64,000 nucleotides of DNA, taken from assembly GCF_900101265.1 (NCBI RefSeq), contig NZ_FMZS01000005.1, positions 62,001 through 126,000 of the forward strand, in the 5' to 3' direction. Below the pieces are notes generated by a model. That model ran no database searches and had not been told where the DNA came from. It saw nothing but the letters and a program-made list of their open reading frames with translations. Shown one piece after another: positions 1 to 64,000 of this stretch. Source of the stretch: Massilia sp. PDC64. GTDB taxonomy: Bacteria; Pseudomonadota; Gammaproteobacteria; Burkholderiales; Burkholderiaceae_D. Position 1 is the stretch's first letter. The number at the start of each line of letters is the position of its first letter. The position numbers were made by a program, and so were the translations under genes.

Positions 1-1098
1 AACTGGCAGCAGTACGCGGACAAGCTGTCCGACGGGCAAAAAGAGTTGTTCAAGAAGAATCCGGGCTTCTACATGGATGTCTACCCGAGCCACCGTACCG
101 CCGCGCAGCCGGAAGCGGTGCTTGCCAAGACCGTGCGCAATGCCACGAGCTGCAAGACCCTCAAGAACGGCCTGGCGGTCGAGCCGGAATGCCGCGGCGG
201 CATCCCTTTCCCGATCGCCAAGACCGGCTACGAGATGATGTGGAACCACCAGCTGCGCTACAAGGCCGACACCACGACCAAGCAGTCGCGCTCGTGGGTC
301 GTCGATTCCAGCGGCAAGGCCGTCATGACGGCGCAGCAGCAGACGTTCGAGGAAACGCCGTACTACCACGATGAACTCGACGGCCGCGACCCCGAGATGT
401 ACTGGCGCACCTACTCGGTCACCAGCGCGCCGATCCGCAAGGCGGGCGAAGTGACCGGCCTGATGGACTTCCTCGACCCGACCGAGAAGCCGCGCCGCGC
501 CTGGAGCTATGCGCCGGGACAGCGCCGCATCAAGCTGGCGCCCGAATTCTCGTACGACACCCCGGTGGCGAGCATGGGCGGCGTGACCCTGTTCGACGAA
601 CTGTTCGTGTTCTCGGGACAGATGGACCGTTTCGACTTCAAGCTGGTGGGCAAGAAGGAAATGTACGTGCCCTACAACGAGTACAAGCTGTACTTCGGCT
701 GCGGCGTCGAGGAGCAGTTCAAGGAGAAATACCCGAACCCGGCCTGCTGGCGCTGGGAACTGCATCGCATGTGGGTCGTCGAGGCGACGCTCAAGCCGGG
801 CTTCCGCCACGTCTACGCGAAGCGTACCTACTACATCGACGAGGACACCTACGGCGCCATGCTGTACGACGCGTACGACCGCAGCGGCCAGCTGTACCGC
901 TCGATCTTCAACTCGATGGTCCAGCTGTACGACGTCAACGCGCCGTACATGGTCAAGAACGTGGTCTTCGACTTCAACAAGGGCATGTACGCGCTCGTCA
1001 ACGATGGCCTGGTCGGCGGCTACGGCGTGGTCACCAAGCCGCGTCCGAACCGCGAGTTGAACCCGGAATCCATCGTGGCCAAGGAAACTGCACGCTAA
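1..1098 (+). CDS. DUF1329 family protein, 5' end outside window
   Basis: Open from base 1 in the frame that ends at a TAA at 1096-1098, so the start and signal peptide lie upstream of the window. The 365 visible residues match the full-length DUF1329 protein at 59917-61260 along their whole length; shared stretches include YPSHRTAA/YPTHRTAA, GGIPFPI, LFDELFVFSGQMDRFD and WELHRMWVVEA. DUF1329 proteins are exported, LolA/outer-lipoprotein-fold-like proteins of unproven role, usually beside DUF1302 outer-membrane proteins. The next genes (YCF48, MMPL) are the same as after the second copy, so this is the third gene of a conserved cassette whose DUF1302 partner should lie just left of the window. 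Family assignment is firm, function is not known. Confidence 0.9.
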   Translation, partial: NWQQYADKLSDGQKELFKKNPGFYMDVYPSHRTAAQPEAVLAKTVRNATSCKTLKNGLAVEPECRGGIPFPIAKTGYEMMWNHQLRYKADTTTKQSRSWVVDSSGKAVMTAQQQTFEETPYYHDELDGRDPEMYWRTYSVTSAPIRKAGEVTGLMDFLDPTEKPRRAWSYAPGQRRIKLAPEFSYDTPVASMGGVTLFDELFVFSGQMDRFDFKLVGKKEMYVPYNEYKLYFGCGVEEQFKEKYPNPACWRWELHRMWVVEATLKPGFRHVYAKRTYYIDEDTYGAMLYDAYDRSGQLYRSIFNSMVQLYDVNAPYMVKNVVFDFNKGMYALVNDGLVGGYGVVTKPRPNRELNPESIVAKETAR

Positions 1099-1207
1099 TC
1101 CAGTTCCTTGCCGGACAGGACCCGTGCGGCCTGTCCGGCCCTGTGGCGGGCATTGCCGTGGAGCGGTGCCCGCGCGCACGGATTCGTGCATCGCGATGGA
1201 GTCAGTT

Positions 1208-2353
1208 GTGAACAATTTGAATACGCTTAATGCGCGACCCGGCCGCCTGGCCGGCGTCGCGCGACATATGGCGGCGGCGGTGCTCGCCGTCGCCACCCTT
1301 GCCGCGGCCGCGGCGGGTGGTCCGGATCCGATCGACACCGCGGCGGCCCAGTCGGCGGCGGCGCTCAAGCGACCGCTGTCCGGCATCGCCGCGCAAGGCA
1401 GTACCCTCGTCGCCGTCGGCGCGCACGGCACCATCCTGCTGTCGGAAGACGCCGGCGCGACCTGGAAGCAGGCCGCAGTCCCCGTGGCCGCCGACCTGAC
1501 CACGGTACGCTTCACCGGACCGGGCGTCGCCTGGGCGCTCGGCCATGACGGCGTGGCGCTGCGCAGCGCCGACCGCGGCGCGACCTGGAGCAAGGTGCTC
1601 GACGGGCGCACCCTGCTGGCCCTCCTGAACAACCATTACCGCGGCCTGGCCGCGCGCGGCGACGCCGGTGCGGTGGCGGTGCTGGACGAAGTCAAGCGCG
1701 CCGCCGCGCAATCGGCCACGCCGGACGTACTGTCCTATCCTTTCCTGGACATCAGCATCGACGCGGGCGGCGAAGGCTTCCTGGCCGGCGCGTTCGGCCT
1801 GCTGCTGCATACGCGCGACGGCGGCAAGAGCTGGGAACCCTGGCTCGAACGCGCCGACAACGACCGCCGCATGCACCTGTATGCCCTCGAACGGGCGCCG
1901 GACGGCCTGTTCTACCTGGCGGGCGAGCAGGGCCTGCTGCGCCGCTACGACCGCGCGGCGGGCCGTTTCGCGAAGCTCGAGTCGCCTTATGCGGGCACGT
2001 TCTTCGGGCTGAAAGCCGGCGACGCGGGGCTGGCCGCCTTCGGCCTGCGCGGCAGCGCCTTCGTCAGCGCCGACGGCGGGACCAGCTGGAAGCAGGTCGC
2101 GCTCGGCACCGAGGCCACCGTGGTCGACGCCGTGGCCTGCGCGCCGGGCGAGATGGCGTTCGTCACGCAGGACGGGCGGGTCCTGCTCGGCCGCGGCGGC
2201 AAGGCGACCGACGCCGGCGCGGCGCGCGGCGGCGAGGTGGCCGGCGTGGCCCAGGCCGGGGCTGGCCTGCTGGTGCTGGCCGGCAGCGCCGGCACAAGAC
2301 AGGTCCGCATCCACGGCTGCGGCACGGATAACGCAAGAATCGGGAAGAACTGA
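1208..2353 (+). CDS. YCF48/BNR-repeat beta-propeller protein
   Basis: 381 residues. The GTG at 1208 is preferred because GGAG (1198-1201) lies six bases upstream; the in-frame ATG at 1196 would start inside that ribosome site. A hydrophobic Ala-rich segment follows (MAAAVLAVATLAAAAAGG), a likely signal peptide. The rest carries Asp-box/BNR repeats: SEDAGATW, SADRGATW, TRDGGKSW and SADGGTSW. The fold is that of the photosystem II assembly factor YCF48, but here it is probably a periplasmic partner of the MMPL permease that begins one base after its stop. A paralogue sits in the same position at 61277-62353. It may help substrate hand-over between permease and envelope; that is inference from position. 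Confidence 0.82.
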   Translation: MNNLNTLNARPGRLAGVARHMAAAVLAVATLAAAAAGGPDPIDTAAAQSAAALKRPLSGIAAQGSTLVAVGAHGTILLSEDAGATWKQAAVPVAADLTTVRFTGPGVAWALGHDGVALRSADRGATWSKVLDGRTLLALLNNHYRGLAARGDAGAVAVLDEVKRAAAQSATPDVLSYPFLDISIDAGGEGFLAGAFGLLLHTRDGGKSWEPWLERADNDRRMHLYALERAPDGLFYLAGEQGLLRRYDRAAGRFAKLESPYAGTFFGLKAGDAGLAAFGLRGSAFVSADGGTSWKQVALGTEATVVDAVACAPGEMAFVTQDGRVLLGRGGKATDAGAARGGEVAGVAQAGAGLLVLAGSAGTRQVRIHGCGTDNARIGKN

Positions 2354-2354
2354 C

Positions 2355-4811
2355 ATGGCAGCGCACGGCAATCAACCCCGCATGCCCGTGGTACGGGACG
2401 TGCAAGACTTCGATCGCGCTTCGGGCAACCTGCTCGAACGCGTGATCTTCAACCACCGCCTGGTCGTGCTGCTCGCATGCCTGCTGGCCACGCTGTTCCT
2501 CGGCTATTCGGCGACCCGGATCAAGGTCAATGCCAACTTCGAGCGCATGATCCCGCTCGGCAGCCCGTATATCCAGAACTACCTCGCGAACAAGGATCAG
2601 CTGCCGGGCCTCGGCAACACGGTGCGGATCGTCGTCGAGAACAAGACCGGCGACATCTATGACCCGGCCTACCTCGACGTCATGCGCAAGGTGAACGACG
2701 ACCTGTACATGATCGACGGCGTCGACCGCTCGTGGATGAAGTCGATCTGGATGCCGATCGTGCGCTGGCGCGAGGTGACCGAGGACGGCATCACGGGCGG
2801 CCCCGTGATGCCGCCCCAGTTCGACGGCAGCCCCGCCGAACTGGCCAGGCTGCGCGCCAACGTGGCCAAGGCCGGCATCGTCGGGCGCCTCGTCGCGCTC
2901 GACATGAAATCGAGCATGATCGTCGCGCCGCTGCTCGACCGCGACCCCAAGACCGGCGAGCCGCTCGACTACGGCGCGTTCTCGCGCAAGCTGGAAGACA
3001 AGATCCGCACCTACGAGAGCGCGAAGATCGGCATTCACATCGTCGGCTTCGCCAAGATCGTCGGCGACCTGATCGACGGCCTGAAGGCGGTGATGATGTT
3101 CTTCGCCGTCTCGGTGGCCGTCGCCACCGTGTTCGTCTACCTGTACACGCGCTGCGTGCGCAGCACCGTGCTGCTGGTGGCGGCCGCGGTGATCGGCGTC
3201 CTGTGGCTGCTCGGCCTGATGCAGCTGCTCGGCTACGAGCTCGACCCGTACTCGATCCTGGTCCCGTTCCTGATCTTCGCGATCGGCCTCTCGCATGGCG
3301 CCCAGAAAATGAACGGCATCATCCAGGACATCGGGCGCGGCACCCACAAGTACGTCGCCGCGCGCTACACGTTCCGCCGCCTGTTCGTGGCCGGCGTCAC
3401 GGCGCTGCTGGCCAACATCGTCGGCTTCGCCGTGCTGATCATCATCGACATCCCGGTCATCCGCGACCTCGCGATCACCACCAGCATCGGCGTGTCGGTG
3501 CTGGTCTTCACGAAGCTGTTCCTGATCCCGGTGGCGCTGTCCTACATCGGCATCGGCAAGAAGGCGGCGCAGCGCGCGCTGGACGCCGACCGCGACATGG
3601 CCCAGGGCCAGTCGCTGCTGGGCCGCGTGTGGGGCCGCCTCGACGCGCTGACCGGGCGCCGCTGGGCGTTCGGCGTGAGCCTCCTCGCGCTGCTCGTCAC
3701 CGTGGCGTCGGCGATCGTGATGCAGGGCCTGCGCATCGGCGACCTCGACGCCGGCGCGCCGGAACTGCGGCCCGACTCGCGCTACAACCGCGACAACGCC
3801 TACATCACGCGCAACTACGGCCTGTCGAGCGACCAGTTCGTGGTGATCATGAAGACCGCCGACGAGGGCTGCCGCCTGTATTCGGCGCTGACGAAGATGG
3901 ACGGCCTGGCGCAGCTGCTGCGCGCGGACCCGGCGGTGCAGACCACCACGTCGCTGGCCGAGGCCGTGCGCTTCACCACCGCCGCGATGTCGGAAGGCAG
4001 CGCCAAGTGGATGACGATCAGCCGCAACCAGGCGATCACCGACGGCGCCATGACGGCGGCGGCGATCGCGACGCCCGACATCACCAACCAGAGCTGCTCG
4101 GTGTCGCCCCTCGTGGTCTACCTGCGCGACCACAAGGCGGACACCGTGGCGCGCATCCTCAAGACGTCGAGCCAGTACGCCCAGGCCAACAACACCCCGG
4201 CCGGCGCCAAGGAGCCCGTGACCTTCCTGCTGGCGGCGGGCAATGCCGGCATCGAGGCCGCCACCAACATCGAGGTCGGCAAGAGCATCGTCATGATGTA
4301 CCTGGCCGTCTACGGCTCGACCGCCTTGCTGTGCCTGATCACGTTCCGCAGCGTGCGCGCCACCATCGTCGCGCTGATCCCGCTCGTGATCACGACCGTC
4401 CTGTGCAAGGCGCTGATGGTCTGGCTGGGCATCGGGCTGAAAGTGGCGACCCTGCCGGTGATCGCGGTCGGGGTGGGGGTCGGGGTCGACTACGCGCTGT
4501 ACCTGCTGTCGGTGCAGCTGGCGTGCCAGCGGCGCGGCGACAGCCTGCGCGCGGCCTACCGCCGTTCGCTCGACTTCACCGGCAAGGTCGTGGCCCTGGT
4601 CGGCATGACGATGGCCGCCGGCGTCGTGACGTGGGCCTGGTCGCCGATCAAGTTTCAGGCCGACATGGGCATCCTGCTGACCTTCATGTTCCTGTGGAAT
4701 ATGCTCGGCGCGCTCGTGCTCACGCCGGCGCTGTCGTATTTCCTGCTCAATCCCCGCCGCGCACAGGACGATGCGTGCGTCAGCCCTACCTTGGAGAAAA
4801 ACTATGTTTGA
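2355..4811 (+). CDS. MMPL/RND-family transporter permease
   Basis: 818 residues, shorter than tripartite RND pumps (about 1,000+) and typical of the MMPL/sterol-sensing-domain branch. It has a TM helix near residues 35-55, a periplasmic loop, a TM bundle, a second loop (from about 460) and a second TM bundle. The second half has the proton-relay motif GVGVGVDYALYLL; the matching place in the first half reads FAIGLSHGAQKMNG with no Asp-Tyr pair. The right-hand paralogue shows the same SHGAQ motif. The start follows the YCF48 stop by one base and the end overlaps the next gene by eight bases, so it is translated within the operon. A lipid or hydrophobic substrate is likely, direction unknown. 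Confidence 0.87.
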   Translation: MAAHGNQPRMPVVRDVQDFDRASGNLLERVIFNHRLVVLLACLLATLFLGYSATRIKVNANFERMIPLGSPYIQNYLANKDQLPGLGNTVRIVVENKTGDIYDPAYLDVMRKVNDDLYMIDGVDRSWMKSIWMPIVRWREVTEDGITGGPVMPPQFDGSPAELARLRANVAKAGIVGRLVALDMKSSMIVAPLLDRDPKTGEPLDYGAFSRKLEDKIRTYESAKIGIHIVGFAKIVGDLIDGLKAVMMFFAVSVAVATVFVYLYTRCVRSTVLLVAAAVIGVLWLLGLMQLLGYELDPYSILVPFLIFAIGLSHGAQKMNGIIQDIGRGTHKYVAARYTFRRLFVAGVTALLANIVGFAVLIIIDIPVIRDLAITTSIGVSVLVFTKLFLIPVALSYIGIGKKAAQRALDADRDMAQGQSLLGRVWGRLDALTGRRWAFGVSLLALLVTVASAIVMQGLRIGDLDAGAPELRPDSRYNRDNAYITRNYGLSSDQFVVIMKTADEGCRLYSALTKMDGLAQLLRADPAVQTTTSLAEAVRFTTAAMSEGSAKWMTISRNQAITDGAMTAAAIATPDITNQSCSVSPLVVYLRDHKADTVARILKTSSQYAQANNTPAGAKEPVTFLLAAGNAGIEAATNIEVGKSIVMMYLAVYGSTALLCLITFRSVRATIVALIPLVITTVLCKALMVWLGIGLKVATLPVIAVGVGVGVDYALYLLSVQLACQRRGDSLRAAYRRSLDFTGKVVALVGMTMAAGVVTWAWSPIKFQADMGILLTFMFLWNMLGALVLTPALSYFLLNPRRAQDDACVSPTLEKNYV

Positions 4812-5769
4812 CCTGCTGCTGTCAGCCGACATGATGCTGCCCGACCCGGACGGCATGACCGACCTGCTCGTGAGCAAGCTGGGGGTGCACAGCCACCCGA
4901 ACTGGCGCCAGGCCTTCGACAACCATCCGTACATCGCGCATTTCCTGCGCGTGCACAAATCGCTGGCGGTGTCGCCGACGCGCCTGGAACCGCAGTGGCA
5001 CCTGGACTACGACAATCCCGGCGATCCGATGTTCCACGAGTTCCTGGAGAGCCTGAAGGACTACCAGGGCCGCCACCGCCCGATGCTGACGCACTCGGTG
5101 GTGCTGGCGCTGCAGGGCCCGAAGTTCGACGTCTTCGTCGACAAGCTGATGCGCCGCGGTCTGGCCTTCCGCATGGCCCAGCGCACGCCCGAGATGCCGT
5201 TCGACCGCCTGTGGCTGGGCGCGACGCCGGAACGCCCGCGCTACACGCCCGCCGTCGACGGCGGCCTGTGCATCGAGGTGATGCCGACCGAGCCGCTGCA
5301 GATGCCGCCCGAAACCTTCGCCAGCCCGCCGGCCCAGCCGCGCGACCCCAAGCCGGGCGACATGGTGCGGATCAGCGCGCGCGCGTTCATCGTGCGCGAT
5401 CTCGACCACACGCTGCGCTGCTGCTCGACGAACCTCGACTGGGAACCGCGCGGCGGCGTCGAACTGCTGGCCCGCGAAGGCCAGCGCCGCGCCGTGATGC
5501 CGTTCACGGTCGCCAACAGCGCCGCCCTGCACGTGATCCAGCCGACCGCCTGGAACACCCCGGCCGCGCACTACCTCAACAACTGGGGGCCGGGCCTGTA
5601 CTACATCCGCATCGCCGTGCACGGCCTGGAAGCCAAGGCCGACGACCTGCGCGCGCGCGGCACGCGCTTCACCTGGGTCGAGGAATCGGAGTCCGCCGGC
5701 GGACGTCCGCTGATCCGGATCGAGCCGTCGGAACTGCGCGGCCAGGTCATCGAGTTCGAGGAAGCGTGA
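4804..5769 (+). CDS. VOC (glyoxalase-fold) family protein
   Basis: 321 residues. ATG at 4804 has GGAG at 4793-4796 (seven-base gap) and overlaps the end of the MMPL gene. The C-terminal half contains a vicinal-oxygen-chelate-like module: ARAFIVRDLDHTLRCC near residue 195, then YYIRIAVHGLEAKADDLRARG and a terminal GQVIEFEE, the usual closing beta strand that carries a metal-ligand Glu in active VOC enzymes. The N-terminal half may be a degenerate repeat of the fold. VOC enzymes include extradiol dioxygenases, isomerases and epimerases; nothing here fixes the reaction. Being inside a catabolic operon suggests it acts on a ring-cleavage or CoA-thioester intermediate, but that is inference. Confidence 0.6.
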   Translation: MFDLLLSADMMLPDPDGMTDLLVSKLGVHSHPNWRQAFDNHPYIAHFLRVHKSLAVSPTRLEPQWHLDYDNPGDPMFHEFLESLKDYQGRHRPMLTHSVVLALQGPKFDVFVDKLMRRGLAFRMAQRTPEMPFDRLWLGATPERPRYTPAVDGGLCIEVMPTEPLQMPPETFASPPAQPRDPKPGDMVRISARAFIVRDLDHTLRCCSTNLDWEPRGGVELLAREGQRRAVMPFTVANSAALHVIQPTAWNTPAAHYLNNWGPGLYYIRIAVHGLEAKADDLRARGTRFTWVEESESAGGRPLIRIEPSELRGQVIEFEEA

Positions 5770-5770
5770 C

Positions 5771-6601
5771 ATGGACGACACCGAATCGAAGGGCAGCGAC
5801 GTCGTGCGGGTGCGCGTCGTCAACGAGGCCGTGACCATCGAGCGCGAAGGCGGCCTCGGTTGGGTGGTGCTGACGCGCCCCGGCCAGATCAACGCCATCA
5901 ACGACGACATCCGCAACGGCGTGCCGGAGGCGCTGCGCGAACTCGACGCCGACCCGGCGATCCGCGTGATCGCGATCCGAGGCGCGGGTCCGCGCGGGTT
6001 TTGCGCCGGCGCCGACATCAAGGAAAAGCGCGGTCCGGAAACCGCGATCGAGGTGCGCACGCGGATGCAGGGCGCACGGTGGATCGAAGCAATCGACGCC
6101 GTCCAGAAGCCGGTGATCGCCGCGGTGCACGGCTATTGCATGGGCGGCGGCCTGGAGCTGGCGCTGGCCTGCGACATCCGCTACGCGACGCCGGACGCCG
6201 TCTTCAGCCTGCCGGAGACGGCGCTTGGCCTGATTCCCGGCGGCGGCGGCACCCAGCGCCTGGCGCGCGTGGTGGGACCCGGCCGGGCGATGGACCTGCT
6301 GCTGACCGGCGAGCGCCTCGACGCGGCCGCGGCGAAGGACATCGGGCTGGTCACGCGCGTCGCGCGCGCGCCGGAGGCGCTGGTCGACGAGGTACGCGCG
6401 TTCGCCACGCGCATCGCGGCGCGCGCGCCGGCGGCCACGCTGCTGGTCAAGCGCGCGGCCCGCAGCGCCCTCGACCTGGAACTGAAGCAGGGGCTGGACC
6501 TGGAACTGGACCTGTTCGCCCTGCTCAAGCCGAGCGAAGACGCACGAGAAGCCGCGCTGGCCTTCAGCGAAAAGCGGCCGCCCAATTTCATCGGCCGCTG
6601 A
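5771..6601 (+). CDS. enoyl-CoA hydratase/isomerase (crotonase family)
   Basis: 276 residues, normal crotonase length. Oxyanion-hole motif RGFCAGADIKE and the segment GYCMGGGLELALACDIRYA are present, followed by SLPETALGLIPGGGGTQRL. Both acidic residues of hydratase-competent crotonases are kept: the Glu in GGGLELA and the one in PETALGLIPG. So water addition to an enoyl-CoA is plausible, not only isomerisation. It begins two bases after the VOC stop. No CoA ligase or thiolase is visible in this operon, so the CoA ester must be made elsewhere or by upstream genes. The N-terminal 20 residues extend beyond the usual family start; an internal start is possible. Confidence 0.9.
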   Translation: MDDTESKGSDVVRVRVVNEAVTIEREGGLGWVVLTRPGQINAINDDIRNGVPEALRELDADPAIRVIAIRGAGPRGFCAGADIKEKRGPETAIEVRTRMQGARWIEAIDAVQKPVIAAVHGYCMGGGLELALACDIRYATPDAVFSLPETALGLIPGGGGTQRLARVVGPGRAMDLLLTGERLDAAAAKDIGLVTRVARAPEALVDEVRAFATRIAARAPAATLLVKRAARSALDLELKQGLDLELDLFALLKPSEDAREAALAFSEKRPPNFIGR

Positions 6602-6629
6602 GCGCGGCCCAACCTGACGGAGACCGGGT

Positions 6630-7472
6630 ATGAACGAACAAGAACACAAAGGGAAGCTGGACGGACGGGTCGCGATCGTGACCGGCGCCGCCGGCGGCCT
6701 GGGCGCCGAGGCGGCGCGCGTGCTGGCCGCGCATGGCGCGCGGGTAACCATCGTCGACATCGACGGCGAGGGCGCGCGCAAGGTCGCGGCGGGCATCGAG
6801 GCGCAGGGCGGACAGGCGCTGGCGCTGCGATGCGATATTTCGAGCGAGGCCGAGGTGAGCGCGATGGTCGAGGCGGTGGTGGCGCGCTTCGGACGCGTCG
6901 ACGTCCTGCACAACAACGCGGCCGTACTGAACGTGGAACAGCGCCGGCGCGACCGCGACGTCGTCAACATGGACGTCGACGCGTGGGATCGCGCCATGGC
7001 GGTCAACCTGCGCGGCGCCATGTTGTGCAGCAAATACGCGATCCGCGAGATGCTCAAGCATGGGCGCGGCTCGGTAATCTTCGTCACCTCCGGCCTGGGC
7101 GCCCAGGGCGACCTGTCGCTGACGGCCTACGCGGCGTCGAAGGCGGCGCTGGCGATGCTGGCGCGCTCGGTGGCGGCGCAGTACGGCAAGCAGGGCATCC
7201 GCTCGAACGCGCTGCAGATCGGGCTGGCCCCGGCCGAGAACGCGCACGAGAGCATGCCGGCGCCGCTGCTCGAGATCCTGCGCGAGAACCACCTGACGCC
7301 CGAACTGGGCACGCCGCGCCAGATCGCCGACGTCGTGGCGTTCCTGGCGTCCGACGAATCGGCCTTCGTCACGGGCACCACACTGGTGGCGGACGGCGGC
7401 TTCGGCAGCCATACGCCTTCGCTGGTGGCGATGAAGGCCTTGTTTGCGCAGACCGGCGCGAAGGGGATGTGA
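6630..7472 (+). CDS. short-chain dehydrogenase/reductase (SDR)
   Basis: 280 residues of classical SDR. Cofactor motif TGAAGGLG near residue 20, Asp of VDID at the end of beta-2 (favouring NAD+ over NADP+), NNAAV after beta-4, Ser in FVTSG and the YAASK catalytic Tyr-Lys pair. GGAG at 6619-6622 sets the ATG at 6630. The stop overlaps the next ATG by one base, so the two are probably coupled. Such SDRs oxidise hydroxyacyl-CoAs, ring cis-diols or alcohols; with the neighbouring oxygenase-like pair either a diol dehydrogenase or a 3-hydroxyacyl-CoA dehydrogenase role is reasonable. The exact substrate cannot be read from sequence. Confidence 0.9.
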   Translation: MNEQEHKGKLDGRVAIVTGAAGGLGAEAARVLAAHGARVTIVDIDGEGARKVAAGIEAQGGQALALRCDISSEAEVSAMVEAVVARFGRVDVLHNNAAVLNVEQRRRDRDVVNMDVDAWDRAMAVNLRGAMLCSKYAIREMLKHGRGSVIFVTSGLGAQGDLSLTAYAASKAALAMLARSVAAQYGKQGIRSNALQIGLAPAENAHESMPAPLLEILRENHLTPELGTPRQIADVVAFLASDESAFVTGTTLVADGGFGSHTPSLVAMKALFAQTGAKGM

Positions 7473-8398
7473 TGAAAGCTGCCATCATTCATGAACGCGG
7501 CGCGGCGCCGGTCATCGCGGAGTTTCCGGAACCCGCGCCGCGCGACGGCGCGGTCCTGATCGACGTCGACACGGCCGGCCTGGGCGGCTGGGACGTGCTG
7601 GGCGCGTACCGCCTCGGCGTCCAATACCCGTGCGTGATCCGCGGCGAGGGCGTGGGCCGCGCGCCGGACGGGCGCCGGGTCTATTTCGGCGAGCGCTCCG
7701 TGCTGCCGTACGGCGCCTGGGCCGAGCGCACCCTGGTGCCGGTCGAGGAAGTCTGGGACGTGCCGGACGACGTCGACGACCGCACCGCGATCGCCATGGG
7801 TATCGCCGCCACCGGCGCCCTGGTGCCGCTGGAGCAGGCAAAGATCCAGCCGGGCGAGCAGGTGCTGGTGCTGGGCGCGACGGGCACGCTGGGCCAGATC
7901 GCGCTGCAACTGGCGCGTTACCTGGGCGCCGGGCGCGTGGTCGCCGCGGCCCGCTCCGCCGACGCGCTGGAGCGGCTGAAGGCGCGCGGCATCGCCGACG
8001 AGATCGTGGTGCTGGGCGGCGGCGACGATGCCGCGAAACTGCAGGCGGTCACGGAAGACGGCTTCGACGTCGTGCTCGACCTGGTCTGCGGCCAGCCGAT
8101 GCTGGACGCCCTGAAGGCGACGCGCTGGGGCGCGCGCATCATGACCATCGGCACCGGGGCCGGGCGCAAGGTCAACCTCGACATCGCCGACCTGCTGTTC
8201 CGCACGCTGTCGTGCATCGGCACCGGCCAGCGGCCGCCGGCCGACCGCCGCGCGATCTGGGAGCGCCTGCTGCGCATCGCGCGCGAGCAGGACATCCGGA
8301 TCGACTACAGCGATTTCGCGTTCGACGACGCCGGCGCGGCCTGGGCGGCGCAGGTGGCCGGACCGCACGCGAAGATCACCGCGCGCGTGCGCGGCTGA
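7472..8398 (+). CDS. zinc-independent quinone oxidoreductase-like dehydrogenase (MDR family)
   Basis: 308 residues. ATG at 7472 shares a base with the SDR stop. N-terminal GroES-like domain, then a Rossmann domain with GATGTLGQIALQLA near residue 130. The zinc-ligand signature GHE of alcohol dehydrogenases is absent; the equivalent place reads RGEGVG, so it belongs with the zinc-free quinone reductase/enoyl reductase branch that uses NADPH. Within the operon it may reduce a double bond or a quinone made by the adjacent oxygenase. Family is firm, substrate unknown. Confidence 0.87.
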   Translation: MKAAIIHERGAAPVIAEFPEPAPRDGAVLIDVDTAGLGGWDVLGAYRLGVQYPCVIRGEGVGRAPDGRRVYFGERSVLPYGAWAERTLVPVEEVWDVPDDVDDRTAIAMGIAATGALVPLEQAKIQPGEQVLVLGATGTLGQIALQLARYLGAGRVVAAARSADALERLKARGIADEIVVLGGGDDAAKLQAVTEDGFDVVLDLVCGQPMLDALKATRWGARIMTIGTGAGRKVNLDIADLLFRTLSCIGTGQRPPADRRAIWERLLRIAREQDIRIDYSDFAFDDAGAAWAAQVAGPHAKITARVRG

Positions 8399-8422
8399 CG
8401 CCCGGCGCGGAAAGGTAGACGA

Positions 8423-9337
8423 ATGACATCAGGACAATGGTGGATCGTCGCGCTGTCGGAGCAGCTGGCGCCGGGCAAGACGCTGGCGGTGGTCTGCGAC
8501 GGCGTGCAGGTGGCGCTGTTCCGCAGCGCCGGCGGCGAAGCGTTCGCGCTGGAAGACCGCTGCCCGCACCGGCGCGTGCTGCTGTCGCCCGGACAAGTTA
8601 AGCCGGGCGGCCTGCAATGCCCCTATCACGGCTGGACCTTCGACGGCGCGAGCGGGCATTGCACCGATATTCCGAACCTGCGGCGCGACGAGAAGATCCC
8701 GCCGGCGGCGGCCCGCGCCTATCCGGTCGCCGAATTGAATGGCTTCATCCACGTGCACAGCGGCACCGGCGACATGCCGGGCACGCTTCCCGGCGCGGCC
8801 TACCGGGCGGCGGGGCGCGAATTCACGGGGACCGCGGTGGGGGCGATCGCGTTCCCCGACTATCTGGACGTCATGCTCGACGGCCCGGAGTGCCTGATCG
8901 ACTTTCCGGGCGTGACGATCACCGACTTCTTCATCGGCGATCCGCGCCGCGACGGCGGGCATCTCGTGCTCGACCGCGGCGCCGTGTGGAAGGGCAGGGG
9001 ACCCGGTCCCGCTTTCGTGCGCGACCATCCGCTGCTGGTGCGCACCCGCGTGCCGCTGGCGGGCGGCGACATCGTGGTGGAATTGCTGGATGCGGCCGAG
9101 CAGCCGCTGGTGACGCTGCTGGTCGCCGCCACCGCCAACCGGCGCGGCACCACCAGCCTCGTATGGCGCGGCTTCACCCATGCGGGCGCGCATGCCGCGC
9201 CGCCGGGCTGGCACCTGCGCCGGCTGGCCGGGGCGGCGCCGTTCACGGTGCGGGCCGACATCGACGGACGCGCCATCGCGGCGCTCGAAGCGGCGCCGTC
9301 GCGCGAACGGCGGGATCAACTGGAGGATGCCGCATGA
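8423..9337 (+). CDS. Rieske [2Fe-2S] protein lacking the mononuclear iron site
   Basis: 304 residues. An intact Rieske motif is visible: C47-P-H49, sixteen residues, C66-P-Y-H69, followed by GWTFDGASGHC, as in ring-hydroxylating oxygenases. The C-terminal 200 residues look like the remains of an oxygenase catalytic domain, but where the iron motif DxxHxxxxH should be the sequence runs FPDYLDVMLDGPECLIDFPGV, with no His pair. It can therefore carry electrons but probably cannot activate oxygen. It overlaps the next gene by four bases (ATGA), and that gene has exactly the site missing here. A heteromeric oxygenase with this as the electron-transfer subunit is my inference; a stand-alone ferredoxin role is the alternative. 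Confidence 0.85.
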   Translation: MTSGQWWIVALSEQLAPGKTLAVVCDGVQVALFRSAGGEAFALEDRCPHRRVLLSPGQVKPGGLQCPYHGWTFDGASGHCTDIPNLRRDEKIPPAAARAYPVAELNGFIHVHSGTGDMPGTLPGAAYRAAGREFTGTAVGAIAFPDYLDVMLDGPECLIDFPGVTITDFFIGDPRRDGGHLVLDRGAVWKGRGPGPAFVRDHPLLVRTRVPLAGGDIVVELLDAAEQPLVTLLVAATANRRGTTSLVWRGFTHAGAHAAPPGWHLRRLAGAAPFTVRADIDGRAIAALEAAPSRERRDQLEDAA

Positions 9338-10368
9338 ACATGGATGACAAGGCGGCGCGCTTCGCCGCGCCGGACGCGAAACGCGACTGGATACCCGGTA
9401 ACATCGACCTGCGCGACACCTGGTTCCCGGTGGCGTACAGCGCCGACGTCGGCAACCGCCCGTTGCGCCGCATCGTGCATGCGCAGGACGTCTACCTGTG
9501 GCGCGAGCTGGGACGGGTGCGCGCGGCCGAGTTCCGGCCCGACCTGCTGGAGAGCCGGCGCGCCGGCGCGACCGCCTTCACCGGCGGTTCGTGCTACTAC
9601 CGCGTCCATGAACGCTACGGCTACGTGTGGGTCTGGTACGGCAATCCCGACAACGCGCACGCGGACCTGATCCCTCTCATTCCGTTCCTGCCGGCGGACG
9701 GCGCGGGCATCCCGCGCTATACCCAGCGCTCGGTGCGGTTCGATGCCGCGTCGCCGCTGTCGGTCGAGAACCTGATCGACCTCACGCATGCCGATTTCCT
9801 GCATGCGAACACCATCGGCGACGGGCAATCGGAGCGCGACGTGGTCGAGTTCAGCTCGACGTCCGAGACGCTGACGCGGACGCGCATCGTCACCCGCAAG
9901 TCGGTGGCGCCGGTGATGCGCTGGATCGGCGGCGTGCGCGCGCAGTACCAGGACCTGCGCGCGGTGCTGCACGTCCACCTGCGCAACAACCTGTGCATTT
10001 CGTACCCCAGCTTCACGCCCGGCTACGCGATACCCAACGTGCAGCCGTTCGTGCCCGTCGGGAAGCACCGCTCGCGCGTCGACCAGACCAACTACACCGT
10101 GCACGCGCCGGCGCCGTTCCGCTGGCTGATGCCGCGCATCTCCTACGTCATCCAGCCGCAGGACAACTCGGTGCTGCGGCCGCAGAACGCGCGCTACTTC
10201 GATCCGGGCCAGCGGCGCGATCTCAGCTCGCGCTTCGACGCGCCGGGCAACCGTTACCGCGTGCTGATGACGCGCCTGGCCGAACGCCAGCGCGCCGGCG
10301 ACTTCGGCTACGGCGCCGATGCCGATCCGGCGCAGGATATCTCCGCCATCCTCGGGATGCGGCCCTAG
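9334..10368 (+). CDS. Rieske-oxygenase catalytic-domain protein lacking the Rieske cluster
   Basis: 344 residues. GGAGG at 9322-9326 sets the ATG at 9334, overlapping the previous stop. The catalytic half is of the vanillate/dicamba demethylase type: NLIDLTHADFLH gives D149, H152 and H157, and QPQDNSVLRPQ supplies D277 as third ligand, a complete 2-His-1-carboxylate site with the bridging Asp. In the N-terminal half, aligned to Rieske domains by DTWFPVA and YGYVWVWYGNP, both the CxH and CxxH pairs are gone. Electrons must come from another protein; the upstream half-oxygenase is the obvious candidate. Demethylation or hydroxylation is the family chemistry. Confidence 0.85.
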   Translation: MNMDDKAARFAAPDAKRDWIPGNIDLRDTWFPVAYSADVGNRPLRRIVHAQDVYLWRELGRVRAAEFRPDLLESRRAGATAFTGGSCYYRVHERYGYVWVWYGNPDNAHADLIPLIPFLPADGAGIPRYTQRSVRFDAASPLSVENLIDLTHADFLHANTIGDGQSERDVVEFSSTSETLTRTRIVTRKSVAPVMRWIGGVRAQYQDLRAVLHVHLRNNLCISYPSFTPGYAIPNVQPFVPVGKHRSRVDQTNYTVHAPAPFRWLMPRISYVIQPQDNSVLRPQNARYFDPGQRRDLSSRFDAPGNRYRVLMTRLAERQRAGDFGYGADADPAQDISAILGMRP

Positions 10369-11577
10369 GTGCAGGCCGGCTCCGTCGTCCGGGCGTCCGG
10401 CCTGCCTGGCATCACCTTGATCCTGGCCGGGCTGGCGATGCTCGGCCCGTTCTCGATCAACGCCTACCTCCCGTCGTTCCCGGACATGGAACGGACGTTG
10501 CACACGGACCGGGTCGCGCTGCAGCAGACGATCTCGGTGTATTTCGCCGCGTTCGCGTTCATGTCGCTGTGGCATGGCGCGATTGCCGATGCCTGCGGGC
10601 GGCGCCGGGTTGTGCTGGCCGGACTGGCCACGTATGCGCTGGCCTCGCTGGGCTGCGCATGCGCCACGCGCGTCGGGCAGCTGCTGCCGTTGCGCGCGCT
10701 GCAGGGCTTCTCCGCCGGCGCCGGCATCGTGATCGGCCGCGCGGTGGTGCGCGACCTGCACGAGGGGCCGCTGGCGCGGCGCATGATGTCGCAGGTCGTC
10801 ATGATGTACGGGCTGGCGCCGGCGGTCGCGCCGCTGGCCGGCGGGGCGCTCCAGCGGGCGTTCGGATGGCGCGCCGTGTTCCTGTTTCTGGCGCTGCTGG
10901 CGGCCGGCCTGTTCGCGGCGGTGGCGTTGCGCCTGCCGGAGACCCTGGCGCCGCAGGCGCGCCAGCCGTTCCGGCTCGCGCCGCTCGCGCGGGGCTACGC
11001 GCGCGTGCTGGGCAACCGCGCGTTCATGACCTGGGCGCTGTCCTACGCCGCGATGTTCGGCGCGTTCTTCATCTACGTGCTGTCGGCGCCCGTGTTCCTG
11101 ATGCGGCACCTCGGCCTGGGCGAAGCGGACTTCCTGTGGCTGTTCGGACCGGCGACGGCGGGACTGGTCGCCGGCTCGGCGCTGGCCGGCAAGGCCGCCG
11201 CGCGCTGGCCGGTGCGGCTCACGCTGCAGGTCGGATTCGCGCTGATGGGCGCGGCGATCGCTTTCGACCTGGCCATCTGCCTGGCGGCCCCGGCGGGCGC
11301 CGGCTGGTACGTGCTGCACCTGTTCGTGTTCAATCTCGGCATGGCGCTGGCGATGCCGACCCTGACGATCCGGGGCCTCGACTGCGTCCCCGACCGGCGC
11401 GGCATGGGGTCGTCGGTGCAACTGTTCGTGCAGACCGGCTTCAATGCCCTGATCGCGGCCGTCCTCGCGCCCCTGCTGTGGGGATCGCTCATGTCGCTCG
11501 CGCTCGGCGCGGCCGCGCTGTTCCTGTGCGCCGGCGCCGGCGTGCTGCTGGTCGCGCGCTTACCGGCACATTCCTGA
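10369..11577 (+). CDS. Bcr/CflA-type MFS exporter
   Basis: 402 residues, about twelve hydrophobic segments. The start is a GTG directly abutting the previous TAG, with no good ribosome site, so translation is probably coupled. Opening segment SINAYLPSFPDMERTL and the loop motif GAIADACGRRRVVLAG are typical of the Bcr/CflA drug-proton antiport branch of the major facilitator superfamily, as is RALQGFSAGAGIVIGRAVVRD in TM4-5. It would sit in the inner membrane and export a small hydrophobic compound, here perhaps the pathway substrate or a toxic intermediate. Confidence 0.85.
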   Translation: MQAGSVVRASGLPGITLILAGLAMLGPFSINAYLPSFPDMERTLHTDRVALQQTISVYFAAFAFMSLWHGAIADACGRRRVVLAGLATYALASLGCACATRVGQLLPLRALQGFSAGAGIVIGRAVVRDLHEGPLARRMMSQVVMMYGLAPAVAPLAGGALQRAFGWRAVFLFLALLAAGLFAAVALRLPETLAPQARQPFRLAPLARGYARVLGNRAFMTWALSYAAMFGAFFIYVLSAPVFLMRHLGLGEADFLWLFGPATAGLVAGSALAGKAAARWPVRLTLQVGFALMGAAIAFDLAICLAAPAGAGWYVLHLFVFNLGMALAMPTLTIRGLDCVPDRRGMGSSVQLFVQTGFNALIAAVLAPLLWGSLMSLALGAAALFLCAGAGVLLVARLPAHS

Positions 11578-11597
11578 AAACAGACGGAGACAACACC

Positions 11598-12653
11598 ATG
11601 AAACCGATAGACATGAAGACGACGGTGGCGGCCCCGGCGCGGGCACGGCGTGCCCTGGCCTCGATGACCCTGGCGGCAATGGCGCTCGCCGGCTGCGGCG
11701 GCGGCAGCGATCACGCGCCCATCTGCAGCGATGTCTCGCTCGCGGTGGATGCCGGCCATATCTACGGCCAATGGTGCCGCCCGGCGGATGGCCCTGCCGC
11801 GAAGGTGCTGCAGGTGCTCGTGCATGGCGCGACCTACTCGCACACCTACTGGAATTTTCCCGGGTTCGACGGCCGCTACTCGTACTCGAACTCAATGAAC
11901 CGTGCGGGCTATGCCACCCTGGCCATCGACCAGCTCGGCGTCGGCAGGAGCACGCACCCGCCGAGCGATCAGGTGACTTATGCCACGGCCGCTAAGGCGG
12001 TGGCGCAAGTGGTGCGCGCCGTACGTGGCGGGGCGCTGGGCGACTCGTACGGCAAGATCGTCGTCGTCGGGCATTCCATCGGTTCGCTGGTGGTGCTCGG
12101 CAGCGTGGCGCAGTACGGCGGCGTCGATGGCATGCTGCTCTCCGGCTTCTCGCATTCCCTGGGCGGCGCGGGCTTCGGCAAGTTGACGGCCAGCGTGGTG
12201 CCGGCGCTGAACGACCCGATCACGAAGGCCAACATTCCCGCCGGCGACCTCGGGTATCTGAGCGTGCTCCAGGGCCGCGCGGTGTTCTATCAATCGGGTG
12301 ATGCCGACCCGGCGTTGATTGCCGCTGACGAGGCCACGCACAGCGAGCTCTCGGGCTTCCTGAACGCCGCCGATTACCTTGCCGTCGATGCCGGCGGCAT
12401 TCGCGTGCCGGTGCTGGTGGCCAACGGTGTGAATGACATCGCCTTCTGCAGCCAGGGCGGCGGTGGCTCCACCACCGACTGCAGCAGCGCCGCCACGTTC
12501 CGGGCCGCCGAGCTGCCGTTCTTCGCGGCTGCCACGCCGCTGGAGGCGTACGTGCTGCCCAATGCCGGCCACAACCTGAATCTGACGCTGCAAGCGCAGA
12601 CCTGGTACGGCGCGGCACTGGGCTGGTTCCGGACGCACTTTCCCGTGAACTGA
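11598..12653 (+). CDS. lipoprotein alpha/beta-hydrolase (esterase/lipase-like)
   Basis: 351 residues. GGAG upstream of the ATG at 11598. The N terminus has a lipobox LALAG-C with C33 as the predicted lipid-anchored residue, so the enzyme is probably tethered in the envelope facing the periplasm. Catalytic elements: nucleophile elbow VVGHSIGSLV, candidate acid in NGVNDIA and terminal His in PNAGHNLN; the oxyanion loop is VLVHGATYSHTYW. It is the last gene of the + operon, followed by a convergent terminator. It may release a catabolic substrate from an ester before uptake, which fits an operon with envelope and oxygenase genes; that role is inferred. Confidence 0.83.
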   Translation: MKPIDMKTTVAAPARARRALASMTLAAMALAGCGGGSDHAPICSDVSLAVDAGHIYGQWCRPADGPAAKVLQVLVHGATYSHTYWNFPGFDGRYSYSNSMNRAGYATLAIDQLGVGRSTHPPSDQVTYATAAKAVAQVVRAVRGGALGDSYGKIVVVGHSIGSLVVLGSVAQYGGVDGMLLSGFSHSLGGAGFGKLTASVVPALNDPITKANIPAGDLGYLSVLQGRAVFYQSGDADPALIAADEATHSELSGFLNAADYLAVDAGGIRVPVLVANGVNDIAFCSQGGGGSTTDCSSAATFRAAELPFFAAATPLEAYVLPNAGHNLNLTLQAQTWYGAALGWFRTHFPVN

Positions 12654-12693
12654 CCGCCGCCGTCAAGACCGTAGCGCCTGTGCCAAATGAAAA

Positions 12694-12723
12694 CCCGCCC
12701 GCGCCTGGCAAGGCGGGGGCGGG
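12694..12723 (-). terminator. Rho-independent terminator of the dioxygenase operon
   Basis: A 13-bp stem with one mismatch (arms 12694-12706 and 12711-12723) closes a GGCA loop. On the minus strand the stem is followed by TTTTCATTT, suiting the minus operon that ends at 12742. It lies between convergent genes and may also slow + transcripts. Confidence 0.75.
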
Positions 12724-12741
12724 CGGCGGGCGTCCCGGTGC

Positions 12742-13311
12742 TTACAGGAAGATGCCGAGGTTAGGCGTACCCAGCACCGCCTGGTCGATGATGACTTCGC
12801 GCCGGGCCAGCTGGTAGCCCGATTCGGTTTTGCGGATCACGTCGTGACGCTCGCACGGGACCAGGTCGAACTTGTCGTGGTCGAAACGGTTCCGGGTCAT
12901 CAGCAGGTAGCTGTGCACCTTGAATTCGTCTTCCTTGTCGGTCCGGTAGACGCGGATGTTCGAGACCAGGTGCTTGGTGCGCGACGGCGGATCCTCACCC
13001 CACGCGCTGCGCGTGTCCATGACGCGCATCACACGCAGCATGATCGAGCGGTAATCGTCGTACATGTGCTGGACGGTGCGCACCACCGACTTGTCCTGGT
13101 CGCGCGTGGCGCGGGTATGCCGCAACGGCACGGTGTATTCGATGTCCTTGGCGACCATCGCGATCCAGTCGCGCAGGCGCAACGTATCGAACAGTTCGGC
13201 TTCGTCGTACAAGAACTCGACCATGTCGTTGTACAGCGGGCTGCCGACCGGGACCCGGTTGGCGCGCAGCGACGGCGGCAGCGGCGTCGGCTCGAGCGGG
13301 TTCTTTTCCAT
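12742..13311 (-). CDS. aromatic-ring-hydroxylating dioxygenase, beta subunit
   Basis: 189 residues, typical of the small subunit with the NTF2/SnoaL-like cone fold. AGGAG precedes the ATG at 13311. Recognisable segments are FLYDEAELFDTLRLRDWIAMVAKDI near residue 30, then DDYRSIMLRVMRVMD, SRTKHLVSNIRV and the closing RREVIIDQAVLGTPNLGIFL, where family members have the strand that packs in the alpha3-beta3 ring. The beta subunit has no cofactor; it supports structure and sometimes specificity. It follows the alpha gene by 41 bases in one operon. No ferredoxin or reductase gene is adjacent. Confidence 0.92.
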   Translation of the reverse strand: MEKNPLEPTPLPPSLRANRVPVGSPLYNDMVEFLYDEAELFDTLRLRDWIAMVAKDIEYTVPLRHTRATRDQDKSVVRTVQHMYDDYRSIMLRVMRVMDTRSAWGEDPPSRTKHLVSNIRVYRTDKEDEFKVHSYLLMTRNRFDHDKFDLVPCERHDVIRKTESGYQLARREVIIDQAVLGTPNLGIFL

Positions 13312-13352
13312 GGGTGTCTCCTGGGGGTGTGGTTGGGGTACGGGTTGCGCGC

Positions 13353-14753
13353 TCATTTTTCGCTCGTCATCAGCTCGTGCCAGTACTTCCACCACGCCCA
13401 CTGGGTGTCGTCCTTCGTGAAGCCGTCGCCGACGTGGCCCGGTCCCGGCCAGCCTTCCGGCGCGCCGTTCTCGAACAGGGCCTGGTACTTCATGGTGATG
13501 GTCTTGCTCATCGCGCCTTTCGCCACTTCGGTCTGGTGCGGCCAGGTGTCGGAGTCTTCCATCTCGACCATGCCGGAGGTGCCCAGCATCTGCACCGACT
13601 GGCGCAGCATGCGTGCCTTGAGTTCGGGCGGCGTGTCCTTCTCGGCGAAGATCCAGTTCATGAACTCGAGCTTGTCCGGACCTTTCGGGATGTAGGCGTG
13701 CAGGGCGCAGGCGCCGATGATCGTGCCGTCCGGCTGCGGCAGATAGATGAATTCGAACAGGCCGTTCGGGAAGAATCCGCCGACCTGGGGCGGACGCCAG
13801 GACATCAGCTTGAGCTGGCCGTCGTCGAAGCGTTCCAGTAGTTCCGGTACCATCGCGGGCGTGATGCCGGGCGGCGGCAGGACGGTCAGCTTCTCGGCCG
13901 GGGTCAGCTCGGCCGGATTCTTGCCGGTCAGGCGCACGATCTTGCGGTCGAGCTCGATGCAGCGCAGCGCATGGCCGTGGTCGGTCCAGACTTCGCTGCC
14001 GTACATTTCCGGCGACAAGTCGGCACCTTTGCCTTCCGCATCCGGCTTTTTCGCGTACGGACCGACTTCGCCCAGCCAGCGGTGCAGGGTCAGGGTATGG
14101 AATCCGTCCGCGGCGGACTGCTCGCAGGCGGTCTTCCAGTTCGCATTGATGCGGAAGCGCTGCGGCGGGCCGAGGACTTCGAGGCCGCCTTTCGTGCGCA
14201 GGAACAGGGTGTCGAAATAGTACTTGGCGTCGCCGAAGAATTCTTCCAGGCTGGGGCCGTCGATATTCCAGGTCGCGAAGATCAGGCCGCCATACAGCGC
14301 GACGCGCGCCTTCTTCAGGCCGAGCTGTTCCTTCGGCGTCATCTTCCCGTGCATGCACTCCTTCTCGATCGGGGCGCCGATGAAATCGCCGTTCGGCTTG
14401 AAGGCCCAGCCATGGTAGATGCACATGTGGACGTTCGTGTTGCCGGCGTCGTGCGTCTGCACCCGCATCGCGCGGTGCGGGCAGACGTTCAGCGAGACGT
14501 GGATCTCGTTGTCGCGGTCGCGCGCGACGATGACGGCGTCGGAACCCATGTCGCGCGTGACGAAGTCGCCCTTGTTCGGGATTTCGGTCTCGTGTCCCAG
14601 GAAGATCCAGGTCTTGGCGAAGATCCGCTCCATCTCGAGTTCATAAAGCTCGGGGTCGGACAGGGCGCGTACCTTGACTTCGCGTGTCTCGTGGTTGATC
14701 AGGTCCGAGATCGTGGTCCCGTCCCGCAGTGTCGTTTCGGCATGCTGGTGCAT
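13353..14753 (-). CDS. aromatic-ring-hydroxylating dioxygenase, alpha subunit
   Basis: 466 residues. Start at 14753 (MHQHAE) chosen because AAGGAG sits just upstream; a longer frame runs into the promoter. Rieske ligands C91, H93, C111 and H114 (17-residue spacer, CIYHGW). The catalytic iron site is ADGFHTLTLH with bridging D216 and ligands H219 and H224. Together with the beta subunit it would add O2 to an aromatic ring to give a cis-dihydrodiol, using electrons from a reductase encoded elsewhere. The ring substrate cannot be named; the operon holds only alpha and beta. Transcription should start near 14777 from the promoter at 14784-14811. Confidence 0.93.
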   Translation of the reverse strand: MHQHAETTLRDGTTISDLINHETREVKVRALSDPELYELEMERIFAKTWIFLGHETEIPNKGDFVTRDMGSDAVIVARDRDNEIHVSLNVCPHRAMRVQTHDAGNTNVHMCIYHGWAFKPNGDFIGAPIEKECMHGKMTPKEQLGLKKARVALYGGLIFATWNIDGPSLEEFFGDAKYYFDTLFLRTKGGLEVLGPPQRFRINANWKTACEQSAADGFHTLTLHRWLGEVGPYAKKPDAEGKGADLSPEMYGSEVWTDHGHALRCIELDRKIVRLTGKNPAELTPAEKLTVLPPPGITPAMVPELLERFDDGQLKLMSWRPPQVGGFFPNGLFEFIYLPQPDGTIIGACALHAYIPKGPDKLEFMNWIFAEKDTPPELKARMLRQSVQMLGTSGMVEMEDSDTWPHQTEVAKGAMSKTITMKYQALFENGAPEGWPGPGHVGDGFTKDDTQWAWWKYWHELMTSEK

Positions 14754-14783
14754 CGTTGTCTCCTTTGTTTTCCTGCTCTTCGA

Positions 14784-14811
14784 ATTGTACACAAATAAGA
14801 ATTTTGTTCAA
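14784..14811 (-). promoter_or_regulatory. sigma-70 promoter with embedded palindrome for the dioxygenase operon
   Basis: On the minus strand TTGAAC (14811-14806) and TACAAT (14789-14784) are 16 bp apart. The spacer and the inner part of the -35 hold an inverted repeat, CACAAA-N7-TTTGTT on the + strand (14790-14808). The same palindrome with the same 7-bp spacer lies inside another N16 promoter at 17316-17343. A repressor binding there would block RNA polymerase at both. The promoter match is good; the repressor is inferred. Confidence 0.6.
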
Positions 14812-14862
14812 CAAACGATGGGTCCGCCGGCGAATATATTTTTTTGCCGTGGCCCGCAGGAA

Positions 14863-15324
14863 TCAGTCCGCTTCGGCCGGCACCGCGCTGCCGCGCCGCA
14901 GTACCACCGGGATGCCCCCGGTGCGGCGCTTGGCCATCCACTGGCCGAGCGCCGCGTCCATGTAGTCGACATGCGCGGGGAACCAGCGCGCCAGCTCGCG
15001 CGCGAGGGCGCGGCAGGTGGCCGCATGGCCCCCGCCGGCGAGGAGGGCGCGCACCTCGTGCACCGAGGCCAGGACCGCGCCGTGTTCGTCGAGGTGGCAT
15101 TGGGTCGCGGGGAAGTCGGTGGAGACCATCCATTCGCGCTCCTCGTCGAAATGGCGTTCGGCGTGGTCGGCGAATGCGTCGAGCCGCTTCGCCAGCTCGG
15201 CATCGGGCGCCGCCAGCAGGGCCGCGACCAGCTCGACGAATTCGCGGTGGGTAGCGTCCATCGGACCGTAGCCGAGGAGGAACTGGTCGGTCCAGGTGAA
15301 GTCTGGTTGGGGTGTCGCTGACAT
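14863..15324 (-). CDS. bacteriohemerythrin-like protein
   Basis: 153 residues, single hemerythrin domain. The di-iron ligand pattern is visible: DATHREF, then HAERHFDEERE, HLDEHGAVL and WFPAHVDYMD, matching the H...HxxxE...HxxxH...HxxxxD arrangement. Such proteins bind O2 reversibly, or sense or store it, in the cytoplasm of microaerophilic or aerobic bacteria. It is transcribed in the same direction as the ring dioxygenase and lies upstream of it, so an O2-supply role for the oxygenases is tempting but unproven; the dioxygenase has its own promoter. It is divergent from the glutathione peroxidase gene. Confidence 0.88.
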   Translation of the reverse strand: MSATPQPDFTWTDQFLLGYGPMDATHREFVELVAALLAAPDAELAKRLDAFADHAERHFDEEREWMVSTDFPATQCHLDEHGAVLASVHEVRALLAGGGHAATCRALARELARWFPAHVDYMDAALGQWMAKRRTGGIPVVLRRGSAVPAEAD

Positions 15325-15365
15325 GGTGCCGGCTTTCGGTAAAGGCTGATCGGGAGATTTTGATT

Positions 15366-15384
15366 ACACTTTCTAAAAAAGTGT
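15366..15384. promoter_or_regulatory. palindrome between hemerythrin and peroxidase genes
   Basis: Perfect inverted repeat ACACTTT-N5-AAAGTGT in the AT-rich divergent region 15325-15449. The position suits an operator shared by the two divergent genes. No regulator can be assigned from the sequence. Confidence 0.35.
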
Positions 15385-15449
15385 CGAATAAATGTTAGCA
15401 TGGGTCGCCCCGCAGGCGCTACCTGCCAATCAACCAAGGAGAAGCATCG

Positions 15450-16001
15450 ATGCATGCCGAGATCGACACGATACCGTTCCGCCTGATGGACGGCACCCAC
15501 GCGACCCTGTCCAGTTACCGCGGCAAGGTCGTGCTGCTGGTGAACGTGGCATCGCAGTGCGGACTGACGCCGCAATACGAAGGACTGCAGCGCCTGTTCG
15601 AGGACAAGCGCGAGGCCGGGCTGGTGGTGATCGGCTTCCCCGCCAACGATTTCGGCGCACAGGAGCCGGGCAGCAACGAGGAGATCTCGCAGTTCTGCAG
15701 CACCAGGTTTGGCGTCGCGTTTCCGCTGGCCGAGAAGATCTCGGTCAAGGGTCCGGCGCGCCATCCTTTGTACGCCGCACTGACCCGGGCGCAGCCTGCC
15801 GCCGTGGATCCGGCGCAGGGCGCCCTGCGGCAGAAACTGAGCGGCTACGGCTACGAGGCGGGCGACCCGTCGGACGTGTTGTGGAACTTCGAGAAGTTCC
15901 TGGTCGGCCGCGACGGTCGGGTCGTCGCCCGCTTCAATCCCGACGTCGCAGCCGACGATCCGCTGCTGCTGGATGCCATCGAGCGCGCGTTGCGCGGCTG
16001 A
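15450..16001 (+). CDS. glutathione peroxidase (Cys type)
   Basis: 183 residues. AGGAG precedes the ATG at 15450. Catalytic tetrad elements: NVASQCG with C37 in place of selenocysteine, FPANDFGAQEPG with the Gln, and WNFEKFLV with Trp and Asn. This family reduces H2O2 or organic hydroperoxides, in bacteria usually with thioredoxin rather than glutathione as reductant. A segment around residues 115-135 (RAQPAAVDPAQGALRQKLSGYG) is longer than in minimal homologues. It precedes the P450 gene by 18 bases, so both are probably co-transcribed, and it may protect against peroxide leaking from the oxygenases. Confidence 0.93.
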   Translation: MHAEIDTIPFRLMDGTHATLSSYRGKVVLLVNVASQCGLTPQYEGLQRLFEDKREAGLVVIGFPANDFGAQEPGSNEEISQFCSTRFGVAFPLAEKISVKGPARHPLYAALTRAQPAAVDPAQGALRQKLSGYGYEAGDPSDVLWNFEKFLVGRDGRVVARFNPDVAADDPLLLDAIERALRG

Positions 16002-16019
16002 ACCGGACCGGGACGACCG

Positions 16020-17288
16020 ATGGACACGCGCACGCCAATCTCTTGCCCGGATGTCCGTGGCACGCCTTTCGACGACGCCTTCCTGCGCGATCCGTATCCC
16101 ACCTATAAGGCGTGGCGCGACGCGGAACCGGTGTTGTGGCGGGACGAGGCGTTCCAGGGTGCATGGATACTGACGCGCCATGCCGATGTGGAGTTCGCGC
16201 TGCGCGACCCGCGCTTTTCCTCGCAGCGGACCGGCGGCTGGGTCAAGCGCATCGCCGGCGTCGACGCGCGGCCGCGCGGGTCCCGGGCACAGGCGGCGCT
16301 GGAGGATTTCCAGCGCGTGTTCGCGCGTGCGATGGTGTTCCTCGATGCGCCCGACCACCGGCGCGTGCGCAGGGCCATGGCGGCGGGCTTTCATCCGTCC
16401 ATGGTGCGCGCGCTGAAGCCGCAGGTCGAGCTCCTCGCGCACGAGCTGCTCGATCCGCTGGACGCGCGGGCGGGCTTCGATTTCATCCAGGCGGTCGCCC
16501 GTCCGCTGCCCTCGCGCGTGATCGGACTGGTCCTCGGCATCGACCGGCGGGACGAGGACGAGTTCATTGCCTGGTCGGAGGCGCTCGCGACCTTCATCGG
16601 CGCCCTGCAGCCGTCGCTGGCGCAGCTTGGCGCCGCCCGGCACGCCCTGCTGCAGATGGTGCGCTACTTCGACGCCCTGGTGCCGTTGCGGCGCCGTGCG
16701 CCAGGTACGGATCTCGTCAGCAGGCTGGTGCAGGCCGAAGACGCGGGGGAGCTGCGCGCCGACGGCGAGCTGGCGGCGCAATGCGCGATGCTCCTGTTTG
16801 CCGGCCATGAAACCACCCGCAACCTGCTCGGCAATGGACTCCATACCCTGTTGTCGCATCCGCCGCAGTGGGACCGGCTATGCCGCGAGCCGGCATCGAT
16901 GCCGGCCGCGTTACGCGAAGTGCTCCGCTACGACAGTCCGGTGCAGTACACGGGCCGCCGGGTCGCCAGCCAGCTGACCTTGCATGGGCACACGCTGCGC
17001 CGCGGCGACCTCGTGCTGGCGATGATCGGCGCCGCCAACCGGGATCCTCTCCGCTTTGCCGACCCGGATACCTTCGACATCGACCGGCGCGAGGGTAGTC
17101 ACCTGTCCTTCGGGAGCGGGCCGCACGTGTGCATCGGCGCCGGGCTCGCGCTGCTGGAAGCCGAGGTCACGCTGCGCGAGGTCATGCGGCGCTGGCCGGC
17201 GCTCCGGTTGGCGGATGCGTCGCCGCACTGGAACGGCAACGCGGGACTGCGCGGGCTGGCGCGCATGACGGTGCGCAGCGAAGCCTGA
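16020..17288 (+). CDS. cytochrome P450, class I bacterial type
   Basis: 422 residues. The I-helix oxygen-binding motif AGHETT, the ExxR pair in REVLRYDSP and the heme loop FGSGPHVCIG with C371 as axial ligand are all present. It is soluble (no N-terminal anchor), like bacterial CYPs that take electrons from ferredoxin and a reductase; neither is encoded nearby. Hydroxylation of a terpenoid, steroid or aromatic ring side chain would be typical. The start follows the peroxidase stop by 18 bases; no strong ribosome site is seen, so coupling or reinitiation is likely. Subfamily cannot be named by eye. Confidence 0.95.
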   Translation: MDTRTPISCPDVRGTPFDDAFLRDPYPTYKAWRDAEPVLWRDEAFQGAWILTRHADVEFALRDPRFSSQRTGGWVKRIAGVDARPRGSRAQAALEDFQRVFARAMVFLDAPDHRRVRRAMAAGFHPSMVRALKPQVELLAHELLDPLDARAGFDFIQAVARPLPSRVIGLVLGIDRRDEDEFIAWSEALATFIGALQPSLAQLGAARHALLQMVRYFDALVPLRRRAPGTDLVSRLVQAEDAGELRADGELAAQCAMLLFAGHETTRNLLGNGLHTLLSHPPQWDRLCREPASMPAALREVLRYDSPVQYTGRRVASQLTLHGHTLRRGDLVLAMIGAANRDPLRFADPDTFDIDRREGSHLSFGSGPHVCIGAGLALLEAEVTLREVMRRWPALRLADASPHWNGNAGLRGLARMTVRSEA

Positions 17289-17315
17289 GTCCCTCCTGGC
17301 GTGCGTGTGGTCAAA

Positions 17316-17343
17316 TTGCACAAAAATTGAATTTGTGTAAAGA
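17316..17343 (+). promoter_or_regulatory. promoter with embedded palindrome upstream of outer-membrane gene
   Basis: TTGCAC (17316-17321) and TAAAGA (17338-17343) are 16 bp apart and enclose CACAAA-N7-TTTGTG (17319-17337), the same operator as at 14790-14808. The rest of 17289-17459 is markedly AT-rich for this genome and holds a second palindrome, CTAGAA-T-TTCTAG (17402-17414). It drives the 17460 gene. Confidence 0.55.
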
Positions 17344-17459
17344 AAACGATGTATATACGCAACCAACGTGTGATTCTTATAGGAAATCAAACAAGAAAAT
17401 CCTAGAATTTCTAGAGGGTTTCCAAAGCGAAACTTATTTGTCTTAACTCTAGAGGTCAT

Positions 17460-18587
17460 ATGAAGGCTATCGTTCTTACTTTGCTCACCTTGCCGCTGGC
17501 TGTCTCGACCGCCTATGCGCAGGACACTTCCCCGGTCCGCATTACCGGATTCGGCACCGGCGCTCTTACCTGGACCGATACCGACGGTGCGGAATATTCC
17601 CGTCCGAACCAGGCCAGCGGCGCCAAAAAGAATCCCGTGACGGGCGTCGATTCGAACCTGGGGCTGCAGGCCGACTATGCCGTCAACAGCTGGCTGTCGG
17701 TGACTGCCCAGGGGCTTGTGCGCAAGGACGCGGAGGACGACTTCGGTGCCGAACTGGCATGGGCATTCGCCAAGGCCAAATTGTCGGACGACGTCGGCGT
17801 ACGGGTCGGGCGTTTGGGCGTGCCGGTCTTCATGATCTCGGACTACCGCAACGTCGGCTACGCCAACACGTTCCTGCGTGCGCCGGAAGAACTGTATTCG
17901 CAAGTCCCCTACAAGAACATCGATGGCGCCGACATCACGTGGCAGCACAGCTACGGCGACACGACGTACACGGCCCAGTTCGCCTACGGCCGGTCCAAAG
18001 CCGACCTCTCCGGCGGCCTCACGATCGATTCGCGCAGGGTAGGGGCCCTGAACCTGGTCGCCGAGCACGGCCCGCTCACGCTGCGCCTCGGCCGCGCGCA
18101 AGCTCACCGGACGACGGTCTACGATGCGCCGACGCACACGAGCCGTCCGAGCGCTGGGCATGGAACGTTCACCTCGGCCGGCGCAGGCCTGGACTGGAAC
18201 AACATCGTCGTGCAGTCCGAATATGCCAAGCGCAAGACCGGCGGCGTGGCACCCTCCAAGGCGTGGTACGTGATGGGCGGTTACCGCTTCGGCAAAGTCC
18301 TGCCTTACTTTACGCATTCCGAGCTGAGGAGCGAGGGCGCCGTGGCCAATATCGCGGCGCTTCCCACGGCCGTGGCTGCACGTCTCAGCCAGATCGACAA
18401 CGCGACGGGCGCGGGCGAACAAACCACCGACTCGGTCGGCGTGCGCTGGGACTTCTACCGCTCGCTGGCACTGAAGGTCCAGGTCGACCGCGTGCGCCCC
18501 AACGGGATCGGCCTGTTGCTGAACCCGCAGACGGGCTTCCACGGCCCGGTCACCGTCGGCGCCGTCGCCCTCGATTTCGTATTTTAA
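17460..18587 (+). CDS. exported beta-barrel (porin-like) protein
   Basis: 375 residues. AGAGG sits before the ATG at 17460. The signal peptide ends at AYA-QDT. The body alternates polar and aromatic residues in short strands (SWLSVTAQGLVR, VGVRVGRLGVPVF, NIVVQSEYAKRK, AWYVMGGYRFG) and ends in FVF, the C-terminal aromatic signal for outer-membrane assembly. RVGRLGVPVFMISDYRNVGYAN resembles the loop-3 region of putative porins found with phosphate-binding-like proteins. It is followed directly by a short PstS-like protein and a chemoreceptor. The AT-rich leader and embedded operator suggest tight control. Substrate unknown. Confidence 0.72.
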   Translation: MKAIVLTLLTLPLAVSTAYAQDTSPVRITGFGTGALTWTDTDGAEYSRPNQASGAKKNPVTGVDSNLGLQADYAVNSWLSVTAQGLVRKDAEDDFGAELAWAFAKAKLSDDVGVRVGRLGVPVFMISDYRNVGYANTFLRAPEELYSQVPYKNIDGADITWQHSYGDTTYTAQFAYGRSKADLSGGLTIDSRRVGALNLVAEHGPLTLRLGRAQAHRTTVYDAPTHTSRPSAGHGTFTSAGAGLDWNNIVVQSEYAKRKTGGVAPSKAWYVMGGYRFGKVLPYFTHSELRSEGAVANIAALPTAVAARLSQIDNATGAGEQTTDSVGVRWDFYRSLALKVQVDRVRPNGIGLLLNPQTGFHGPVTVGAVALDFVF

Positions 18588-18597
18588 GGAAGCCGTG

Positions 18598-19005
18598 ATG
18601 AAACAACTGATCAAGATTTGGCTCGGTACCGCCGCGCTTGCCCTGGCCCTGCCGGCCATGGCCGAGGTCGTGGTGGTGGTGAACCCGAAAGCTGCGGCAT
18701 CCTCGATGACGAAGGATGAGGTCGCGCAATTTTTCCTCGGCAAATCCAGCGCCCTGAGCCCGGTCGACCAGCCGGAAAGCGCGCCGATCCGCGCCGAGTT
18801 TTATAAAAAGGTGACTGACAAGGAAGCATCCCAGGTCAAGGCCTTATGGTCCAAGCTGGTGTTCACCGGCAAGGCCACGATGCCCAAGGAAGCCGCCGAC
18901 AGCGCCGCCGTGAAGAAGATCGTGGCGAGCGATCCGAAGGCCATCGGCTACATCGACAAGAGCGCGGTCGACGCGTCGGTCAAGGTGATCTACACCGCAC
19001 AATAA
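18598..19005 (+). CDS. short PstS-like periplasmic protein
   Basis: 135 residues with a signal peptide ending in AMA-EVV. ATG at 18598 is preferred over the GTG at 18595 because AAGGA (18586-18590) is seven bases upstream. The mature part matches only one lobe of phosphate/substrate-binding proteins: [24 protein letters not shown] near the start and [21 protein letters not shown] at the end, the latter being the GYI motif of PstS-like domains. At about 110 mature residues it is half-size and may bind a ligand as a dimer or hand it to the chemoreceptor encoded 56 bases downstream. No ABC transporter genes are nearby. Confidence 0.75.
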
Positions 19006-19061
19006 GCGTGACGACCGCCCGGTCCACCGGGCGGCGAACATGCATTTCAGGAGACGGCAGC

Positions 19062-20654
19062 ATGAGCATCAAGCGCAAGATCTGGGCACTCCCGGTCATC
19101 TCGACCATCATCTTCGGCCTCGGCGTGGCGGTGTCCGCCAGCATCGCGAGCGGCGCCCTGGACTCGATCCACACGACCGAGACCATCGACTATCCGGCCC
19201 TGGGCACGGCGAAGGCGTTGACGGCGGACCTGCAGGGCATCACCGACGGCTTGCGCGATGCCGTCTCCGAAGGCGACAAGGCCCGCGTCGCCCAGATCGG
19301 CGACCAGGCCGAGAAGGTCCGCGCCAAGCTGGCCGACGTGAAGAAAATCCCGGGCATGGATGCCACCGGCAAGCGCCTCGCGAAGGAATTCGAGGATTAC
19401 TATGCGCCGGCCCTCTCGGCCGCCAGGATCATGCTCGAACTCGAGCAGGGCGATCCGCAGGCCACCGTGCAACGCATGCAGGGCGCGCTGACGGTGCTCA
19501 ATGCCGACGTCGCCAAGCTCAACGAGCAGGCACAACAGAATTTCAAGGACGGCATCGCGCGCAGCAGCTCGAGCGTGCGCCACGTACTGTCCGTCACCAT
19601 CATCACGGCATTGATCGTCATCGCCACGCTGATCGGGGTGTCGTGGTTCGTCATCCGCACCATCTGGCAACAGCTGGGCGGCGAACCGGAATACGCACGC
19701 GAGATCACGCGGCTTGTTGCCGCCGGCGACCTGTCGATGGACATCCGCCTCGAGAAGGGCGACGACCACAGCCTGCTGGCCGCGCTGCAGGAAATGCGCA
19801 CGCGCCTGGCGACGATGGTGTCCGGCATCAAGACGTCGGCCGAGACCATCGCCACGGCCAGCGCCGAAATCGCCAGCGGCAACGCCGACCTGGCCAGCCG
19901 CACGGAATCGCAGGCTGGACGCCTCGAGAACACGGCGCGCGCGATGGAATCGCTGACGGACACCGTGCGTGCCAACGCCGCCAATGCCAGCCAGGCCAAC
20001 CAGCTGGTGGTGTCCGCGACGGGCATCGCCACCCGTGGTGGCGAGGTTGTGGGCAACGTCGTCGCCACCATGGGCGCGATCAACACGTCCGCCAGGAAGA
20101 TCGTCGACATCATCACCGTGATCGATGGCATCGCCTTCCAGACGAATATCCTGGCATTGAACGCGGCGGTGGAAGCGGCCCGCGCGGGCGAGCAGGGGCG
20201 CGGCTTTGCCGTCGTCGCGGGCGAAGTGCGTACGCTGGCCCAGCGCAGTGCCGCGGCCGCCAAGGAAATCAAGGAACTCATCGGCGATTCCGTCGCCAAG
20301 GTCAACGCCGGCACCGCGCTCGTCGATGAAGCGGGAACGACGATGGAACAGATCGTCGCCTCGGTGCGCAAGGTGCACGACATCATGGCCGAGATCAGTG
20401 TTGCGGGACAGTGCCAGGCCGACGGGATCGAACAGATCGGCCGCGCGATCGACGACATGGACCAGATGACGCAACAGAACTCGGCACTGGTCGAGGAAGC
20501 GTCGGCGGCCGCGGAATCGCTGACCGAGCAGACTGGCCAGCTGTCGATGGCGCTGGCGCAGTTCAAGCTCGACCATGCAATGCCCTGTCCCAAGCGCCAC
20601 CATCCCGAGCGTATGGCGGTCGCATTCGATAAAGTCGCGGGCAATATTGCATAA
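19062..20654 (+). CDS. methyl-accepting chemotaxis protein
   Basis: 530 residues. Start at 19062 from AGGAG (19049-19053). TM1 is at about residues 8-30 ([18 protein letters not shown]), then a 160-residue periplasmic four-helix-type sensor, TM2 near 185-205 ([20 protein letters not shown]), HAMP, and a cytoplasmic signalling hairpin with the conserved tip [20 protein letters not shown]. No CheR-tethering pentapeptide is present at the C terminus. It follows a porin-like and a PstS-like gene, so it may report the same ligand, directly or through the binding protein. Confidence 0.93.
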
Positions 20655-20793
20655 CAAATAATTGGTTGGTGTGTATAACGTTGCCTGTAGCCTACAAAAA
20701 TTGCTTTAAAGATCGTACATCCCGCATCCCGACTCTATAATCGGCCCACGATTGTTTCAGTACAGCAGCCGGCTGGTACGAGGGAATGTGGAA

Positions 20794-22182
20794 ATGGAAC
20801 TTGGACTGTTTGCCCGATCGCGGCGCGCGCTGGCGCGGTGGCTGTGGCCCGGCGTGGCCGGCGATACGGGCGCGCCGGAAGTGAGCGTGCGCGATGCCGG
20901 TTTGCTGGCGATCACCGACAACTTGCCGGCGCTGATCTGCCAGTTCGATCCGCACGGTAACGTCCTGTTCGCCAATGCCGCAATGCGAGCGCGCTTCATT
21001 CTCAGCTACGAGGAGTTGCTGGGGCGTCACATATCGACAGGCCTGTCAGCAAAGACATATGGAGCGCTGAAAACGCATTTCGACCAGGCGCTGACGGGAG
21101 AAGGCTTCACGTTCGAATTCGCGATCGCGGTCGATGGTATCCAGCGCTACTATGCCTGCAATTTCGTGCCTGAAATCGACCCGCAGGGCAAGCTGCTCAG
21201 CGTATTCTCGATATGGCAGGATGTGACCGAACGCAGGGCAATCGAGCTGCGCCACGCCGCCGGCGAACAACGCCTGCGCGTGATCACCGATAACCTGCCG
21301 GTCCTGATCGCCTACGTGGACCGCGAACTGCATTTCGAGTTCTGCAATGCGACGTTTACCGAATGGACCGGGATGCGCCCGGATGATCTGGTCGGACGCA
21401 GCCTGATGGATGTGATCGACGTCGCCGACCCCAGCCGCGCCGAGGTCGTGAAGCCGTTCCTGGCGCGTGCGCTGGCCGGCGAACGGGTCGAGTTCGAACT
21501 GCAACCGACGCCCGGCCGGAACGATCGCTGGCTGCAACTGAATTTCATCCCCGAGACCGACTCGGTGGGCCTGGTCGCCGGTCTCTACCTTCTCAGCACC
21601 GATGTGACCCATCTGAAGCAGGCGCAGCAGAAGCTCGCCAACATGGCGCGCTTCGACGCGCTTACCGGCCTTCCGAACCGTCTCCATCTCAACGAAAAAC
21701 TGGAAGAGGCTGTACGACGCAGCGGCCGCAACGGCCGTCCGATGGGCGTCGCGTTCCTGGACATCGATTATTTCAAGCAGATCAACGATACCCTCGGCCA
21801 CGCGGTGGGGGACCAGGTGCTGCGAGAATTCAGCCAGCGCCTGCTGGGCTGCGTGCGTCAGACCGATGTCGTCGCCCGGCTCGGCGGCGATGAGTTCCTG
21901 ATCGTGCTGGAAGACGTCAGCGACAGCGCCATGCTCGGCATCGTGGGTGCGAAGATCGTCGAAACGATGAAGCCGCCGTTCATGCTGTCCACCGGCGCGC
22001 TGCGGGTCAGTTCAAGCATCGGGTTGGCGTTCGCCGCCGCCGCCCGGATCGTGCCGGCCGATCTGCTCGAGTGTGCCGACATGGCGCTCTACCAGGCCAA
22101 GCGGGACGGGCGCGCGACCTACCGGCTGAAACACTATGACGGCACAGCCCCGTCCAAGGAAGACGGTCACATTCCGGCGTGA
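20794..22182 (+). CDS. PAS-PAS-GGDEF diguanylate cyclase
   Basis: 462 residues. ATG at 20794 has GAGGG nearby; a longer frame runs up into the TATAAT-like promoter element (20736-20741). Two PAS domains occupy roughly residues 35-150 and 165-285 (both begin ITDNLP and end DVTxxxx), then a GGDEF domain with signature LGGDEFLIVLED. The inhibitory I-site RQTD lies five residues before GGDEF, so product feedback is likely. There is no TM segment or EAL domain; the protein is a cytoplasmic c-di-GMP synthase that senses a small ligand, redox state or O2 through PAS. It sits where prpR is usually found beside prpB but is unrelated to it. Confidence 0.93.
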   Translation: MELGLFARSRRALARWLWPGVAGDTGAPEVSVRDAGLLAITDNLPALICQFDPHGNVLFANAAMRARFILSYEELLGRHISTGLSAKTYGALKTHFDQALTGEGFTFEFAIAVDGIQRYYACNFVPEIDPQGKLLSVFSIWQDVTERRAIELRHAAGEQRLRVITDNLPVLIAYVDRELHFEFCNATFTEWTGMRPDDLVGRSLMDVIDVADPSRAEVVKPFLARALAGERVEFELQPTPGRNDRWLQLNFIPETDSVGLVAGLYLLSTDVTHLKQAQQKLANMARFDALTGLPNRLHLNEKLEEAVRRSGRNGRPMGVAFLDIDYFKQINDTLGHAVGDQVLREFSQRLLGCVRQTDVVARLGGDEFLIVLEDVSDSAMLGIVGAKIVETMKPPFMLSTGALRVSSSIGLAFAAAARIVPADLLECADMALYQAKRDGRATYRLKHYDGTAPSKEDGHIPA

Positions 22183-22192
22183 ATCCCTGTAT

Positions 22193-22273
22193 GTTTCATT
22201 CCGTTGTTTCATGTTACGCAAGTGTCGCACGTTGCAAGTCTAGTTTCAGAATATGAAACGAAAAACGTTTCAT
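22193..22273 (+). promoter_or_regulatory. PrpR-like enhancer sites
   Basis: Contains two direct GTTTCAT boxes (22193-22199, 22206-22212), a GTTTCA box at 22243-22248 and a perfect inverted repeat ATGAAACG-N5-CGTTTCAT (22253-22273). ATGAAAC/GTTTCAT dyads are the known binding sites of the sigma-54 activator PrpR. The palindrome lies about 85 bp upstream of the -24 element, a normal enhancer distance. The rest of 22183-22418 holds no gene. Confidence 0.72.
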
Positions 22274-22358
22274 TTGACACCGCCGGAGCAGCGCTCATGG
22301 CCGGCCAGCGTCGCTAAGCTACTGAAGTATAGGGAATAATCAGTCGAATATTGAACCT

Positions 22359-22374
22359 TGGCACGGCGTTTGCA
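22359..22374 (+). promoter_or_regulatory. sigma-54 (-24/-12) promoter of the prp operon
   Basis: TGGCACG-N4-TTGCA matches the sigma-54 consensus exactly, with GG at 22360-22361 and GC at 22372-22373. It is 45 bases upstream of the prpB start and faces it. Together with the PrpR-like sites it implies propionate/2-methylcitrate-induced transcription. Confidence 0.9.
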
Positions 22375-22418
22375 GTTGAGCATGTAACTCAACTTTGAAA
22401 CCGTGCGAAAGGTAAGCA

Positions 22419-23309
22419 ATGTTCCAATATTCCGCAGGCGCCGCGTTCCGGCAGGCCGTTCAGGAAGAACATCCGTTACAGGTCATCGGCGCCATCAACG
22501 CCAACCACGCGCTGCTGGCCAAGCGGGCCGGCTACCGCGCCATCTACCTGTCCGGCGGCGGTGTCGCGGCCGGGTCGCTGGGCCTGCCGGACCTCGGCAT
22601 CTCCGGTCTCGAAGACGTGCTGATCGACGTGCGCCGCATCACCGACGTGTGCGACCTGCCGCTGCTCGTCGACATCGACACCGGTTTCGGTTCGTCGGCG
22701 TTCAACGTCGCGCGCTCCGTCCGGTCGCTGATCAAGGCCGGCGCGGGTGCCTGCCACATCGAGGACCAGGTCGGCGCCAAGCGCTGCGGCCACCGTCCGG
22801 GCAAGGAGATCGTCAGCCAGGGCGAGATGGTCGACCGCGTGAAGGCGGCCGTCGACGCGCGCACGGACGACAACTTCGTCATCATGGCGCGCACGGACGC
22901 GCTGGCGGTCGAGGGCCTCGACAAAGCCGTCGAGCGCGCGGTCGCGTGCGTGGAGGCGGGCGCCGACATGATCTTCCCGGAAGCCATCACGAGCCTGGAC
23001 ATGTACGCGCAATTCAAGAAAGCGGTGCAGGTGCCGATCCTCGCGAACATCACGGAATTCGGTTCGACGCCGCTGTTCACCGTGGACGAACTGCGCGGCG
23101 CCGACGTCGACATCGTGCTGTACCCGCTTTCGGCATTCCGCGCGATGAACAAAGCGGCGGAAAACGTCTACGAGGCGATCCGCCGCGACGGGACGCAGAA
23201 GAACGTCGTCGACACGATGCAGACCCGCGCCGAACTGTACGAGCGCATCGATTACCACAGCTACGAACAGAAGCTCGACGCGCTGTTCGCCCAGAATAAA
23301 GCTAAATAA
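22419..23309 (+). CDS. prpB: 2-methylisocitrate lyase
   Basis: 296 residues, normal PrpB length. Splits 2-methylisocitrate into pyruvate and succinate, the last step of the methylcitrate cycle for propionyl-CoA. The isocitrate-lyase-superfamily catalytic motif KRCGHRPGK is present near residue 122, with Mg-binding VDIDTGFG and HIEDQ. AAAGG precedes the ATG at 22419. First gene of the operon behind the sigma-54 promoter; prpC follows after 12 bases. Confidence 0.96.
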
Positions 23310-23321
23310 CAGGAGACCCAA

Positions 23322-24482
23322 ATGACCGACGTGAAGACCGACACCCCAACGTTCAAGCCCAAAAAATCCGTCGCCCTGTCCGGCGTCGCCGCCGGCAATA
23401 CCGCGCTGTGTTCCGTGGGCCGCTCCGGCAACGACCTGCACTACCGCGGCTACGACATCCTGGACGTCGCCGGCAACAGCGAGTTCGAGGAAATCGCCTA
23501 CCTGCTCGTGCACGGCAAGCTGCCGAACGAGGCCGAACTGCGCGGCTACAAGGCCAAGCTGAAATCGCTGCGCGGCCTGCCGCATGCCGTCAAGGCCGCG
23601 CTGGAAGCGCTGCCGGCCGGTGCGCATCCGATGGACGTCATGCGCACGGGCGTGTCGGTGCTGGGCTGCGTGCTGCCGGAAAAGGAGGACCACAACATCG
23701 CCGGCGCGCGCGACATCGCGGACCGCCTGATGGCGTCGTTCGGTTCGATCCTGCTGTACTGGTACCACTACAGCCATAACGGCAAGCGCATCGACGTGGA
23801 GACCGACGACGATTCGATCGGCGGCCACTTCCTGCACCTGCTGCACGGCACGAAGCCGTCGAAGGAATGGGTGAAAGCGATGCACACCTCGCTGATCCTG
23901 TACGCGGAACACGAGTTCAACGCGTCGACGTTCACGGGCCGCGTCATCGCCGGCACGGGTTCCGACATCTATTCCGCGATCACGGGCGCGATCGGCGCGC
24001 TGCGCGGTCCGAAGCACGGCGGCGCCAACGAAGTGGCGCTCGACATCCAGCAGCGCTACGAGAACGCGGACGAGGCGGAAGCGGACATCCGCAACCGCGT
24101 GGCGAACAAGGAAGTCGTCATCGGCTTCGGCCACCCGGTCTACACGATTTCGGATCCGCGTAACGTGGTGATCAAGGAAGTGGCGCGTTCCTTGTCCGAC
24201 AAGGCAGGCACGACCAAGATGTTCGACATCGCCGAGCGGCTGGAATCCGTGATGTGGGAAGTGAAGAAGATGTTCCCGAACCTCGACTGGTTCTCGGCCG
24301 TCTCGTATCACATGATGGGCGTGCCGACGGCGATGTTCACGCCGCTGTTCGTCATTTCGCGCACGTCGGGCTGGTCCGCGCACATCATCGAGCAGCGCAT
24401 CGACAACAAGATCATCCGCCCGAGCGCGAACTACGTCGGCCCCGAAGATTTGAAGTTCGTGCCACTGGCCGAGCGCAAGTAA
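23322..24482 (+). CDS. prpC: 2-methylcitrate synthase
   Basis: 386 residues. Condenses propionyl-CoA with oxaloacetate. Citrate-synthase-superfamily catalytic residues are visible: His in GPKHGGANE, His in IGFGHPVY and the Asp/Arg region near VISRTSGW, here with Ser-Arg preceding the CoA loop. The size and N terminus ([15 protein letters not shown]) match the short PrpC subfamily rather than the GltA citrate synthase. AGGAG at 23311-23315. It lies between prpB and acnD. Confidence 0.95.
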
Positions 24483-24489
24483 GGTCCAC

Positions 24490-27090
24490 ATGAACAGCCA
24501 ATATCGCAAACCCCTGCACGGCACCAATCTCCATTACTTCGACGCGAAAGCCGCCCTCGAGGAGATCCAGCCCGGCGCCTGGGACACCCTGCCGTACACC
24601 TCGCGCGTGCTGGCCGAAAACCTCGTGCGCCGCTGCGAACCGGTGGCGCTCGTGCCGTCGCTGAAGCAGCTCATCGAACGCAAGCGCGACCTCGATTTTC
24701 CGTGGTTCCCCGCGCGCGTCGTGTGCCACGACATCCTCGGCCAGACGGCCCTCGTCGACCTGGCCGGCCTGCGCGACGCCATCGCGCAGGAGGGTGGCAA
24801 TCCCGCGCTCGTCAATCCGGTCGTGCCGACCCAGCTCGTCGTCGACCACTCGCTGGCGGTGGAGTGTGGCGGCTTCGATCCGGACGCGTTCGCGAAAAAC
24901 CGCGCCATCGAGGACCGCCGCAACGAAGACCGCTTCGACTTCATCGAATGGACCCGCAAGGCGTTCGAGAACGTCGACGTGATCCCGCCGGGGAACGGCA
25001 TCCTCCACCAGATCAACCTGGAGCGCATGAGCCCCGTCGTGCAGGTGAAGGATGGCGTGGCGTTCCCCGACACGCTCGTCGGCACCGATTCGCACACGCC
25101 GATGGTCGATGCGCTGGGCGTCATCGCGATCGGCGTCGGCGGCCTGGAAGCGGAGAGCGTCATGCTGGGCCGCGCGTCGTACATGCGTTTGCCGGACATC
25201 GTCGGCGTCGAGCTGACGGGCAAGCCGGGCCCCGGCATCACGGCGACCGACATCGTGCTGGCGCTGACGGAATTCCTGCGCAAGTCGAAAGTGGTGTCCG
25301 CCTACCTCGAATTCCACGGGGAAGGCGCCGCGAACCTGACGCTGGGCGACCGCGCGACGATCTCCAACATGGCCCCGGAATACGGTGCCACGGCCGCGAT
25401 GTTCGCCATCGACGAGCAGACGATCAAATACCTCAAGTTGACGGGCCGCGACGACGAGCTCGTGAAACTCGTCGAGCTGTATGCGAAGGAAACGGGTCTG
25501 TGGGCCGACACGCTCAAGAACGCGGAATACGAGCGCGTGCTGCGTTTCGATTTGTCGACCGTCGTGCGCAACATCGCCGGCCCGTCGAACCCGCACAAGC
25601 GTGTGGCGACGAGCGAACTGGCCCAGCACGGCATCACGGGCATCGTCGAGAACGAGCCGGGCAAGATGCCGGACGGCGCTGTCATCATCGCCGCCATTAC
25701 GAGCTGCACGAACACGAACAATCCGCGCAACATGGTGGCCGCGGGTCTCCTCGCGCGCAACGCGAACGCGCGCGGACTCGCGCGCAAGCCGTGGGTGAAG
25801 TCGTCGCTGGCGCCGGGCTCCAAGGCCGTGCCGCTGTACCTGGAAGAGGCGGGCCTGTTGCCGGAGCTGGAGCAGCTGGGCTTCGGCATCGTCGCCTTCG
25901 CGTGCACGACCTGCAACGGCATGTCGGGCGCGCTGGACCCGGCGATCCAGCAGGAGATCGTCGGGCGCGACCTGTACGCGACCGCCGTCCTGTCGGGCAA
26001 CCGCAACTTCGACGGCCGCATCCATCCGTATGCGAAGCAGGCCTTCCTCGCGTCGCCGGCGCTCGTCGTCGCGTATGCCATCGCGGGCACGATCCGCTTC
26101 GACATCGAGAAGGACGTGCTGGGCCTCGATGCCGCCGGCAATCCGGTGCGCCTGGCGGACATCTGGCCGAGCGATGCGGAGATCGACGCCGTCGTCGAGC
26201 GGGCCGTGAAGCCGCAGCAGTTCCGCAAGGTCTACGACATCATGTTCGCGCGCCGCGAAGCCACCGAAGACAAGGTCGCGCCGCTGTACGACTGGCGCCC
26301 GACGAGCACCTACATCCGCCGCCCGCCGTACTGGGAAGGCGCGCTCGCGGGCGAACGCACGTTGACAGGCATGCGCCCGCTGGCGGTCCTGGGCGACAAC
26401 ATCACGACGGACCACCTGTCGCCGTCGAACGCGATCATGCTGGACAGCGCGGCGGGCGAATACCTCGCGAAGATGGGCCTGCCGGAAGAGGATTTCAACT
26501 CGTACGCGACGCACCGCGGCGACCACCTGACGGCGCAGCGCGCCACGTTCGCGAACCCGACGCTGAAAAACGAGATGGTGCGCAACGCCGACGGCAGCGT
26601 GCGTGCCGGCTCGCTCGCCCGTATCGAGCCGGAAGGCACCGTGACCCGGATGTGGGAAGCGATCGAGACGTACATGGAGCGCAAGAAGCCGCTGATCGTG
26701 ATCGCCGGTGCCGATTACGGCCAGGGCTCGTCGCGCGACTGGGCGGCGAAAGGCGTGCGGCTGGCGGGCGTGGAAGCCATCGTGGCCGAAGGCTTCGAGC
26801 GCATCCACCGCACGAACCTCGTCGGCATGGGCGTGCTGCCGCTGGAATTCCAGCCGGGGACCACGCGCCTCACCCTGGGCATCGACGGCATGGAGACGTT
26901 CGACGTCGTCGGTGAGCGCACGCCGCGTGCGACCTTGACGCTCGTGATTCATCGCCGCAGCGGCGAGCCTGTCGAGGTGCCGGTGATCTGCCGTCTCGAC
27001 ACGGCCGAGGAAGTGTCGATCTACGAGGCGGGCGGTGTGCTGCAGCGATTCGCGCAGGACTTCCTCGCGTCTTCCAAAGTCGCTGCTTGA
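24490..27090 (+). CDS. acnD: Fe/S-dependent 2-methylcitrate dehydratase AcnD
   Basis: 866 residues, the length of AcnD rather than of PrpD (about 480). Aconitase-superfamily motifs: GTDSHTPMVDALGVIAIGVGG, ITSCTNTNNPRN (first cluster Cys), CTTCNGMSG (other two Cys) and DHLSPSN in the swivel domain with GSSRDWAAKG. It binds a [4Fe-4S] cluster and dehydrates 2-methylcitrate to a methylaconitate isomer that needs PrpF for the next step; prpF follows. This is the AcnD/PrpF version of the pathway. The ribosome site is weak (AAGG), start eight bases after prpC. Confidence 0.95.
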   Translation: MNSQYRKPLHGTNLHYFDAKAALEEIQPGAWDTLPYTSRVLAENLVRRCEPVALVPSLKQLIERKRDLDFPWFPARVVCHDILGQTALVDLAGLRDAIAQEGGNPALVNPVVPTQLVVDHSLAVECGGFDPDAFAKNRAIEDRRNEDRFDFIEWTRKAFENVDVIPPGNGILHQINLERMSPVVQVKDGVAFPDTLVGTDSHTPMVDALGVIAIGVGGLEAESVMLGRASYMRLPDIVGVELTGKPGPGITATDIVLALTEFLRKSKVVSAYLEFHGEGAANLTLGDRATISNMAPEYGATAAMFAIDEQTIKYLKLTGRDDELVKLVELYAKETGLWADTLKNAEYERVLRFDLSTVVRNIAGPSNPHKRVATSELAQHGITGIVENEPGKMPDGAVIIAAITSCTNTNNPRNMVAAGLLARNANARGLARKPWVKSSLAPGSKAVPLYLEEAGLLPELEQLGFGIVAFACTTCNGMSGALDPAIQQEIVGRDLYATAVLSGNRNFDGRIHPYAKQAFLASPALVVAYAIAGTIRFDIEKDVLGLDAAGNPVRLADIWPSDAEIDAVVERAVKPQQFRKVYDIMFARREATEDKVAPLYDWRPTSTYIRRPPYWEGALAGERTLTGMRPLAVLGDNITTDHLSPSNAIMLDSAAGEYLAKMGLPEEDFNSYATHRGDHLTAQRATFANPTLKNEMVRNADGSVRAGSLARIEPEGTVTRMWEAIETYMERKKPLIVIAGADYGQGSSRDWAAKGVRLAGVEAIVAEGFERIHRTNLVGMGVLPLEFQPGTTRLTLGIDGMETFDVVGERTPRATLTLVIHRRSGEPVEVPVICRLDTAEEVSIYEAGGVLQRFAQDFLASSKVAA

Positions 27091-27102
27091 ACATACGATT
27101 AA

Positions 27103-27181
27103 CGTAGGGTGGGCTCTCCGAGCCCACGCGAACGCCGGCGTCATGCAAACGTCCGCGTGGGCACAGGGTGCCCACCCTACG
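27103..27181. repeat. REP-like nested palindrome inside the prp operon
   Basis: Outer arms CGTAGGGTGGGC (27103-27114) and GCCCACCCTACG (27170-27181) are perfect complements. Inner arms GCCCACGCG (27122-27130) and CGCGTGGGC (27154-27162) are too. The 79-bp unit fills most of the acnD-prpF gap. GTAGGGTGGGC-type repeats are widespread in proteobacterial genomes as REP/MITE-like sequences. It could alter mRNA stability or prpF expression; no other copy is seen in this window. Confidence 0.8.
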
Positions 27182-27199
27182 CACAAGGAACTCCGATTC

Positions 27200-28324
27200 A
27201 TGACTCACATACCTCAAATCAAAATCCCCGCCGTCTACATGCGCGGCGGGACCAGCAAGGGCGTGTTTTTCCGCCTACAAGACCTGCCGGAAGCCGCGCG
27301 GGTCCCCGGCGCAGCGCGCGACAGCTTCCTGTTGCGCGTAATCGGCACCAATGAGCCCTACGCCACGTCCGGCATCAGCAACATCGTCATCGTGTCGAGA
27401 AGCGCACGTCCTTGTCACGATGTCGACTGCCTGTTCGGCGAGGTCGACGTCGGCAAGTCCTTCGTCGACTGGAATGGCGAGTGCGGCAGCCTGTCGGCTG
27501 CGGTCGGCGCTTTCGCCATCGGCAGCGGCATCGTTCATCGGGAGCGTCTTCCTCGAAGCGGCATCGTGGACGTGCGCATCTGGCAGGCCAACATCGGCAA
27601 GACGATCATTGTTCGCGTCCCTGTCGTGCACGGGCAGCCCCAGGAGACGGACGACTTCGAGCTGGAATTCATCGACCCGGTCTTAGCAGCCAAAGAGAGC
27701 GGCAGTGCCATGTTCCCGACCGGGAAGCTGGTCGACGAACTGCACGTCCCCGGCATCGGCACGTTGCCCGCAACCCTCATCAACGCTGGCGTTCCGACGA
27801 TCTTCGTCAATGCGTCCGCCATTCGCTACACGGCCACCGACTTCCAGGAGGGCATCAACGACGACCCGAAAGCGCTGGCGATGTTCGAAGCGATCCGTGC
27901 CCACGGTGCCGTGCGCATGGGCCTGATCGGGCAGGTGGAAGAGGCGGCACGAAGCAGGCACGTTCCAAAGCTCGCCTTCGTGGCACCACCCGCCAATTAC
28001 GTGTCCACAAGCGGCCAGCGGATTGCAGCAGGGGATATCGATCTGGTGGCGCGCGTACTCTCGATGGGCAAATTGCATGACGCCATGGTGGATACCGTAG
28101 CGGTGGCAATCGGCGCCGCCGCCGCCATTCACGGCACCGTGGTCAGCCAGGCTGCGGCTGGCGATGAACGCGAGGTGCGAATCGGTCATCCATCCGGCAC
28201 GTTACGCGTGGGCGGCGACGTGCGCCATATAGAGGGAGAATGGATCGTGATCAAAACCGTGATGCGCCAAAGTGCGCGTGTGCTGATGGAAGGCCACGTT
28301 GGCGTACTGGATGAAACGGTTTGA
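27200..28324 (+). CDS. prpF: methylaconitate isomerase PrpF
   Basis: 374 residues. PrpF isomerises trans-2-methylaconitate to cis so aconitase can hydrate it; it belongs to the diaminopimelate-epimerase fold. The N terminus KIPAVYMRGGTSKGVFF is the family signature, including the catalytic Lys region, and GECGSLSAAVGAFAI holds the conserved Cys. Start at 27200 chosen from AAGGA (27185-27189), just outside the REP-like repeat; a frame through the repeat back into acnD is open but lacks a credible start. Last gene of the prp operon. Confidence 0.93.
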   Translation: MTHIPQIKIPAVYMRGGTSKGVFFRLQDLPEAARVPGAARDSFLLRVIGTNEPYATSGISNIVIVSRSARPCHDVDCLFGEVDVGKSFVDWNGECGSLSAAVGAFAIGSGIVHRERLPRSGIVDVRIWQANIGKTIIVRVPVVHGQPQETDDFELEFIDPVLAAKESGSAMFPTGKLVDELHVPGIGTLPATLINAGVPTIFVNASAIRYTATDFQEGINDDPKALAMFEAIRAHGAVRMGLIGQVEEAARSRHVPKLAFVAPPANYVSTSGQRIAAGDIDLVARVLSMGKLHDAMVDTVAVAIGAAAAIHGTVVSQAAAGDEREVRIGHPSGTLRVGGDVRHIEGEWIVIKTVMRQSARVLMEGHVGVLDETV

Positions 28325-28384
28325 ATCGATCCAGTGATTTTCCGCGAAGCCCTATGCGTTGCGGTCGATTCTGGGGCGTGTAGC

Positions 28385-29008
28385 ATGGGCAAAGCGGGCA
28401 GGACGCCACTGTGCCGGGTAGATGAACGCGACGATGCCTTGCTCGACGTGGCCAAATTCCTATTTCTCGATCGGGGATACGCCCAAGTCAGTATCGAGTC
28501 GATAGCGCGTGCCGCGGGCGTGGCCACACGGACGATTTATACGCAATTCGGTGGTAAGCAGGGCGTGCTGTGCAAGATCATCGATCGTGAGCTCGAGCGC
28601 GACATCGCCTGTTCGGTCGAACTACGTGACAGGCACCAAGGCGTCGACATCACCTTGAGCACGATTGCTCTCAACCTGCTTCGCCAAACGCTTTCACCAG
28701 TGGCGCGACGGTTGTACGCCGACGCCATGGCCGCGCGTGACGTCGCTCTCGCGGAGAAAATCGATCCTGTTCGGTGCGGACCGTGGCGGCGGCACCTGGA
28801 GCAATACTTTGCCACGTCCGTATGGTCGGAGCGGTTGTGCCTTGCATGCGGGCCGGATGTGATGTCGGACATGTTTTTGGGATGTGTCATGGGAGCTCAG
28901 TCGAGGGCTCCCGAGTCGGGCTCGCTTTCCGTGTTTGACGAGGCAACATTGAAGGCAATGGCGGACGGCGTAACGCTGAGGTTTCTGACTTCGCTTGCCT
29001 CTCTGTGA
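28385..29008 (+). CDS. TetR/AcrR-family regulator
   Basis: 207 residues from the ATG at 28385; a GTG at 28334 would add 17 residues with no better ribosome site. N-terminal HTH: LLDVAKFLFLDRGYAQVSIESIARAAGVATRTIYTQFGGKQGVL, the standard TetR DNA-binding layout. The C-terminal ligand domain is unassigned. It follows prpF by 60 bases on the same strand. Whether it controls the prp genes is doubtful, since their promoter is of the sigma-54/PrpR type. A weak hairpin (29007-29021) overlaps its stop. Confidence 0.85.
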   Translation: MGKAGRTPLCRVDERDDALLDVAKFLFLDRGYAQVSIESIARAAGVATRTIYTQFGGKQGVLCKIIDRELERDIACSVELRDRHQGVDITLSTIALNLLRQTLSPVARRLYADAMAARDVALAEKIDPVRCGPWRRHLEQYFATSVWSERLCLACGPDVMSDMFLGCVMGAQSRAPESGSLSVFDEATLKAMADGVTLRFLTSLASL

Positions 29009-29168
29009 GCCGCCTCGGCTCTTGTGGAGGCTGGGTTGTTTGAGTCTGGCCAGCAAAAGATCGTTCGCAATACCATGAACGTAGGGCTCAACGGTAAGGA
29101 TTGCGGTCGCGAAAGGGTAGAATTGAGGTAATACCCATTGTTGCCGGGTCAAGAATCGATGGCCTCGG

Positions 29169-29265
29169 CATGGTATCGTGAATGGTACTGGGCCAGGAGT
29201 GCCATTAAAATACTAAGAAATTCATAGGCTTATCTCAGCCATTGATCATCGAGTGGGAGTGAGTT
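29169..29265. repeat. left copy of imperfect direct repeat flanking the catabolic island
   Basis: Aligns without gaps to 57774-57870: 68 of 97 positions match by my count, 37 of 44 in the right-hand core, which includes CTCAGCCATTGAT and ATCGAGTG. It starts CATGGTATCG in both copies. The two copies bracket all eight AraC-type promoter modules. They may be old attachment or element ends. The rest of 29009-29318 shows no gene. Confidence 0.6.
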
Positions 29266-29318
29266 TCCCAAGGGAAACTTAATTTCGCAGTCTATAAAAG
29301 CCCGCCTCATCTGAACTG

Positions 29319-29490
29319 AACCCCAAAAGTTGGACACCAACTTTTGGGGTTTTTCATGACCAAGTAGACCGAGCAGTTCAAGCTCGAAGTTGTCCGAGAT
29401 TATTTGGCCGAAGGGTTCGATGGCTTAAGGACTGTAGCGCAGCGCTATGGAATACCGAGCCACTTCACGGTAAGGAAGTGGGTGCAGCCA
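29319..29490 (+). mobile_element. IS3-family remnant: terminal palindrome and orfA fragment
   Basis: A perfect 15-bp-arm palindrome (29319-29333 / 29337-29351) containing CCCCAAAAGTTGG, the usual end of IS3/IS150-type elements, is followed at 29356 by an orfA start: MTK, a TAG stop, then TEQFKLEVVRDYLAEGFDG and a following HTH-like stretch ending VRKWVQP. The reading breaks off at about 29490 where unrelated sequence begins. A premature stop, truncation and no orfB make it dead. The palindrome plus T run could also act as a terminator. Confidence 0.8.
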
Positions 29491-29770
29491 GCGTCCGGCG
29501 CGCCGGGTCCGGCCGTCCTCGACGTCGGCGCGCAGGCGTTTCGACCAGGGAGGCGCCGCGATCGGGGCCGCCGACCATGTTGAAGTCGCCGCCGAGCGGC
29601 GCCACGGCGGTCGGATCGTCGCCGCGCACAGGCGCGCTGTTGTCCACCTTGACCAGCAAGACGTTGCCGGGGACGAGCTTGTCGGTGACGTCGAAACGAA
29701 ATGCCGTGAACGCACCGTGATGGCGGCCGAGGTGCTGTCCGCTCAGCCAGACGTCAGCGACGATGCTGGC
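29491..29770 (-). pseudogene. glycoside hydrolase family 2 fragment
   Basis: On the minus strand, 29770 to 29537 encodes ADVWLSGQHLGRHHGAFTAF and, after a short stretch, VTDKLVPGNVLLVKVDN and GGDFNMVGGPDRGASLVET, the jelly-roll sugar-binding domain of GH2 beta-galactosidase-like enzymes. There is no start and no catalytic barrel, and similarity stops abruptly at both ends; it is joined to IS sequence on one side and a LysR fragment on the other. A leftover of a deleted carbohydrate gene. Confidence 0.7.
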
Positions 29771-29795
29771 ACCGTCCCTGCAAGTGCATGCGACG

Positions 29796-30519
29796 ATCGA
29801 CATCCGCGTCACATTCGACCCGGCGCGCGAGACGCGCTGCATGAAGATGATGGTGTCCGACTACGCGACCGAGGTGTTCCTGAGCCAGGTCGTGGCGCGC
29901 GTGCTGCGCGACGCGCCCGACGTCACCCTGGAACTGGTGCTGCTGGCGGACGACGCGGCGGAAAAGCTGCGCCGGGGCGAGAACGACTTCCTCATCATCC
30001 CGCGCAAGTTCCTCGATCCCGAACATTCGCAGCGCACGCTGTTCGAAGACCATTACTGCGCCGTGATCTGGGAGGGCAACACGAATGTCGCCGACGTCCT
30101 CGACGCGGCCACGTACGAGCGGCTGTCGCATATCGCGCCGATGCTGGGCCGTCCGCGCTCGCCGACGATGGAGGAATTGCTGCTGCAGGCGCAGGGCGTC
30201 AAGCGCCGCATCCGCGTGATCACCAGCGATTTCTACAGCATGGCGACGGCGCTCGTCGGCACGAATCTCGTCGCGACGATGCACACGCGCCTCGCGCTCG
30301 CGTGCGCGCCGGCTACCGATCCGCGTGCTGCCGCTGCCGTACGACCTGCCGCCGCTGGCGGAATGCCTGCAATGGCACCGGTTCCAGGAAAACGACCCAT
30401 GCCACATCTGGCTGCGCGGGGTGATGCTGGAGATCGCGCGCGGCCTGCCGACCAACGCGGAGCTGCCGATGGCGCCGTTCAGCTTCAATGCCATCGGGAC
30501 GGCGCGCTTGGTGACATGA
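29796..30519 (+). pseudogene. LysR-type regulator fragment, frameshifted
   Basis: Effector domain of a NodD/PhcA-like LysR protein: FDPARETRCMKMMVSDYATEVFL, then FLIIPRKFLDPEHS and VITSDFYSMATALVGTNLVATMHTRLA. The DNA-binding N terminus is missing; the upstream DNA is GH2-like. Near 30303-30311 the frame shifts: the end (VLPLPYDLPPLAECLQWHRF, then WLRGVMLEIARGL) is read only in the +1 class from 30325. A two-base loss in a GC repeat would explain it. No start codon with a ribosome site exists, so it is not functional. Confidence 0.8.
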
Positions 30520-30577
30520 TCGTCCGCATTCCCTCGATCGTCGAAAAGTAGCACAGGTTCGCCGGCCACGAAGCGAC

Positions 30578-30636
30578 AAAAGTCCTGACGAATCTCCATT
30601 TTGTCCAAAGAAAACCGCTCGGGCATTCCCTATGAT
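30578..30636 (+). promoter_or_regulatory. AraC-type promoter module 1 (PD40 gene)
   Basis: Half-site 1 TCCTGACGAAT (30583-30593) after AAAAG, half-site 2 TCCAAAGAA (30604-30612), -10 TATGAT (30631-30636). It has the same 21-bp half-site step and 18-bp gap to the -10 as the other seven modules. It is the most divergent half-site pair, so probably a weaker or basal promoter. It points at the 30742 gene, with a leader of about 100 bases. Confidence 0.65.
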
Positions 30637-30741
30637 GGTTCCCCGCCGAAACAAATTGTTCACATTTCGAAGACTGCGAACGATTCCGTCCGGCGCTACA
30701 CAAGCGTTATTCCGAGCGCATTACCATTGGGGAGAACCATC

Positions 30742-32643
30742 ATGCAAGCAATTACGTTTTCCAGGAATCGCCTGATTTCCATTGCGGTATTTGCCGGCGC
30801 CGCGGCCGCCGCGACGGAAGCACATGCAGTCAACGGCACGCTGCTGCTCAATCGTCTCGCTCCCGTCAGTTCCGAGTTGTACGTCTCGAATGCGGATGGC
30901 TCCGGCGAGCACAAGCTGATCGCGACGGCAGGTTATGACTACCACGCATCGTTCTCGAAAGACGGACAATGGATCGTGTTCACGTCCGAACGAGATGGCC
31001 TGGGCCAGGCAAATATTTTCCGCGTCAAAGCGGACGGCACGGGCCTGCAACGGCTGACCGACCACATTGCAGTCGACGACGCGGCCGTGTTTTCACCGAC
31101 CGATCCCAATACCATCGCCTTTGTCTCGACGCGCAACGGGGCCGGCTACGGCACGGCGAATATCTGGACGCTGAACATCGCGACCGGTGCCCTGAAAAAC
31201 GTCACCGGCGCGCTGCCTTACGATGCCACTAAGCCGCATGGCTATTTCCGTCCGTCCTGGTCGCCGGACGGGAAACTCATCGCGTTTTCATCCGACGTCG
31301 GCACGGCGTGGCGCGGCCACAATCTTCCGGTCGGCTGGGAACGTACTCATGAAACCAGTATCTACGTCATCAAGCCGGACGGCACAGGGTACAAGCAGAT
31401 CGCATCGAATCCTGGTTACGCCGAAGGCTCGCCTTCGTGGTCGCCGGACGGCACCAGGGTCGTGTTCTATGAAACGCCGGTCGAGTCGACTTGGGGCGCC
31501 CATCGCCCCGAACTGATCAATTCAGTCAACTCGCAGCTGGTGTCCGTGAATGTGAGCACGCTGGCGCGGACCAACGTGACTTCCTCTTCCGGTTTCAAGG
31601 TCTTCCCGCAATACCTGGATAACGCCACAATTGCTTATCACGTGAAGGGCGGCTCGGGCGAGGGTATCTACACGACGTCCGGGGTAGCACGCCCGACCGG
31701 CAATAGTGGACTGCGTTCGCCGTATTACTCGGCCGACGGCAGCAAGATCGTGTACGAAAAGGTCACGTTCAATCCGGCCCGCGCGAACGGTACGCCGCTG
31801 TTCAGCTTCGACCAGAACTGGACTTACAAGTACATGGACGTGTTCCCGCAACTGTCGAAGGACCGGCAAAAACTGGCGTACACGGAAAAGGCCGTGAATT
31901 CGTCGATCGCTATCGCCAATCCGGATTTCACGGGTTATCAACGCATCTACGACCCGGCGACGAGCGGCATGGATTCGTCCGCAATCGCACAAGGCCTTGC
32001 CGGCGCCTTCCAGCCGACCTGGTCCCCGGACCGCCAATGGGTGGCCTTCGGTGTCGGTAACTGGTTTTTCACCCGCGCCACCGGAACGGGCCGCATCATG
32101 CGCATCAAGGCAGACGGCAGCATGAATGGCGTGGCGGAGGCGTTGACGGACGGTTCGATCAATTCCGGCTTCCCCAGCTATTCGCCGGACGGTGCGAAGC
32201 TCGTCTATCGTGTGTGGAGCCCGACGGTGCAGGGTTTGCGCATCCTCGACTTGAATACCCGTGCCACGACGGTCCTGACCACGGAGCCGGACAATACGCC
32301 GGGCTGGTCCCCGGACGGCAGCAAAATCGTCTTCACCCGCAAGCTGGTCGATGCGAATGATCCGAATAAATTCAACTTCGACGTCTTCACCATCTACCCG
32401 GACGGCACGCACCTGAAACGCCTGACGACAGGTGGATCGAACGACGCGCACGCGGTCTGGACCTGGGATAACCGGATCCTTTACAGCACGGGGCAGAACG
32501 GCTTCCGGACCGAGTTGTCGCTGTATGACTTTGCCTTCCAGCCCGACGGCCAGAACTGGGTGATGAATGGGGATGGCAGCAATCCTCAGCCCATCACGGA
32601 TACGATGTGGGAGGACGGCATGCCCTTATACGTGCCGAAATAG
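30742..32643 (+). CDS. exported PD40 (TolB-like) beta-propeller protein
   Basis: 633 residues. GGGGAG precedes the ATG at 30742; a longer frame begins inside the promoter module. Signal peptide MQAITFSRN...EAHA. The mature protein is a long series of PD40/WD40-like blades: SKDGQWIVFTSERDG, SPDGKLIAFSSDV, SPDGTRVVFYETP, SPDRQWVAFGVG, SPDGAKLVYRVWS and SPDGSKIVFTRKL. It ends WEDGMPLYVPK. A clear paralogue lies at 55651-57516. No Tol-Pal genes are near, so this is not TolB. It may be a periplasmic substrate-binding protein or an enzyme of a propeller lyase/hydrolase type; no function can be assigned. Confidence 0.88.
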   Translation: MQAITFSRNRLISIAVFAGAAAAATEAHAVNGTLLLNRLAPVSSELYVSNADGSGEHKLIATAGYDYHASFSKDGQWIVFTSERDGLGQANIFRVKADGTGLQRLTDHIAVDDAAVFSPTDPNTIAFVSTRNGAGYGTANIWTLNIATGALKNVTGALPYDATKPHGYFRPSWSPDGKLIAFSSDVGTAWRGHNLPVGWERTHETSIYVIKPDGTGYKQIASNPGYAEGSPSWSPDGTRVVFYETPVESTWGAHRPELINSVNSQLVSVNVSTLARTNVTSSSGFKVFPQYLDNATIAYHVKGGSGEGIYTTSGVARPTGNSGLRSPYYSADGSKIVYEKVTFNPARANGTPLFSFDQNWTYKYMDVFPQLSKDRQKLAYTEKAVNSSIAIANPDFTGYQRIYDPATSGMDSSAIAQGLAGAFQPTWSPDRQWVAFGVGNWFFTRATGTGRIMRIKADGSMNGVAEALTDGSINSGFPSYSPDGAKLVYRVWSPTVQGLRILDLNTRATTVLTTEPDNTPGWSPDGSKIVFTRKLVDANDPNKFNFDVFTIYPDGTHLKRLTTGGSNDAHAVWTWDNRILYSTGQNGFRTELSLYDFAFQPDGQNWVMNGDGSNPQPITDTMWEDGMPLYVPK

Positions 32644-32669
32644 ATCTCTTTACTGCCGGCGTAGCCGCG

Positions 32670-32697
32670 GCGCCGTGCACCCGGACGGCGCTTTTTT
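32670..32697 (+). terminator. Rho-independent terminator
   Basis: Stem GCGCCGT (32670-32676) with ACGGCGC (32685-32691), eight-base loop, then six T. It ends the PD40 gene and sits between convergent genes. Confidence 0.85.
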
Positions 32698-32699
32698 AA

Positions 32700-33422
32700 T
32701 CAGCCTGCAGAAACGACGTCGCGATGGAAGGCGACCAGCGCATCGCGCAGCTTGTCCGGCGCCTCGAGCGGAATCATGTGGCCGCTGCCGGTGATGATCT
32801 CGAGCTTCGCGCCCGCAATCCGCTCCGCCATCGCGCGCAGGTCGGCCGCACGCACCATCGCATCGTCTTCCGCACCGACGATCAGCACCGGGCAGCTCAG
32901 TTCGTCCAGGCGCTCCATCAGGTCGGGCCGTTCCATCGATGCGGCAAACTGGGCCAGCATCGTTTCCTTGCCGAGGTCCAGCGACATCTGCCGGATCACG
33001 CCGGCGATCGACGGATCGTCCAGGTGCGCAGGCAGCACGAAGCTGCGCAGCTGGTTCGTGCTCGTGCCGGCAAACGCGTGCTGTTCCAGCACGGCCATCG
33101 AGCGCTGGCGGCGCTCCTTTTCTTCCGCACGCAATCCCCGCGCGGAACTGGAGATCAATACCAGCGACGCGACGCGGTCCGGGTGGGCAAGTGCATGTTC
33201 CAGCGCCAGATATGCGCCCATCGAGAACGCGACGATATGGGAGGCGGGCGCGGTACGGGCCGATATCAGGGACCGCATCTGCGCGCGTGTGCGCGCCTTG
33301 AACAGCGGCACGTGGCTGGCCACGAAGTCCGCCGGTAGCAGCGGTATGAACTTGCTCCACAGACGCTGGTCGCAGAGCGTACCGGGGATCAGGTCGAGGC
33401 GGATCGGGGAAGAAGAATTCAT
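32700..33422 (-). CDS. alpha/beta-hydrolase
   Basis: 240 residues. Start at 33422 (MNSSSPIRLDLIPGTLCD) overlaps the MFS stop by ATGA, so it is coupled to that gene; the longer open frame is antisense run-through. Nucleophile elbow VAFSMGAYLAL (Ala in place of the first Gly), acid in VGAEDDAM and His in GSGHMIPLE give a complete triad. Its size and PGTLCD oxyanion loop resemble small carboxyl-esterases and enol-lactonases. Transcribed from the module at 34701-34759 together with the exporter. Likely to hydrolyse an ester or lactone in the island pathway. Confidence 0.85.
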   Translation of the reverse strand: MNSSSPIRLDLIPGTLCDQRLWSKFIPLLPADFVASHVPLFKARTRAQMRSLISARTAPASHIVAFSMGAYLALEHALAHPDRVASLVLISSSARGLRAEEKERRQRSMAVLEQHAFAGTSTNQLRSFVLPAHLDDPSIAGVIRQMSLDLGKETMLAQFAASMERPDLMERLDELSCPVLIVGAEDDAMVRAADLRAMAERIAGAKLEIITGSGHMIPLEAPDKLRDALVAFHRDVVSAG

Positions 33423-34693
33423 GGCTTGTCGATGGAAGTGACGTGGTCGGCTTCGCTGGCATGGTGGGGAAATCGGTCCATGCGCGACAGCACGGGAAAG
33501 AGGCGTATCCACGCAGCGGTCACGCACAGCGTGGCGACGCCACCGATGACGATCGCGCGGACCAGGCCGAGCCAGCTCGCCGTCAGGCCTGATTCGAACT
33601 CGCCGAGTTCATTGGACGCCCCGATGAATACGGCGTTGACGGCGCTGACGCGGCCACGGATCGCGTCCGGCGTTTCATACTGCACCAGCAAATGGCGGAT
33701 GTAGACGCTGACGCTGTCGCCGAGACCGAGGAGGAACAGGGCGGCCAGCGCAACCATGAAGCTTGCGGTGAGTCCCATCACGATCGTCGCCAGGCCGAAC
33801 ACGGCCACGCCGCCGAACATCCAGGCGCCCACGCGTCGCTGGACGGGCCAGATGGCGAGCGCGATCGAACCGAGCGCGGCGCCGGCGCCCGGCGCGGTAC
33901 GCAGGAGGCCAAGGCTTGACGGACCGGCGTGCAGGACGTCGTGCGCGTAGGCTGGCAGCAGCGCGGTGGCACCGCCGAACAGGACGGCGAACAGGTCGAG
34001 CGAGATCGCGCCCAGCACGACCGGCCGCGAGCGTACGAAATGCAAGCCCTCGAGCAGCGTGTGCCAGCTCATGGGGCCCTTCACGGACGCGCGTCCGGCG
34101 CTGCATGTTCCGGCCATCAGCAGGACCGACACTGCCAGCATCACGCTCGACAACAAATAGACGACGTTCGCGCCGAAGCCGTACAGCAGCCCGCCCAGTA
34201 CCGGGCCGAGGATGCGCGCCACCGTCATGGTCGACGAATTCAGGGCGACGGCGCGCGCGAAGACCTGGTCCGGCACGAGGTTACGCAGTACGGCCTGCTG
34301 GGCAGGCATCATGAACGCCCGTGCGCTGCCGTACAGGACGAGCACAGCGAACACCGGCCAGACGGCTCCCGTATCGGACCAGGTCAGGGCCATCAGTCCG
34401 AGGTTGCACAGCAGCTGGACCGCCATGCACAGCATGACGATCACGCGCCGGTCGTGGCTGTCGGCCACGTGGCCCGCCCACAGGATCAAGACGAGGAAAG
34501 GCGCGAATTGTGCGAGGCCGATCAGGCCGAGGTCGAACAGGCTGTGGGTGAGTGCATAGATTTGCCAGCCGACGGCCACGCTCATCATTTGAACGGCAAT
34601 GGTCCCCAGAAAGCGTGCAACGAGGTAGAAAGAAACGTTACGGTTGCGCAGGACAGCGAAGCCGTCCGCGGGAGAAATCGGATCAAGACGCAT
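33419..34693 (-). CDS. MFS transporter (MFS_3/EntS-like exporter)
   Basis: 424 residues with twelve hydrophobic segments. The N terminus NVSFYLVARFLGTIAVQMMSVAVGWQIYALT and the loop GHVADSHDRRVIVM are typical of the EntS/MFS_3 exporter branch. The ATG at 34693 follows the -10 of its module by only seven bases, so the mRNA is probably leaderless; no ribosome site is present and the next in-frame Met is inside TM1. It is probably an exporter for an aromatic acid or toxic intermediate, co-transcribed with the hydrolase. Confidence 0.85.
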   Translation of the reverse strand: MRLDPISPADGFAVLRNRNVSFYLVARFLGTIAVQMMSVAVGWQIYALTHSLFDLGLIGLAQFAPFLVLILWAGHVADSHDRRVIVMLCMAVQLLCNLGLMALTWSDTGAVWPVFAVLVLYGSARAFMMPAQQAVLRNLVPDQVFARAVALNSSTMTVARILGPVLGGLLYGFGANVVYLLSSVMLAVSVLLMAGTCSAGRASVKGPMSWHTLLEGLHFVRSRPVVLGAISLDLFAVLFGGATALLPAYAHDVLHAGPSSLGLLRTAPGAGAALGSIALAIWPVQRRVGAWMFGGVAVFGLATIVMGLTASFMVALAALFLLGLGDSVSVYIRHLLVQYETPDAIRGRVSAVNAVFIGASNELGEFESGLTASWLGLVRAIVIGGVATLCVTAAWIRLFPVLSRMDRFPHHASEADHVTSIDKP

Positions 34694-34700
34694 GCCGTAA

Positions 34701-34759
34701 ACGGTATCCGAGGCCATTGCGCAGGTCCTTGCACAAATCCGACATTCGCTGGCATTTTT
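34701..34759 (-). promoter_or_regulatory. AraC-type promoter module 2 (MFS-hydrolase operon)
   Basis: On the minus strand: half-site 1 TGCCAGCGAAT, ten bases, half-site 2 TGCAAGGAC, 18 bases, -10 TACCGT (34706-34701). Back to back with module 3: the two half-site-1 boxes form a near-perfect palindrome at 34744-34776. The predicted start point falls at or next to the A of the ATG at 34693. Confidence 0.8.
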
Positions 34760-34760
34760 A

Positions 34761-34819
34761 AAAAGTGCCAGCGAATCGACGCTGCATGCAAGGACGTGCC
34801 GTTCCCGCTCTCCTATTCT
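34761..34819 (+). promoter_or_regulatory. AraC-type promoter module 3 (porin gene)
   Basis: Half-site 1 TGCCAGCGAAT (34766-34776), half-site 2 TGCAAGGAC (34787-34795), -10 TATTCT (34814-34819). Drives the porin at 34844 with a short leader that carries GAGGAG. Confidence 0.82.
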
Positions 34820-34843
34820 TAGCGAATTTCGAGGAGACGATGA

Positions 34844-35863
34844 GTGAGGAATCAGTCGATGAAAGCATGGATCGCTGTTTCGGCCTGGGCCTGCGGTACA
34901 GCATGGGCCCAGGTTTCGGTGACACCGTATGGCGTCGTCGACACGGCCATGGAATACCAGAACGGCGGTGCCGGCTCGCAGGTGCGGCAAGTCTCCAGTG
35001 GCCTGTACGCAACCGTGTACGGATTCAAGGGCGGGGAGAACCTGGGCAACGGGCTGCGTGTCAATATCCAGCTCGAGCAAGGTTTCGATAATACGACCGG
35101 TCAGACCTCGGCCGCCGGGACGGCGTTTAATCGACTTGCCTGGGTCGGCCTGTCCGGTGCGTTCGGCGAAGTTCGCATTGGCCGCCAGAAGAAGCCCGAA
35201 TACCTGTTGCTGAACAACGAATCCGATCCGAGCGGCGTGAAAAGCATCGCATCGCCGCTCAACAATTTCGGTGACAACGCCGTCCGCTCCAGCAATGCGC
35301 TCGCCTATTTCACCCCCACGGTCTTCGGCCTGACCGAGCAGTTCATGGTCGCGCTGCGCGAGGAACCGGACAAGTCCACGCTGTTGTCCTATAACGCGGT
35401 CGTGCGCTATGTGAATGGACCGCTGCACGTGCTCGCAGGATATGAAAAGACCGGCACCGCCGGCGCGGATTCGTTCCAGAAGGTGCTGAGGGAAGTCGTC
35501 TCCTACGGTATTCGAAACGCGCGCCTTTATCTGGCCTATCAAAAGGAAAGCCGGAGCGACGGCAGCGAAAATCTGCAGATTTTTGAAGCGTCGGGATCAT
35601 ACCGCTTCAACCCTGCGAACCAACTGTCCGTCATGGTCGGCTATGCGCGTGATCGCACCGGGCTCGGCAACAGCGGCCGGCAATTGGGCCTGCTGTACGA
35701 ATATCATCTGTCGAGGCGAACGGAGCTGTATAGTGCCGCAGGCATCCTGCAGAACCGCAACCAGGCGCAATTCACACTAGACGGTACGCAGTATGCCGGT
35801 ATTCCCGGTGCACCGGGCGCATACGTGCGTGGGATGAACCTCGGGATTGCACACCACTTCTGA
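34844..35863 (+). CDS. gram-negative general porin (OmpC/Omp32-like)
   Basis: 339 residues. GTG at 34844 has GAGGAG (34831-34836) at a seven-base gap; an ATG at 34859 is the alternative. The signal peptide ends at AWA-QVS. The mature protein starts SVTPYGVVDTAMEYQNGG, the first strand of betaproteobacterial 16-stranded porins, contains FNRLAWVGLSGAFGEVRIGRQ (loop before the constriction) and ends GMNLGIAHHF with terminal Phe. It forms a trimeric outer-membrane channel. Its module places it under the island regulator, so it is probably a substrate-specific entry pore for the aromatic acid. Confidence 0.92.
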   Translation: MRNQSMKAWIAVSAWACGTAWAQVSVTPYGVVDTAMEYQNGGAGSQVRQVSSGLYATVYGFKGGENLGNGLRVNIQLEQGFDNTTGQTSAAGTAFNRLAWVGLSGAFGEVRIGRQKKPEYLLLNNESDPSGVKSIASPLNNFGDNAVRSSNALAYFTPTVFGLTEQFMVALREEPDKSTLLSYNAVVRYVNGPLHVLAGYEKTGTAGADSFQKVLREVVSYGIRNARLYLAYQKESRSDGSENLQIFEASGSYRFNPANQLSVMVGYARDRTGLGNSGRQLGLLYEYHLSRRTELYSAAGILQNRNQAQFTLDGTQYAGIPGAPGAYVRGMNLGIAHHF

Positions 35864-35901
35864 GACCGGATGCCGCATTCCATTGGATGCGGCGCCCGGT
35901 C
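35864..35901. terminator. strong hairpin between convergent genes
   Basis: Arms GACCGG/CCGGTC (35864-35869, 35896-35901) outside GCCGCAT/ATGCGGC (35872-35878, 35887-35893). It directly follows the porin stop and precedes the end of the minus operon. No U run, so termination strength is uncertain. Confidence 0.5.
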
Positions 35902-35911
35902 CCCGGCCGGA

Positions 35912-37492
35912 TTACTGCGGGGCGCGCAGCTGGCCGTCGACCATGCGGACCAGTCCGAGCGGATTGTCGTCGCGCAGCGCGTCGGGCAGCAGATCGGCCG
36001 GCACGTCCTGGTAGCACACCGGGCGCAGGAAGCGTTCGATCGCGCTGGCGCCGACGCTGGTGGTGCGTGGATCGGATGTGGCCGGGAACGGACCGCCGTG
36101 GACCATCGCATGGCACACCTCGACGCCGGTCGGGTAGCCATTGAACAGCACGCGGCCCGCCTTGCGTTCGAGGACAGGCAGCAGCGTGGCGGCCAGTTCG
36201 CGGTCGTCGCCGGCGGCATGCACGGTCGCGGTCAACTGGCCTTCAATGTGGCGCGTCACGTCCAGCAGTTCGGCTTCATCGCGGCAGGCGACAAGGAGCG
36301 AAGCGGGGCCGAAGATCTCTTCCTCCAGGTCCGGGCTGTCCAGGAAGGTGGCGGCATCGGTCTCATAGAGCGCAGCCCGGGCGGCACAGCCCTGGCCCGT
36401 TTCGCTACCCTGTGCGACCAGGCGCACGCCATCGATGCCGTTCCGCTTGTCGACCGCCCCGGCATAGGCTTTGTGGATGCCTGCAGTCAGCATGGTGCCC
36501 GCGCCCTTCGTCCGCAACGCTTCACCGGCCGCGGCACGAAAGGCGTCGAGACCGCCGCCCGCCAGGCCGATCACCAGGCCGGGGTTGGTGCAGAACTGGC
36601 CGACGCCCATGGTCAGCGAGTCGACGAAGCCCCGGCCGATGCCTGCGGCGTCGCGGGCGAGGGCGCCCGGCAGCACGTAGAACGGGTTGATCGAGCTCAT
36701 CTCGGCATATACCGGAATCGGTTCATTGCGCGCGTTCGCGGTCTGCACGAGCGCCATGCCGCCCTGGCGCGACCCGGTGAAACCGACTGCCTTGATGGCC
36801 GGGTGGGCGACCAGCGCCTGGCCGACCTGCCGACCCTCTCCGATCAGCATCGAGAACACGCCTTCGGGCATGTCGCATGCGACCGCCGCCTCCAGGACGG
36901 TCTTTCCGACCAGCTCCGCGGTGCCGGGATGGGCACCGTGGGCCTTGACCACCACCGGGCAGCCGGCGGCCAGCGCCGAGGCCGTGTCGCCACCGGCGAC
37001 CGAGAAGGCCAGCGGGAAGTTCGACGCACCGAACACGGCGACCGGGCCGAGCGGGATGCGGCGCATGCGCAGGTCCGGTCGCGGCGGAATGCGCTGCGGC
37101 AGTGCCGGGTCCAGCGTCGCCGCCATGAAGTGACCCGCACGGACCACACCGGCGAACAGGCGCAGCTGGTTGCAGGTACGGGCGCGTTCCCCTTCGAGGC
37201 GCGCGACCGGCAAACCCGACTCTGCGTGGGCGCGCTCGATGAGCACGGGGCCGGTCTCCATGATGCGCTCGGCGATGGCTTCCAGGAATCGTGCGCGGCG
37301 CTCGAGCGGCAGGTTTCGGTAGGTGTCGAAGGCCTGCTCGGCCAGCGCGCACGCCGCGTCCACGTCGGCCGCCGTCGCCAGGCCGAAGTCCGGCTCCATG
37401 GCGGCGCACGTCGCCGGGTTGAAGGCACGCACGGTACCGGCGCTGCCCCGCACGGCGCGGCGGCCGATGATCATCTCGCCTTTGACAGGCAT
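35912..37492 (-). CDS. aldehyde dehydrogenase, ketoglutarate-semialdehyde type
   Basis: 526 residues. GGAG before the ATG at 37492. Catalytic Cys in GVGQFCTNPG and Glu in VYAEMSSINP; the nucleotide-binding region has GPVAVFGASNFPLAFSVAGG and GFTGSRQGG. The long form and MSSINPFYVLPGAL match the group of alpha-ketoglutaric semialdehyde dehydrogenases (type III), NADP-linked. Last gene of the long catabolic operon. It could oxidise a semialdehyde released after ring cleavage and decarboxylation by the TPP enzyme. Substrate inferred from family, not proven. Confidence 0.88.
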   Translation of the reverse strand: MPVKGEMIIGRRAVRGSAGTVRAFNPATCAAMEPDFGLATAADVDAACALAEQAFDTYRNLPLERRARFLEAIAERIMETGPVLIERAHAESGLPVARLEGERARTCNQLRLFAGVVRAGHFMAATLDPALPQRIPPRPDLRMRRIPLGPVAVFGASNFPLAFSVAGGDTASALAAGCPVVVKAHGAHPGTAELVGKTVLEAAVACDMPEGVFSMLIGEGRQVGQALVAHPAIKAVGFTGSRQGGMALVQTANARNEPIPVYAEMSSINPFYVLPGALARDAAGIGRGFVDSLTMGVGQFCTNPGLVIGLAGGGLDAFRAAAGEALRTKGAGTMLTAGIHKAYAGAVDKRNGIDGVRLVAQGSETGQGCAARAALYETDAATFLDSPDLEEEIFGPASLLVACRDEAELLDVTRHIEGQLTATVHAAGDDRELAATLLPVLERKAGRVLFNGYPTGVEVCHAMVHGGPFPATSDPRTTSVGASAIERFLRPVCYQDVPADLLPDALRDDNPLGLVRMVDGQLRAPQ

Positions 37493-37523
37493 ATTGGACT
37501 CCTTGAGTGATGAAAATTTGTGT

Positions 37524-39131
37524 TCAGGCCAGGGCGCGCCGGCGGTTTTGCGGTCCTGGCATGGACGGTGCCGTCGTGACCGCGGGCGGGGCCAGCGTGA
37601 ATGCCGCGACGGCCTGTGCCAGCCTGTCGGCCTGCTGCTGCATGGCCTTCGACGCGGCAGCCGCCTGCTCGACGAGGGCGGCATTCTGCTGGGTGAGGTC
37701 GTCCATGCCGACGATTGTCACGTTGACTTGCTCGATGCCCGCGCTCTGTTCCGCGCTCGCGGCCGAGATCTCGGCCATCATGCCGGTCACGCGGCGCACA
37801 GTCTGCACCATGTCGGCTATCGTTGTCCCGGCCTGTCGCACCAGCTCGCGGCCCTCGACCACGGCATCGCCCGACGCCGCGACAAGCGCCTTGATCTCAC
37901 CGGCGGCCGTGGCCGAACGTTGCGCCAGCTTGCGCACTTCCTCGGCCACCACCGCGAATCCGCGGCCATGTTCGCCCGCGCGCGCCGCCTCGACGGCGGC
38001 ATTCAATGCCAGGATGTTGGTCTGGAAGCTGATGCCGTCGATGACGCTAGTGATGTCGGCGATTCGCGCCGCCGTGCCGTCGATCCGTCCCATCGTCCGG
38101 ATCACGTGCGACATCGTTGCGCTGCCCTTTGTCGCGACTTCCGAGGCCGCCTCGGCCAGCACGCGCGCGTCGTGGGCATAGTCGGCGTTCCGGCGCACGG
38201 TACGGGTCAGTTCCTCCATCGTCGATGCGGTTTCCTCGAGCGAGGCTGCCTGGCGCTCGGTGCGCGCCGACAGGTCCTGGTTACCGGCGGCGACCTCGGT
38301 GGCGATCGCGGCGATCGTGTCGGTGCCCGTACGGACCGCGCCTACCGTGTGCCCGAGGTTGTCGTTCATGGCTTTCAGCGCGGCCAGCAACTGGCCCAGC
38401 TCGTCGCGGCCAGCGACGTCGATCCGGCTGCTCAGGTCTCCCGCCGCGACGGTGCGCGCGACCGCCAGCGCCGTGGCCAGCGGGCCCGTGATCGAGCGCG
38501 TGATGCGGTACGCCAGCAGGGCGCTCAGCGCAAGAACCGTCACGGCAAGGATGATCATCGACCTGCGGGTCTCGGTATAGGTCGCTTCGGCCTGCGCGCC
38601 CGCGCGGCGCGCGAGTTCGTTCTGGGTGTCGATCTGCTCGGCGACCAGCGCCTTGAAGTTCCTGAGCACGGGGCGGAACCGGTTGACCATGTAGGCCTGC
38701 GCATCCGCCGTCGGACCGTCGGCGATCAGCTTGAACAGGTCGTCCTGGCCGCGGACGTACGCGGCATTCGCGGCAAGGGCTTTGACCAGCCATGCGCGCT
38801 CGCCGGCGTCGACCATGGTCCGCTCGAACGTGCCGAGGATACGGGTCGCTTCCCTGCGCCGCGCGAGGATGTTGTCGACCTGGCGCTTCCGGTCGGCCGG
38901 GTTATCGTTCAACATCATGTTGCGCAGCGCGATGTCGGTGTCGGTGATCGTGTTGCGCAGGTTGTTCGCAGCCTCGATGCGTGGCATGCAGCCGCCCACG
39001 ATCGCGCGCGTGCTCGTATCCAGTCGCGCCAGCATGACGATACCCAGCCCGGCGACGATGATGACCGTGACACAAATGACGCCAAACGCGGCGCCGAGCC
39101 GACTGCCGATCCTGAAATCCGTCAGCTTCAT
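37524..39131 (-). CDS. methyl-accepting chemotaxis protein within catabolic operon
   Basis: 535 residues. Its ATG at 39131 overlaps the upstream MFS stop (ATGA), so it is expressed with the transporter. TM1 at about residues 12-35, a four-helix-bundle (4HB_MCP type) sensor with [20 protein letters not shown]2 near 190-210, HAMP and a signalling tip [21 protein letters not shown]. There is no C-terminal CheR pentapeptide. Chemoreceptors embedded in aromatic operons (for example NahY, PcaY) guide cells to the substrate; this one should sense the pathway substrate or a related acid. Confidence 0.93.
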
Positions 39132-40429
39132 GCGCCTGCCTTCTGTTCCCGAGCGTGTCCGTCCTGTGTTTCGCCAGGGAGCCCGTCGTTCACGCGTGGC
39201 GCCCATTCGCGCCGCAGCAGGACGAGCGCCGCCGTCGCGCCCAGCACGAGAAAGCCAAAGATGGCCATCATGGGCAGCTCGTAGCTGCCGCCCACGTGGA
39301 GGAGCCAACCCGACAGGCTGGCCGAGATGCCACCCGCGAGGCTTGTAGCGACCTGCTGCAGGCCGGTGTTCAGGCCCACTGCCTGGCGCGGGATCAGCGT
39401 CAGCTTGCAGAGGGCGAGGATGTTCGCCGTGACGAGGCCGAGCAGTGACAGCGACAGCACGTTCCAGAACAGCGCCATGCCCAGTGAGGGCGCATGCGCG
39501 CCGAGCAGCACCGTGGTCGCGCCGGCATACCCAGCGACGATGAAGGATTTGCGGACCCGCACGGCGTCGCGTCCGCGCGCGATCAGCCGGTCCGCCATCC
39601 AGCCCGCCCATGCGGCGACGAGCGCGATGCCGGCGAAGCTGAAGAAGGTGTACAGTCCCGACTTTTCCAGGGACAGGCCGCGCTGCTCGACGAGGTAGGC
39701 GGGCATCCAGGTCATGCAATAGAAATTGAAGTAAGCGTAGCAAAAATTGCAGACCAGGCCGCCCCAGACGACGGGGCTGCGCAGGAGGTTGCGCAGCGGG
39801 ACGGACGCGGCGCGCCGCCGCGCCGCCAGCAACTCCGTCCGCGACGGGTAATCGTTGCGCACGAGGCGCAGCCACGGTACGAGCCAGAGTAGTCCGGCCA
39901 GGCCGGTCGCGACGAACATCCAGCGCGACGACCAGTGGACGATCATCCAGGCCGCGACGGGCGCGCCGAGCGCGGGTCCCATCTTGCCGCCAATTGAGAA
40001 AATGCCGAGCGCGGTGCCCTTTTCGGATTCTTCGAAATGGTTGGCAAGGTAGCGGTAGGTCGCAGGCACTGCCACCGACTCGGCCACGCCGATCAGGAGA
40101 CGCATCAGGATCAGCGCGTGGAGCGTGGTCGCCAGGCCCGTGGCGGCGGCGGCAAGGCACCACAGCGCGAAGCAGACGGCATACGGCCACTTCACGCCGT
40201 AACGGTCGACCAGCCAGCCCATGGGCATCTGCAAGAGGCCATACGACCAGAAGAACGCCGCATTGAGCCAGCCGCGCTGCACGTTCGTCAATCCGAGTGC
40301 GCCCGTAAAACCCTTGTCGGCCAGCGCGGACGAGAGGCTCGTGCGGTCGACGAAGGAAATCATCAGGCCCAGCGCGAGCAGGACGACGATGGCCCAGCGG
40401 GGTTCGGGCCTGGATCGGCGGACGTGCAT
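39128..40429 (-). CDS. MFS transporter, anion:cation symporter (ACS) type, copy 2
   Basis: 433 residues, twelve TM. N-terminal [23 protein letters not shown] and later [25 protein letters not shown] are nearly the same as in the copy at 44815-46116, so the two are recent paralogues in one operon. The ACS branch takes up carboxylated aromatics and sugar acids with protons. It begins eight bases after the decarboxylase-like gene and overlaps the chemoreceptor start. Likely an importer for the pathway acid or its esterified or methylated relative. Confidence 0.9.
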
Positions 40430-40437
40430 GGAGCGGT

Positions 40438-41349
40438 TCAGCCCAGGCTGGCCGTGAGATCGTCGTACAGCTCTTCGTACGACAGCCGGCGCGGGATGAT
40501 CTTCTGGTCGAGCGCCCAGTCGATTGCCAGCTCGATGCCTTTGCGGTTCGCTTCGTAGCCGATCGACGGGAAGATCTTGGGCACGCCACCCTCGGTCAGA
40601 CCGCGGCTCTCGACGACCATGCGGTACAGCTCGCGCACGATGTCCGGGCGCTGCTTCGACAGGTCCTGGTGCACGACGAACATGTGGTTGATCGGGACGA
40701 CGCCTTCGCGCGCGAACCAGTCCTTCGCCGCTTCCTGCGCGTTCGGCACCAGGGTGCGCACGCGCGGGTCCTTCGGCATGTCCTCGCCCAGCAGGGCCGC
40801 CGCCAGCTCGCCGTCCAGCATCATCTGCGGAATCGACGATCCCTTGGGTAGGCGCTCGCAGTTCGGCGGGTCGGTGAACTCGGCCAGGTGGCCGTCGCCC
40901 AGGGTCATCCAGGTCACCTTGTCGAGGTCCACGCCGTATTCGTGGCGCAGGATGCCGCGGATCCACAGAGCCGTCGTTTGCGTATAGGTGCGCACGCCGA
41001 CGCGCTTGCCCTCGATGTCCTTCGGATCCAGGTGGCCGAAATCACTGTTGAAACCCGCGCAGTGGTGCTGGAAGCGGCCCGAGATGGGTGTCGGCAGCAG
41101 CACATATGGCTTGCCGTAGGCTTTCGCCTGCAGGAACGTGACGATCGCCAGTTCGCCGGCATCGAACGCGTTTTCCCGCACCATCGCTTTAAAACCGTTG
41201 TGCGCCGGTGTGGGCCCGCAGAAATCGAGGTTGACGATATCGGACTTCACGCGCCCGTCGCGCAGCGCCTTCGTGACCGCGTATTCGGCGAGGTTCACCT
41301 TCAGCGTCGGTACGCCGGTGTAGTCGGTTCCAGTTCCGTTGGTAGTCAT
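40438..41349 (-). CDS. 4,5-dihydroxyphthalate decarboxylase-like protein, copy 2
   Basis: 303 residues. GGAG before the ATG at 41349. Family features: [23 protein letters not shown] at the start, [35 protein letters not shown], and [27 protein letters not shown]. The fold is that of periplasmic binding proteins (NMT1/SsuA type), but without a signal peptide and as cytoplasmic decarboxylases in the phthalate pathway. It is similar in layout to the first gene of the operon (48063-49049) but clearly diverged. It could act on a second carboxylated ring or stand in a different step. Confidence 0.75.
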
Positions 41350-41374
41350 GCTGTATCTCCTGTAACTTGATGAA

Positions 41375-42922
41375 TCAGAGCCGTACTTCGATCAGCGCAG
41401 GGCCCTGCGCGCGCGCCGAGTCGACCATCGCCTTGTGGAAGGCATCGGCGCTGTCGACGGACACCGCAGGCACGCCCATGCTTTTCGCCATTGCCAACCA
41501 GTCGATACGCGGCCGGTCGATGTCGATCATGGCCAGCGCCTGCGGGCCGGGCGCACCGGCGCCCATGTTCGCGTATTCGGCCTTGAGGATGGCGTAGCTG
41601 TTGTTGGCGAAGATAATCGTCGTGACGTTCAGGCCCTCGCGCGCCTGGGTCCACAGCGACTGGATCGTGTACATCGCGCTGCCGTCGCCGACCATGCAGA
41701 ACACGCGCCGGTCCGGACAGGCGAGGGCGGCGCCGGTGGCGACCGGGGTGCCGTAGCCGATCGAGCCTCCCATGTTGTTGATGAGGTCATGCGGCGCGGC
41801 GCCGACTGTCAGGCCCATCGTTTCGCGGCCCGTCGTCAGCGATTCGTCGACGAGGATGCAGTGTTCCGGCAGCGCGGCGGCCAGCGCGGCGGCGATGCTG
41901 GCCGGGTTCAGCGCGCCGGTCGGGACGATCGCCTCGGCCCGCGCCTGCAGGACCGGGGTCGCATCGGCGGCGCCCAATGCGTCGAGCAGCATCTCGAAGG
42001 CGGCCGTGCTGTCTTCGTCCTGCTCGGCCAGCGTGTGCACGCTCGTCCCCTCGGCTTTCAGAAGGCTCGGCTTGTCCGGGTAGCTGAAGAACGTGACCGG
42101 CTCGGTCGTCTCGACCGTGACGATGTGCTTGAAACCCTTCAGGAACTCGAGCGCCTGCGGTACGGCGTACGGGATCCGCTCCAGCGTGACGCGGCCGGCG
42201 CCGCGCTCGATGCGCGACGTGAAGAATTGCGTGGCGAGGCGGCAGCCCGTCGCGGCCTTGATTCTGCCTGCCAGCGTGAGCGCACGGCCGCGGGTCGCGT
42301 GGCCGGCCAGGATGACGAGCGTAGGCTCGCCCGAGCGCAGCACCCGCGCGATGTGCTCGACGCGCTTGAAGTCCGGGGCTTTCGGCTGCGGGGCCGCGTG
42401 CGGCGCAGCCAGGACGGGTTCCCCGGCTTCCTGCCATGACGCGTCACCGGGCAGGATCAGCGTCGCAATCTTGCCGGGCTTTTCGCTGGCCGTGGCGATG
42501 GCGGCCGACACGTCCCAGCCGACCGTGCGCGCCGAGTCGACCGTGCGCACCCAGTGGGACAGCGGCCGCGCCAGGCCCTCGATGTCCGATGTCAGCGGCG
42601 GATCGTATTTCAGGTGGGCGCGCGAATGTTCGCCCACGATGTTGACCATGCCGGAGGACGCCCGCTTGGCGTTGTGGATGTTGGCCAGCCCGTTCGCGAG
42701 ACCCGGCCCCAGGTGCAGCAGGGTGGAGGCGGGGGTGCCCTTCATGCGGTAGTACCCGTCGGCGGCGCCCGTGCAGACGCCTTCGAACAGGCACAGCACG
42801 CTGCGCATCCGGGGGTTCTCCAGCGCCTTCAGGAAATGCATCTCGGACGTACCGGGATTGGCGAAGCAGATGTCGACGCCCTGGCCGACAAGGGTCGAGA
42901 CGAGGGTTTCCGCGCCGTTCAT
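41375..42922 (-). CDS. thiamine-diphosphate enzyme, benzoylformate/acetolactate-synthase type
   Basis: 515 residues, short for an acetolactate synthase. The catalytic Glu lies in CLFEGVCTGAADGY, as in decarboxylases; the TPP motif begins GDGSAMYTIQS and ends NNSYAIL. The central domain is shortened. Family members decarboxylate 2-oxo acids or join acyl units. The start at 42922 follows the aldolase stop by one base. In the operon it may decarboxylate an oxo acid from aldol cleavage to a semialdehyde for the terminal dehydrogenase, or feed the reverse. Reaction not fixed. Confidence 0.87.
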   Translation of the reverse strand: MNGAETLVSTLVGQGVDICFANPGTSEMHFLKALENPRMRSVLCLFEGVCTGAADGYYRMKGTPASTLLHLGPGLANGLANIHNAKRASSGMVNIVGEHSRAHLKYDPPLTSDIEGLARPLSHWVRTVDSARTVGWDVSAAIATASEKPGKIATLILPGDASWQEAGEPVLAAPHAAPQPKAPDFKRVEHIARVLRSGEPTLVILAGHATRGRALTLAGRIKAATGCRLATQFFTSRIERGAGRVTLERIPYAVPQALEFLKGFKHIVTVETTEPVTFFSYPDKPSLLKAEGTSVHTLAEQDEDSTAAFEMLLDALGAADATPVLQARAEAIVPTGALNPASIAAALAAALPEHCILVDESLTTGRETMGLTVGAAPHDLINNMGGSIGYGTPVATGAALACPDRRVFCMVGDGSAMYTIQSLWTQAREGLNVTTIIFANNSYAILKAEYANMGAGAPGPQALAMIDIDRPRIDWLAMAKSMGVPAVSVDSADAFHKAMVDSARAQGPALIEVRL

Positions 42923-42923
42923 C

Positions 42924-43781
42924 TCAATACCCTGCCAGTTCGCGTGCCTGGCCGACCACGCCGTAGCTGCGCGACGGTGCCGACATCAGGAAGCGGTAGC
43001 CTTCCTGCAGCAGGCGTTCGTAGTTCTTGGCCGTCACGTGCGGATTGCCGACGATGACGTTGTGCTTGTGGCAGGTGTCGACGATCTGCTTCATCGCCGC
43101 CAGCACTTCCGGGTGCTCGTACTGGCGCGCCAGGCCGAGTTCCTGCGACAGGTCGCCTTCGCCGATCAGGCAGAAACCGATGCCCGGCACGTTCTTGAGC
43201 ATGTCGTCCAGGTTCTCGATCGCCTGGGTGCTCTCGATCATCAGCCCGACCAGCAGTTCGCCGTGCGGCGCCAGCGGCCAGACGTCGGCCTTCGCATAGT
43301 ATTCCTGCTGGGAGAGGCCCCAGTAGCGAGCCGCCGTCGCGGGACCGTCGCCGCGCACGCCTTTCGGTTCATACAGCGGCGCGTTCTTCGGGCGGGCGTA
43401 GCGGCAGGACGCGACGGCGTTCCAGGCCTGTTCGACGGTGGCGACGTGCGGCGTGATCACGCCATACACGCCGCGGTCCAGCACCTGCTTGGCAAACGAC
43501 TGGTTCATCTCGACGCCGTTGGCCGGGATGCGCGCCAGCGGCGTCACCGCCGGCGCGACGGAGCCGGAGCCCGCGATCTGCCTGCGGTTCAACAGGTATT
43601 GCAGGGAGTCGCCCAGCGCGGTCACGTCGTATGGATTGTGCTCCATCTCGTACACGATGCCGTCATAGGGGGCGTCGCTCATCTCGATCGCCGTCTGCTT
43701 GTCCAGCTTGGCGAAGGCGGTGAAGGCGGGCTTGCCCTGTTCCCAGGCGCGGATGATGCCGTTCAGTCGGGTGTTGCTCAT
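42924..43781 (-). CDS. HpcH/HpaI-family class II aldolase
   Basis: 285 residues from the ATG at 43781 (a second ATG at 43784 is too close to its AGGA). Metal-binding and catalytic motifs: GLMIESTQAIENLDDML with Glu, and GEGDLSQELG with Asp, equivalent to the GxxDLS motif in HpaI; EMEHNPYD near the start and TPHVATVEQA. These aldolases split 4-hydroxy-2-oxo acids to pyruvate (or oxaloacetate) plus an aldehyde or oxo acid. After LigJ it would cleave 4-carboxy-4-hydroxy-2-oxoadipate or a homologue, doing the LigK role. This role is inferred from the neighbours. Confidence 0.87.
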   Translation of the reverse strand: MSNTRLNGIIRAWEQGKPAFTAFAKLDKQTAIEMSDAPYDGIVYEMEHNPYDVTALGDSLQYLLNRRQIAGSGSVAPAVTPLARIPANGVEMNQSFAKQVLDRGVYGVITPHVATVEQAWNAVASCRYARPKNAPLYEPKGVRGDGPATAARYWGLSQQEYYAKADVWPLAPHGELLVGLMIESTQAIENLDDMLKNVPGIGFCLIGEGDLSQELGLARQYEHPEVLAAMKQIVDTCHKHNVIVGNPHVTAKNYERLLQEGYRFLMSAPSRSYGVVGQARELAGY

Positions 43782-43803
43782 CATATTCCTCGTGTTTGAT
43801 GTG

Positions 43804-44787
43804 TTATTCGTTCGCGTTCCAGTACATGAAGCCCATGCCCTCGCCGGTGCCGGCGGCGGTGCGGTAGCAGGGCACGTAGTCGACGAGCGTCATCTGCGCG
43901 CCGGTATCCTGCAGGGCCATCATCACGGAGACGTACAGCTTGATTTCCGACGTGCCGGACTGGTACGAGCGCTCGTCCACGTTGGCCAGGCCTTCGTAGT
44001 CGTAGTTGCGCAGCATGCCCATGATCCGCTGGTCGAATTCGGTGTCGCAGACGAAGTGCGACAGGCCGCCGGACGCGATGATCGCCACGCGTGCATCGCT
44101 CTTCCACGCCTTGATCGCATCGCGCAGGGTGCGGCCGAACTCGATGCAGCGGCTCATCGGCGGTTGGGTCGGCGGATAGAAGCAGTTCATCAGGATCGGC
44201 ACGTGCGGCGGCGGGTTGTCGCCCATGATCTGGCGGTACACGAAGCTGAACGCGTGCGGCGCGATCGGCGCGGCGGGCTTCATCCACACGTTGTCCGGCC
44301 AGGACATCAGGTCCGTGAGGTCGAAGTTCTCGCGCTCGAACGTCTCGAGCAGGTAGGTCGCCAGTTCCGGATACGCCTTGTGCGTCACCGCGTGGTCCGG
44401 CGCGTAGACCAAACGCTGCGGGGGACCGTTGAAGACTTCCGCGCCGCTGTAGATCGCGATCGACGGCGACATGTGGGTGAAGATCTCCTTCTGGTCCTTG
44501 CCGAGGATGATCGCGACGTCGGGTGCGGCGCGTTCGTATGCGGCGCGCATCTCGTCGAGCGCGGCGCGGCAGCGCGCGGCGCGGGCGGTACGTTCCTCGA
44601 TCGTCAGGAGGGCTTCGAAGCCCTCGTGGCGGCGTTCGGCCTCCAGCTCGGGGTAGGTCCAGGTGCGGTTGCGATACCACAGCTCGGGATTGTTGCGGTC
44701 GCGCTCACCGTTCTTGAGCCAGTCTTCCGGCGGCTGGCCCAGCATGCCGCTGTGCGGCACGGCCATGCCGAACACGATTTCTGCCAT
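43804..44787 (-). CDS. LigB-family (class III) extradiol ring-cleavage dioxygenase
   Basis: 327 residues. H12 in MAVPHSG is the first iron ligand of LigB-type enzymes; SGGLSHFVCD holds the catalytic His and GTSEIKLYVSVMM the acidic ligand region. The N-terminal layout (GERDRNNPELWYRN, then TYPELEAERRHEGFEALL) resembles one-component 3-O-methylgallate/gallate dioxygenases of the DesZ type rather than the two-subunit LigAB, and no LigA-like gene is present. Non-heme Fe(II) opens a catechol-type ring next to a hydroxyl. With LigJ downstream in the pathway, a trihydroxy- or methoxylated benzoate substrate is plausible. Confidence 0.85.
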   Translation of the reverse strand: MAEIVFGMAVPHSGMLGQPPEDWLKNGERDRNNPELWYRNRTWTYPELEAERRHEGFEALLTIEERTARAARCRAALDEMRAAYERAAPDVAIILGKDQKEIFTHMSPSIAIYSGAEVFNGPPQRLVYAPDHAVTHKAYPELATYLLETFERENFDLTDLMSWPDNVWMKPAAPIAPHAFSFVYRQIMGDNPPPHVPILMNCFYPPTQPPMSRCIEFGRTLRDAIKAWKSDARVAIIASGGLSHFVCDTEFDQRIMGMLRNYDYEGLANVDERSYQSGTSEIKLYVSVMMALQDTGAQMTLVDYVPCYRTAAGTGEGMGFMYWNANE

Positions 44788-44814
44788 GTTTGTTACTCCT
44801 TCAGTGTTTCGTTG

Positions 44815-46116
44815 TTATGTGCGGGGCAGCGGATGGATATCCGCCTGCGGCTGGTCGAGCGGCGTGTCGTTCACCTTCGGCGCCCACTTGCGTTGCAGCA
44901 GGACGAGCGAGTTCACGGCACCGAGCACGAGGAAGCCGAAGATCGCCAGCATCGGCAACTCGTAGCTGCCGCCGACGTGCAGCAACCATCCGGACAGGCT
45001 GGCCGAGACGCCGCCGGCGAGGCTCGTCGCCACCTGCTGCAGGCCCGTGTTCAGGCCGATGGCCGGCTTAGGGATCAGCGTGAGCTTGCACAGCGTCGTG
45101 TTGTTGGCGGTGACGAAACCGAGCAGCGACAGCGACAGGACGTTCCAGAACAGCGCCATCTGCAGCGACTCGGCATAGGCGCCCAGCAGGACGGTCGTGC
45201 CACCGATGAAGCCGGCGATCACGAACCCCTTGCGCACCTTCACCGCATCGCCCCCGCGGGCGATCATCCGGTCCGCCACCCAGCCCGCGATCGTCGCCAC
45301 GATGGCGATGCCGGCGAAGCTGAAGAACGTGTAGAGGCCGGAGTTCTCGAGCGACAGGCCGCGCTGCTCGACCAGGTAGGCCGGCATCCACGTCATGCAG
45401 TAGAACGTGAAGTAGCCGTAGCAAAAATTGTTGATCATGCCGCCCCACACGACCGGGCTGGCGAGCAGGCCGCCGAGCGTCACGGACGATGCGCGCTTCT
45501 TCGCCGCCGCCATCTGGGCGCGCGAGGGCAGGTCGCTCTTGAGCATCAGCAGCCACGGCGCGAGCCACAGCAGGCCCACCACGCCGGTCAGGATGAACAT
45601 CGCCTGCCACGAGTGGTTCACGATCATCCACGCCGCCACCGGCGCGCCGATCGCGGGACCGAACTTGCCGCCCATCGTGAACAGGCCGACGGCGAGACCT
45701 TTCTGGCTTTCCTGGAAGTTGTCGCCCATCCAGCGGTAGCTGGCCGGGATCACGATCGCTTCCGCCGCGCCGATCACGAGCCGCATGGCGATCAATGCGC
45801 CCAGGGTCGTCACCACCCCGGTGAGGGCCGTCGCGATGCACCACAGGGTGAAGCAGACGGCGTAGGGCCATTTGACGCCGTAGCGGTCGACGATCCAGCC
45901 CATCACGAGCTGGAACAGGCCGTACGTCCAGAAGAAGGCCGAGTTGAGCCAGCCCCGTTCCACACTCGTGAGGCCGAATTCGCGCAGGAAGTTCTTGTCT
46001 GCCAGCGCGGACGACAGGCTCGTCCGGTCTATGAATGAAATCAGCAGGGCGATCGCCAGGAGCAGCAGGATGCTCCAGGGATTCGCGGCCGCCGGCCGTT
46101 TATCGTTTGTCTCCAT
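44815..46116 (-). CDS. MFS transporter, anion:cation symporter (ACS) type, copy 1
   Basis: 433 residues, twelve TM segments. Starts [22 protein letters not shown]; motif [20 protein letters not shown]. Paralogue of 39128-40429, with the same length and long identical stretches such as [19 protein letters not shown]. Proton symport of an organic anion is the family activity; phthalate, galactonate and hydroxyphenylacetate carriers belong here. It is separated from the upstream amidohydrolase gene by a perfect hairpin (46138-46157) that may tune its expression within the operon. Confidence 0.9.
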   Translation of the reverse strand: METNDKRPAAANPWSILLLLAIALLISFIDRTSLSSALADKNFLREFGLTSVERGWLNSAFFWTYGLFQLVMGWIVDRYGVKWPYAVCFTLWCIATALTGVVTTLGALIAMRLVIGAAEAIVIPASYRWMGDNFQESQKGLAVGLFTMGGKFGPAIGAPVAAWMIVNHSWQAMFILTGVVGLLWLAPWLLMLKSDLPSRAQMAAAKKRASSVTLGGLLASPVVWGGMINNFCYGYFTFYCMTWMPAYLVEQRGLSLENSGLYTFFSFAGIAIVATIAGWVADRMIARGGDAVKVRKGFVIAGFIGGTTVLLGAYAESLQMALFWNVLSLSLLGFVTANNTTLCKLTLIPKPAIGLNTGLQQVATSLAGGVSASLSGWLLHVGGSYELPMLAIFGFLVLGAVNSLVLLQRKWAPKVNDTPLDQPQADIHPLPRT

Positions 46117-46137
46117 CGCGTTCTCTCTTGTCGTGCT

Positions 46138-46157
46138 GCGCCGGCCGAGGCCGGCGC
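46138..46157 (-). other. intra-operon hairpin
   Basis: Perfect 9-bp inverted repeat GCGCCGGCC-GA-GGCCGGCGC in the 45-base gap between amidohydrolase and transporter. No U run, so more likely an mRNA-processing or stability element than a terminator. Confidence 0.5.
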
Positions 46158-46161
46158 GCCG

Positions 46162-47013
46162 TCATGCCAGGGTCGGGTACAGCGTCAGTGCCGTGCGGCC
46201 GAAGATCCAGGCGCGGTCTTCTTCGTCCAGGCAGGCCAGGCCGGCCTGGGCGGTTGCCAGCAGTTCGGACAGCGTACCGGGCGACGTCGGGAAATTCGAG
46301 CCCCACACGATGCGCTTGGCGCCGAATGCCTCGACAACGCGCGGGAAGAAGGTCTCGGCGCTGGCATTGCCCTTTTTTACGTCGCCGAAGATGCGCGGCG
46401 CCAGCTTCAGGTAGACGTTCTCGAACTGTGCCATGTCGAACAGGCTTTGCGCGTTGGCGTACGGCGGCCCGTCGAGGACGTCGGGACGGCCCAGGTGGTC
46501 GAGGATGATGTTCACGCTGGGGAAGCGCCGGGCCAGTTCGGACACCTGGCGCAGGCCGGCCGGACCGGTCTGGATGCACATCGGCAGGCCGAGCTCCGTG
46601 CACAGGTCCCAGGCCGGGAACGAGCGCGGATCATCCAGTTCGCTGGGGTCGAACTCCTTGGTGCTGCCCCCGGTGAACAGGCGCAGTCCGGCCAGGCCGC
46701 GTGCCTTCCATTCGCGGATGCGCTGGGGCGCGTCCGGCTGCAGCACGTCCACCGAGCCGACCGCCACGAGTCGGTCCGGATACTTCGCGCAGCCGTCCAC
46801 GACGTAGCTGTTGTCGAAGCCATAGGTGGTCGAGGAGTGCACGACGGCGGCCTTGGCGACGCCGGCATCGTCCATCGCAGCGATTAGCGCCTCGACGGTG
46901 GACGGCCGCTCCTGCGACCAGTCCGAGCGCTTGCCGAACAGCGGTGCCGGCGGATAGCGTGTCTCGTCGTCCGAAATGATGTGCGGATGGGTGTCGATGA
47001 TTTGATAGGTCAT
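46162..47013 (-). CDS. amidohydrolase-superfamily TIM-barrel hydrolase (COG3618-like)
   Basis: 283 residues. HxH metal motif in IDTHPHII near residue 9, GLAGLRLF in the middle, DHLGRPD on strand 6 and IVWGSNFPTSPG at strand 8, where classical members such as LigI have Asp; here it is Asn, a change also seen in other members of this subgroup. LigI-like enzymes open 2-pyrone-4,6-dicarboxylate, so a lactonase step between ring cleavage and LigJ is the natural guess. Decarboxylase activity is an alternative. Coupled with ligJ, 12 bases apart. Confidence 0.8.
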   Translation of the reverse strand: MTYQIIDTHPHIISDDETRYPPAPLFGKRSDWSQERPSTVEALIAAMDDAGVAKAAVVHSSTTYGFDNSYVVDGCAKYPDRLVAVGSVDVLQPDAPQRIREWKARGLAGLRLFTGGSTKEFDPSELDDPRSFPAWDLCTELGLPMCIQTGPAGLRQVSELARRFPSVNIILDHLGRPDVLDGPPYANAQSLFDMAQFENVYLKLAPRIFGDVKKGNASAETFFPRVVEAFGAKRIVWGSNFPTSPGTLSELLATAQAGLACLDEEDRAWIFGRTALTLYPTLA

Positions 47014-47025
47014 GGTACGGATCCT

Positions 47026-48051
47026 TTATTTGCCCTGTGACTTCAGGCGCGCGTCCAGGCGCGGATACACGCGGCGGGCATTGCCTTCGTAGATCTTGTA
47101 GCGGTCTTCGGCGGTCAGCGCGGCGATGGCGTCGACGTAGCGCTTCGTGTCGTCGAAATACTGGCCCGTGGCCGGGTCCTTGCCGCGCACGGCGCCGATC
47201 ATTTCGGAGCCGAACAGCACGTTGTCGGCCGGGATGACCTTGGTGAGCAGTTCCACGCCGGGCTGGTGGTACACGCAGGTGTCGAAGAACACGTTGTCCA
47301 GCAGGCCTTCGAGCGGACGCTCCATCATCTCCAGCGACATGCCGCGGTAACGGCCCCAGTGGTACGGCACCGCGCCGCCGCCGTGCGGGATCACGAAGCG
47401 CAGGTTCGGGAAGTCCTTGAACAGGTCGGACTGCAGCACCTGCATGAAGACGGAGGTGTCGGCGTTCAGGTAGTGCGCGCCGGTGCCGTGGAAGCACGGG
47501 TTGCACGATGCCGCCACGTGGATCATCGCCGGGACGTCCAGTTCGGACAGGACTTCGTACAGCGGATACCACGAGCGGTCGGTCACCGGGGTGCCGGTCC
47601 AGTAGCCACCGGTCGGATCCGGGTTCAGGTTGACGCCGACGAAGCCCAGTTCTTCGACGATGCGGCGCAGCTCGGGGATGCTGTTCTTGGGCGGCGCGTA
47701 CGGCGACTGCGGCAGCATGCCGACGGGCGCGAAGTTATCGGGGTACATCTCGGTGACGCGGTACACGAGATCGTTCGAGATCTCGGCCCATTCGAGGCTC
47801 GTGCGCTCGTTGCCCAGGTGGTGGCTCATCAGGCCGGCGATCGGTGAGAACAACGTGAGGTCGCTGCCGCGCTCCCGCTGCAGTTTCAACTGGCCGTTCT
47901 CGATGGCGTCGCGGATCTGGTCGTCCGAGACGTGGGCGCCGGCGAGCAGCGGCGCCTTCGACGGGTCCTTGACGGCATCGGTCTGCTGCGCGCGCCAGTC
48001 GCGCAGGGATTTCGGGATCGTGGTGAAATGGCCGTGGCAATCGATGATCAT
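47026..48051 (-). CDS. ligJ: 4-oxalomesaconate hydratase LigJ
   Basis: 341 residues, the same length I recall for sphingomonad LigJ. The ATG at 48051 has AAGGA six bases upstream. Characteristic stretches: MIIDCHGHFTT with the HxH Zn ligands, RERGSDLTLFSP, MIHVAASCNPCFHGTGAHYL, VIPHGGGAVPYHWGR, FFDTCVYHQPG, LFGSEMIGAVRG and YEGNARRVYPRLDA. LigJ hydrates 4-oxalomesaconate to 4-carboxy-4-hydroxy-2-oxoadipate in protocatechuate 4,5-cleavage and gallate degradation. Its presence is the best evidence that this operon opens a di- or tri-hydroxylated benzoate by meta cleavage. Confidence 0.88.
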   Translation of the reverse strand: MIIDCHGHFTTIPKSLRDWRAQQTDAVKDPSKAPLLAGAHVSDDQIRDAIENGQLKLQRERGSDLTLFSPIAGLMSHHLGNERTSLEWAEISNDLVYRVTEMYPDNFAPVGMLPQSPYAPPKNSIPELRRIVEELGFVGVNLNPDPTGGYWTGTPVTDRSWYPLYEVLSELDVPAMIHVAASCNPCFHGTGAHYLNADTSVFMQVLQSDLFKDFPNLRFVIPHGGGAVPYHWGRYRGMSLEMMERPLEGLLDNVFFDTCVYHQPGVELLTKVIPADNVLFGSEMIGAVRGKDPATGQYFDDTKRYVDAIAALTAEDRYKIYEGNARRVYPRLDARLKSQGK

Positions 48052-48062
48052 TATGGTTCCTT

Positions 48063-49049
48063 TCAACGAGCCTGCGGATCGACGAACAGTTCGCCCATCG
48101 ACATGCGGCGCGGCGTCAGGCCCTGCTTGAATGCGGTCTGTTCCAGCGCTTCGATGGTCTTGCGGTTTTCCTCGATGCCGTAGGGGAGCGGGTCATACCC
48201 GACGATCTCGCGCAGCCTGAGGTATTTCTTGTCGCCGGCGGTGATGGCTTCGCCTGCGTCCAGGCGCGCCAGCCATTCCTTCTTGGCGCGGTCGAATGCG
48301 GTGTACAGCGATTGCGCGATCCACGGATGCTCGGCCAGCACGGCATCCTTGATGACGATGGTCCCATGCATCGGGTAGATGCCGGTGCGGGCATACGAAT
48401 CGGCTTCCAGGGCGGCCGCGTTCGGGAGGAGGTCGGGATAGTCGGCTTCGACTTCCTGCCAGCCTCCGGTCGGGGCGCCGGTACGGCCGATGCCCGCCGC
48501 GCCTTCGACGCCGGCCACGAGTTCACCCCTGGCCATCATGTCCGCCAGCGAGGTGCCTTCAGGTGCGTGGATGACGTTCGGCGGCAGCTGCAGCTGGGTG
48601 ACGTGTTCCTCGTCGTCGACGACCCAGGTCACCTTCGACGTATCCAGGCCGAAGTCGTCGATCAGCGCCTGGCGCAGCCACACGCCCGTCGTGACGGAAT
48701 ATGCACGCACGCCGACCTTCTTTCCCTCCAGGTCCTTCGGCGTCCTGATGCCGGCATCAGGACGCACCAGCATGCCGCCGTGGTGGAAGCGGCGCACGAC
48801 GAAGATCGGCAGGGCGACGAACGGGGCGCCGTAGGCGCGGGCGATGATGTACGTGGTGGGCGCCAGTTCGCAGACGTCGAATTCGACGTCGCGCACCATG
48901 CGGCGGAACGCGCCGATCTGCGGCTTGACGGTCACGAATTCGGCATCCACGCCTTCGATGGGAATGGTGCCGTTGCGGATGGCGGCGGTATGTGGGTGCT
49001 CGGCGATTGCGATCTTGAGCGGGACTTTGCTGGCCAATTGGTTCTCCAT
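48063..49049 (-). CDS. 4,5-dihydroxyphthalate decarboxylase-like protein, copy 1
   Basis: 328 residues, the length of Pht5-type decarboxylases. VPLKIAIAEHPHTAAIRNG at the start, DVEFDVCELAPTTYIIARAYG, PIFVVRRFHHGGMLVRPDAG, GKKVGVRAYSVTTGVWLRQAL, and near the C terminus VGYDPLPYGIEENRKTIEAL. No signal peptide, so cytoplasmic. First gene of the 11-gene operon behind module 4; the start at 49049 lacks a good ribosome site. By family it removes a carboxyl group from a dihydroxylated phthalate-like ring to give a protocatechuate-like product for the LigB dioxygenase. The precise substrate is not known. Confidence 0.82.
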   Translation of the reverse strand: MENQLASKVPLKIAIAEHPHTAAIRNGTIPIEGVDAEFVTVKPQIGAFRRMVRDVEFDVCELAPTTYIIARAYGAPFVALPIFVVRRFHHGGMLVRPDAGIRTPKDLEGKKVGVRAYSVTTGVWLRQALIDDFGLDTSKVTWVVDDEEHVTQLQLPPNVIHAPEGTSLADMMARGELVAGVEGAAGIGRTGAPTGGWQEVEADYPDLLPNAAALEADSYARTGIYPMHGTIVIKDAVLAEHPWIAQSLYTAFDRAKKEWLARLDAGEAITAGDKKYLRLREIVGYDPLPYGIEENRKTIEALEQTAFKQGLTPRRMSMGELFVDPQAR

Positions 49050-49071
49050 TGGGGTTGTGTCTATGGATGTA

Positions 49072-49130
49072 AGAATAGGGGCCGGCCACTGCGCCGTCCC
49101 TACACAAAAACGCGATTCGCTGGCACTTTT
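49072..49130 (-). promoter_or_regulatory. AraC-type promoter module 4 (11-gene catabolic operon)
   Basis: Minus strand: half-site 1 TGCCAGCGAAT, half-site 2 TGTAGGGAC, -10 TATTCT (49077-49072). Leader about 15-20 bases. It is the only promoter seen for the genes from 49049 down to 35912. Confidence 0.82.
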
Positions 49131-49238
49131 CGCCGCACACGGAAACGACTTGCTGTTTTTTGGCAAGAGGGATAAGGTGATGATCTGATCGGCGCAAGAC
49201 CGAGCACATGGCAGACTTTTGCCGAGGAGACGCGCGCA

Positions 49239-50174
49239 ATGAAGCACAGTTTCGTCACGAAACCCATCCCGTATACAAATCACAACACCGCGCTGACGCC
49301 GGTGCCTAAAGTCCGTCTGTACGTCGAGCGACCGGGACGCAAGGAAAACTGGTTCGTCAATGTCGGCCACGTTACCGACCGTGGCCGCTGGCGTACGGAA
49401 CCCCATGCGCACCCGGGCTATGGCCAGGTCATCTTCGTCCGCAACGGGCGCGGCGTAATGAACCTGGAGGGCAGCAGCGTGCCGTTCGAAGCGCCGTGCG
49501 CGCTGCTGCTGCCGACCGAGTGCGTGCATGGTCTCGATTACGAGGTCGACGTCGACCGCTGGGTCGTCACCATCGAGGTGTCGTATCTCAAGCAGGTCAA
49601 CACCAAACTGCGCGAATTCATCCAGCTGTGGAACGCGCCGCGCATCATTCCGTTCGGCGCCGCGCCGGAAATGGCCCTGGAGTTCCACCGGCTGATCCAG
49701 GCGCTGCGCGAGGAAGTGGAAGCGAAGACGGTGGGCCATGTCGTCGCCACCGAGGCGCTCCTGACGTCACTGCTCCTGATGCTCGTGCGCGCCGTGGACC
49801 TGGACGATGCCGCCAACGAACGCGCGATCGACGCGACCAGCCAGGAAATCCGCCTCACCGAGCGTTTCCGCGACCTGATCGACCGCCACTACCGCGACAA
49901 CCTGCAACTGCAGGATTACGCGTCGAAGATGGGGGTGTCGCTCGTGCAGCTGCGTGCCGCCTGCGCCGCGGCCACGGGCCAGAGCCCGGCGAAGCTGATC
50001 CACGCGCGTATCCTGACGGAGGCCAAGCGCAACCTGATCTTCGGCGACATGACGATGGAGCAGATCGCCTATTCGCTCGGGTTTTCCGACGCGGCGTATT
50101 TCACGCGCTTCTTCCGCAAGGAGATCGGGCAGACACCGAGCCAGTTCCGGCTTGCCGCGCGGGAGCGGCCGTAG
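49239..50174 (+). CDS. AraC-family transcriptional regulator of the island
   Basis: 311 residues. GAGGAG precedes the ATG at 49239. N-terminal cupin-like sensor with HAHPGYGQVIFVRNGRG; C-terminal double HTH, LQDYASKMGVSLVQLRAACAAATGQSPAKLI and MTMEQIAYSLGFSDAAYFTRFF followed by FRKEIGQTPSQFR. Similar in layout to PobR/HpaA-type regulators of aromatic pathways. Divergent from the long operon and central among eight promoter modules whose 21-bp direct half-sites are what AraC proteins bind. It is probably the activator of the whole island. Its own promoter (49131-49238) has no such module. Confidence 0.92.
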   Translation: MKHSFVTKPIPYTNHNTALTPVPKVRLYVERPGRKENWFVNVGHVTDRGRWRTEPHAHPGYGQVIFVRNGRGVMNLEGSSVPFEAPCALLLPTECVHGLDYEVDVDRWVVTIEVSYLKQVNTKLREFIQLWNAPRIIPFGAAPEMALEFHRLIQALREEVEAKTVGHVVATEALLTSLLLMLVRAVDLDDAANERAIDATSQEIRLTERFRDLIDRHYRDNLQLQDYASKMGVSLVQLRAACAAATGQSPAKLIHARILTEAKRNLIFGDMTMEQIAYSLGFSDAAYFTRFFRKEIGQTPSQFRLAARERP

Positions 50175-50180
50175 GCATCA

Positions 50181-50208
50181 AAAAGGGCAGCCACGCGGCT
50201 GCCCTTTT
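50181..50208. terminator. bidirectional Rho-independent terminator
   Basis: Stem AAAAGGGCAGCC / GGCTGCCCTTTT (50181-50192, 50197-50208), four-base loop, A/T runs on both sides. Ends araC-type gene and TonB receptor gene from opposite directions. Confidence 0.9.
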
Positions 50209-50210
50209 GG

Positions 50211-53057
50211 TTAGAATATCGACCGGATGCCGACCGTCAAATAGCGTCCACGCGGATCGTCACCCAGCGCAAAGCCATCCCTCAGCCCCGCCCGGGTGCC
50301 GTTGCCCGAAAACGCCCCGATCGGCGGCACCTTGTTGAACACGTTGTCGACGTTGACATACAGCTGCGCGTCGCCATCTCCCCATCCCAGCTTGTACGCA
50401 AGGTTGATGCCTGCCGTGCCGAACGACGCGATGTGGTTGTCCAGCCAGACCTCGGTCGGATCGCCGCTCAGCTTCATCGCATTGCGCCAGCGTCCCGTGA
50501 TGTCCACGGTCAGGTCGTCCATTGGCCGGAAGCGCAGGTAGGCCGACAAGCGCACGGACGGCGTCGCCGCCATGCCGCCCGCGCCGAACGCGGCGCCGCC
50601 CTGGTCGATCGTCGCGAGCCCAGGCTGGCGATAGATCACGTGCGGCTGCCACGCGGTCAGGAAGCGCAGCGATGCCGGACGGTCGAACAGGCGCGTCGAC
50701 CAGTTCGTCTCGAAGTCCAGGCCATACGTCTCGATGTTCGAGATGTTCACGCTCCGGTTGATCCACGTGGTGACGGCGTTTGCCGTCGAGGTGTCCGTGT
50801 ACCCGTTCGGCCGTACCTGCAGCGCGCAATAGGGCGACGTGCCGCCGCTCTGGTAGCACGCGGTCTGGAACGCCGTCGTCGAGCCGGACACCGTGGTGAT
50901 CGCGTCCGAGATCTTGATGCGATAGGCGTCGACCGCGAAGCTCAGCTTCGCTGCGGGCTTCCACACGACACCGAGCGTCGTCGTGTTGCCGATTTCCGCG
51001 GTCAGGTCGGGGTTCGATTCGTCGATCTGCGGCACGGCCGGGCTGGCTCCCGTCAGCAGGTCGGTCGGGCGCACGATCACCTGCGAGCGCGGCGCGTACA
51101 GGTCGTACAAGGTGGGAGCGCGGATGTCGCGCGAACGTGCGCCGCGCACGCGCAGCTGGTCCGTGATGCTCCACTCGATGCCCGCCTTCCACGTCCAGTA
51201 ATTGCCGCTGCGGTCGTACTTCGTATAGCGCGCGGCCGTGTTCAGGTCGAGCTTCTTTGCGAACGGCAGGTCGCGCAGCAAGGGTACGTCCAGTTCGCCC
51301 GCCACCTCCATGACGCGCTGGCCGACACCCTGCGGACTCTCGCCGAACACGTATTCAGTCAAGGCGCTGCCGTTGGCGCAGTTCAGGCCCAGGCCCGTGC
51401 AGTTGACGAGGTCCGTCGGCCGCGCGCTGCTGTGCGACGAGAACGTCAGGTCGCGCCACTCGGCCGACAGCGCACCGTTCACGGGGCCGGCCCAGCCGTC
51501 GAACGGACTGCCCGTGATGGCCGCGGTCACGTCGTGCATCACGGTCGTGGAATTGAAGCGGGCGGTGTCCGTGACGTAGTCGATGGCCTGCTGCGATGCC
51601 GCCGTCGGGCCGAAGGGGTTGAACGGGACGCAGTTGTCCGCAAGGCCCGGATTCGTCACGGTGATGTTGCAGACGGTCTGGCCGCCGCTCGTCACCGCGT
51701 CCAGCGCCGCCGACAGGTTCTGGCGGTTGATGACGTTGGCAAGCGACGTGTCGAGGCGCGACCGGCCGTAGGTGTAGTCGACGTTCCACCTGGCGCCGCC
51801 CAGCTTGCCGTCCAGGCCCGTCACGAACACCCATTGCTTCGTGTCCGAATCCGCCTGCAGGCGCGGGATCTCGCTCAGGAACTGGCTGTACGTGAAGGTC
51901 GGCTGCGTCGTCGGGATCAGCGCCTGGTATTGCGCGGGCAGGAAGGCGTTCGTGCGGCGCAGGGTCACGTTGTTCAGCTGGTCCGTCTCCGCGAAGCTGG
52001 TGTTAGTCTTGAGGTTGCCCGACACCTGCGCATAGGCATGCGTGCCGGCGGCGACGTCGTAGTCGACGCGGCCGAACAGCTGCGTGCCTTTCAGCCGCGC
52101 GAGCAGGCCGGAATCCCACCAGCCGCCGTCGCCGCCCTGCTGGATCGCCGCCGTGCCGGTCGCGGTACCGGCCACGAACGGGCTCAATACGCCGTTCTGC
52201 TTGAACGTCTGGCCGTTCAATGCGCCACTCGTGATCAGGCCGCCGAACGGGAAGGACTTCTGGTGCAGGTTCGTCTGCAGCACGTAAGGATTGGCGGCCG
52301 TGCCGGCACCCGTCACGCCCACGAGGTTCAGCCAGTCGCGGTCGGAACGGTGGTCGATGCCGTCGTCCTTGCGCGCTTCGATGCCCGCCTCCACGTGCAG
52401 CCCTTTGCCGAGCTTCGCGCCCCAGGCAAGGCTGAGGTCGCGCTTGCCGGCGTCGCCGTAGGTCGACCGGCCATAGCTCGCGTCGGCCTTGAAGCCGTTG
52501 AACTTGCGGTCGATGATGTAGTTGACGACACCGGACATCGCGTCCGAGCCGTACACGGCCGACACGCCGCCTGTGACGATGTCCACGCGCTCGACGAACG
52601 CCTGCGGGATCAGGTCCACGTCGACGGCGCTGTTGTACAGGGTGGGCGGCACGCGCTTGCCGTCCATGAGGACCAGGGTGCGCGTGGCGCCGATGTTGCG
52701 CAGGTTGAGCTGGTTGGCCGAACCGCTGCCGCCGGCCGCGCTACCGGCCGTCGTCGGGTTGCTGGATGCACCGCGCGAGCCGGCGAACACGGGCAGCGTG
52801 TTCAGCGCTTCGGCCAGTGTGGCGCCGGGCTTCGCCGTCAGCAGGTCGTCCGTGCTCACGACCGTGACGGGCGACGGGCTGCTGTCGCCGTTGCGGATCA
52901 CGCGCGAACCCGTGACGACGATCGACGTGATCGGTGCCGCGGGTGCCGCTGTATTGGTGGATGGTGCGGGCGCCGCGTTGTCGCTCTGCGCCGATGCTGG
53001 TGCGGCGATCGCGAATACGCCCGCGCCGCAGACCAGCAGGTCTTGTAGTCTACTCAC
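50211..53057 (-). CDS. TonB-dependent outer-membrane receptor
   Basis: 948 residues from a GTG at 53057 with AAGGAG just upstream; the longer frame would include untranslated leader. Signal peptide ends ASA-QSD. Plug domain: ITSIVVTGSRVIRN, LAEALNTLPVF, NIGATRTLVLMDGKRVPP and ERVDIVTGGVSAVYGSDAMSGVVNYI. Large barrel ends YLTVGIRSIF with terminal Phe. It is of the catecholate/oligosaccharide-type receptors with many Gly/Ser in the N-terminal region. Under module 5, so probably imports an aromatic oligomer, ester or metal chelate too large for the porin. Substrate unknown. Confidence 0.93.
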   Translation of the reverse strand: MSRLQDLLVCGAGVFAIAAPASAQSDNAAPAPSTNTAAPAAPITSIVVTGSRVIRNGDSSPSPVTVVSTDDLLTAKPGATLAEALNTLPVFAGSRGASSNPTTAGSAAGGSGSANQLNLRNIGATRTLVLMDGKRVPPTLYNSAVDVDLIPQAFVERVDIVTGGVSAVYGSDAMSGVVNYIIDRKFNGFKADASYGRSTYGDAGKRDLSLAWGAKLGKGLHVEAGIEARKDDGIDHRSDRDWLNLVGVTGAGTAANPYVLQTNLHQKSFPFGGLITSGALNGQTFKQNGVLSPFVAGTATGTAAIQQGGDGGWWDSGLLARLKGTQLFGRVDYDVAAGTHAYAQVSGNLKTNTSFAETDQLNNVTLRRTNAFLPAQYQALIPTTQPTFTYSQFLSEIPRLQADSDTKQWVFVTGLDGKLGGARWNVDYTYGRSRLDTSLANVINRQNLSAALDAVTSGGQTVCNITVTNPGLADNCVPFNPFGPTAASQQAIDYVTDTARFNSTTVMHDVTAAITGSPFDGWAGPVNGALSAEWRDLTFSSHSSARPTDLVNCTGLGLNCANGSALTEYVFGESPQGVGQRVMEVAGELDVPLLRDLPFAKKLDLNTAARYTKYDRSGNYWTWKAGIEWSITDQLRVRGARSRDIRAPTLYDLYAPRSQVIVRPTDLLTGASPAVPQIDESNPDLTAEIGNTTTLGVVWKPAAKLSFAVDAYRIKISDAITTVSGSTTAFQTACYQSGGTSPYCALQVRPNGYTDTSTANAVTTWINRSVNISNIETYGLDFETNWSTRLFDRPASLRFLTAWQPHVIYRQPGLATIDQGGAAFGAGGMAATPSVRLSAYLRFRPMDDLTVDITGRWRNAMKLSGDPTEVWLDNHIASFGTAGINLAYKLGWGDGDAQLYVNVDNVFNKVPPIGAFSGNGTRAGLRDGFALGDDPRGRYLTVGIRSIF

Positions 53058-53209
53058 ATTGTCTCCTTGATTGTTGTGCTGTCTGCCCCTGCGCTGCGGC
53101 CTGGCTGGTACGGGATCTGGAATGCAATGCGTGTTACGGACCGGGCGAGGGGTGTTGCCTGTGTCGCGGATGTGCTGTGCTGCCTCCATCAGGTTTTACG
53201 ATGTGGGCA

Positions 53210-53268
53210 AGCGTAAAGAATCGGGCGGCGCATGGCTCTGCACAAAACGCACATTCGCTTGCACTTTG
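53210..53268 (-). promoter_or_regulatory. AraC-type promoter module 5 (TonB receptor)
   Basis: Minus strand: half-site 1 TGCAAGCGAAT, half-site 2 TGCAGAGCC, -10 TACGCT (53215-53210). Gives a leader near 145 bases before the GTG at 53057. No other gene lies in 53058-53331. Confidence 0.72.
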
Positions 53269-53290
53269 TGCACCAGCCCCGGAAACGAAA

Positions 53291-53311
53291 ACGCCCGCTG
53301 GGCGCGGGCGT
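53291..53311 (-). terminator. hairpin terminator after the Tsx-like gene
   Basis: Stem ACGCCCGC / GCGGGCGT (53291-53298, 53304-53311), five-base loop, followed on the minus strand by TTTCGTTT. Separates this gene from the TonB promoter. Confidence 0.6.
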
Positions 53312-53331
53312 CGTTCGCGATGCAGGTGTCG

Positions 53332-54201
53332 TCAGAAGTGGACTTCGCCGACGAGCGTGAAGGCCGAGCGCCGCGTGCCGGGGGCTTCGGTCGGCGGCGT
53401 GCCGAACATGTTGCGCCAGTATTCGTAGCCCGGTCCGAAGTAGAACGTGCGCGGGTGGCCGGCGAGGGCGCCCACGTCAACGAGAAGCGACATGCGCGTG
53501 AGGGTTTCCGTCTTCGTCTCGGTATGGAAGCCGTCCTTGCCCTTCGGCCCCGTCAGCGACAGGAAGCCCTTGAACACGACGGGCGCGGGGCCCAGGCCGA
53601 ACGGAATCATCCAGGCCGTCTCCGCGTGCGCGGCCGTGTCGTATTTGACGTCCTTGTGGACGATGCCGTTGTAGTTGTCCTCGGTGCGCCAGCCGATCAT
53701 CGCGTTCCAGTAGCCGCGCGGGACGGCGAACTGCACGCTCGGTCCCAGCACGAGCATGCGCGCGCGGTTGGCGAAGGCATCGTCCTTGGCGCTGAATTCG
53801 TAGCCGCTGGTGAGGCCGACGTCGCGGACGATGCCGCCGCCGACCGGCCGGCCGAACACGCGCGACGCGCTGAAGTCGACGCGGCCGACGCTGTAGACTT
53901 CCTGCGCGCCGCGGGTGCCGCCCGCTTCGGGGTTGTTCTTGTCCGAGACGAGGAAGTCCGCGTTGAACACGTAGGTGCCGTACTTGAAGCCGCCGGCCGT
54001 GGTGAGGAAGCCGATCTTCTGCGTGACCTTCGCGGCGTTGCCGGGAAAGTGGAAGTTGTCGGAGTAGCGGGCGCCGATATACGTGTCGTTCCAGTTGCCC
54101 GGTGGGCCGTGCGGCTCCACCGTTTCCTGGGCCTGGGCACAGGCGCCGACGTAGAAGGCGAGGGAAAGGCCGAGAGCGGCCTTGCGCGAATTGATCGTCA
54201 T
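53332..54201 (-). CDS. Tsx-like outer-membrane channel protein
   Basis: 289 residues from the ATG at 54201 (GGAGAC just upstream, short gap); an upstream TTG frame overlaps the promoter. Signal peptide ends AQA-QET. NWNDTYIGARYSDNFHFPGN resembles the start of the nucleoside-channel Tsx family; FYFGPGYEYWRNMFG and a terminal LVGEVHF complete a 12-strand-type barrel. It is probably a small-molecule channel in the outer membrane under module 6, parallel to the porin and receptor of the same regulon. Confidence 0.78.
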   Translation of the reverse strand: MTINSRKAALGLSLAFYVGACAQAQETVEPHGPPGNWNDTYIGARYSDNFHFPGNAAKVTQKIGFLTTAGGFKYGTYVFNADFLVSDKNNPEAGGTRGAQEVYSVGRVDFSASRVFGRPVGGGIVRDVGLTSGYEFSAKDDAFANRARMLVLGPSVQFAVPRGYWNAMIGWRTEDNYNGIVHKDVKYDTAAHAETAWMIPFGLGPAPVVFKGFLSLTGPKGKDGFHTETKTETLTRMSLLVDVGALAGHPRTFYFGPGYEYWRNMFGTPPTEAPGTRRSAFTLVGEVHF

Positions 54202-54267
54202 GTCTCCATCCGGTTTCGATTTGTTGTCATGGGGCTCATCGTCGGAATATCCCGCGATGGCCAATGC

Positions 54268-54326
54268 ATGCTATGCGATACGTTTTGTCTTGCCTTTGGA
54301 CGGAAAGGAGATTCGCTGGCACTTTT
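54268..54326 (-). promoter_or_regulatory. AraC-type promoter module 6 (Tsx-like gene)
   Basis: Minus strand: half-site 1 TGCCAGCGAAT, half-site 2 TCCAAAGGC, -10 TAGCAT (54273-54268). Divergent from module 7 across a 21-base gap. Confidence 0.75.
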
Positions 54327-54347
54327 TTCGTGCTGTCGCCGTGCGCA

Positions 54348-54406
54348 AAAAATGCCAGCGAACGTGAGATTCGTGCAGGGACGGACGCGCGGATAATCCC
54401 TAGAAT
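54348..54406 (+). promoter_or_regulatory. AraC-type promoter module 7 (lactonase gene)
   Basis: Half-site 1 TGCCAGCGAAC (54353-54363), half-site 2 TGCAGGGAC (54374-54382), -10 TAGAAT (54401-54406). The ATG at 54414 begins seven bases after the -10, implying a leaderless mRNA. Confidence 0.8.
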
Positions 54407-54413
54407 GGCGCAC

Positions 54414-55541
54414 ATGACACCGAATCTTCGCCGCCGTTCATTCATGCGCGGCGCTGGCGCCCTGGTCGCCTGCGCCGCAGTTCCCGTCCGCGCGCACGCC
54501 GCCCCTGCGGAGCTGGTCTACGTGGGTACGCAGGGCCGTGAGGTGTACGCGCTGCGCTTCGATCCGGGCAGCGGCGCGCTGGCGGCGATCGGTCCGGTCG
54601 CGCAAGGCGCACGCAGCACGTGGACCGTCGCGCATCCGCATCTCCCGGTCCTGTATGCCGTCGACGACGACAACGCGCGTCCCGGCAGGGTCATCGCCTA
54701 CGCGATCGACCGCGCGACGGGCGCGCTGGCGATGGCGGGCGCGGTTTCCGCCGGCGGCAACGGCACGACGTTTCTAGCGTTGGATGCAACCGCGCGCACG
54801 CTGCTTGCGGCGAATTTCGCCAGCGGGTCCGTGTCCAGCATCGCGCTCGATCCGGACGGCCGCCTCGGCGCGCTTGTCTCCACGCGGGTGGAGACGGGTT
54901 CGGGGCCGCACCGACGCCAGGCCGGCGCGCATGCGCACAGTGCGCTCGCCGATCCGTCCGGCCGTTTCGTGCTCGTGCCCGACCTCGGCGCCGATCGGGT
55001 CTTCGTGTATGCGTTCGACAGGATCACGCGTGTGCTCGCCCCGCGTGGCGACTTCGCCGTCGCGCCGGGCAGCGGCCCGCGGCACCTCGCGTTCGGTGCG
55101 GATGGGCGCTTTGCCTACCTGGTCAACGAGTTGACGGCGCAGCTGATGGTATTGCGCTGGCATGCGGACGATGGGCGGCTCGCGTTCGTGCAGAGCGTCG
55201 CGATGGACGATGCGGCGTTCGCGGGACAGCCCAGCGGCGCCGAGGTCGCGGCAAGTGCGGACGGCCGGTTCGTCTATGCCGCCAACCGCGGCGACAACGC
55301 GCTGCTCGTGTACCGCGTGGATGCGGCGACAGGCATGCTGGCTCCGGTCCAGCGGGTGCCGTCCGGCGGACAGGCGCCGTGGAGTTTCACGCTGCACGCG
55401 TCGGGACGCTGGCTGCTAGTCGCGCACCAGAAAAGCGGCACGGTGAATGTGTTCGGCATCGATCCCGCGTCCGGCCTGCTCGCGGACAGCGGACGTTCCG
55501 CGGCCGTGCCGGCGGCGGTGAGCGTGACCGTCGTGCGGTAG
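54414..55541 (+). CDS. exported seven-bladed propeller lactonase-like protein
   Basis: 375 residues. Start at 54414; no ribosome site exists and the promoter -10 ends eight bases before, so leaderless initiation is likely. The N terminus NLRRRSFMRGAGALVACAAV is a twin-arginine signal. Family of 6-phosphogluconolactonase/3-carboxy-muconate cyclase-like propellers: YVGTQGREVYALRFD, HPHLPVLYAVDDD, LDATARTLLAANFASGSVS, GSGPRHLAFGADGRFAYLVNEL and DGRFVYAANRGDNALLVYRVD. It would act in the periplasm on a lactone. Part of the regulon together with the PD40 protein downstream. Confidence 0.88.
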   Translation: MTPNLRRRSFMRGAGALVACAAVPVRAHAAPAELVYVGTQGREVYALRFDPGSGALAAIGPVAQGARSTWTVAHPHLPVLYAVDDDNARPGRVIAYAIDRATGALAMAGAVSAGGNGTTFLALDATARTLLAANFASGSVSSIALDPDGRLGALVSTRVETGSGPHRRQAGAHAHSALADPSGRFVLVPDLGADRVFVYAFDRITRVLAPRGDFAVAPGSGPRHLAFGADGRFAYLVNELTAQLMVLRWHADDGRLAFVQSVAMDDAAFAGQPSGAEVAASADGRFVYAANRGDNALLVYRVDAATGMLAPVQRVPSGGQAPWSFTLHASGRWLLVAHQKSGTVNVFGIDPASGLLADSGRSAAVPAAVSVTVVR

Positions 55542-55550
55542 GCGCTGTCC

Positions 55551-55609
55551 GAAAGTGCAGGTGAATATGAGTTTTGTGCAGTGACTTCGACGGCGCGCGC
55601 CGGTATCGT
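55551..55609 (+). promoter_or_regulatory. AraC-type promoter module 8 (PD40 gene)
   Basis: Half-site 1 TGCAGGTGAAT (55556-55566), half-site 2 TGCAGTGAC (55577-55585), -10 TATCGT (55604-55609). Starts ten bases after the lactonase stop and drives the 55651 gene with a leader of about 35 bases. Confidence 0.75.
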
Positions 55610-55650
55610 GAATCCTGAAGTACTCAAAACTATTATCAGGAGCACACGTA

Positions 55651-57516
55651 ATGGATCGCAGAAGGGCTTTACGACTGATCGGCGCAGCCGCCATGGCAAC
55701 GCAACTGCCGGCGTTCGCCGCCACGGCGACAAAGAAAGGGGTGATGCTGATGAACCGCATCGCGCCATCGGTCTCGGAACTGTACATCGCCAACCTGGAC
55801 GGCTCTAACGAGCGCAAGCTGCTGGCCGACAGCGTGTACGAGTACAACGGTAGCGTGTCCGCGAACGGCGAGTGGCTGGTGTTCACGTCCGAACGGCGCG
55901 CCGACGGCCAATCCGACATCTACCGCGCCCGTGCCGATGGCACCGGCATCGAAGCCCTGGTCGACAGCGACGCGATGGATGATGCCGCGGCATTGTCTCC
56001 GGACGGCGCCAAGCTCGCCTTCGTCTCCACGCGCAACGGTTACCGCGCCAACATCTGGGTGAAGGACGTCACGACCGGCAGTCTCAAACAGTTGACGGGC
56101 GTGGGTGCCGTGCGCGGCAAGGAAGGCATGCCGGACTGTTATTTCCGCCCGTCGTGGTCGCCGGACGGCCAGTGGATCGCCTTCTCGAGCGACCGCAATA
56201 CCACGTGGACGGGACACGATCAGGGACATGGCTGGGAGCACACGCAGGAGTGCAGCATCTACATCATCCGTCCCGACGGCACGGGCTTTCGCAAGGTCTC
56301 GTCGCGGCCGGGCTATTGCCAGGGGTCGCCGAAGTGGTCCCCGGACGGCAAGCGCATCGTGTTCTACGAAATGCTCGTCGAGGCGACGTGGGGCGCGCGG
56401 CGTCCCAATTACTATGGCAAGGCGGTCTCGCAGATCGTGTCGGTCGACGTCGAGAGCGGAGAGCGGATCGAGCACACCTCAGGCAACGAACTACGCCTGT
56501 CGCCGCAATACATCAACGACACGGAAATCGGCTACCTGATCAAGTACGGTCCGAACGAAGGCCTGGCCTACACGTCGGACCGGCCGCCGGTCAAGATGGC
56601 GTTCCTGCGCTCGCCCAGCTGGACAGGGGACGGCAAATCGGTCATCTACGAAAAGGTGTCGTTCAAGCCGGTGCGGTCCATGTTCAAGCCGCTGTTCAGC
56701 TGGGATCCGCAGTGGGAGTACCGCTTTACCGACGTGTACCCGCAAATGTCGCACGACGGCTGGATCGTCTACACGGACAAGCAGACGGGCAACAGCTCCA
56801 TCGAGATCATGCGGCCGGACGGATCGGACAGGCGCAAGGTCTTCGAATCGTCCGGTCGTGGGCTCGAGGAAGCGAAAGTGCGCATGGGCCTGGCCGGCGC
56901 GTTCCAGCCCGCCTGGTCGCCGGACGGCCAATGGATCGCTTTCGGCCTCGGCTACTGGTTCGCCGAGCGCCAGACGATGACGGCGGCCATCTGGCGCGTG
57001 CGCCGCGACGGCAGCGGCGCCGAGCAGCTGACGGACGGCAGCATCCACTCGGGCTTCCCGAGCTATTCGAAAGATGGCAAGGAGATCGTGTTCCGCGTCT
57101 GGAGCGAGAAGGAGAAGGGGCTGCGCATCCTGAACCTGGAAACGAAGAAGATCCGCGTGCTGACCCAAAGCTTCGACAACCTGCCGGGCTGGTCGCCGGA
57201 CGGCAAGCGCATCGTGTTTACGCGCCGGCGCGAAGACAACAACTACGACGTCTACACGATCCGGCCGGACGGCACGGGGCTGTTCCGCTGCACGGATCAC
57301 CCGTCCAGCGACGGTCATGCCGTGTGGTCGGCGGACGGACGCATCATGTGGAGCGGTTCGCAGCACGGCTTCCGCGACGAGGCGGCGCTGTACGACCAGA
57401 CCTTCCAGCAGTACGGCCAGATCTACATCATGAACGCCGACGGTACCGGCAAGCGGATGCTCACCGACAGCAAGTGGGAGGATTCGATGCCGTTGTACGT
57501 ACCGGGCGGCATTTGA
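55651..57516 (+). CDS. exported PD40 beta-propeller protein, paralogue
   Basis: 621 residues. AGGAG (55638-55642) precedes the ATG at 55651. N terminus MDRRRALRLIGAAAMATQLPAFA looks like a Tat-type signal. Blades: SANGEWLVFTSERRADGQSD, SPDGAKLAFVSTRNG, SPDGQWIAFSSDRN, SPDGKRIVFYEMLVEATWG, SPDGQWIAFGLGYWF, SKDGKEIVFRVWS and SPDGKRIVFTRRR. It ends WEDSMPLYVPGGI, close to the end of the 30742 product; the insert NTTWTGHDQGHGWEHTQE corresponds to TAWRGHNLPVGWERTHE there. The conserved His/Glu in that insert could be functional. Same unknown role as its paralogue. Confidence 0.88.
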   Translation: MDRRRALRLIGAAAMATQLPAFAATATKKGVMLMNRIAPSVSELYIANLDGSNERKLLADSVYEYNGSVSANGEWLVFTSERRADGQSDIYRARADGTGIEALVDSDAMDDAAALSPDGAKLAFVSTRNGYRANIWVKDVTTGSLKQLTGVGAVRGKEGMPDCYFRPSWSPDGQWIAFSSDRNTTWTGHDQGHGWEHTQECSIYIIRPDGTGFRKVSSRPGYCQGSPKWSPDGKRIVFYEMLVEATWGARRPNYYGKAVSQIVSVDVESGERIEHTSGNELRLSPQYINDTEIGYLIKYGPNEGLAYTSDRPPVKMAFLRSPSWTGDGKSVIYEKVSFKPVRSMFKPLFSWDPQWEYRFTDVYPQMSHDGWIVYTDKQTGNSSIEIMRPDGSDRRKVFESSGRGLEEAKVRMGLAGAFQPAWSPDGQWIAFGLGYWFAERQTMTAAIWRVRRDGSGAEQLTDGSIHSGFPSYSKDGKEIVFRVWSEKEKGLRILNLETKKIRVLTQSFDNLPGWSPDGKRIVFTRRREDNNYDVYTIRPDGTGLFRCTDHPSSDGHAVWSADGRIMWSGSQHGFRDEAALYDQTFQQYGQIYIMNADGTGKRMLTDSKWEDSMPLYVPGGI

Positions 57517-57773
57517 ACCGGAAGACCGTCCGGGGTTCAGTTCAGCACTGAGAGCTGTCACCCCCGTACATCCGGCACCGCTCGCGCAACTGGCTAAATT
57601 TCCATTTCATGACGGGGCGGGGGCAGTGACCACGTGCATGCAAGATGAACTGGGCCGCCTTCGCCTTTTATGGTGAGCGAACTCATGCGGTGCTAAGTGC
57701 GGTGCTTAGATAACTCTTTGAGTTGTAAGGGCCGAAACGGCCTGCAAAGCCGTCTACACTCCTGACGCGTTCC

Positions 57774-57870
57774 CATGGTATCGCTCATGGTATGGACGAA
57801 AGATGGCTTATTAATTCCTCTAACATTCAACAGCTTAGCTCAGCCATTGATGATCGAGTGCGAGCGAGTT
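57774..57870. repeat. right copy of imperfect direct repeat flanking the catabolic island
   Basis: Ungapped match to 29169-29265. The best part is GCTTAGCTCAGCCATTGAT then ATCGAGTG and GAGCGAGTT. Located just after the last regulon gene. Confidence 0.6.
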
Positions 57871-57902
57871 CCTCGTACACCCCGCTCTCGCGGTTTGAAC
57901 AG

Positions 57903-57927
57903 GCTCGCTTCGGCGAGCTTTTTTTTT
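57903..57927 (+). terminator. Rho-independent terminator with TTCG tetraloop
   Basis: GCTCGC-TTCG-GCGAGC (57903-57918) followed by nine T. It is 390 bases after the PD40 stop, so it ends a long 3' tail of that mRNA or a separate small RNA. Confidence 0.9.
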
Positions 57928-58212
57928 GCGCACGCAACTGATCCGGCCGATATTGGCCGATCGCTATCTCTGCCCGCGTCGTACGCCACCTTCGATACAC
58001 CTCTCTGGTATCGGGTTTTCCGGTGCGAAGAATCGGTAGAAACGTTTTTATGCGTTTCTCTTTCGCCGATATCATGTTTTCCAGCCAGCACTCGCCGGCG
58101 CCAATAACACCCGTTCGACAGTCCTTCCGGCAGTGCGCCCCGCATCGCTGGCGGCCGCGCCACGCCCGTCGCGGCGACAACCGGCTGTGCACGGATAACA
58201 GATGGAGACACG

Positions 58213-59892
58213 ATGGATCACCAACGATACGGCCACGGCCGCATGACCCTGGCGGCTGCGCTCGCGGCGCTGTTCGCGACACATGGCGCCGCCGCCGCCG
58301 AAATCGACACCGGCAACCCGGAACTGAAGCTGCGCTGGGATAACACGCTCAAGTACAGCACCGCGTTTCGCCTGAAAGCGCGCAGCGCCGAATTGATCGC
58401 CACGCCCGACGCCCCCAATTTCGACGACGGCGACCGCAACTTCGGCAAGGGGCTGATCTCGAACCGCGTCGACGTGCTGTCCGAGATGGACCTGACCTAC
58501 AAGAACGTCGGCGCGCGCGTGAGCGGCGCCGCCTGGTACGACTCGGTCTATAACCGCAAGACGGACAACGACTCCCCGTTCACCTATAACGCGCTGTCGG
58601 TGCCGGCGAGCGAGTTCACGGAGGCGACGCGCACGCTGCATGGACGTAAGGCCGAGCTGCTGGAAGCCTTCGTGTTCGCCAATGGCGACGTGGCCGGAAA
58701 ACCGGTCACGGTGCGTCTCGGCCGCCATGCCCTGGTGTATGGCGAAACGCTGTTCTACGGCGCCAACGGCATTGCCGCCGCGCAGCAGCCGATCGACGTC
58801 GTCAAGGCGCAATCGGTGCCGAACACGCAGTTCAAGGAATTGATCCGCCCCGTCGGTCAGGTGTCTGGCCAGGTGCAGCTCGCATCGAACCTGACGGTCG
58901 GCGGCTATTACCAGTACCGGTGGGAAGCGAATCGCCTGCCCGGCATCGGCAGCTATTTCAACTTCGTCGACAACGTCGGCACGGGCGTCGAAAGCCTGAT
59001 CCTCGGCGCGCCGCCGACGCCGCGCAGCATCTACATGGGTGTCGTCAACGCGAAGAACTCCGGCCAGGGCGGCCTGCAGGTGAAATGGACACCGGAAGGC
59101 AGCGACATCGACCTCGGATTCTACGCCGCGCGCTACCACGACAAATCGCCGCAGGTCGTGCTGAGCCTCGTGCCGACGCCCGCCGGCGCGTTCCCGGCCA
59201 CGTTCCGTCACTTCTACCACGAGGGGACCCTCACGTACGGCGTCAGCGCCAGCAAGACGTTCGGCGAATTCAACGTGTCGGCCGAAGCGTCCGTGCGCCG
59301 TAACGCGGCGCTCAGCAACGCCGGCTCGCCGGACCTGTACGGCGTCGTGCCGGCCGCGTTCGGCGGTCCGGCGGCCCCGTCCGACAACAGCGGCAACCCG
59401 GTGTATCCGGTCGGCCGGACGGCGCACCTGAACGTGTCGACGCTCGCCACGCTCACGCCCAACTTCATCGCCGCCGAATCGTCGCTGGCGGGCGAAGTCG
59501 CCTGGAACCGCGTCACCAGCGTCACGAAGAACGCCGATCACCTCGATCCGAACGCCGCACGCGACGCCTGGGGCCTGCGCGCCGTGTACACGCCGACCTA
59601 CCGCCAGGTCCGGCCGGGCCTGGACATCGACGTACCGGTCGGCGTCGGCTACACGCCCAAGGGCCGCTCCGGGGCACTCGGCCCGTCGTTCGGCGCGGAC
59701 AAGGGCGGCGACGTCAGCATCGGCGTGAATGGACGCTACGAGGACGTCTGGTTCCTCAGCCTGAACGTCACCCATTACTACGGCGCCGCGGCGACCATCG
59801 CGACGAACGGCGCCGCCGGCACCGCCTACACGTACAAGCAGGCCTTGAAGGACCGCGATTTCGCGTCGTTCTCGGTGCGCCGCACCTTCTAA
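58213..59892 (+). CDS. DUF1302 family outer-membrane protein
   Basis: 559 residues. GGAG precedes the ATG at 58213. Signal peptide MDHQRYGHGRMTLAAALAAL... ends AAA-EID. Family signature at the mature start: GNPELKLRWDNTLKYSTAFRL, then SNRVDVLSEMDLTYKNVGARV, TLHGRKAELLEAFVFANGD and RLGRHALVYGETLFYGANGIA. A beta-barrel ending SVRRTF. DUF1302 proteins pair with DUF1329 proteins (next gene, 24 bases on) and are suspected outer-membrane transport partners for hydrophobic compounds. First gene of the right-hand cassette. Confidence 0.92.
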   Translation: MDHQRYGHGRMTLAAALAALFATHGAAAAEIDTGNPELKLRWDNTLKYSTAFRLKARSAELIATPDAPNFDDGDRNFGKGLISNRVDVLSEMDLTYKNVGARVSGAAWYDSVYNRKTDNDSPFTYNALSVPASEFTEATRTLHGRKAELLEAFVFANGDVAGKPVTVRLGRHALVYGETLFYGANGIAAAQQPIDVVKAQSVPNTQFKELIRPVGQVSGQVQLASNLTVGGYYQYRWEANRLPGIGSYFNFVDNVGTGVESLILGAPPTPRSIYMGVVNAKNSGQGGLQVKWTPEGSDIDLGFYAARYHDKSPQVVLSLVPTPAGAFPATFRHFYHEGTLTYGVSASKTFGEFNVSAEASVRRNAALSNAGSPDLYGVVPAAFGGPAAPSDNSGNPVYPVGRTAHLNVSTLATLTPNFIAAESSLAGEVAWNRVTSVTKNADHLDPNAARDAWGLRAVYTPTYRQVRPGLDIDVPVGVGYTPKGRSGALGPSFGADKGGDVSIGVNGRYEDVWFLSLNVTHYYGAAATIATNGAAGTAYTYKQALKDRDFASFSVRRTF

Positions 59893-59916
59893 TTCCACAA
59901 TAGTCAGGAGACGACA

Positions 59917-61260
59917 ATGAACTTCAAGCGAGCAATCGTGACCGCCGCGGTGGCAGCAACCATGGCCGGTACCGCCGGCGCGGCCACCACCGAGGAAGCG
60001 GCGCAACTGGGCAAGACGCTGACGCCGCTCGGCGCCGAAAAAGCCGGCAGTAAGGACGGAAGCATCCCGGCATGGGATGGCGGCCTGACCAGGCCGGCGG
60101 CAGGCTACAAGGCCGGCGGACGCCGCGACCAGGATCCGTACGCGAGCGAAAAGCCGCTGTATTCGATCACGGCGAAGAACATGGACCAATACGCCGACAA
60201 GCTGACCGATGGCACCAAGGCCATGTTGAAGAAGTACGCCAGCTACCGTATCGACGTGTACCCGACGCACCGCACGGCCGCGGCGCCCCAGTGGGTGTAC
60301 GAGAACACGGCGAAGAATGCGACGGCGGCGAAGCTGAACGACAAGCAGTTCCCCGTGGGCGCATTCGGCGGCATCCCGTTCCCCATCCCGAAGAACGGCG
60401 CCGAGGCGATGTGGAACCATCTGCTGAACTGGCGCGGCGAGAGCATCGATTTCGTGGATCGCGCCTACCTGATCACGTCCGAGGGCAAGCCGGTCATGAC
60501 GGTCGACGCAGCCGCGGCGCAGAGCATGCCGTACTACTACAAGGACAGCTCGCCTGATGCGACCGGCGGCAACTACTGGAGCATCCGTCTCGTGAACGCC
60601 GGGCCGCCGATCCGCGCCGGCGAGGCGATCCTGGGCCGCCTGAACCTCGACGCGGAGCGCGATTCGAGCTATGTCTACCTGGCCGGCCAGCGCCGCACCC
60701 GCAAGCTGCCGAACGCCTGTTGCGATACGCCGACGCCCGCCACGGCCGGCGTGATGAGCTTCGACGAGCTGAACGTGTTCAGCGGGCGGCTCGACCGCTT
60801 CGACTGGAAGCTGCTCGGCAAGAAGGACATCCTCATCCCCTACAACAGCAACCGTTCGCTGGCGGGCAAGGACCTGGACCTGGTCGGTCCGCACCACCTG
60901 AATCCCGACATGGTGCGCTGGGAACTGCACCGCGTGTGGGTCGTGGAAGCCAACCTGAAGCCAGGCATGCGCCACGTCGCGCCGAAGGGCCGCTACTACC
61001 TCGACGAGGACACCTGGACGGCCGTGCTGGGCGACCGCTGGGACGCCAAGGGGCAGTTGTGGAAGACGATGTGGCAGCTGCCGGTCACGATGCCGGACCT
61101 GCCCGCCACGACGCCGATCACGTTCGGGTTCTACGACCTGTTGTCGAATACGTGGTTCGCCAATCTCGTCATGAACGAAAAGCCCTACCAGTACAAGGCG
61201 GTGCCGCGGTATCCGGAAGCGACGTTCTCGCAGGACTCGCTGAACAGCGGCGTGCGCTGA
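59917..61260 (+). CDS. DUF1329 family exported protein
   Basis: 447 residues, full length. Signal peptide MNFKRAIVTAAVAATMAGTAGA. Mature start EEAAQLGKTLTPLGAEKAGS and DGSIPAWDGGL are the family N-terminal signature. FGGIPFPIPKNGAEAMWNHL, FDELNVFSGRLDRFDWKLLG and WELHRVWVVEANLKPGMRHV are shared with the partial copy at 1-1098. Two Cys in PNACCDTP may form a disulfide. Probably periplasmic, LolB-like; role unproven. Between DUF1302 and YCF48 genes. Confidence 0.92.
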   Translation: MNFKRAIVTAAVAATMAGTAGAATTEEAAQLGKTLTPLGAEKAGSKDGSIPAWDGGLTRPAAGYKAGGRRDQDPYASEKPLYSITAKNMDQYADKLTDGTKAMLKKYASYRIDVYPTHRTAAAPQWVYENTAKNATAAKLNDKQFPVGAFGGIPFPIPKNGAEAMWNHLLNWRGESIDFVDRAYLITSEGKPVMTVDAAAAQSMPYYYKDSSPDATGGNYWSIRLVNAGPPIRAGEAILGRLNLDAERDSSYVYLAGQRRTRKLPNACCDTPTPATAGVMSFDELNVFSGRLDRFDWKLLGKKDILIPYNSNRSLAGKDLDLVGPHHLNPDMVRWELHRVWVVEANLKPGMRHVAPKGRYYLDEDTWTAVLGDRWDAKGQLWKTMWQLPVTMPDLPATTPITFGFYDLLSNTWFANLVMNEKPYQYKAVPRYPEATFSQDSLNSGVR

Positions 61261-61276
61261 GATCGTGGAGCGTTTC

Positions 61277-62353
61277 ATGGTCCTGAACAGATTCACACTC
61301 GCCCTGGCCGCGGCCTGTATCGGCGCCGCGGCCATGCCGGCCACGGCGGCCCCCGTCGCTGACCCGATGGCGCGACCGGCGCTCATGGTGGCGCAGCCCG
61401 CGCGCGCCTACCTGACGGGCATCGCCCGCGCCGGCAAGCGTCTCGTGGCCGTGGGCGAACGCGGCATCGTCGTACTGTCCGACGACGACGGCGCGACCTG
61501 GCGCCAGGCCAGCGTGCCCGTCAGTGTGACCTTGGCCGCAGTCCAGTTCCCCACGCCGACGCAGGGCTGGGCCGTGGGCCACTACGGCGTTGTGCTGCAC
61601 AGCGCCGACGGCGGCGCGACGTGGACGCGCCAGCTCGACGGCGTCCAGGCCGCGCAACTGGTCCTGCGCGATGCGCAGTCGGGGCAGGGCGGCGACATGT
61701 ATCTCGCCGAGGCGCAGCGGCTCGTCGCCGACGGGCCGGACAAGCCCTTCCTCGGCGTGCATTTCAGCGACGCGTACAACGGCTTCATCGTCGGTGCCTA
61801 CAACCTGGCCTTCCGCACCCGCGACGGCGGCAAGACCTGGGTACCGTTCGGCCACCGCCTGGACAATCCCAGGGCCAGCCACCTGTACGCCGTGGAATCC
61901 TCCGGCAGCAATGTGCTGATCGCGGGCGAGCAGGGCATTCTGCTGCGCTCCACCGACGATGGCACGACCTTCACGCGCGTCGCGCTGCCGTACCGGGGCA
62001 GCTTCTTTGCGCTGACCCTCGACGGTGAAAACGCCGTCGCCGCCGGCCTGGGCGGCAACGCGTTCGTCTCGCACGACCGCGGCGCGACGTGGGCGGCGCT
62101 GACGCTGCCGGCGCCCGTCTCCGTCACCGCCGCGCACCTGGAGGGCGGCCGTCTCCTGATGGCGAACCAGGCCGGCATGCTGCTGGCCGGCCCCGCCGGC
62201 GGCGCCACCATCGCGGCGCTGAACACGCCGGCGCTGCCCCAGCCCAACGACCTCACCGCGCTGCCCGGCGGCGCCATCCTGACGGTCGGCGTGGCGGGCG
62301 CCATCCGCCTGCCCGCGCCGGCGACCACTCCCACCTCCATGGCCGTACGATGA
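61277..62353 (+). CDS. YCF48/BNR-repeat beta-propeller protein, paralogue
   Basis: 358 residues. The ATG at 61277 has GGAG six bases upstream; a GTG at 61265 lies before that site. Signal peptide ends ATA-APV. Asp-box repeats SDDDGATW, SADGGATW, TRDGGKTW, STDDGTTF and SHDRGATW. Same place and same length class as the 1208-2353 protein, with YLTGIARAGKRLVAVGERGIVVLS aligning to its first blade. The stop overlaps the MMPL start (ATGA), so the two products are made together. Confidence 0.85.
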   Translation: MVLNRFTLALAAACIGAAAMPATAAPVADPMARPALMVAQPARAYLTGIARAGKRLVAVGERGIVVLSDDDGATWRQASVPVSVTLAAVQFPTPTQGWAVGHYGVVLHSADGGATWTRQLDGVQAAQLVLRDAQSGQGGDMYLAEAQRLVADGPDKPFLGVHFSDAYNGFIVGAYNLAFRTRDGGKTWVPFGHRLDNPRASHLYAVESSGSNVLIAGEQGILLRSTDDGTTFTRVALPYRGSFFALTLDGENAVAAGLGGNAFVSHDRGATWAALTLPAPVSVTAAHLEGGRLLMANQAGMLLAGPAGGATIAALNTPALPQPNDLTALPGGAILTVGVAGAIRLPAPATTPTSMAVR

Positions 62354-64000
62354 ACCCGTCCCACGCTCCCCAACAGGCTGCCGCCGACCTGGCGCAGTTC
62401 GATTCCCGCTCGGGCTCCTTGCTGGAACGCCTGCTGTTCAACCACCGCATGGTCGTGGTGGTGGTATGCGCCGTCGTCACCGTGCTGCTTGGCTGGCAGG
62501 CCGGCAAGCTGCGCCTGAACGCCAGCTTCGAGAAGGCGATCCCCGCCGGCCATCCGTACATCGCCAACTACCTGACGTACCAGAAGGAGTTGAGCGGGCT
62601 GGGCAACGCCGTGCGCATCGCCGTCGAGAACCCGGAAGGCACGATCTACGACCGGCGCTACCTGGACCTGCTCGCGAAGATCAGCGACGAGGTCTTCCTG
62701 CTCCCGGGCGTCGACCGCCCGTTCATGAAATCGCTGTGGACACCGAATACCCGCTGGGTCGGCGTCACCGAAGAAGGCATGGACGGCGGCCCCGTGGTCC
62801 CCGACGGCTACGACGGATCGGCGGACAGCCTGCGCAGGATGGCGGCGAACGTCGCACGCTCCGGAGAGGTCGGCCAGATCGTCGCGCGCGACGCCCGCTC
62901 CAGTGTCATCTACGTGCCGCTGCTGGCCGTCGACGCGCAGGGCAAGCCGCTCGACTACCAGGCACTGTCCGGCGCGCTCGACACCATCCGGCAGAAATAT
63001 GAAGCGCAGGGCGTGCGCATTCACATCACCGGATTTGCCAAGATTGCGGGCGACCTGATCGACGGCCTGCGCCAGGTGCTGCTGTTCTTCGGCGTGGCCA
63101 TCGCCATCGCCGCCGCGATGGTGTTCTGGTACACCCGCTGCGTGCGCTCGACCCTGCTCGTCTTCGCGAGCTCGCTCGTCGCCGTCGTGTGGCAGCTCGG
63201 CCTGCTGCCCACGCTGGGCTATGCGCTCGACCCGTATTCCATGCTGGTGCCGTTCCTGATCTTCGCGATCGGCATGAGCCACGGCGCGCAGAAGATGAAC
63301 GGCATCATGCAGGACATCGGGCGCGGCGCACACAAGCTCGTCGCGGCACGCTTCACGTTCCGCCGCCTGTTCCTGGCCGGGCTCACGGCATTGCTGGCGG
63401 ACGCCGTCGGCTTCGCCGTGCTGCTCGTGATCGACATCCAGGCGATCCGCGAACTGGCCATCGCGGCCAGCATCGGCGTCGCGGCGCTGATCTTCACGAA
63501 CCTGATCCTGCTGCCGATCCTGCTGTCCTACACGGGCGTGAGCGCGCAAGCCGCACAGCGCAGCCTGCGCGCGGAAGAGACGGAACGGACGGGCGGCGGC
63601 AAGGAAGGCCTGTGGCGCTTCCTCGACCTGTTCACCCGCAGGCCGTGGGCGGGCATTGCCATCGCCGCCGCCTGCGTGCTGGCCATCGGTGCGGGCGTGA
63701 CCAGCCACCACCTCAAGATCGGCGACCTGGATCCGGGCGCGCCGGAACTGCGCCCGGACTCGCGCTACAACCGCGACGTGGCTTACATCAGCGCGCACTA
63801 CGGTGCCAGCAGCGACGTGTACGCGGTGCTCGTGAAGACGTCGGACGGCGGCTGCGCCAGCTACGACGTCCTCAAGCGCGTCGATGCGCTCGATTGGGAA
63901 CTGCGCCAGGTCGAGGGCGTGGAATCGGTGAATACGCTGGCGCTGCTGAACCGCCGCATGCTCAGCGGCCTGAACGAAGCCAACCCGAAGTGGTATGAGC
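62350..64000 (+). CDS. MMPL/RND-family permease, 3' end outside window
   Basis: 550 codons visible, open to the window edge. MNPSHAPQQ start overlaps the YCF48 stop. It aligns throughout to the 2355-4811 permease: FDSRSGSLLERLLFNHRMVVV, PAGHPYIANYLTYQKELSGLGN, VDRPFMKSLWTP, ITGFAKIAGDLIDGL, LVPFLIFAIGMSHGAQKMNG, GDLDPGAPELRPDSRYNRD. The second half, with the expected Asp-Tyr relay, is not in the window. Paralogue in a complete DUF1302-DUF1329-YCF48-MMPL cassette. Confidence 0.9.
   Translation, partial: MNPSHAPQQAAADLAQFDSRSGSLLERLLFNHRMVVVVVCAVVTVLLGWQAGKLRLNASFEKAIPAGHPYIANYLTYQKELSGLGNAVRIAVENPEGTIYDRRYLDLLAKISDEVFLLPGVDRPFMKSLWTPNTRWVGVTEEGMDGGPVVPDGYDGSADSLRRMAANVARSGEVGQIVARDARSSVIYVPLLAVDAQGKPLDYQALSGALDTIRQKYEAQGVRIHITGFAKIAGDLIDGLRQVLLFFGVAIAIAAAMVFWYTRCVRSTLLVFASSLVAVVWQLGLLPTLGYALDPYSMLVPFLIFAIGMSHGAQKMNGIMQDIGRGAHKLVAARFTFRRLFLAGLTALLADAVGFAVLLVIDIQAIRELAIAASIGVAALIFTNLILLPILLSYTGVSAQAAQRSLRAEETERTGGGKEGLWRFLDLFTRRPWAGIAIAAACVLAIGAGVTSHHLKIGDLDPGAPELRPDSRYNRDVAYISAHYGASSDVYAVLVKTSDGGCASYDVLKRVDALDWELRQVEGVESVNTLALLNRRMLSGLNEANPKWYE

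What the first reader, a model, noticed from the sequence alone, without database searches (positions are those of the whole stretch)
8423..10368. Complementary half-oxygenases: one gene keeps the Rieske cluster, its overlapping partner keeps the catalytic iron
The 304-residue protein has C47/H49/C66/H69 but no DxxHxxxxH. The 344-residue protein, overlapping by ATGA, has D149/H152/H157/D277 but neither CxH nor CxxH. Each looks derived from a complete oxygenase that lost the opposite centre. A known parallel is caffeine demethylation, where NdmC lacks the Rieske domain and NdmD supplies one; here the donor is another oxygenase-like protein, not a reductase fusion. Inference: they form a heteromer in which the cluster of one feeds the iron of the other across the subunit interface.
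Basis: partly seen in the sequence, partly recalled or inferred. Interest (0 to 1): 0.82.

Follow-up and report, generated by a model that had tools for sequence, protein, structure and literature searches.

The report
Two-gene Rieske oxygenase, centres split
Two neighbouring bacterial genes each make one half of an oxygen-using enzyme, one holding the iron-sulfur cluster and the other the catalytic iron, and they have been kept together as a pair in many proteobacteria, so the enzyme probably works only when both proteins join.

Summary
Gene A (8423-9337) has a complete Rieske [2Fe-2S] site and no iron triad. Gene B (9334-10368) has the 2-His-1-Asp iron site; the stretch that would carry the cluster ligands is deleted. 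The genes overlap by ATGA.

A genome scan with B kept 80 loci (best 80 of 131). In 79, A lies directly upstream; in the 80th the contig starts inside B. The cluster ligands are invariant in 65 of 65 aligned A rows and the iron ligands in 58 of 58 B rows, while the lost positions drift. No orphan of either gene showed in samples of 101, 369 and 199 genomes.

A is predicted as a whole Rieske-oxygenase fold with a degenerate catalytic domain. An A-B read-through model from a relative gave pTM 0.85 (no control run), suggesting that the chains pack together. B keeps the aspartate that normally faces the neighbour's cluster.

Best explanation: an obligate heteromeric Rieske oxygenase in which A's cluster reduces B's iron across the interface. 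Cluster-iron distance, stoichiometry, reductase and substrate are unknown. Precedents are NdmCDE and, closer, the two-chain chlorophyllide a oxygenase of the alga Micromonas. Five library searches aimed at such a pair showed no bacterial example.

The parts
8423..9337 (+). Gene A: Rieske-cluster subunit, 304 aa; Rieske domain plus a degenerate catalytic-like domain without iron ligands
   Evidence: AlphaFold model pLDDT 90.0, pTM 0.89; VIA-align to dicamba monooxygenase Z 22.8
8561..8629 (+). [2Fe-2S] ligand codons of A: C47, H49, C66, H69
   Evidence: invariant in 65 of 65 rows
8879..8905 (+). Degenerate iron site of A: D153-x-P155-E156 to F161 in place of DxxHxxxxH; D153 and P155 invariant, ligand positions variable
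   Evidence: hhalign with 10 other oxygenases; column counts
9334..10368 (+). Gene B: catalytic-iron subunit, 344 aa; VanA_C-type catalytic domain plus an emptied Rieske scaffold
9334..9337 (+). ATGA overlap of A stop and B start
9532..9597 (+). Deletion scar in B (residues about 67-88) where both cluster-binding loops of complete oxygenases would lie; partly hypervariable
   Evidence: hhalign gap; column counts
9778..9804 (+). Bridging Asp D149 and iron ligands H152, H157 of B
   Evidence: invariant in 58 of 58 rows; roles by alignment to other oxygenases
10162..10164 (+). Third iron ligand D277 of B
   Evidence: invariant in 58 of 58 rows; role by alignment to other oxygenases
2355..8398 (+). 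Upstream genes on the same strand: MMPL transporter, VOC/glyoxalase-like, enoyl-CoA hydratase, SDR, zinc-type dehydrogenase; order kept in the Massilia, Aromatoleum, Thauera and Zoogloea loci
10369..11577 (+). Downstream Bcr/CflA-type MFS transporter

Best explanation
A and B are the two obligate subunits of one Rieske non-heme iron oxygenase. A accepts an electron from a ferredoxin or reductase on its [2Fe-2S] cluster. The A-B interface copies the head-to-tail interface of ordinary Rieske-oxygenase trimers, so A's cluster lies beside B's D149 and passes the electron to the iron held by B's H152, H157 and D277, where O2 is activated and a substrate oxidised. Shown: complementary, invariant metal-ligand motifs; adjacency; homology of both to complete oxygenases; a high-pTM joint model. 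Inferred: stable complex, cluster-to-iron transfer, catalysis. Unknown: stoichiometry, donor, substrate.
For: Adjacency: A directly upstream of B in 79 of 80 loci, the 80th truncated at the contig start. No orphans: relatives, B in 5 of 101 and full-length A in the same 5; Betaproteobacteria sample, B in 1 and full-length A in 1 of 369, the window's own genome; Pseudomonas sample, B in 9 of 199 and full-length A adjacent in the same 9; plasmids, the same 4 of 72,556 records hold at least 80% of each. Reciprocal conservation and decay. B keeps bridging Asp D149 in 58 of 58 although it has no cluster. In ordinary enzymes this carboxylate links one subunit's cluster to the next subunit's iron: in CntA (where it is Glu205) 12.2 A between and 44 A within a subunit, and its mutants were inactive (PMC7948474, passages); as Asp it is reported essential in three dioxygenases (PMC5033481, passages). 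Read-through A-B model of a relative: 666 aa, pTM 0.85 despite a linker at pLDDT about 30. In 4 of the 50 rows shown, that model aligns to one oxygenase chain across both subunits at rmsd 18.1-18.7 A, so A's Rieske domain is not in the within-chain position relative to B. A and B distance matrices correlate at r 0.97 over 75 distinct pairs, which mostly shows co-inheritance.
Against: No experiment. The model tool gives no coordinates, so cluster-iron distance was not measured. The joint model is of Pseudomonas profundi, not of the window pair. Two rows (KshA) superpose the A half plus a piece of B up to residue 571-572 at rmsd 4.0-4.6, which I cannot interpret. The 51 weaker relatives among 131 were not examined, and the 80 loci include near-identical sequences and two from one genome. 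The genome samples score only a capped number of candidates per genome. Only 36 of 75 pairs have the same nearest neighbour in A and in B, and 6 of 44 well-supported A splits conflict with well-supported B splits, so some partner exchange or tree error exists. No reductase was identified.
Confidence: 0.8

Rival explanations
1. A is a dedicated Rieske electron carrier that docks on B only transiently, as Rieske ferredoxins do on oxygenases, and B forms its own homotrimer.
For: A's Rieske domain also resembles Rieske ferredoxins. Pairing and conservation would look the same.
Against: A keeps a whole oxygenase-like second domain modelled with confidence, not needed by a ferredoxin. B keeps the bridging Asp in 58 of 58, though a docked carrier could use it too. 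The joint model has pTM 0.85.
Confidence: 0.12
2. A is a regulatory or structural pseudo-oxygenase, and B receives electrons directly from another ferredoxin, so the cluster in A is not on the electron path.
For: A non-Rieske [2Fe-2S] ferredoxin-like gene lies in the fetched stretch in 18 loci, mainly sphingomonads.
Against: Cluster ligands are invariant in 65 of 65 A rows while A's iron-site positions drift. The extra ferredoxin fits equally well as the donor to A and was not seen in the other fetched stretches.
Confidence: 0.05
3. The two genes are decayed or misassembled remnants, or two unrelated enzymes that merely share an operon.
For: None found beyond the missing motifs. The pyrazon-oxygenase authors treated two alpha-subunits without the cluster motif as probably inactive (PMC7907043, passages).
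Against: Intact open frames and complementary sites across beta-, gamma- and alphaproteobacteria down to 25% (A) and 38% (B) identity. The gene neighbourhoods differ between groups while the pair stays together.
Confidence: 0.02

Closest known systems
Chlorophyllide a oxygenase of Micromonas pusilla (two-chain CAO)
   Same: A Rieske oxygenase found in two polypeptide chains; it accepted electrons from VanB and formed chlorophyllide b in vitro; authors cite a suggested heterodimer and think something like a trimer of dimers likely (PMC9615114, passages). That each chain carries one metal site and both are needed is recalled from Kunugi et al. 2013, cited there but not held.
   Different: Eukaryotic, chlorophyll biosynthesis. 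Sequence relation to A/B not tested. Here the genes are bacterial, overlapping or adjacent, and in varied, mainly catabolic-looking clusters.
NdmCDE 7-methylxanthine demethylase, Pseudomonas putida CBB5
   Same: The catalytic subunit NdmC lacks the Rieske cluster, which comes from another polypeptide (PMC4408171, passages).
   Different: There the Rieske domain is fused to the reductase NdmD, with a GST-like NdmE. Here the donor is an oxygenase-shaped subunit with no reductase domain found.
Dicamba O-demethylase DdmC, guaiacol O-demethylase (7qwt), GxtA/SxtT
   Same: Among the nearest solved relatives of both A and B by profile search and of A by structure.
   Different: Each has both metal centres in one chain (by the general description in PMC12445004, section 6).
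NdmA/NdmB alpha3-alpha'3 heterohexamer
   Same: A Rieske oxygenase built from two different alpha-type subunits (PMC12445004, section 6).
   Different: By the review's general description each alpha-subunit has both centres; no complementary loss is described there.

Membership tests
Rieske non-heme iron oxygenase (complete alpha-subunit) | CxH-CxxH cluster and 2-His-1-carboxylate iron in one chain | tested here: not met
   Split between A and B in the 82 A and 83 B sequences examined
Rieske non-heme iron oxygenase (functional unit made of A plus B) | Both metal sites present in the assembled enzyme | tested here: inconclusive
   Ligands present across the pair and co-encoded in 79 of 80 loci; assembly only predicted
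Rieske non-heme iron oxygenase fold | Rieske domain plus helix-grip catalytic domain | tested here: met
   A: VIA-align Z 22.8, rmsd 3.3, 278 aligned to 3gke_B. B: PF19112 and profile alignment over 24-314; B half of the joint model to CntA 6zgp_G Z 17.9, rmsd 4.5, 270 aligned
Rieske non-heme iron oxygenase quaternary structure | Cluster of one subunit about 12 A from the iron of the next in a C3 assembly | not testable with these tools
   No coordinates or multimer prediction; bridging Asp retained in B
NdmCDE type | Catalytic subunit without cluster | tested here: met
   B lacks both cluster motifs
NdmCDE type | Rieske domain fused to a flavin/NADH reductase | tested here: not met
   A has only Rieske hits in Pfam and an oxygenase fold
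NdmCDE type | GST-like NdmE subunit | tested here: inconclusive
   None among the window neighbours scanned; not searched genome-wide
Two-chain CAO of Micromonas | Cluster and iron on two separate oxygenase-like chains | tested here: met
   Architecture only; that CAO divides the sites this way is recalled
Two-chain CAO of Micromonas | Chlorophyllide a oxidation; orthology | not tested
   No algal sequences in the collections used

The most novel reading that the evidence does not exclude
A widespread bacterial class of asymmetric Rieske oxygenases built from a cluster-only and an iron-only paralogue. If they close as threefold rings like other members, either mixed trimer (A2B or AB2) has exactly one live cluster-to-iron junction: a natural single-site Rieske oxygenase in which the electron can come from only one identified neighbour.
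Probability: 0.4. Interest if true: 0.75.

Novelty: new variant of a known kind. Interest (0 to 1): 0.62.

Why it matters
In ordinary Rieske oxygenases the inter-subunit electron path is studied in trimers whose alpha-subunits each carry both centres. Here evolution has separated them, so each centre and junction can be changed independently. It also warns that 'cluster-less' or 'iron-less' oxygenase genes should not be called dead before the next gene is checked: a published study excluded two alpha-subunits for lacking the cluster motif (PMC7907043, passages). The pair marks oxidation steps, for which I found no description, in Pseudomonas, Paraburkholderia, Massilia, Thauera and sphingomonads.

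Tried and rejected
Sequencing error or pseudogene: rejected, intact and conserved across the loci. Pairing with the nearby two-subunit dioxygenase (12745-14792): not needed, since its genes were seen in only 14-15 of the loci compared. Substrate by context: not settled. Neighbours differ by group: MMPL/YCF48/DUF1329 with enoyl-CoA hydratase in Massilia, Aromatoleum and Thauera; CoA-transferase, acyl-CoA dehydrogenase and APH-type kinase in Pseudomonas and Paraburkholderia; LLM/F420 and sulfotransferase genes in sphingomonads. A steroid link (SdmA model hit to A, 78 bits against a cut-off of 600) is too weak. The viral-contig scan with B found no relative. Gene calling by longest ORF was poor in this GC-rich DNA and was replaced. 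Paper searches: five aimed at split or cluster-less oxygenases (one search returned nothing, its terms being narrow) and four at precedents or mechanism; between them they gave NdmCDE and Micromonas CAO as split cases.

Full report
OBSERVATION. A (8423-9337, 304 aa) and B (9334-10368, 344 aa) lie on the + strand and share ATGA at 9334-9337. A has C47, H49, C66 and H69 and matches Pfam Rieske; B has D149, H152, H157 and D277 and matches VanA_C; neither matches the other's domain.

SETTING. The window is G000:C25:62001-126000 of a 7.5 Mb genome. A Massilia putida plasmid carries the pair at 93.4% (A) and 98.8% (B) identity with the same neighbours, annotated as MMPL transporter, lactoylglutathione lyase, enoyl-CoA hydratase, SDR and zinc-binding dehydrogenase upstream and an MFS transporter downstream.

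THE PAIR ELSEWHERE. The genome-contig scan with five B sequences confirmed 131 relatives and kept the best 80. In 79 of the 80 an A homologue lies directly upstream on the same strand; the exception, L035, starts inside B. The loci are not all independent: with the window and two plasmid loci they give 74 distinct A and 74 distinct B sequences, and L049 and L050 lie in one genome. The 80 include Massilia, Pseudoduganella, Aromatoleum, Thauera, Zoogloea, Stutzerimonas, Pseudomonas, Halopseudomonas, Paraburkholderia, Polaromonas, Trinickia, Acidocella and sphingomonads. Plasmid records add Croceicoccus marinus and Novosphingobium resinovorum, where A and B are again adjacent. Minimum pairwise identity is 25% for A and 38% for B over 75 distinct pairs. 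The pair is constant while its neighbourhood changes between groups, so it behaves as one module.

ORPHAN TEST. Near relatives (E <= 1e-20): B in 5 of 101; A in 7 of 101, of which 5 are full-length in the same genomes and 2 match only the Rieske part of longer proteins. Betaproteobacteria sample (E <= 1e-30): B in 1 of 369; A in 16 of 369, of which 1 is full-length (the window's own genome) and 15 match only the N-terminal part, in open frames of 329-419 aa. Pseudomonas sample (E <= 1e-30): B in 9 of 199; A in 14 of 199, of which 9 are full-length and adjacent to B in the same 9 genomes and 5 are Rieske-part matches only. Plasmids: the same 4 of 72,556 records hold at least 80% of A and of B. 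No orphan was seen, within the tools' limit on candidates scored per genome.

COMPLEMENTARY DECAY. In 65 A rows C47, H49, C66 and H69 never vary. The column aligned with the first iron His (A position 156) holds E, S, Q, G, H, A, N or D among its commonest residues (H in 5 of 65), and position 161, where the second His would stand by spacing, holds only F, I, M, L or Y, while D153 (aligned with the bridging Asp) and P155 never vary. In 58 B rows D149, H152, H157 and D277 never vary; the residues replacing the cluster loops (about 70-79) are hypervariable with gaps. Profile alignment places B 24-314 on other oxygenases with a gap across both cluster loops and aligns B's N-terminal scaffold with A's Rieske domain with the same gap. 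So B is not a free-standing catalytic domain: it keeps the emptied Rieske scaffold.

STRUCTURE. The window A model has pLDDT 90.0 and pTM 0.89 and matches whole oxygenases, best dicamba monooxygenase 3gke_B (Z 22.8, rmsd 3.3, 278 aligned, model 1-304). In 19 relatives A and B are in one frame with a single TGA between them. Sixteen such read-through pairs plus 53 A-only and 46 B-only rows gave a 666-residue model with pTM 0.85, mean pLDDT 84.8 and a disordered linker at 307-341. My reading is that two bodies of similar size floating independently would give a pTM near 0.5, so AlphaFold places A and B with confidence; this was not controlled. Of the 50 structure matches shown for this model, most cover the A half, two cover the B half (CntA 6zgp_G, Z 17.9, rmsd 4.5; 7yls_B, Z 14.1, rmsd 5.2), and four span both halves at rmsd 18.1-18.7 (best 3gke_A, Z 20.5, 299 aligned, model 13-644). 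I read these four as A's Rieske plus B's catalytic domain matched piece by piece, with A's Rieske domain about 40 A away from the within-chain position (a rough estimate assuming pure translation). That fits a neighbour-type position but does not prove it. Two KshA rows reach residue 571-572 at rmsd 4.0-4.6; I cannot interpret them.

MECHANISM. In known enzymes cluster and iron are about 44-45 A apart within a chain and about 12 A apart between neighbours, and the bridging carboxylate (Asp, or Glu in CntA) is essential where tested (passages of PMC7948474 and PMC5033481, section 6 of PMC12445004). The bridging Asp sits three residues before the first iron His in the examples given there (Asp180/His183 and Asp218/His221), as D149/H152 do in B. 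Since transfer is already between chains, losing one centre from each of two paralogues leaves a working junction only where A's cluster meets B's iron. B's invariant D149 is the strongest single-residue argument. Both proteins have their nearest solved relatives in the DdmC/7qwt/GxtA group, consistent with a duplication inside that group followed by reciprocal loss; no tree with complete oxygenases was built.

RING LOGIC (inference). In a threefold ring either A2B or AB2 has one live junction; an A3B3 assembly or an AB dimer is also possible.

DONOR AND SUBSTRATE. Unknown. A [2Fe-2S] ferredoxin-like gene lies in the fetched stretch in 18 loci. Contexts look catabolic in Massilia and Pseudomonas and F420/sulfotransferase-rich in sphingomonads. 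I make no substrate claim.

KNOWN OR NEW. [quoted passage not shown] Micromonas CAO is in two chains and active in vitro (PMC9615114, passages); the assignment of one centre to each chain is recalled from Kunugi 2013, which is not held. Five searches of the held open-access library aimed at such pairs did not show a bacterial pair of complementary oxygenase subunits; I saw listings and, for named papers only, passages, and subscription papers are mostly outside the library. I therefore file this as a new variant of a known kind.

Noticed in passing
window 58213-63999: A second set of DUF1302, DUF1329-like, YCF48-like and (by sequence similarity) RND-type transporter genes, paralogous in part to the set at 1-4811 upstream of the pair.
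   Followed up: partly
window 12745-14792: Two-subunit aromatic-ring dioxygenase (HcaE/HcaF-like, below the models' cut-offs for HcaE/HcaF equivalogs) on the opposite strand, its genes seen near the pair in 14-15 loci.
   Followed up: partly
window 40441-47013: Cluster with LigB-type ring-opening dioxygenase, HpcH/HpaI aldolase, TPP enzyme and amidohydrolase, apparently a separate aromatic-compound pathway.
   Followed up: no
L013 and L014 (plasmids of Croceicoccus marinus and Novosphingobium resinovorum): The pair sits near coenzyme F420 biosynthesis genes (cofC, cofH, npdG and others) and LLM/F420 oxidoreductases on large plasmids of alphaproteobacteria.
   Followed up: no
L049 and L050 (Pseudomonas fluorescens PS662): Two copies of the A-B module in one genome.
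   Followed up: no
window 8879-8881 (A D153): A keeps an invariant Asp aligned with the bridging Asp although its own iron ligands are gone; reason unknown, perhaps interface structure.
   Followed up: partly
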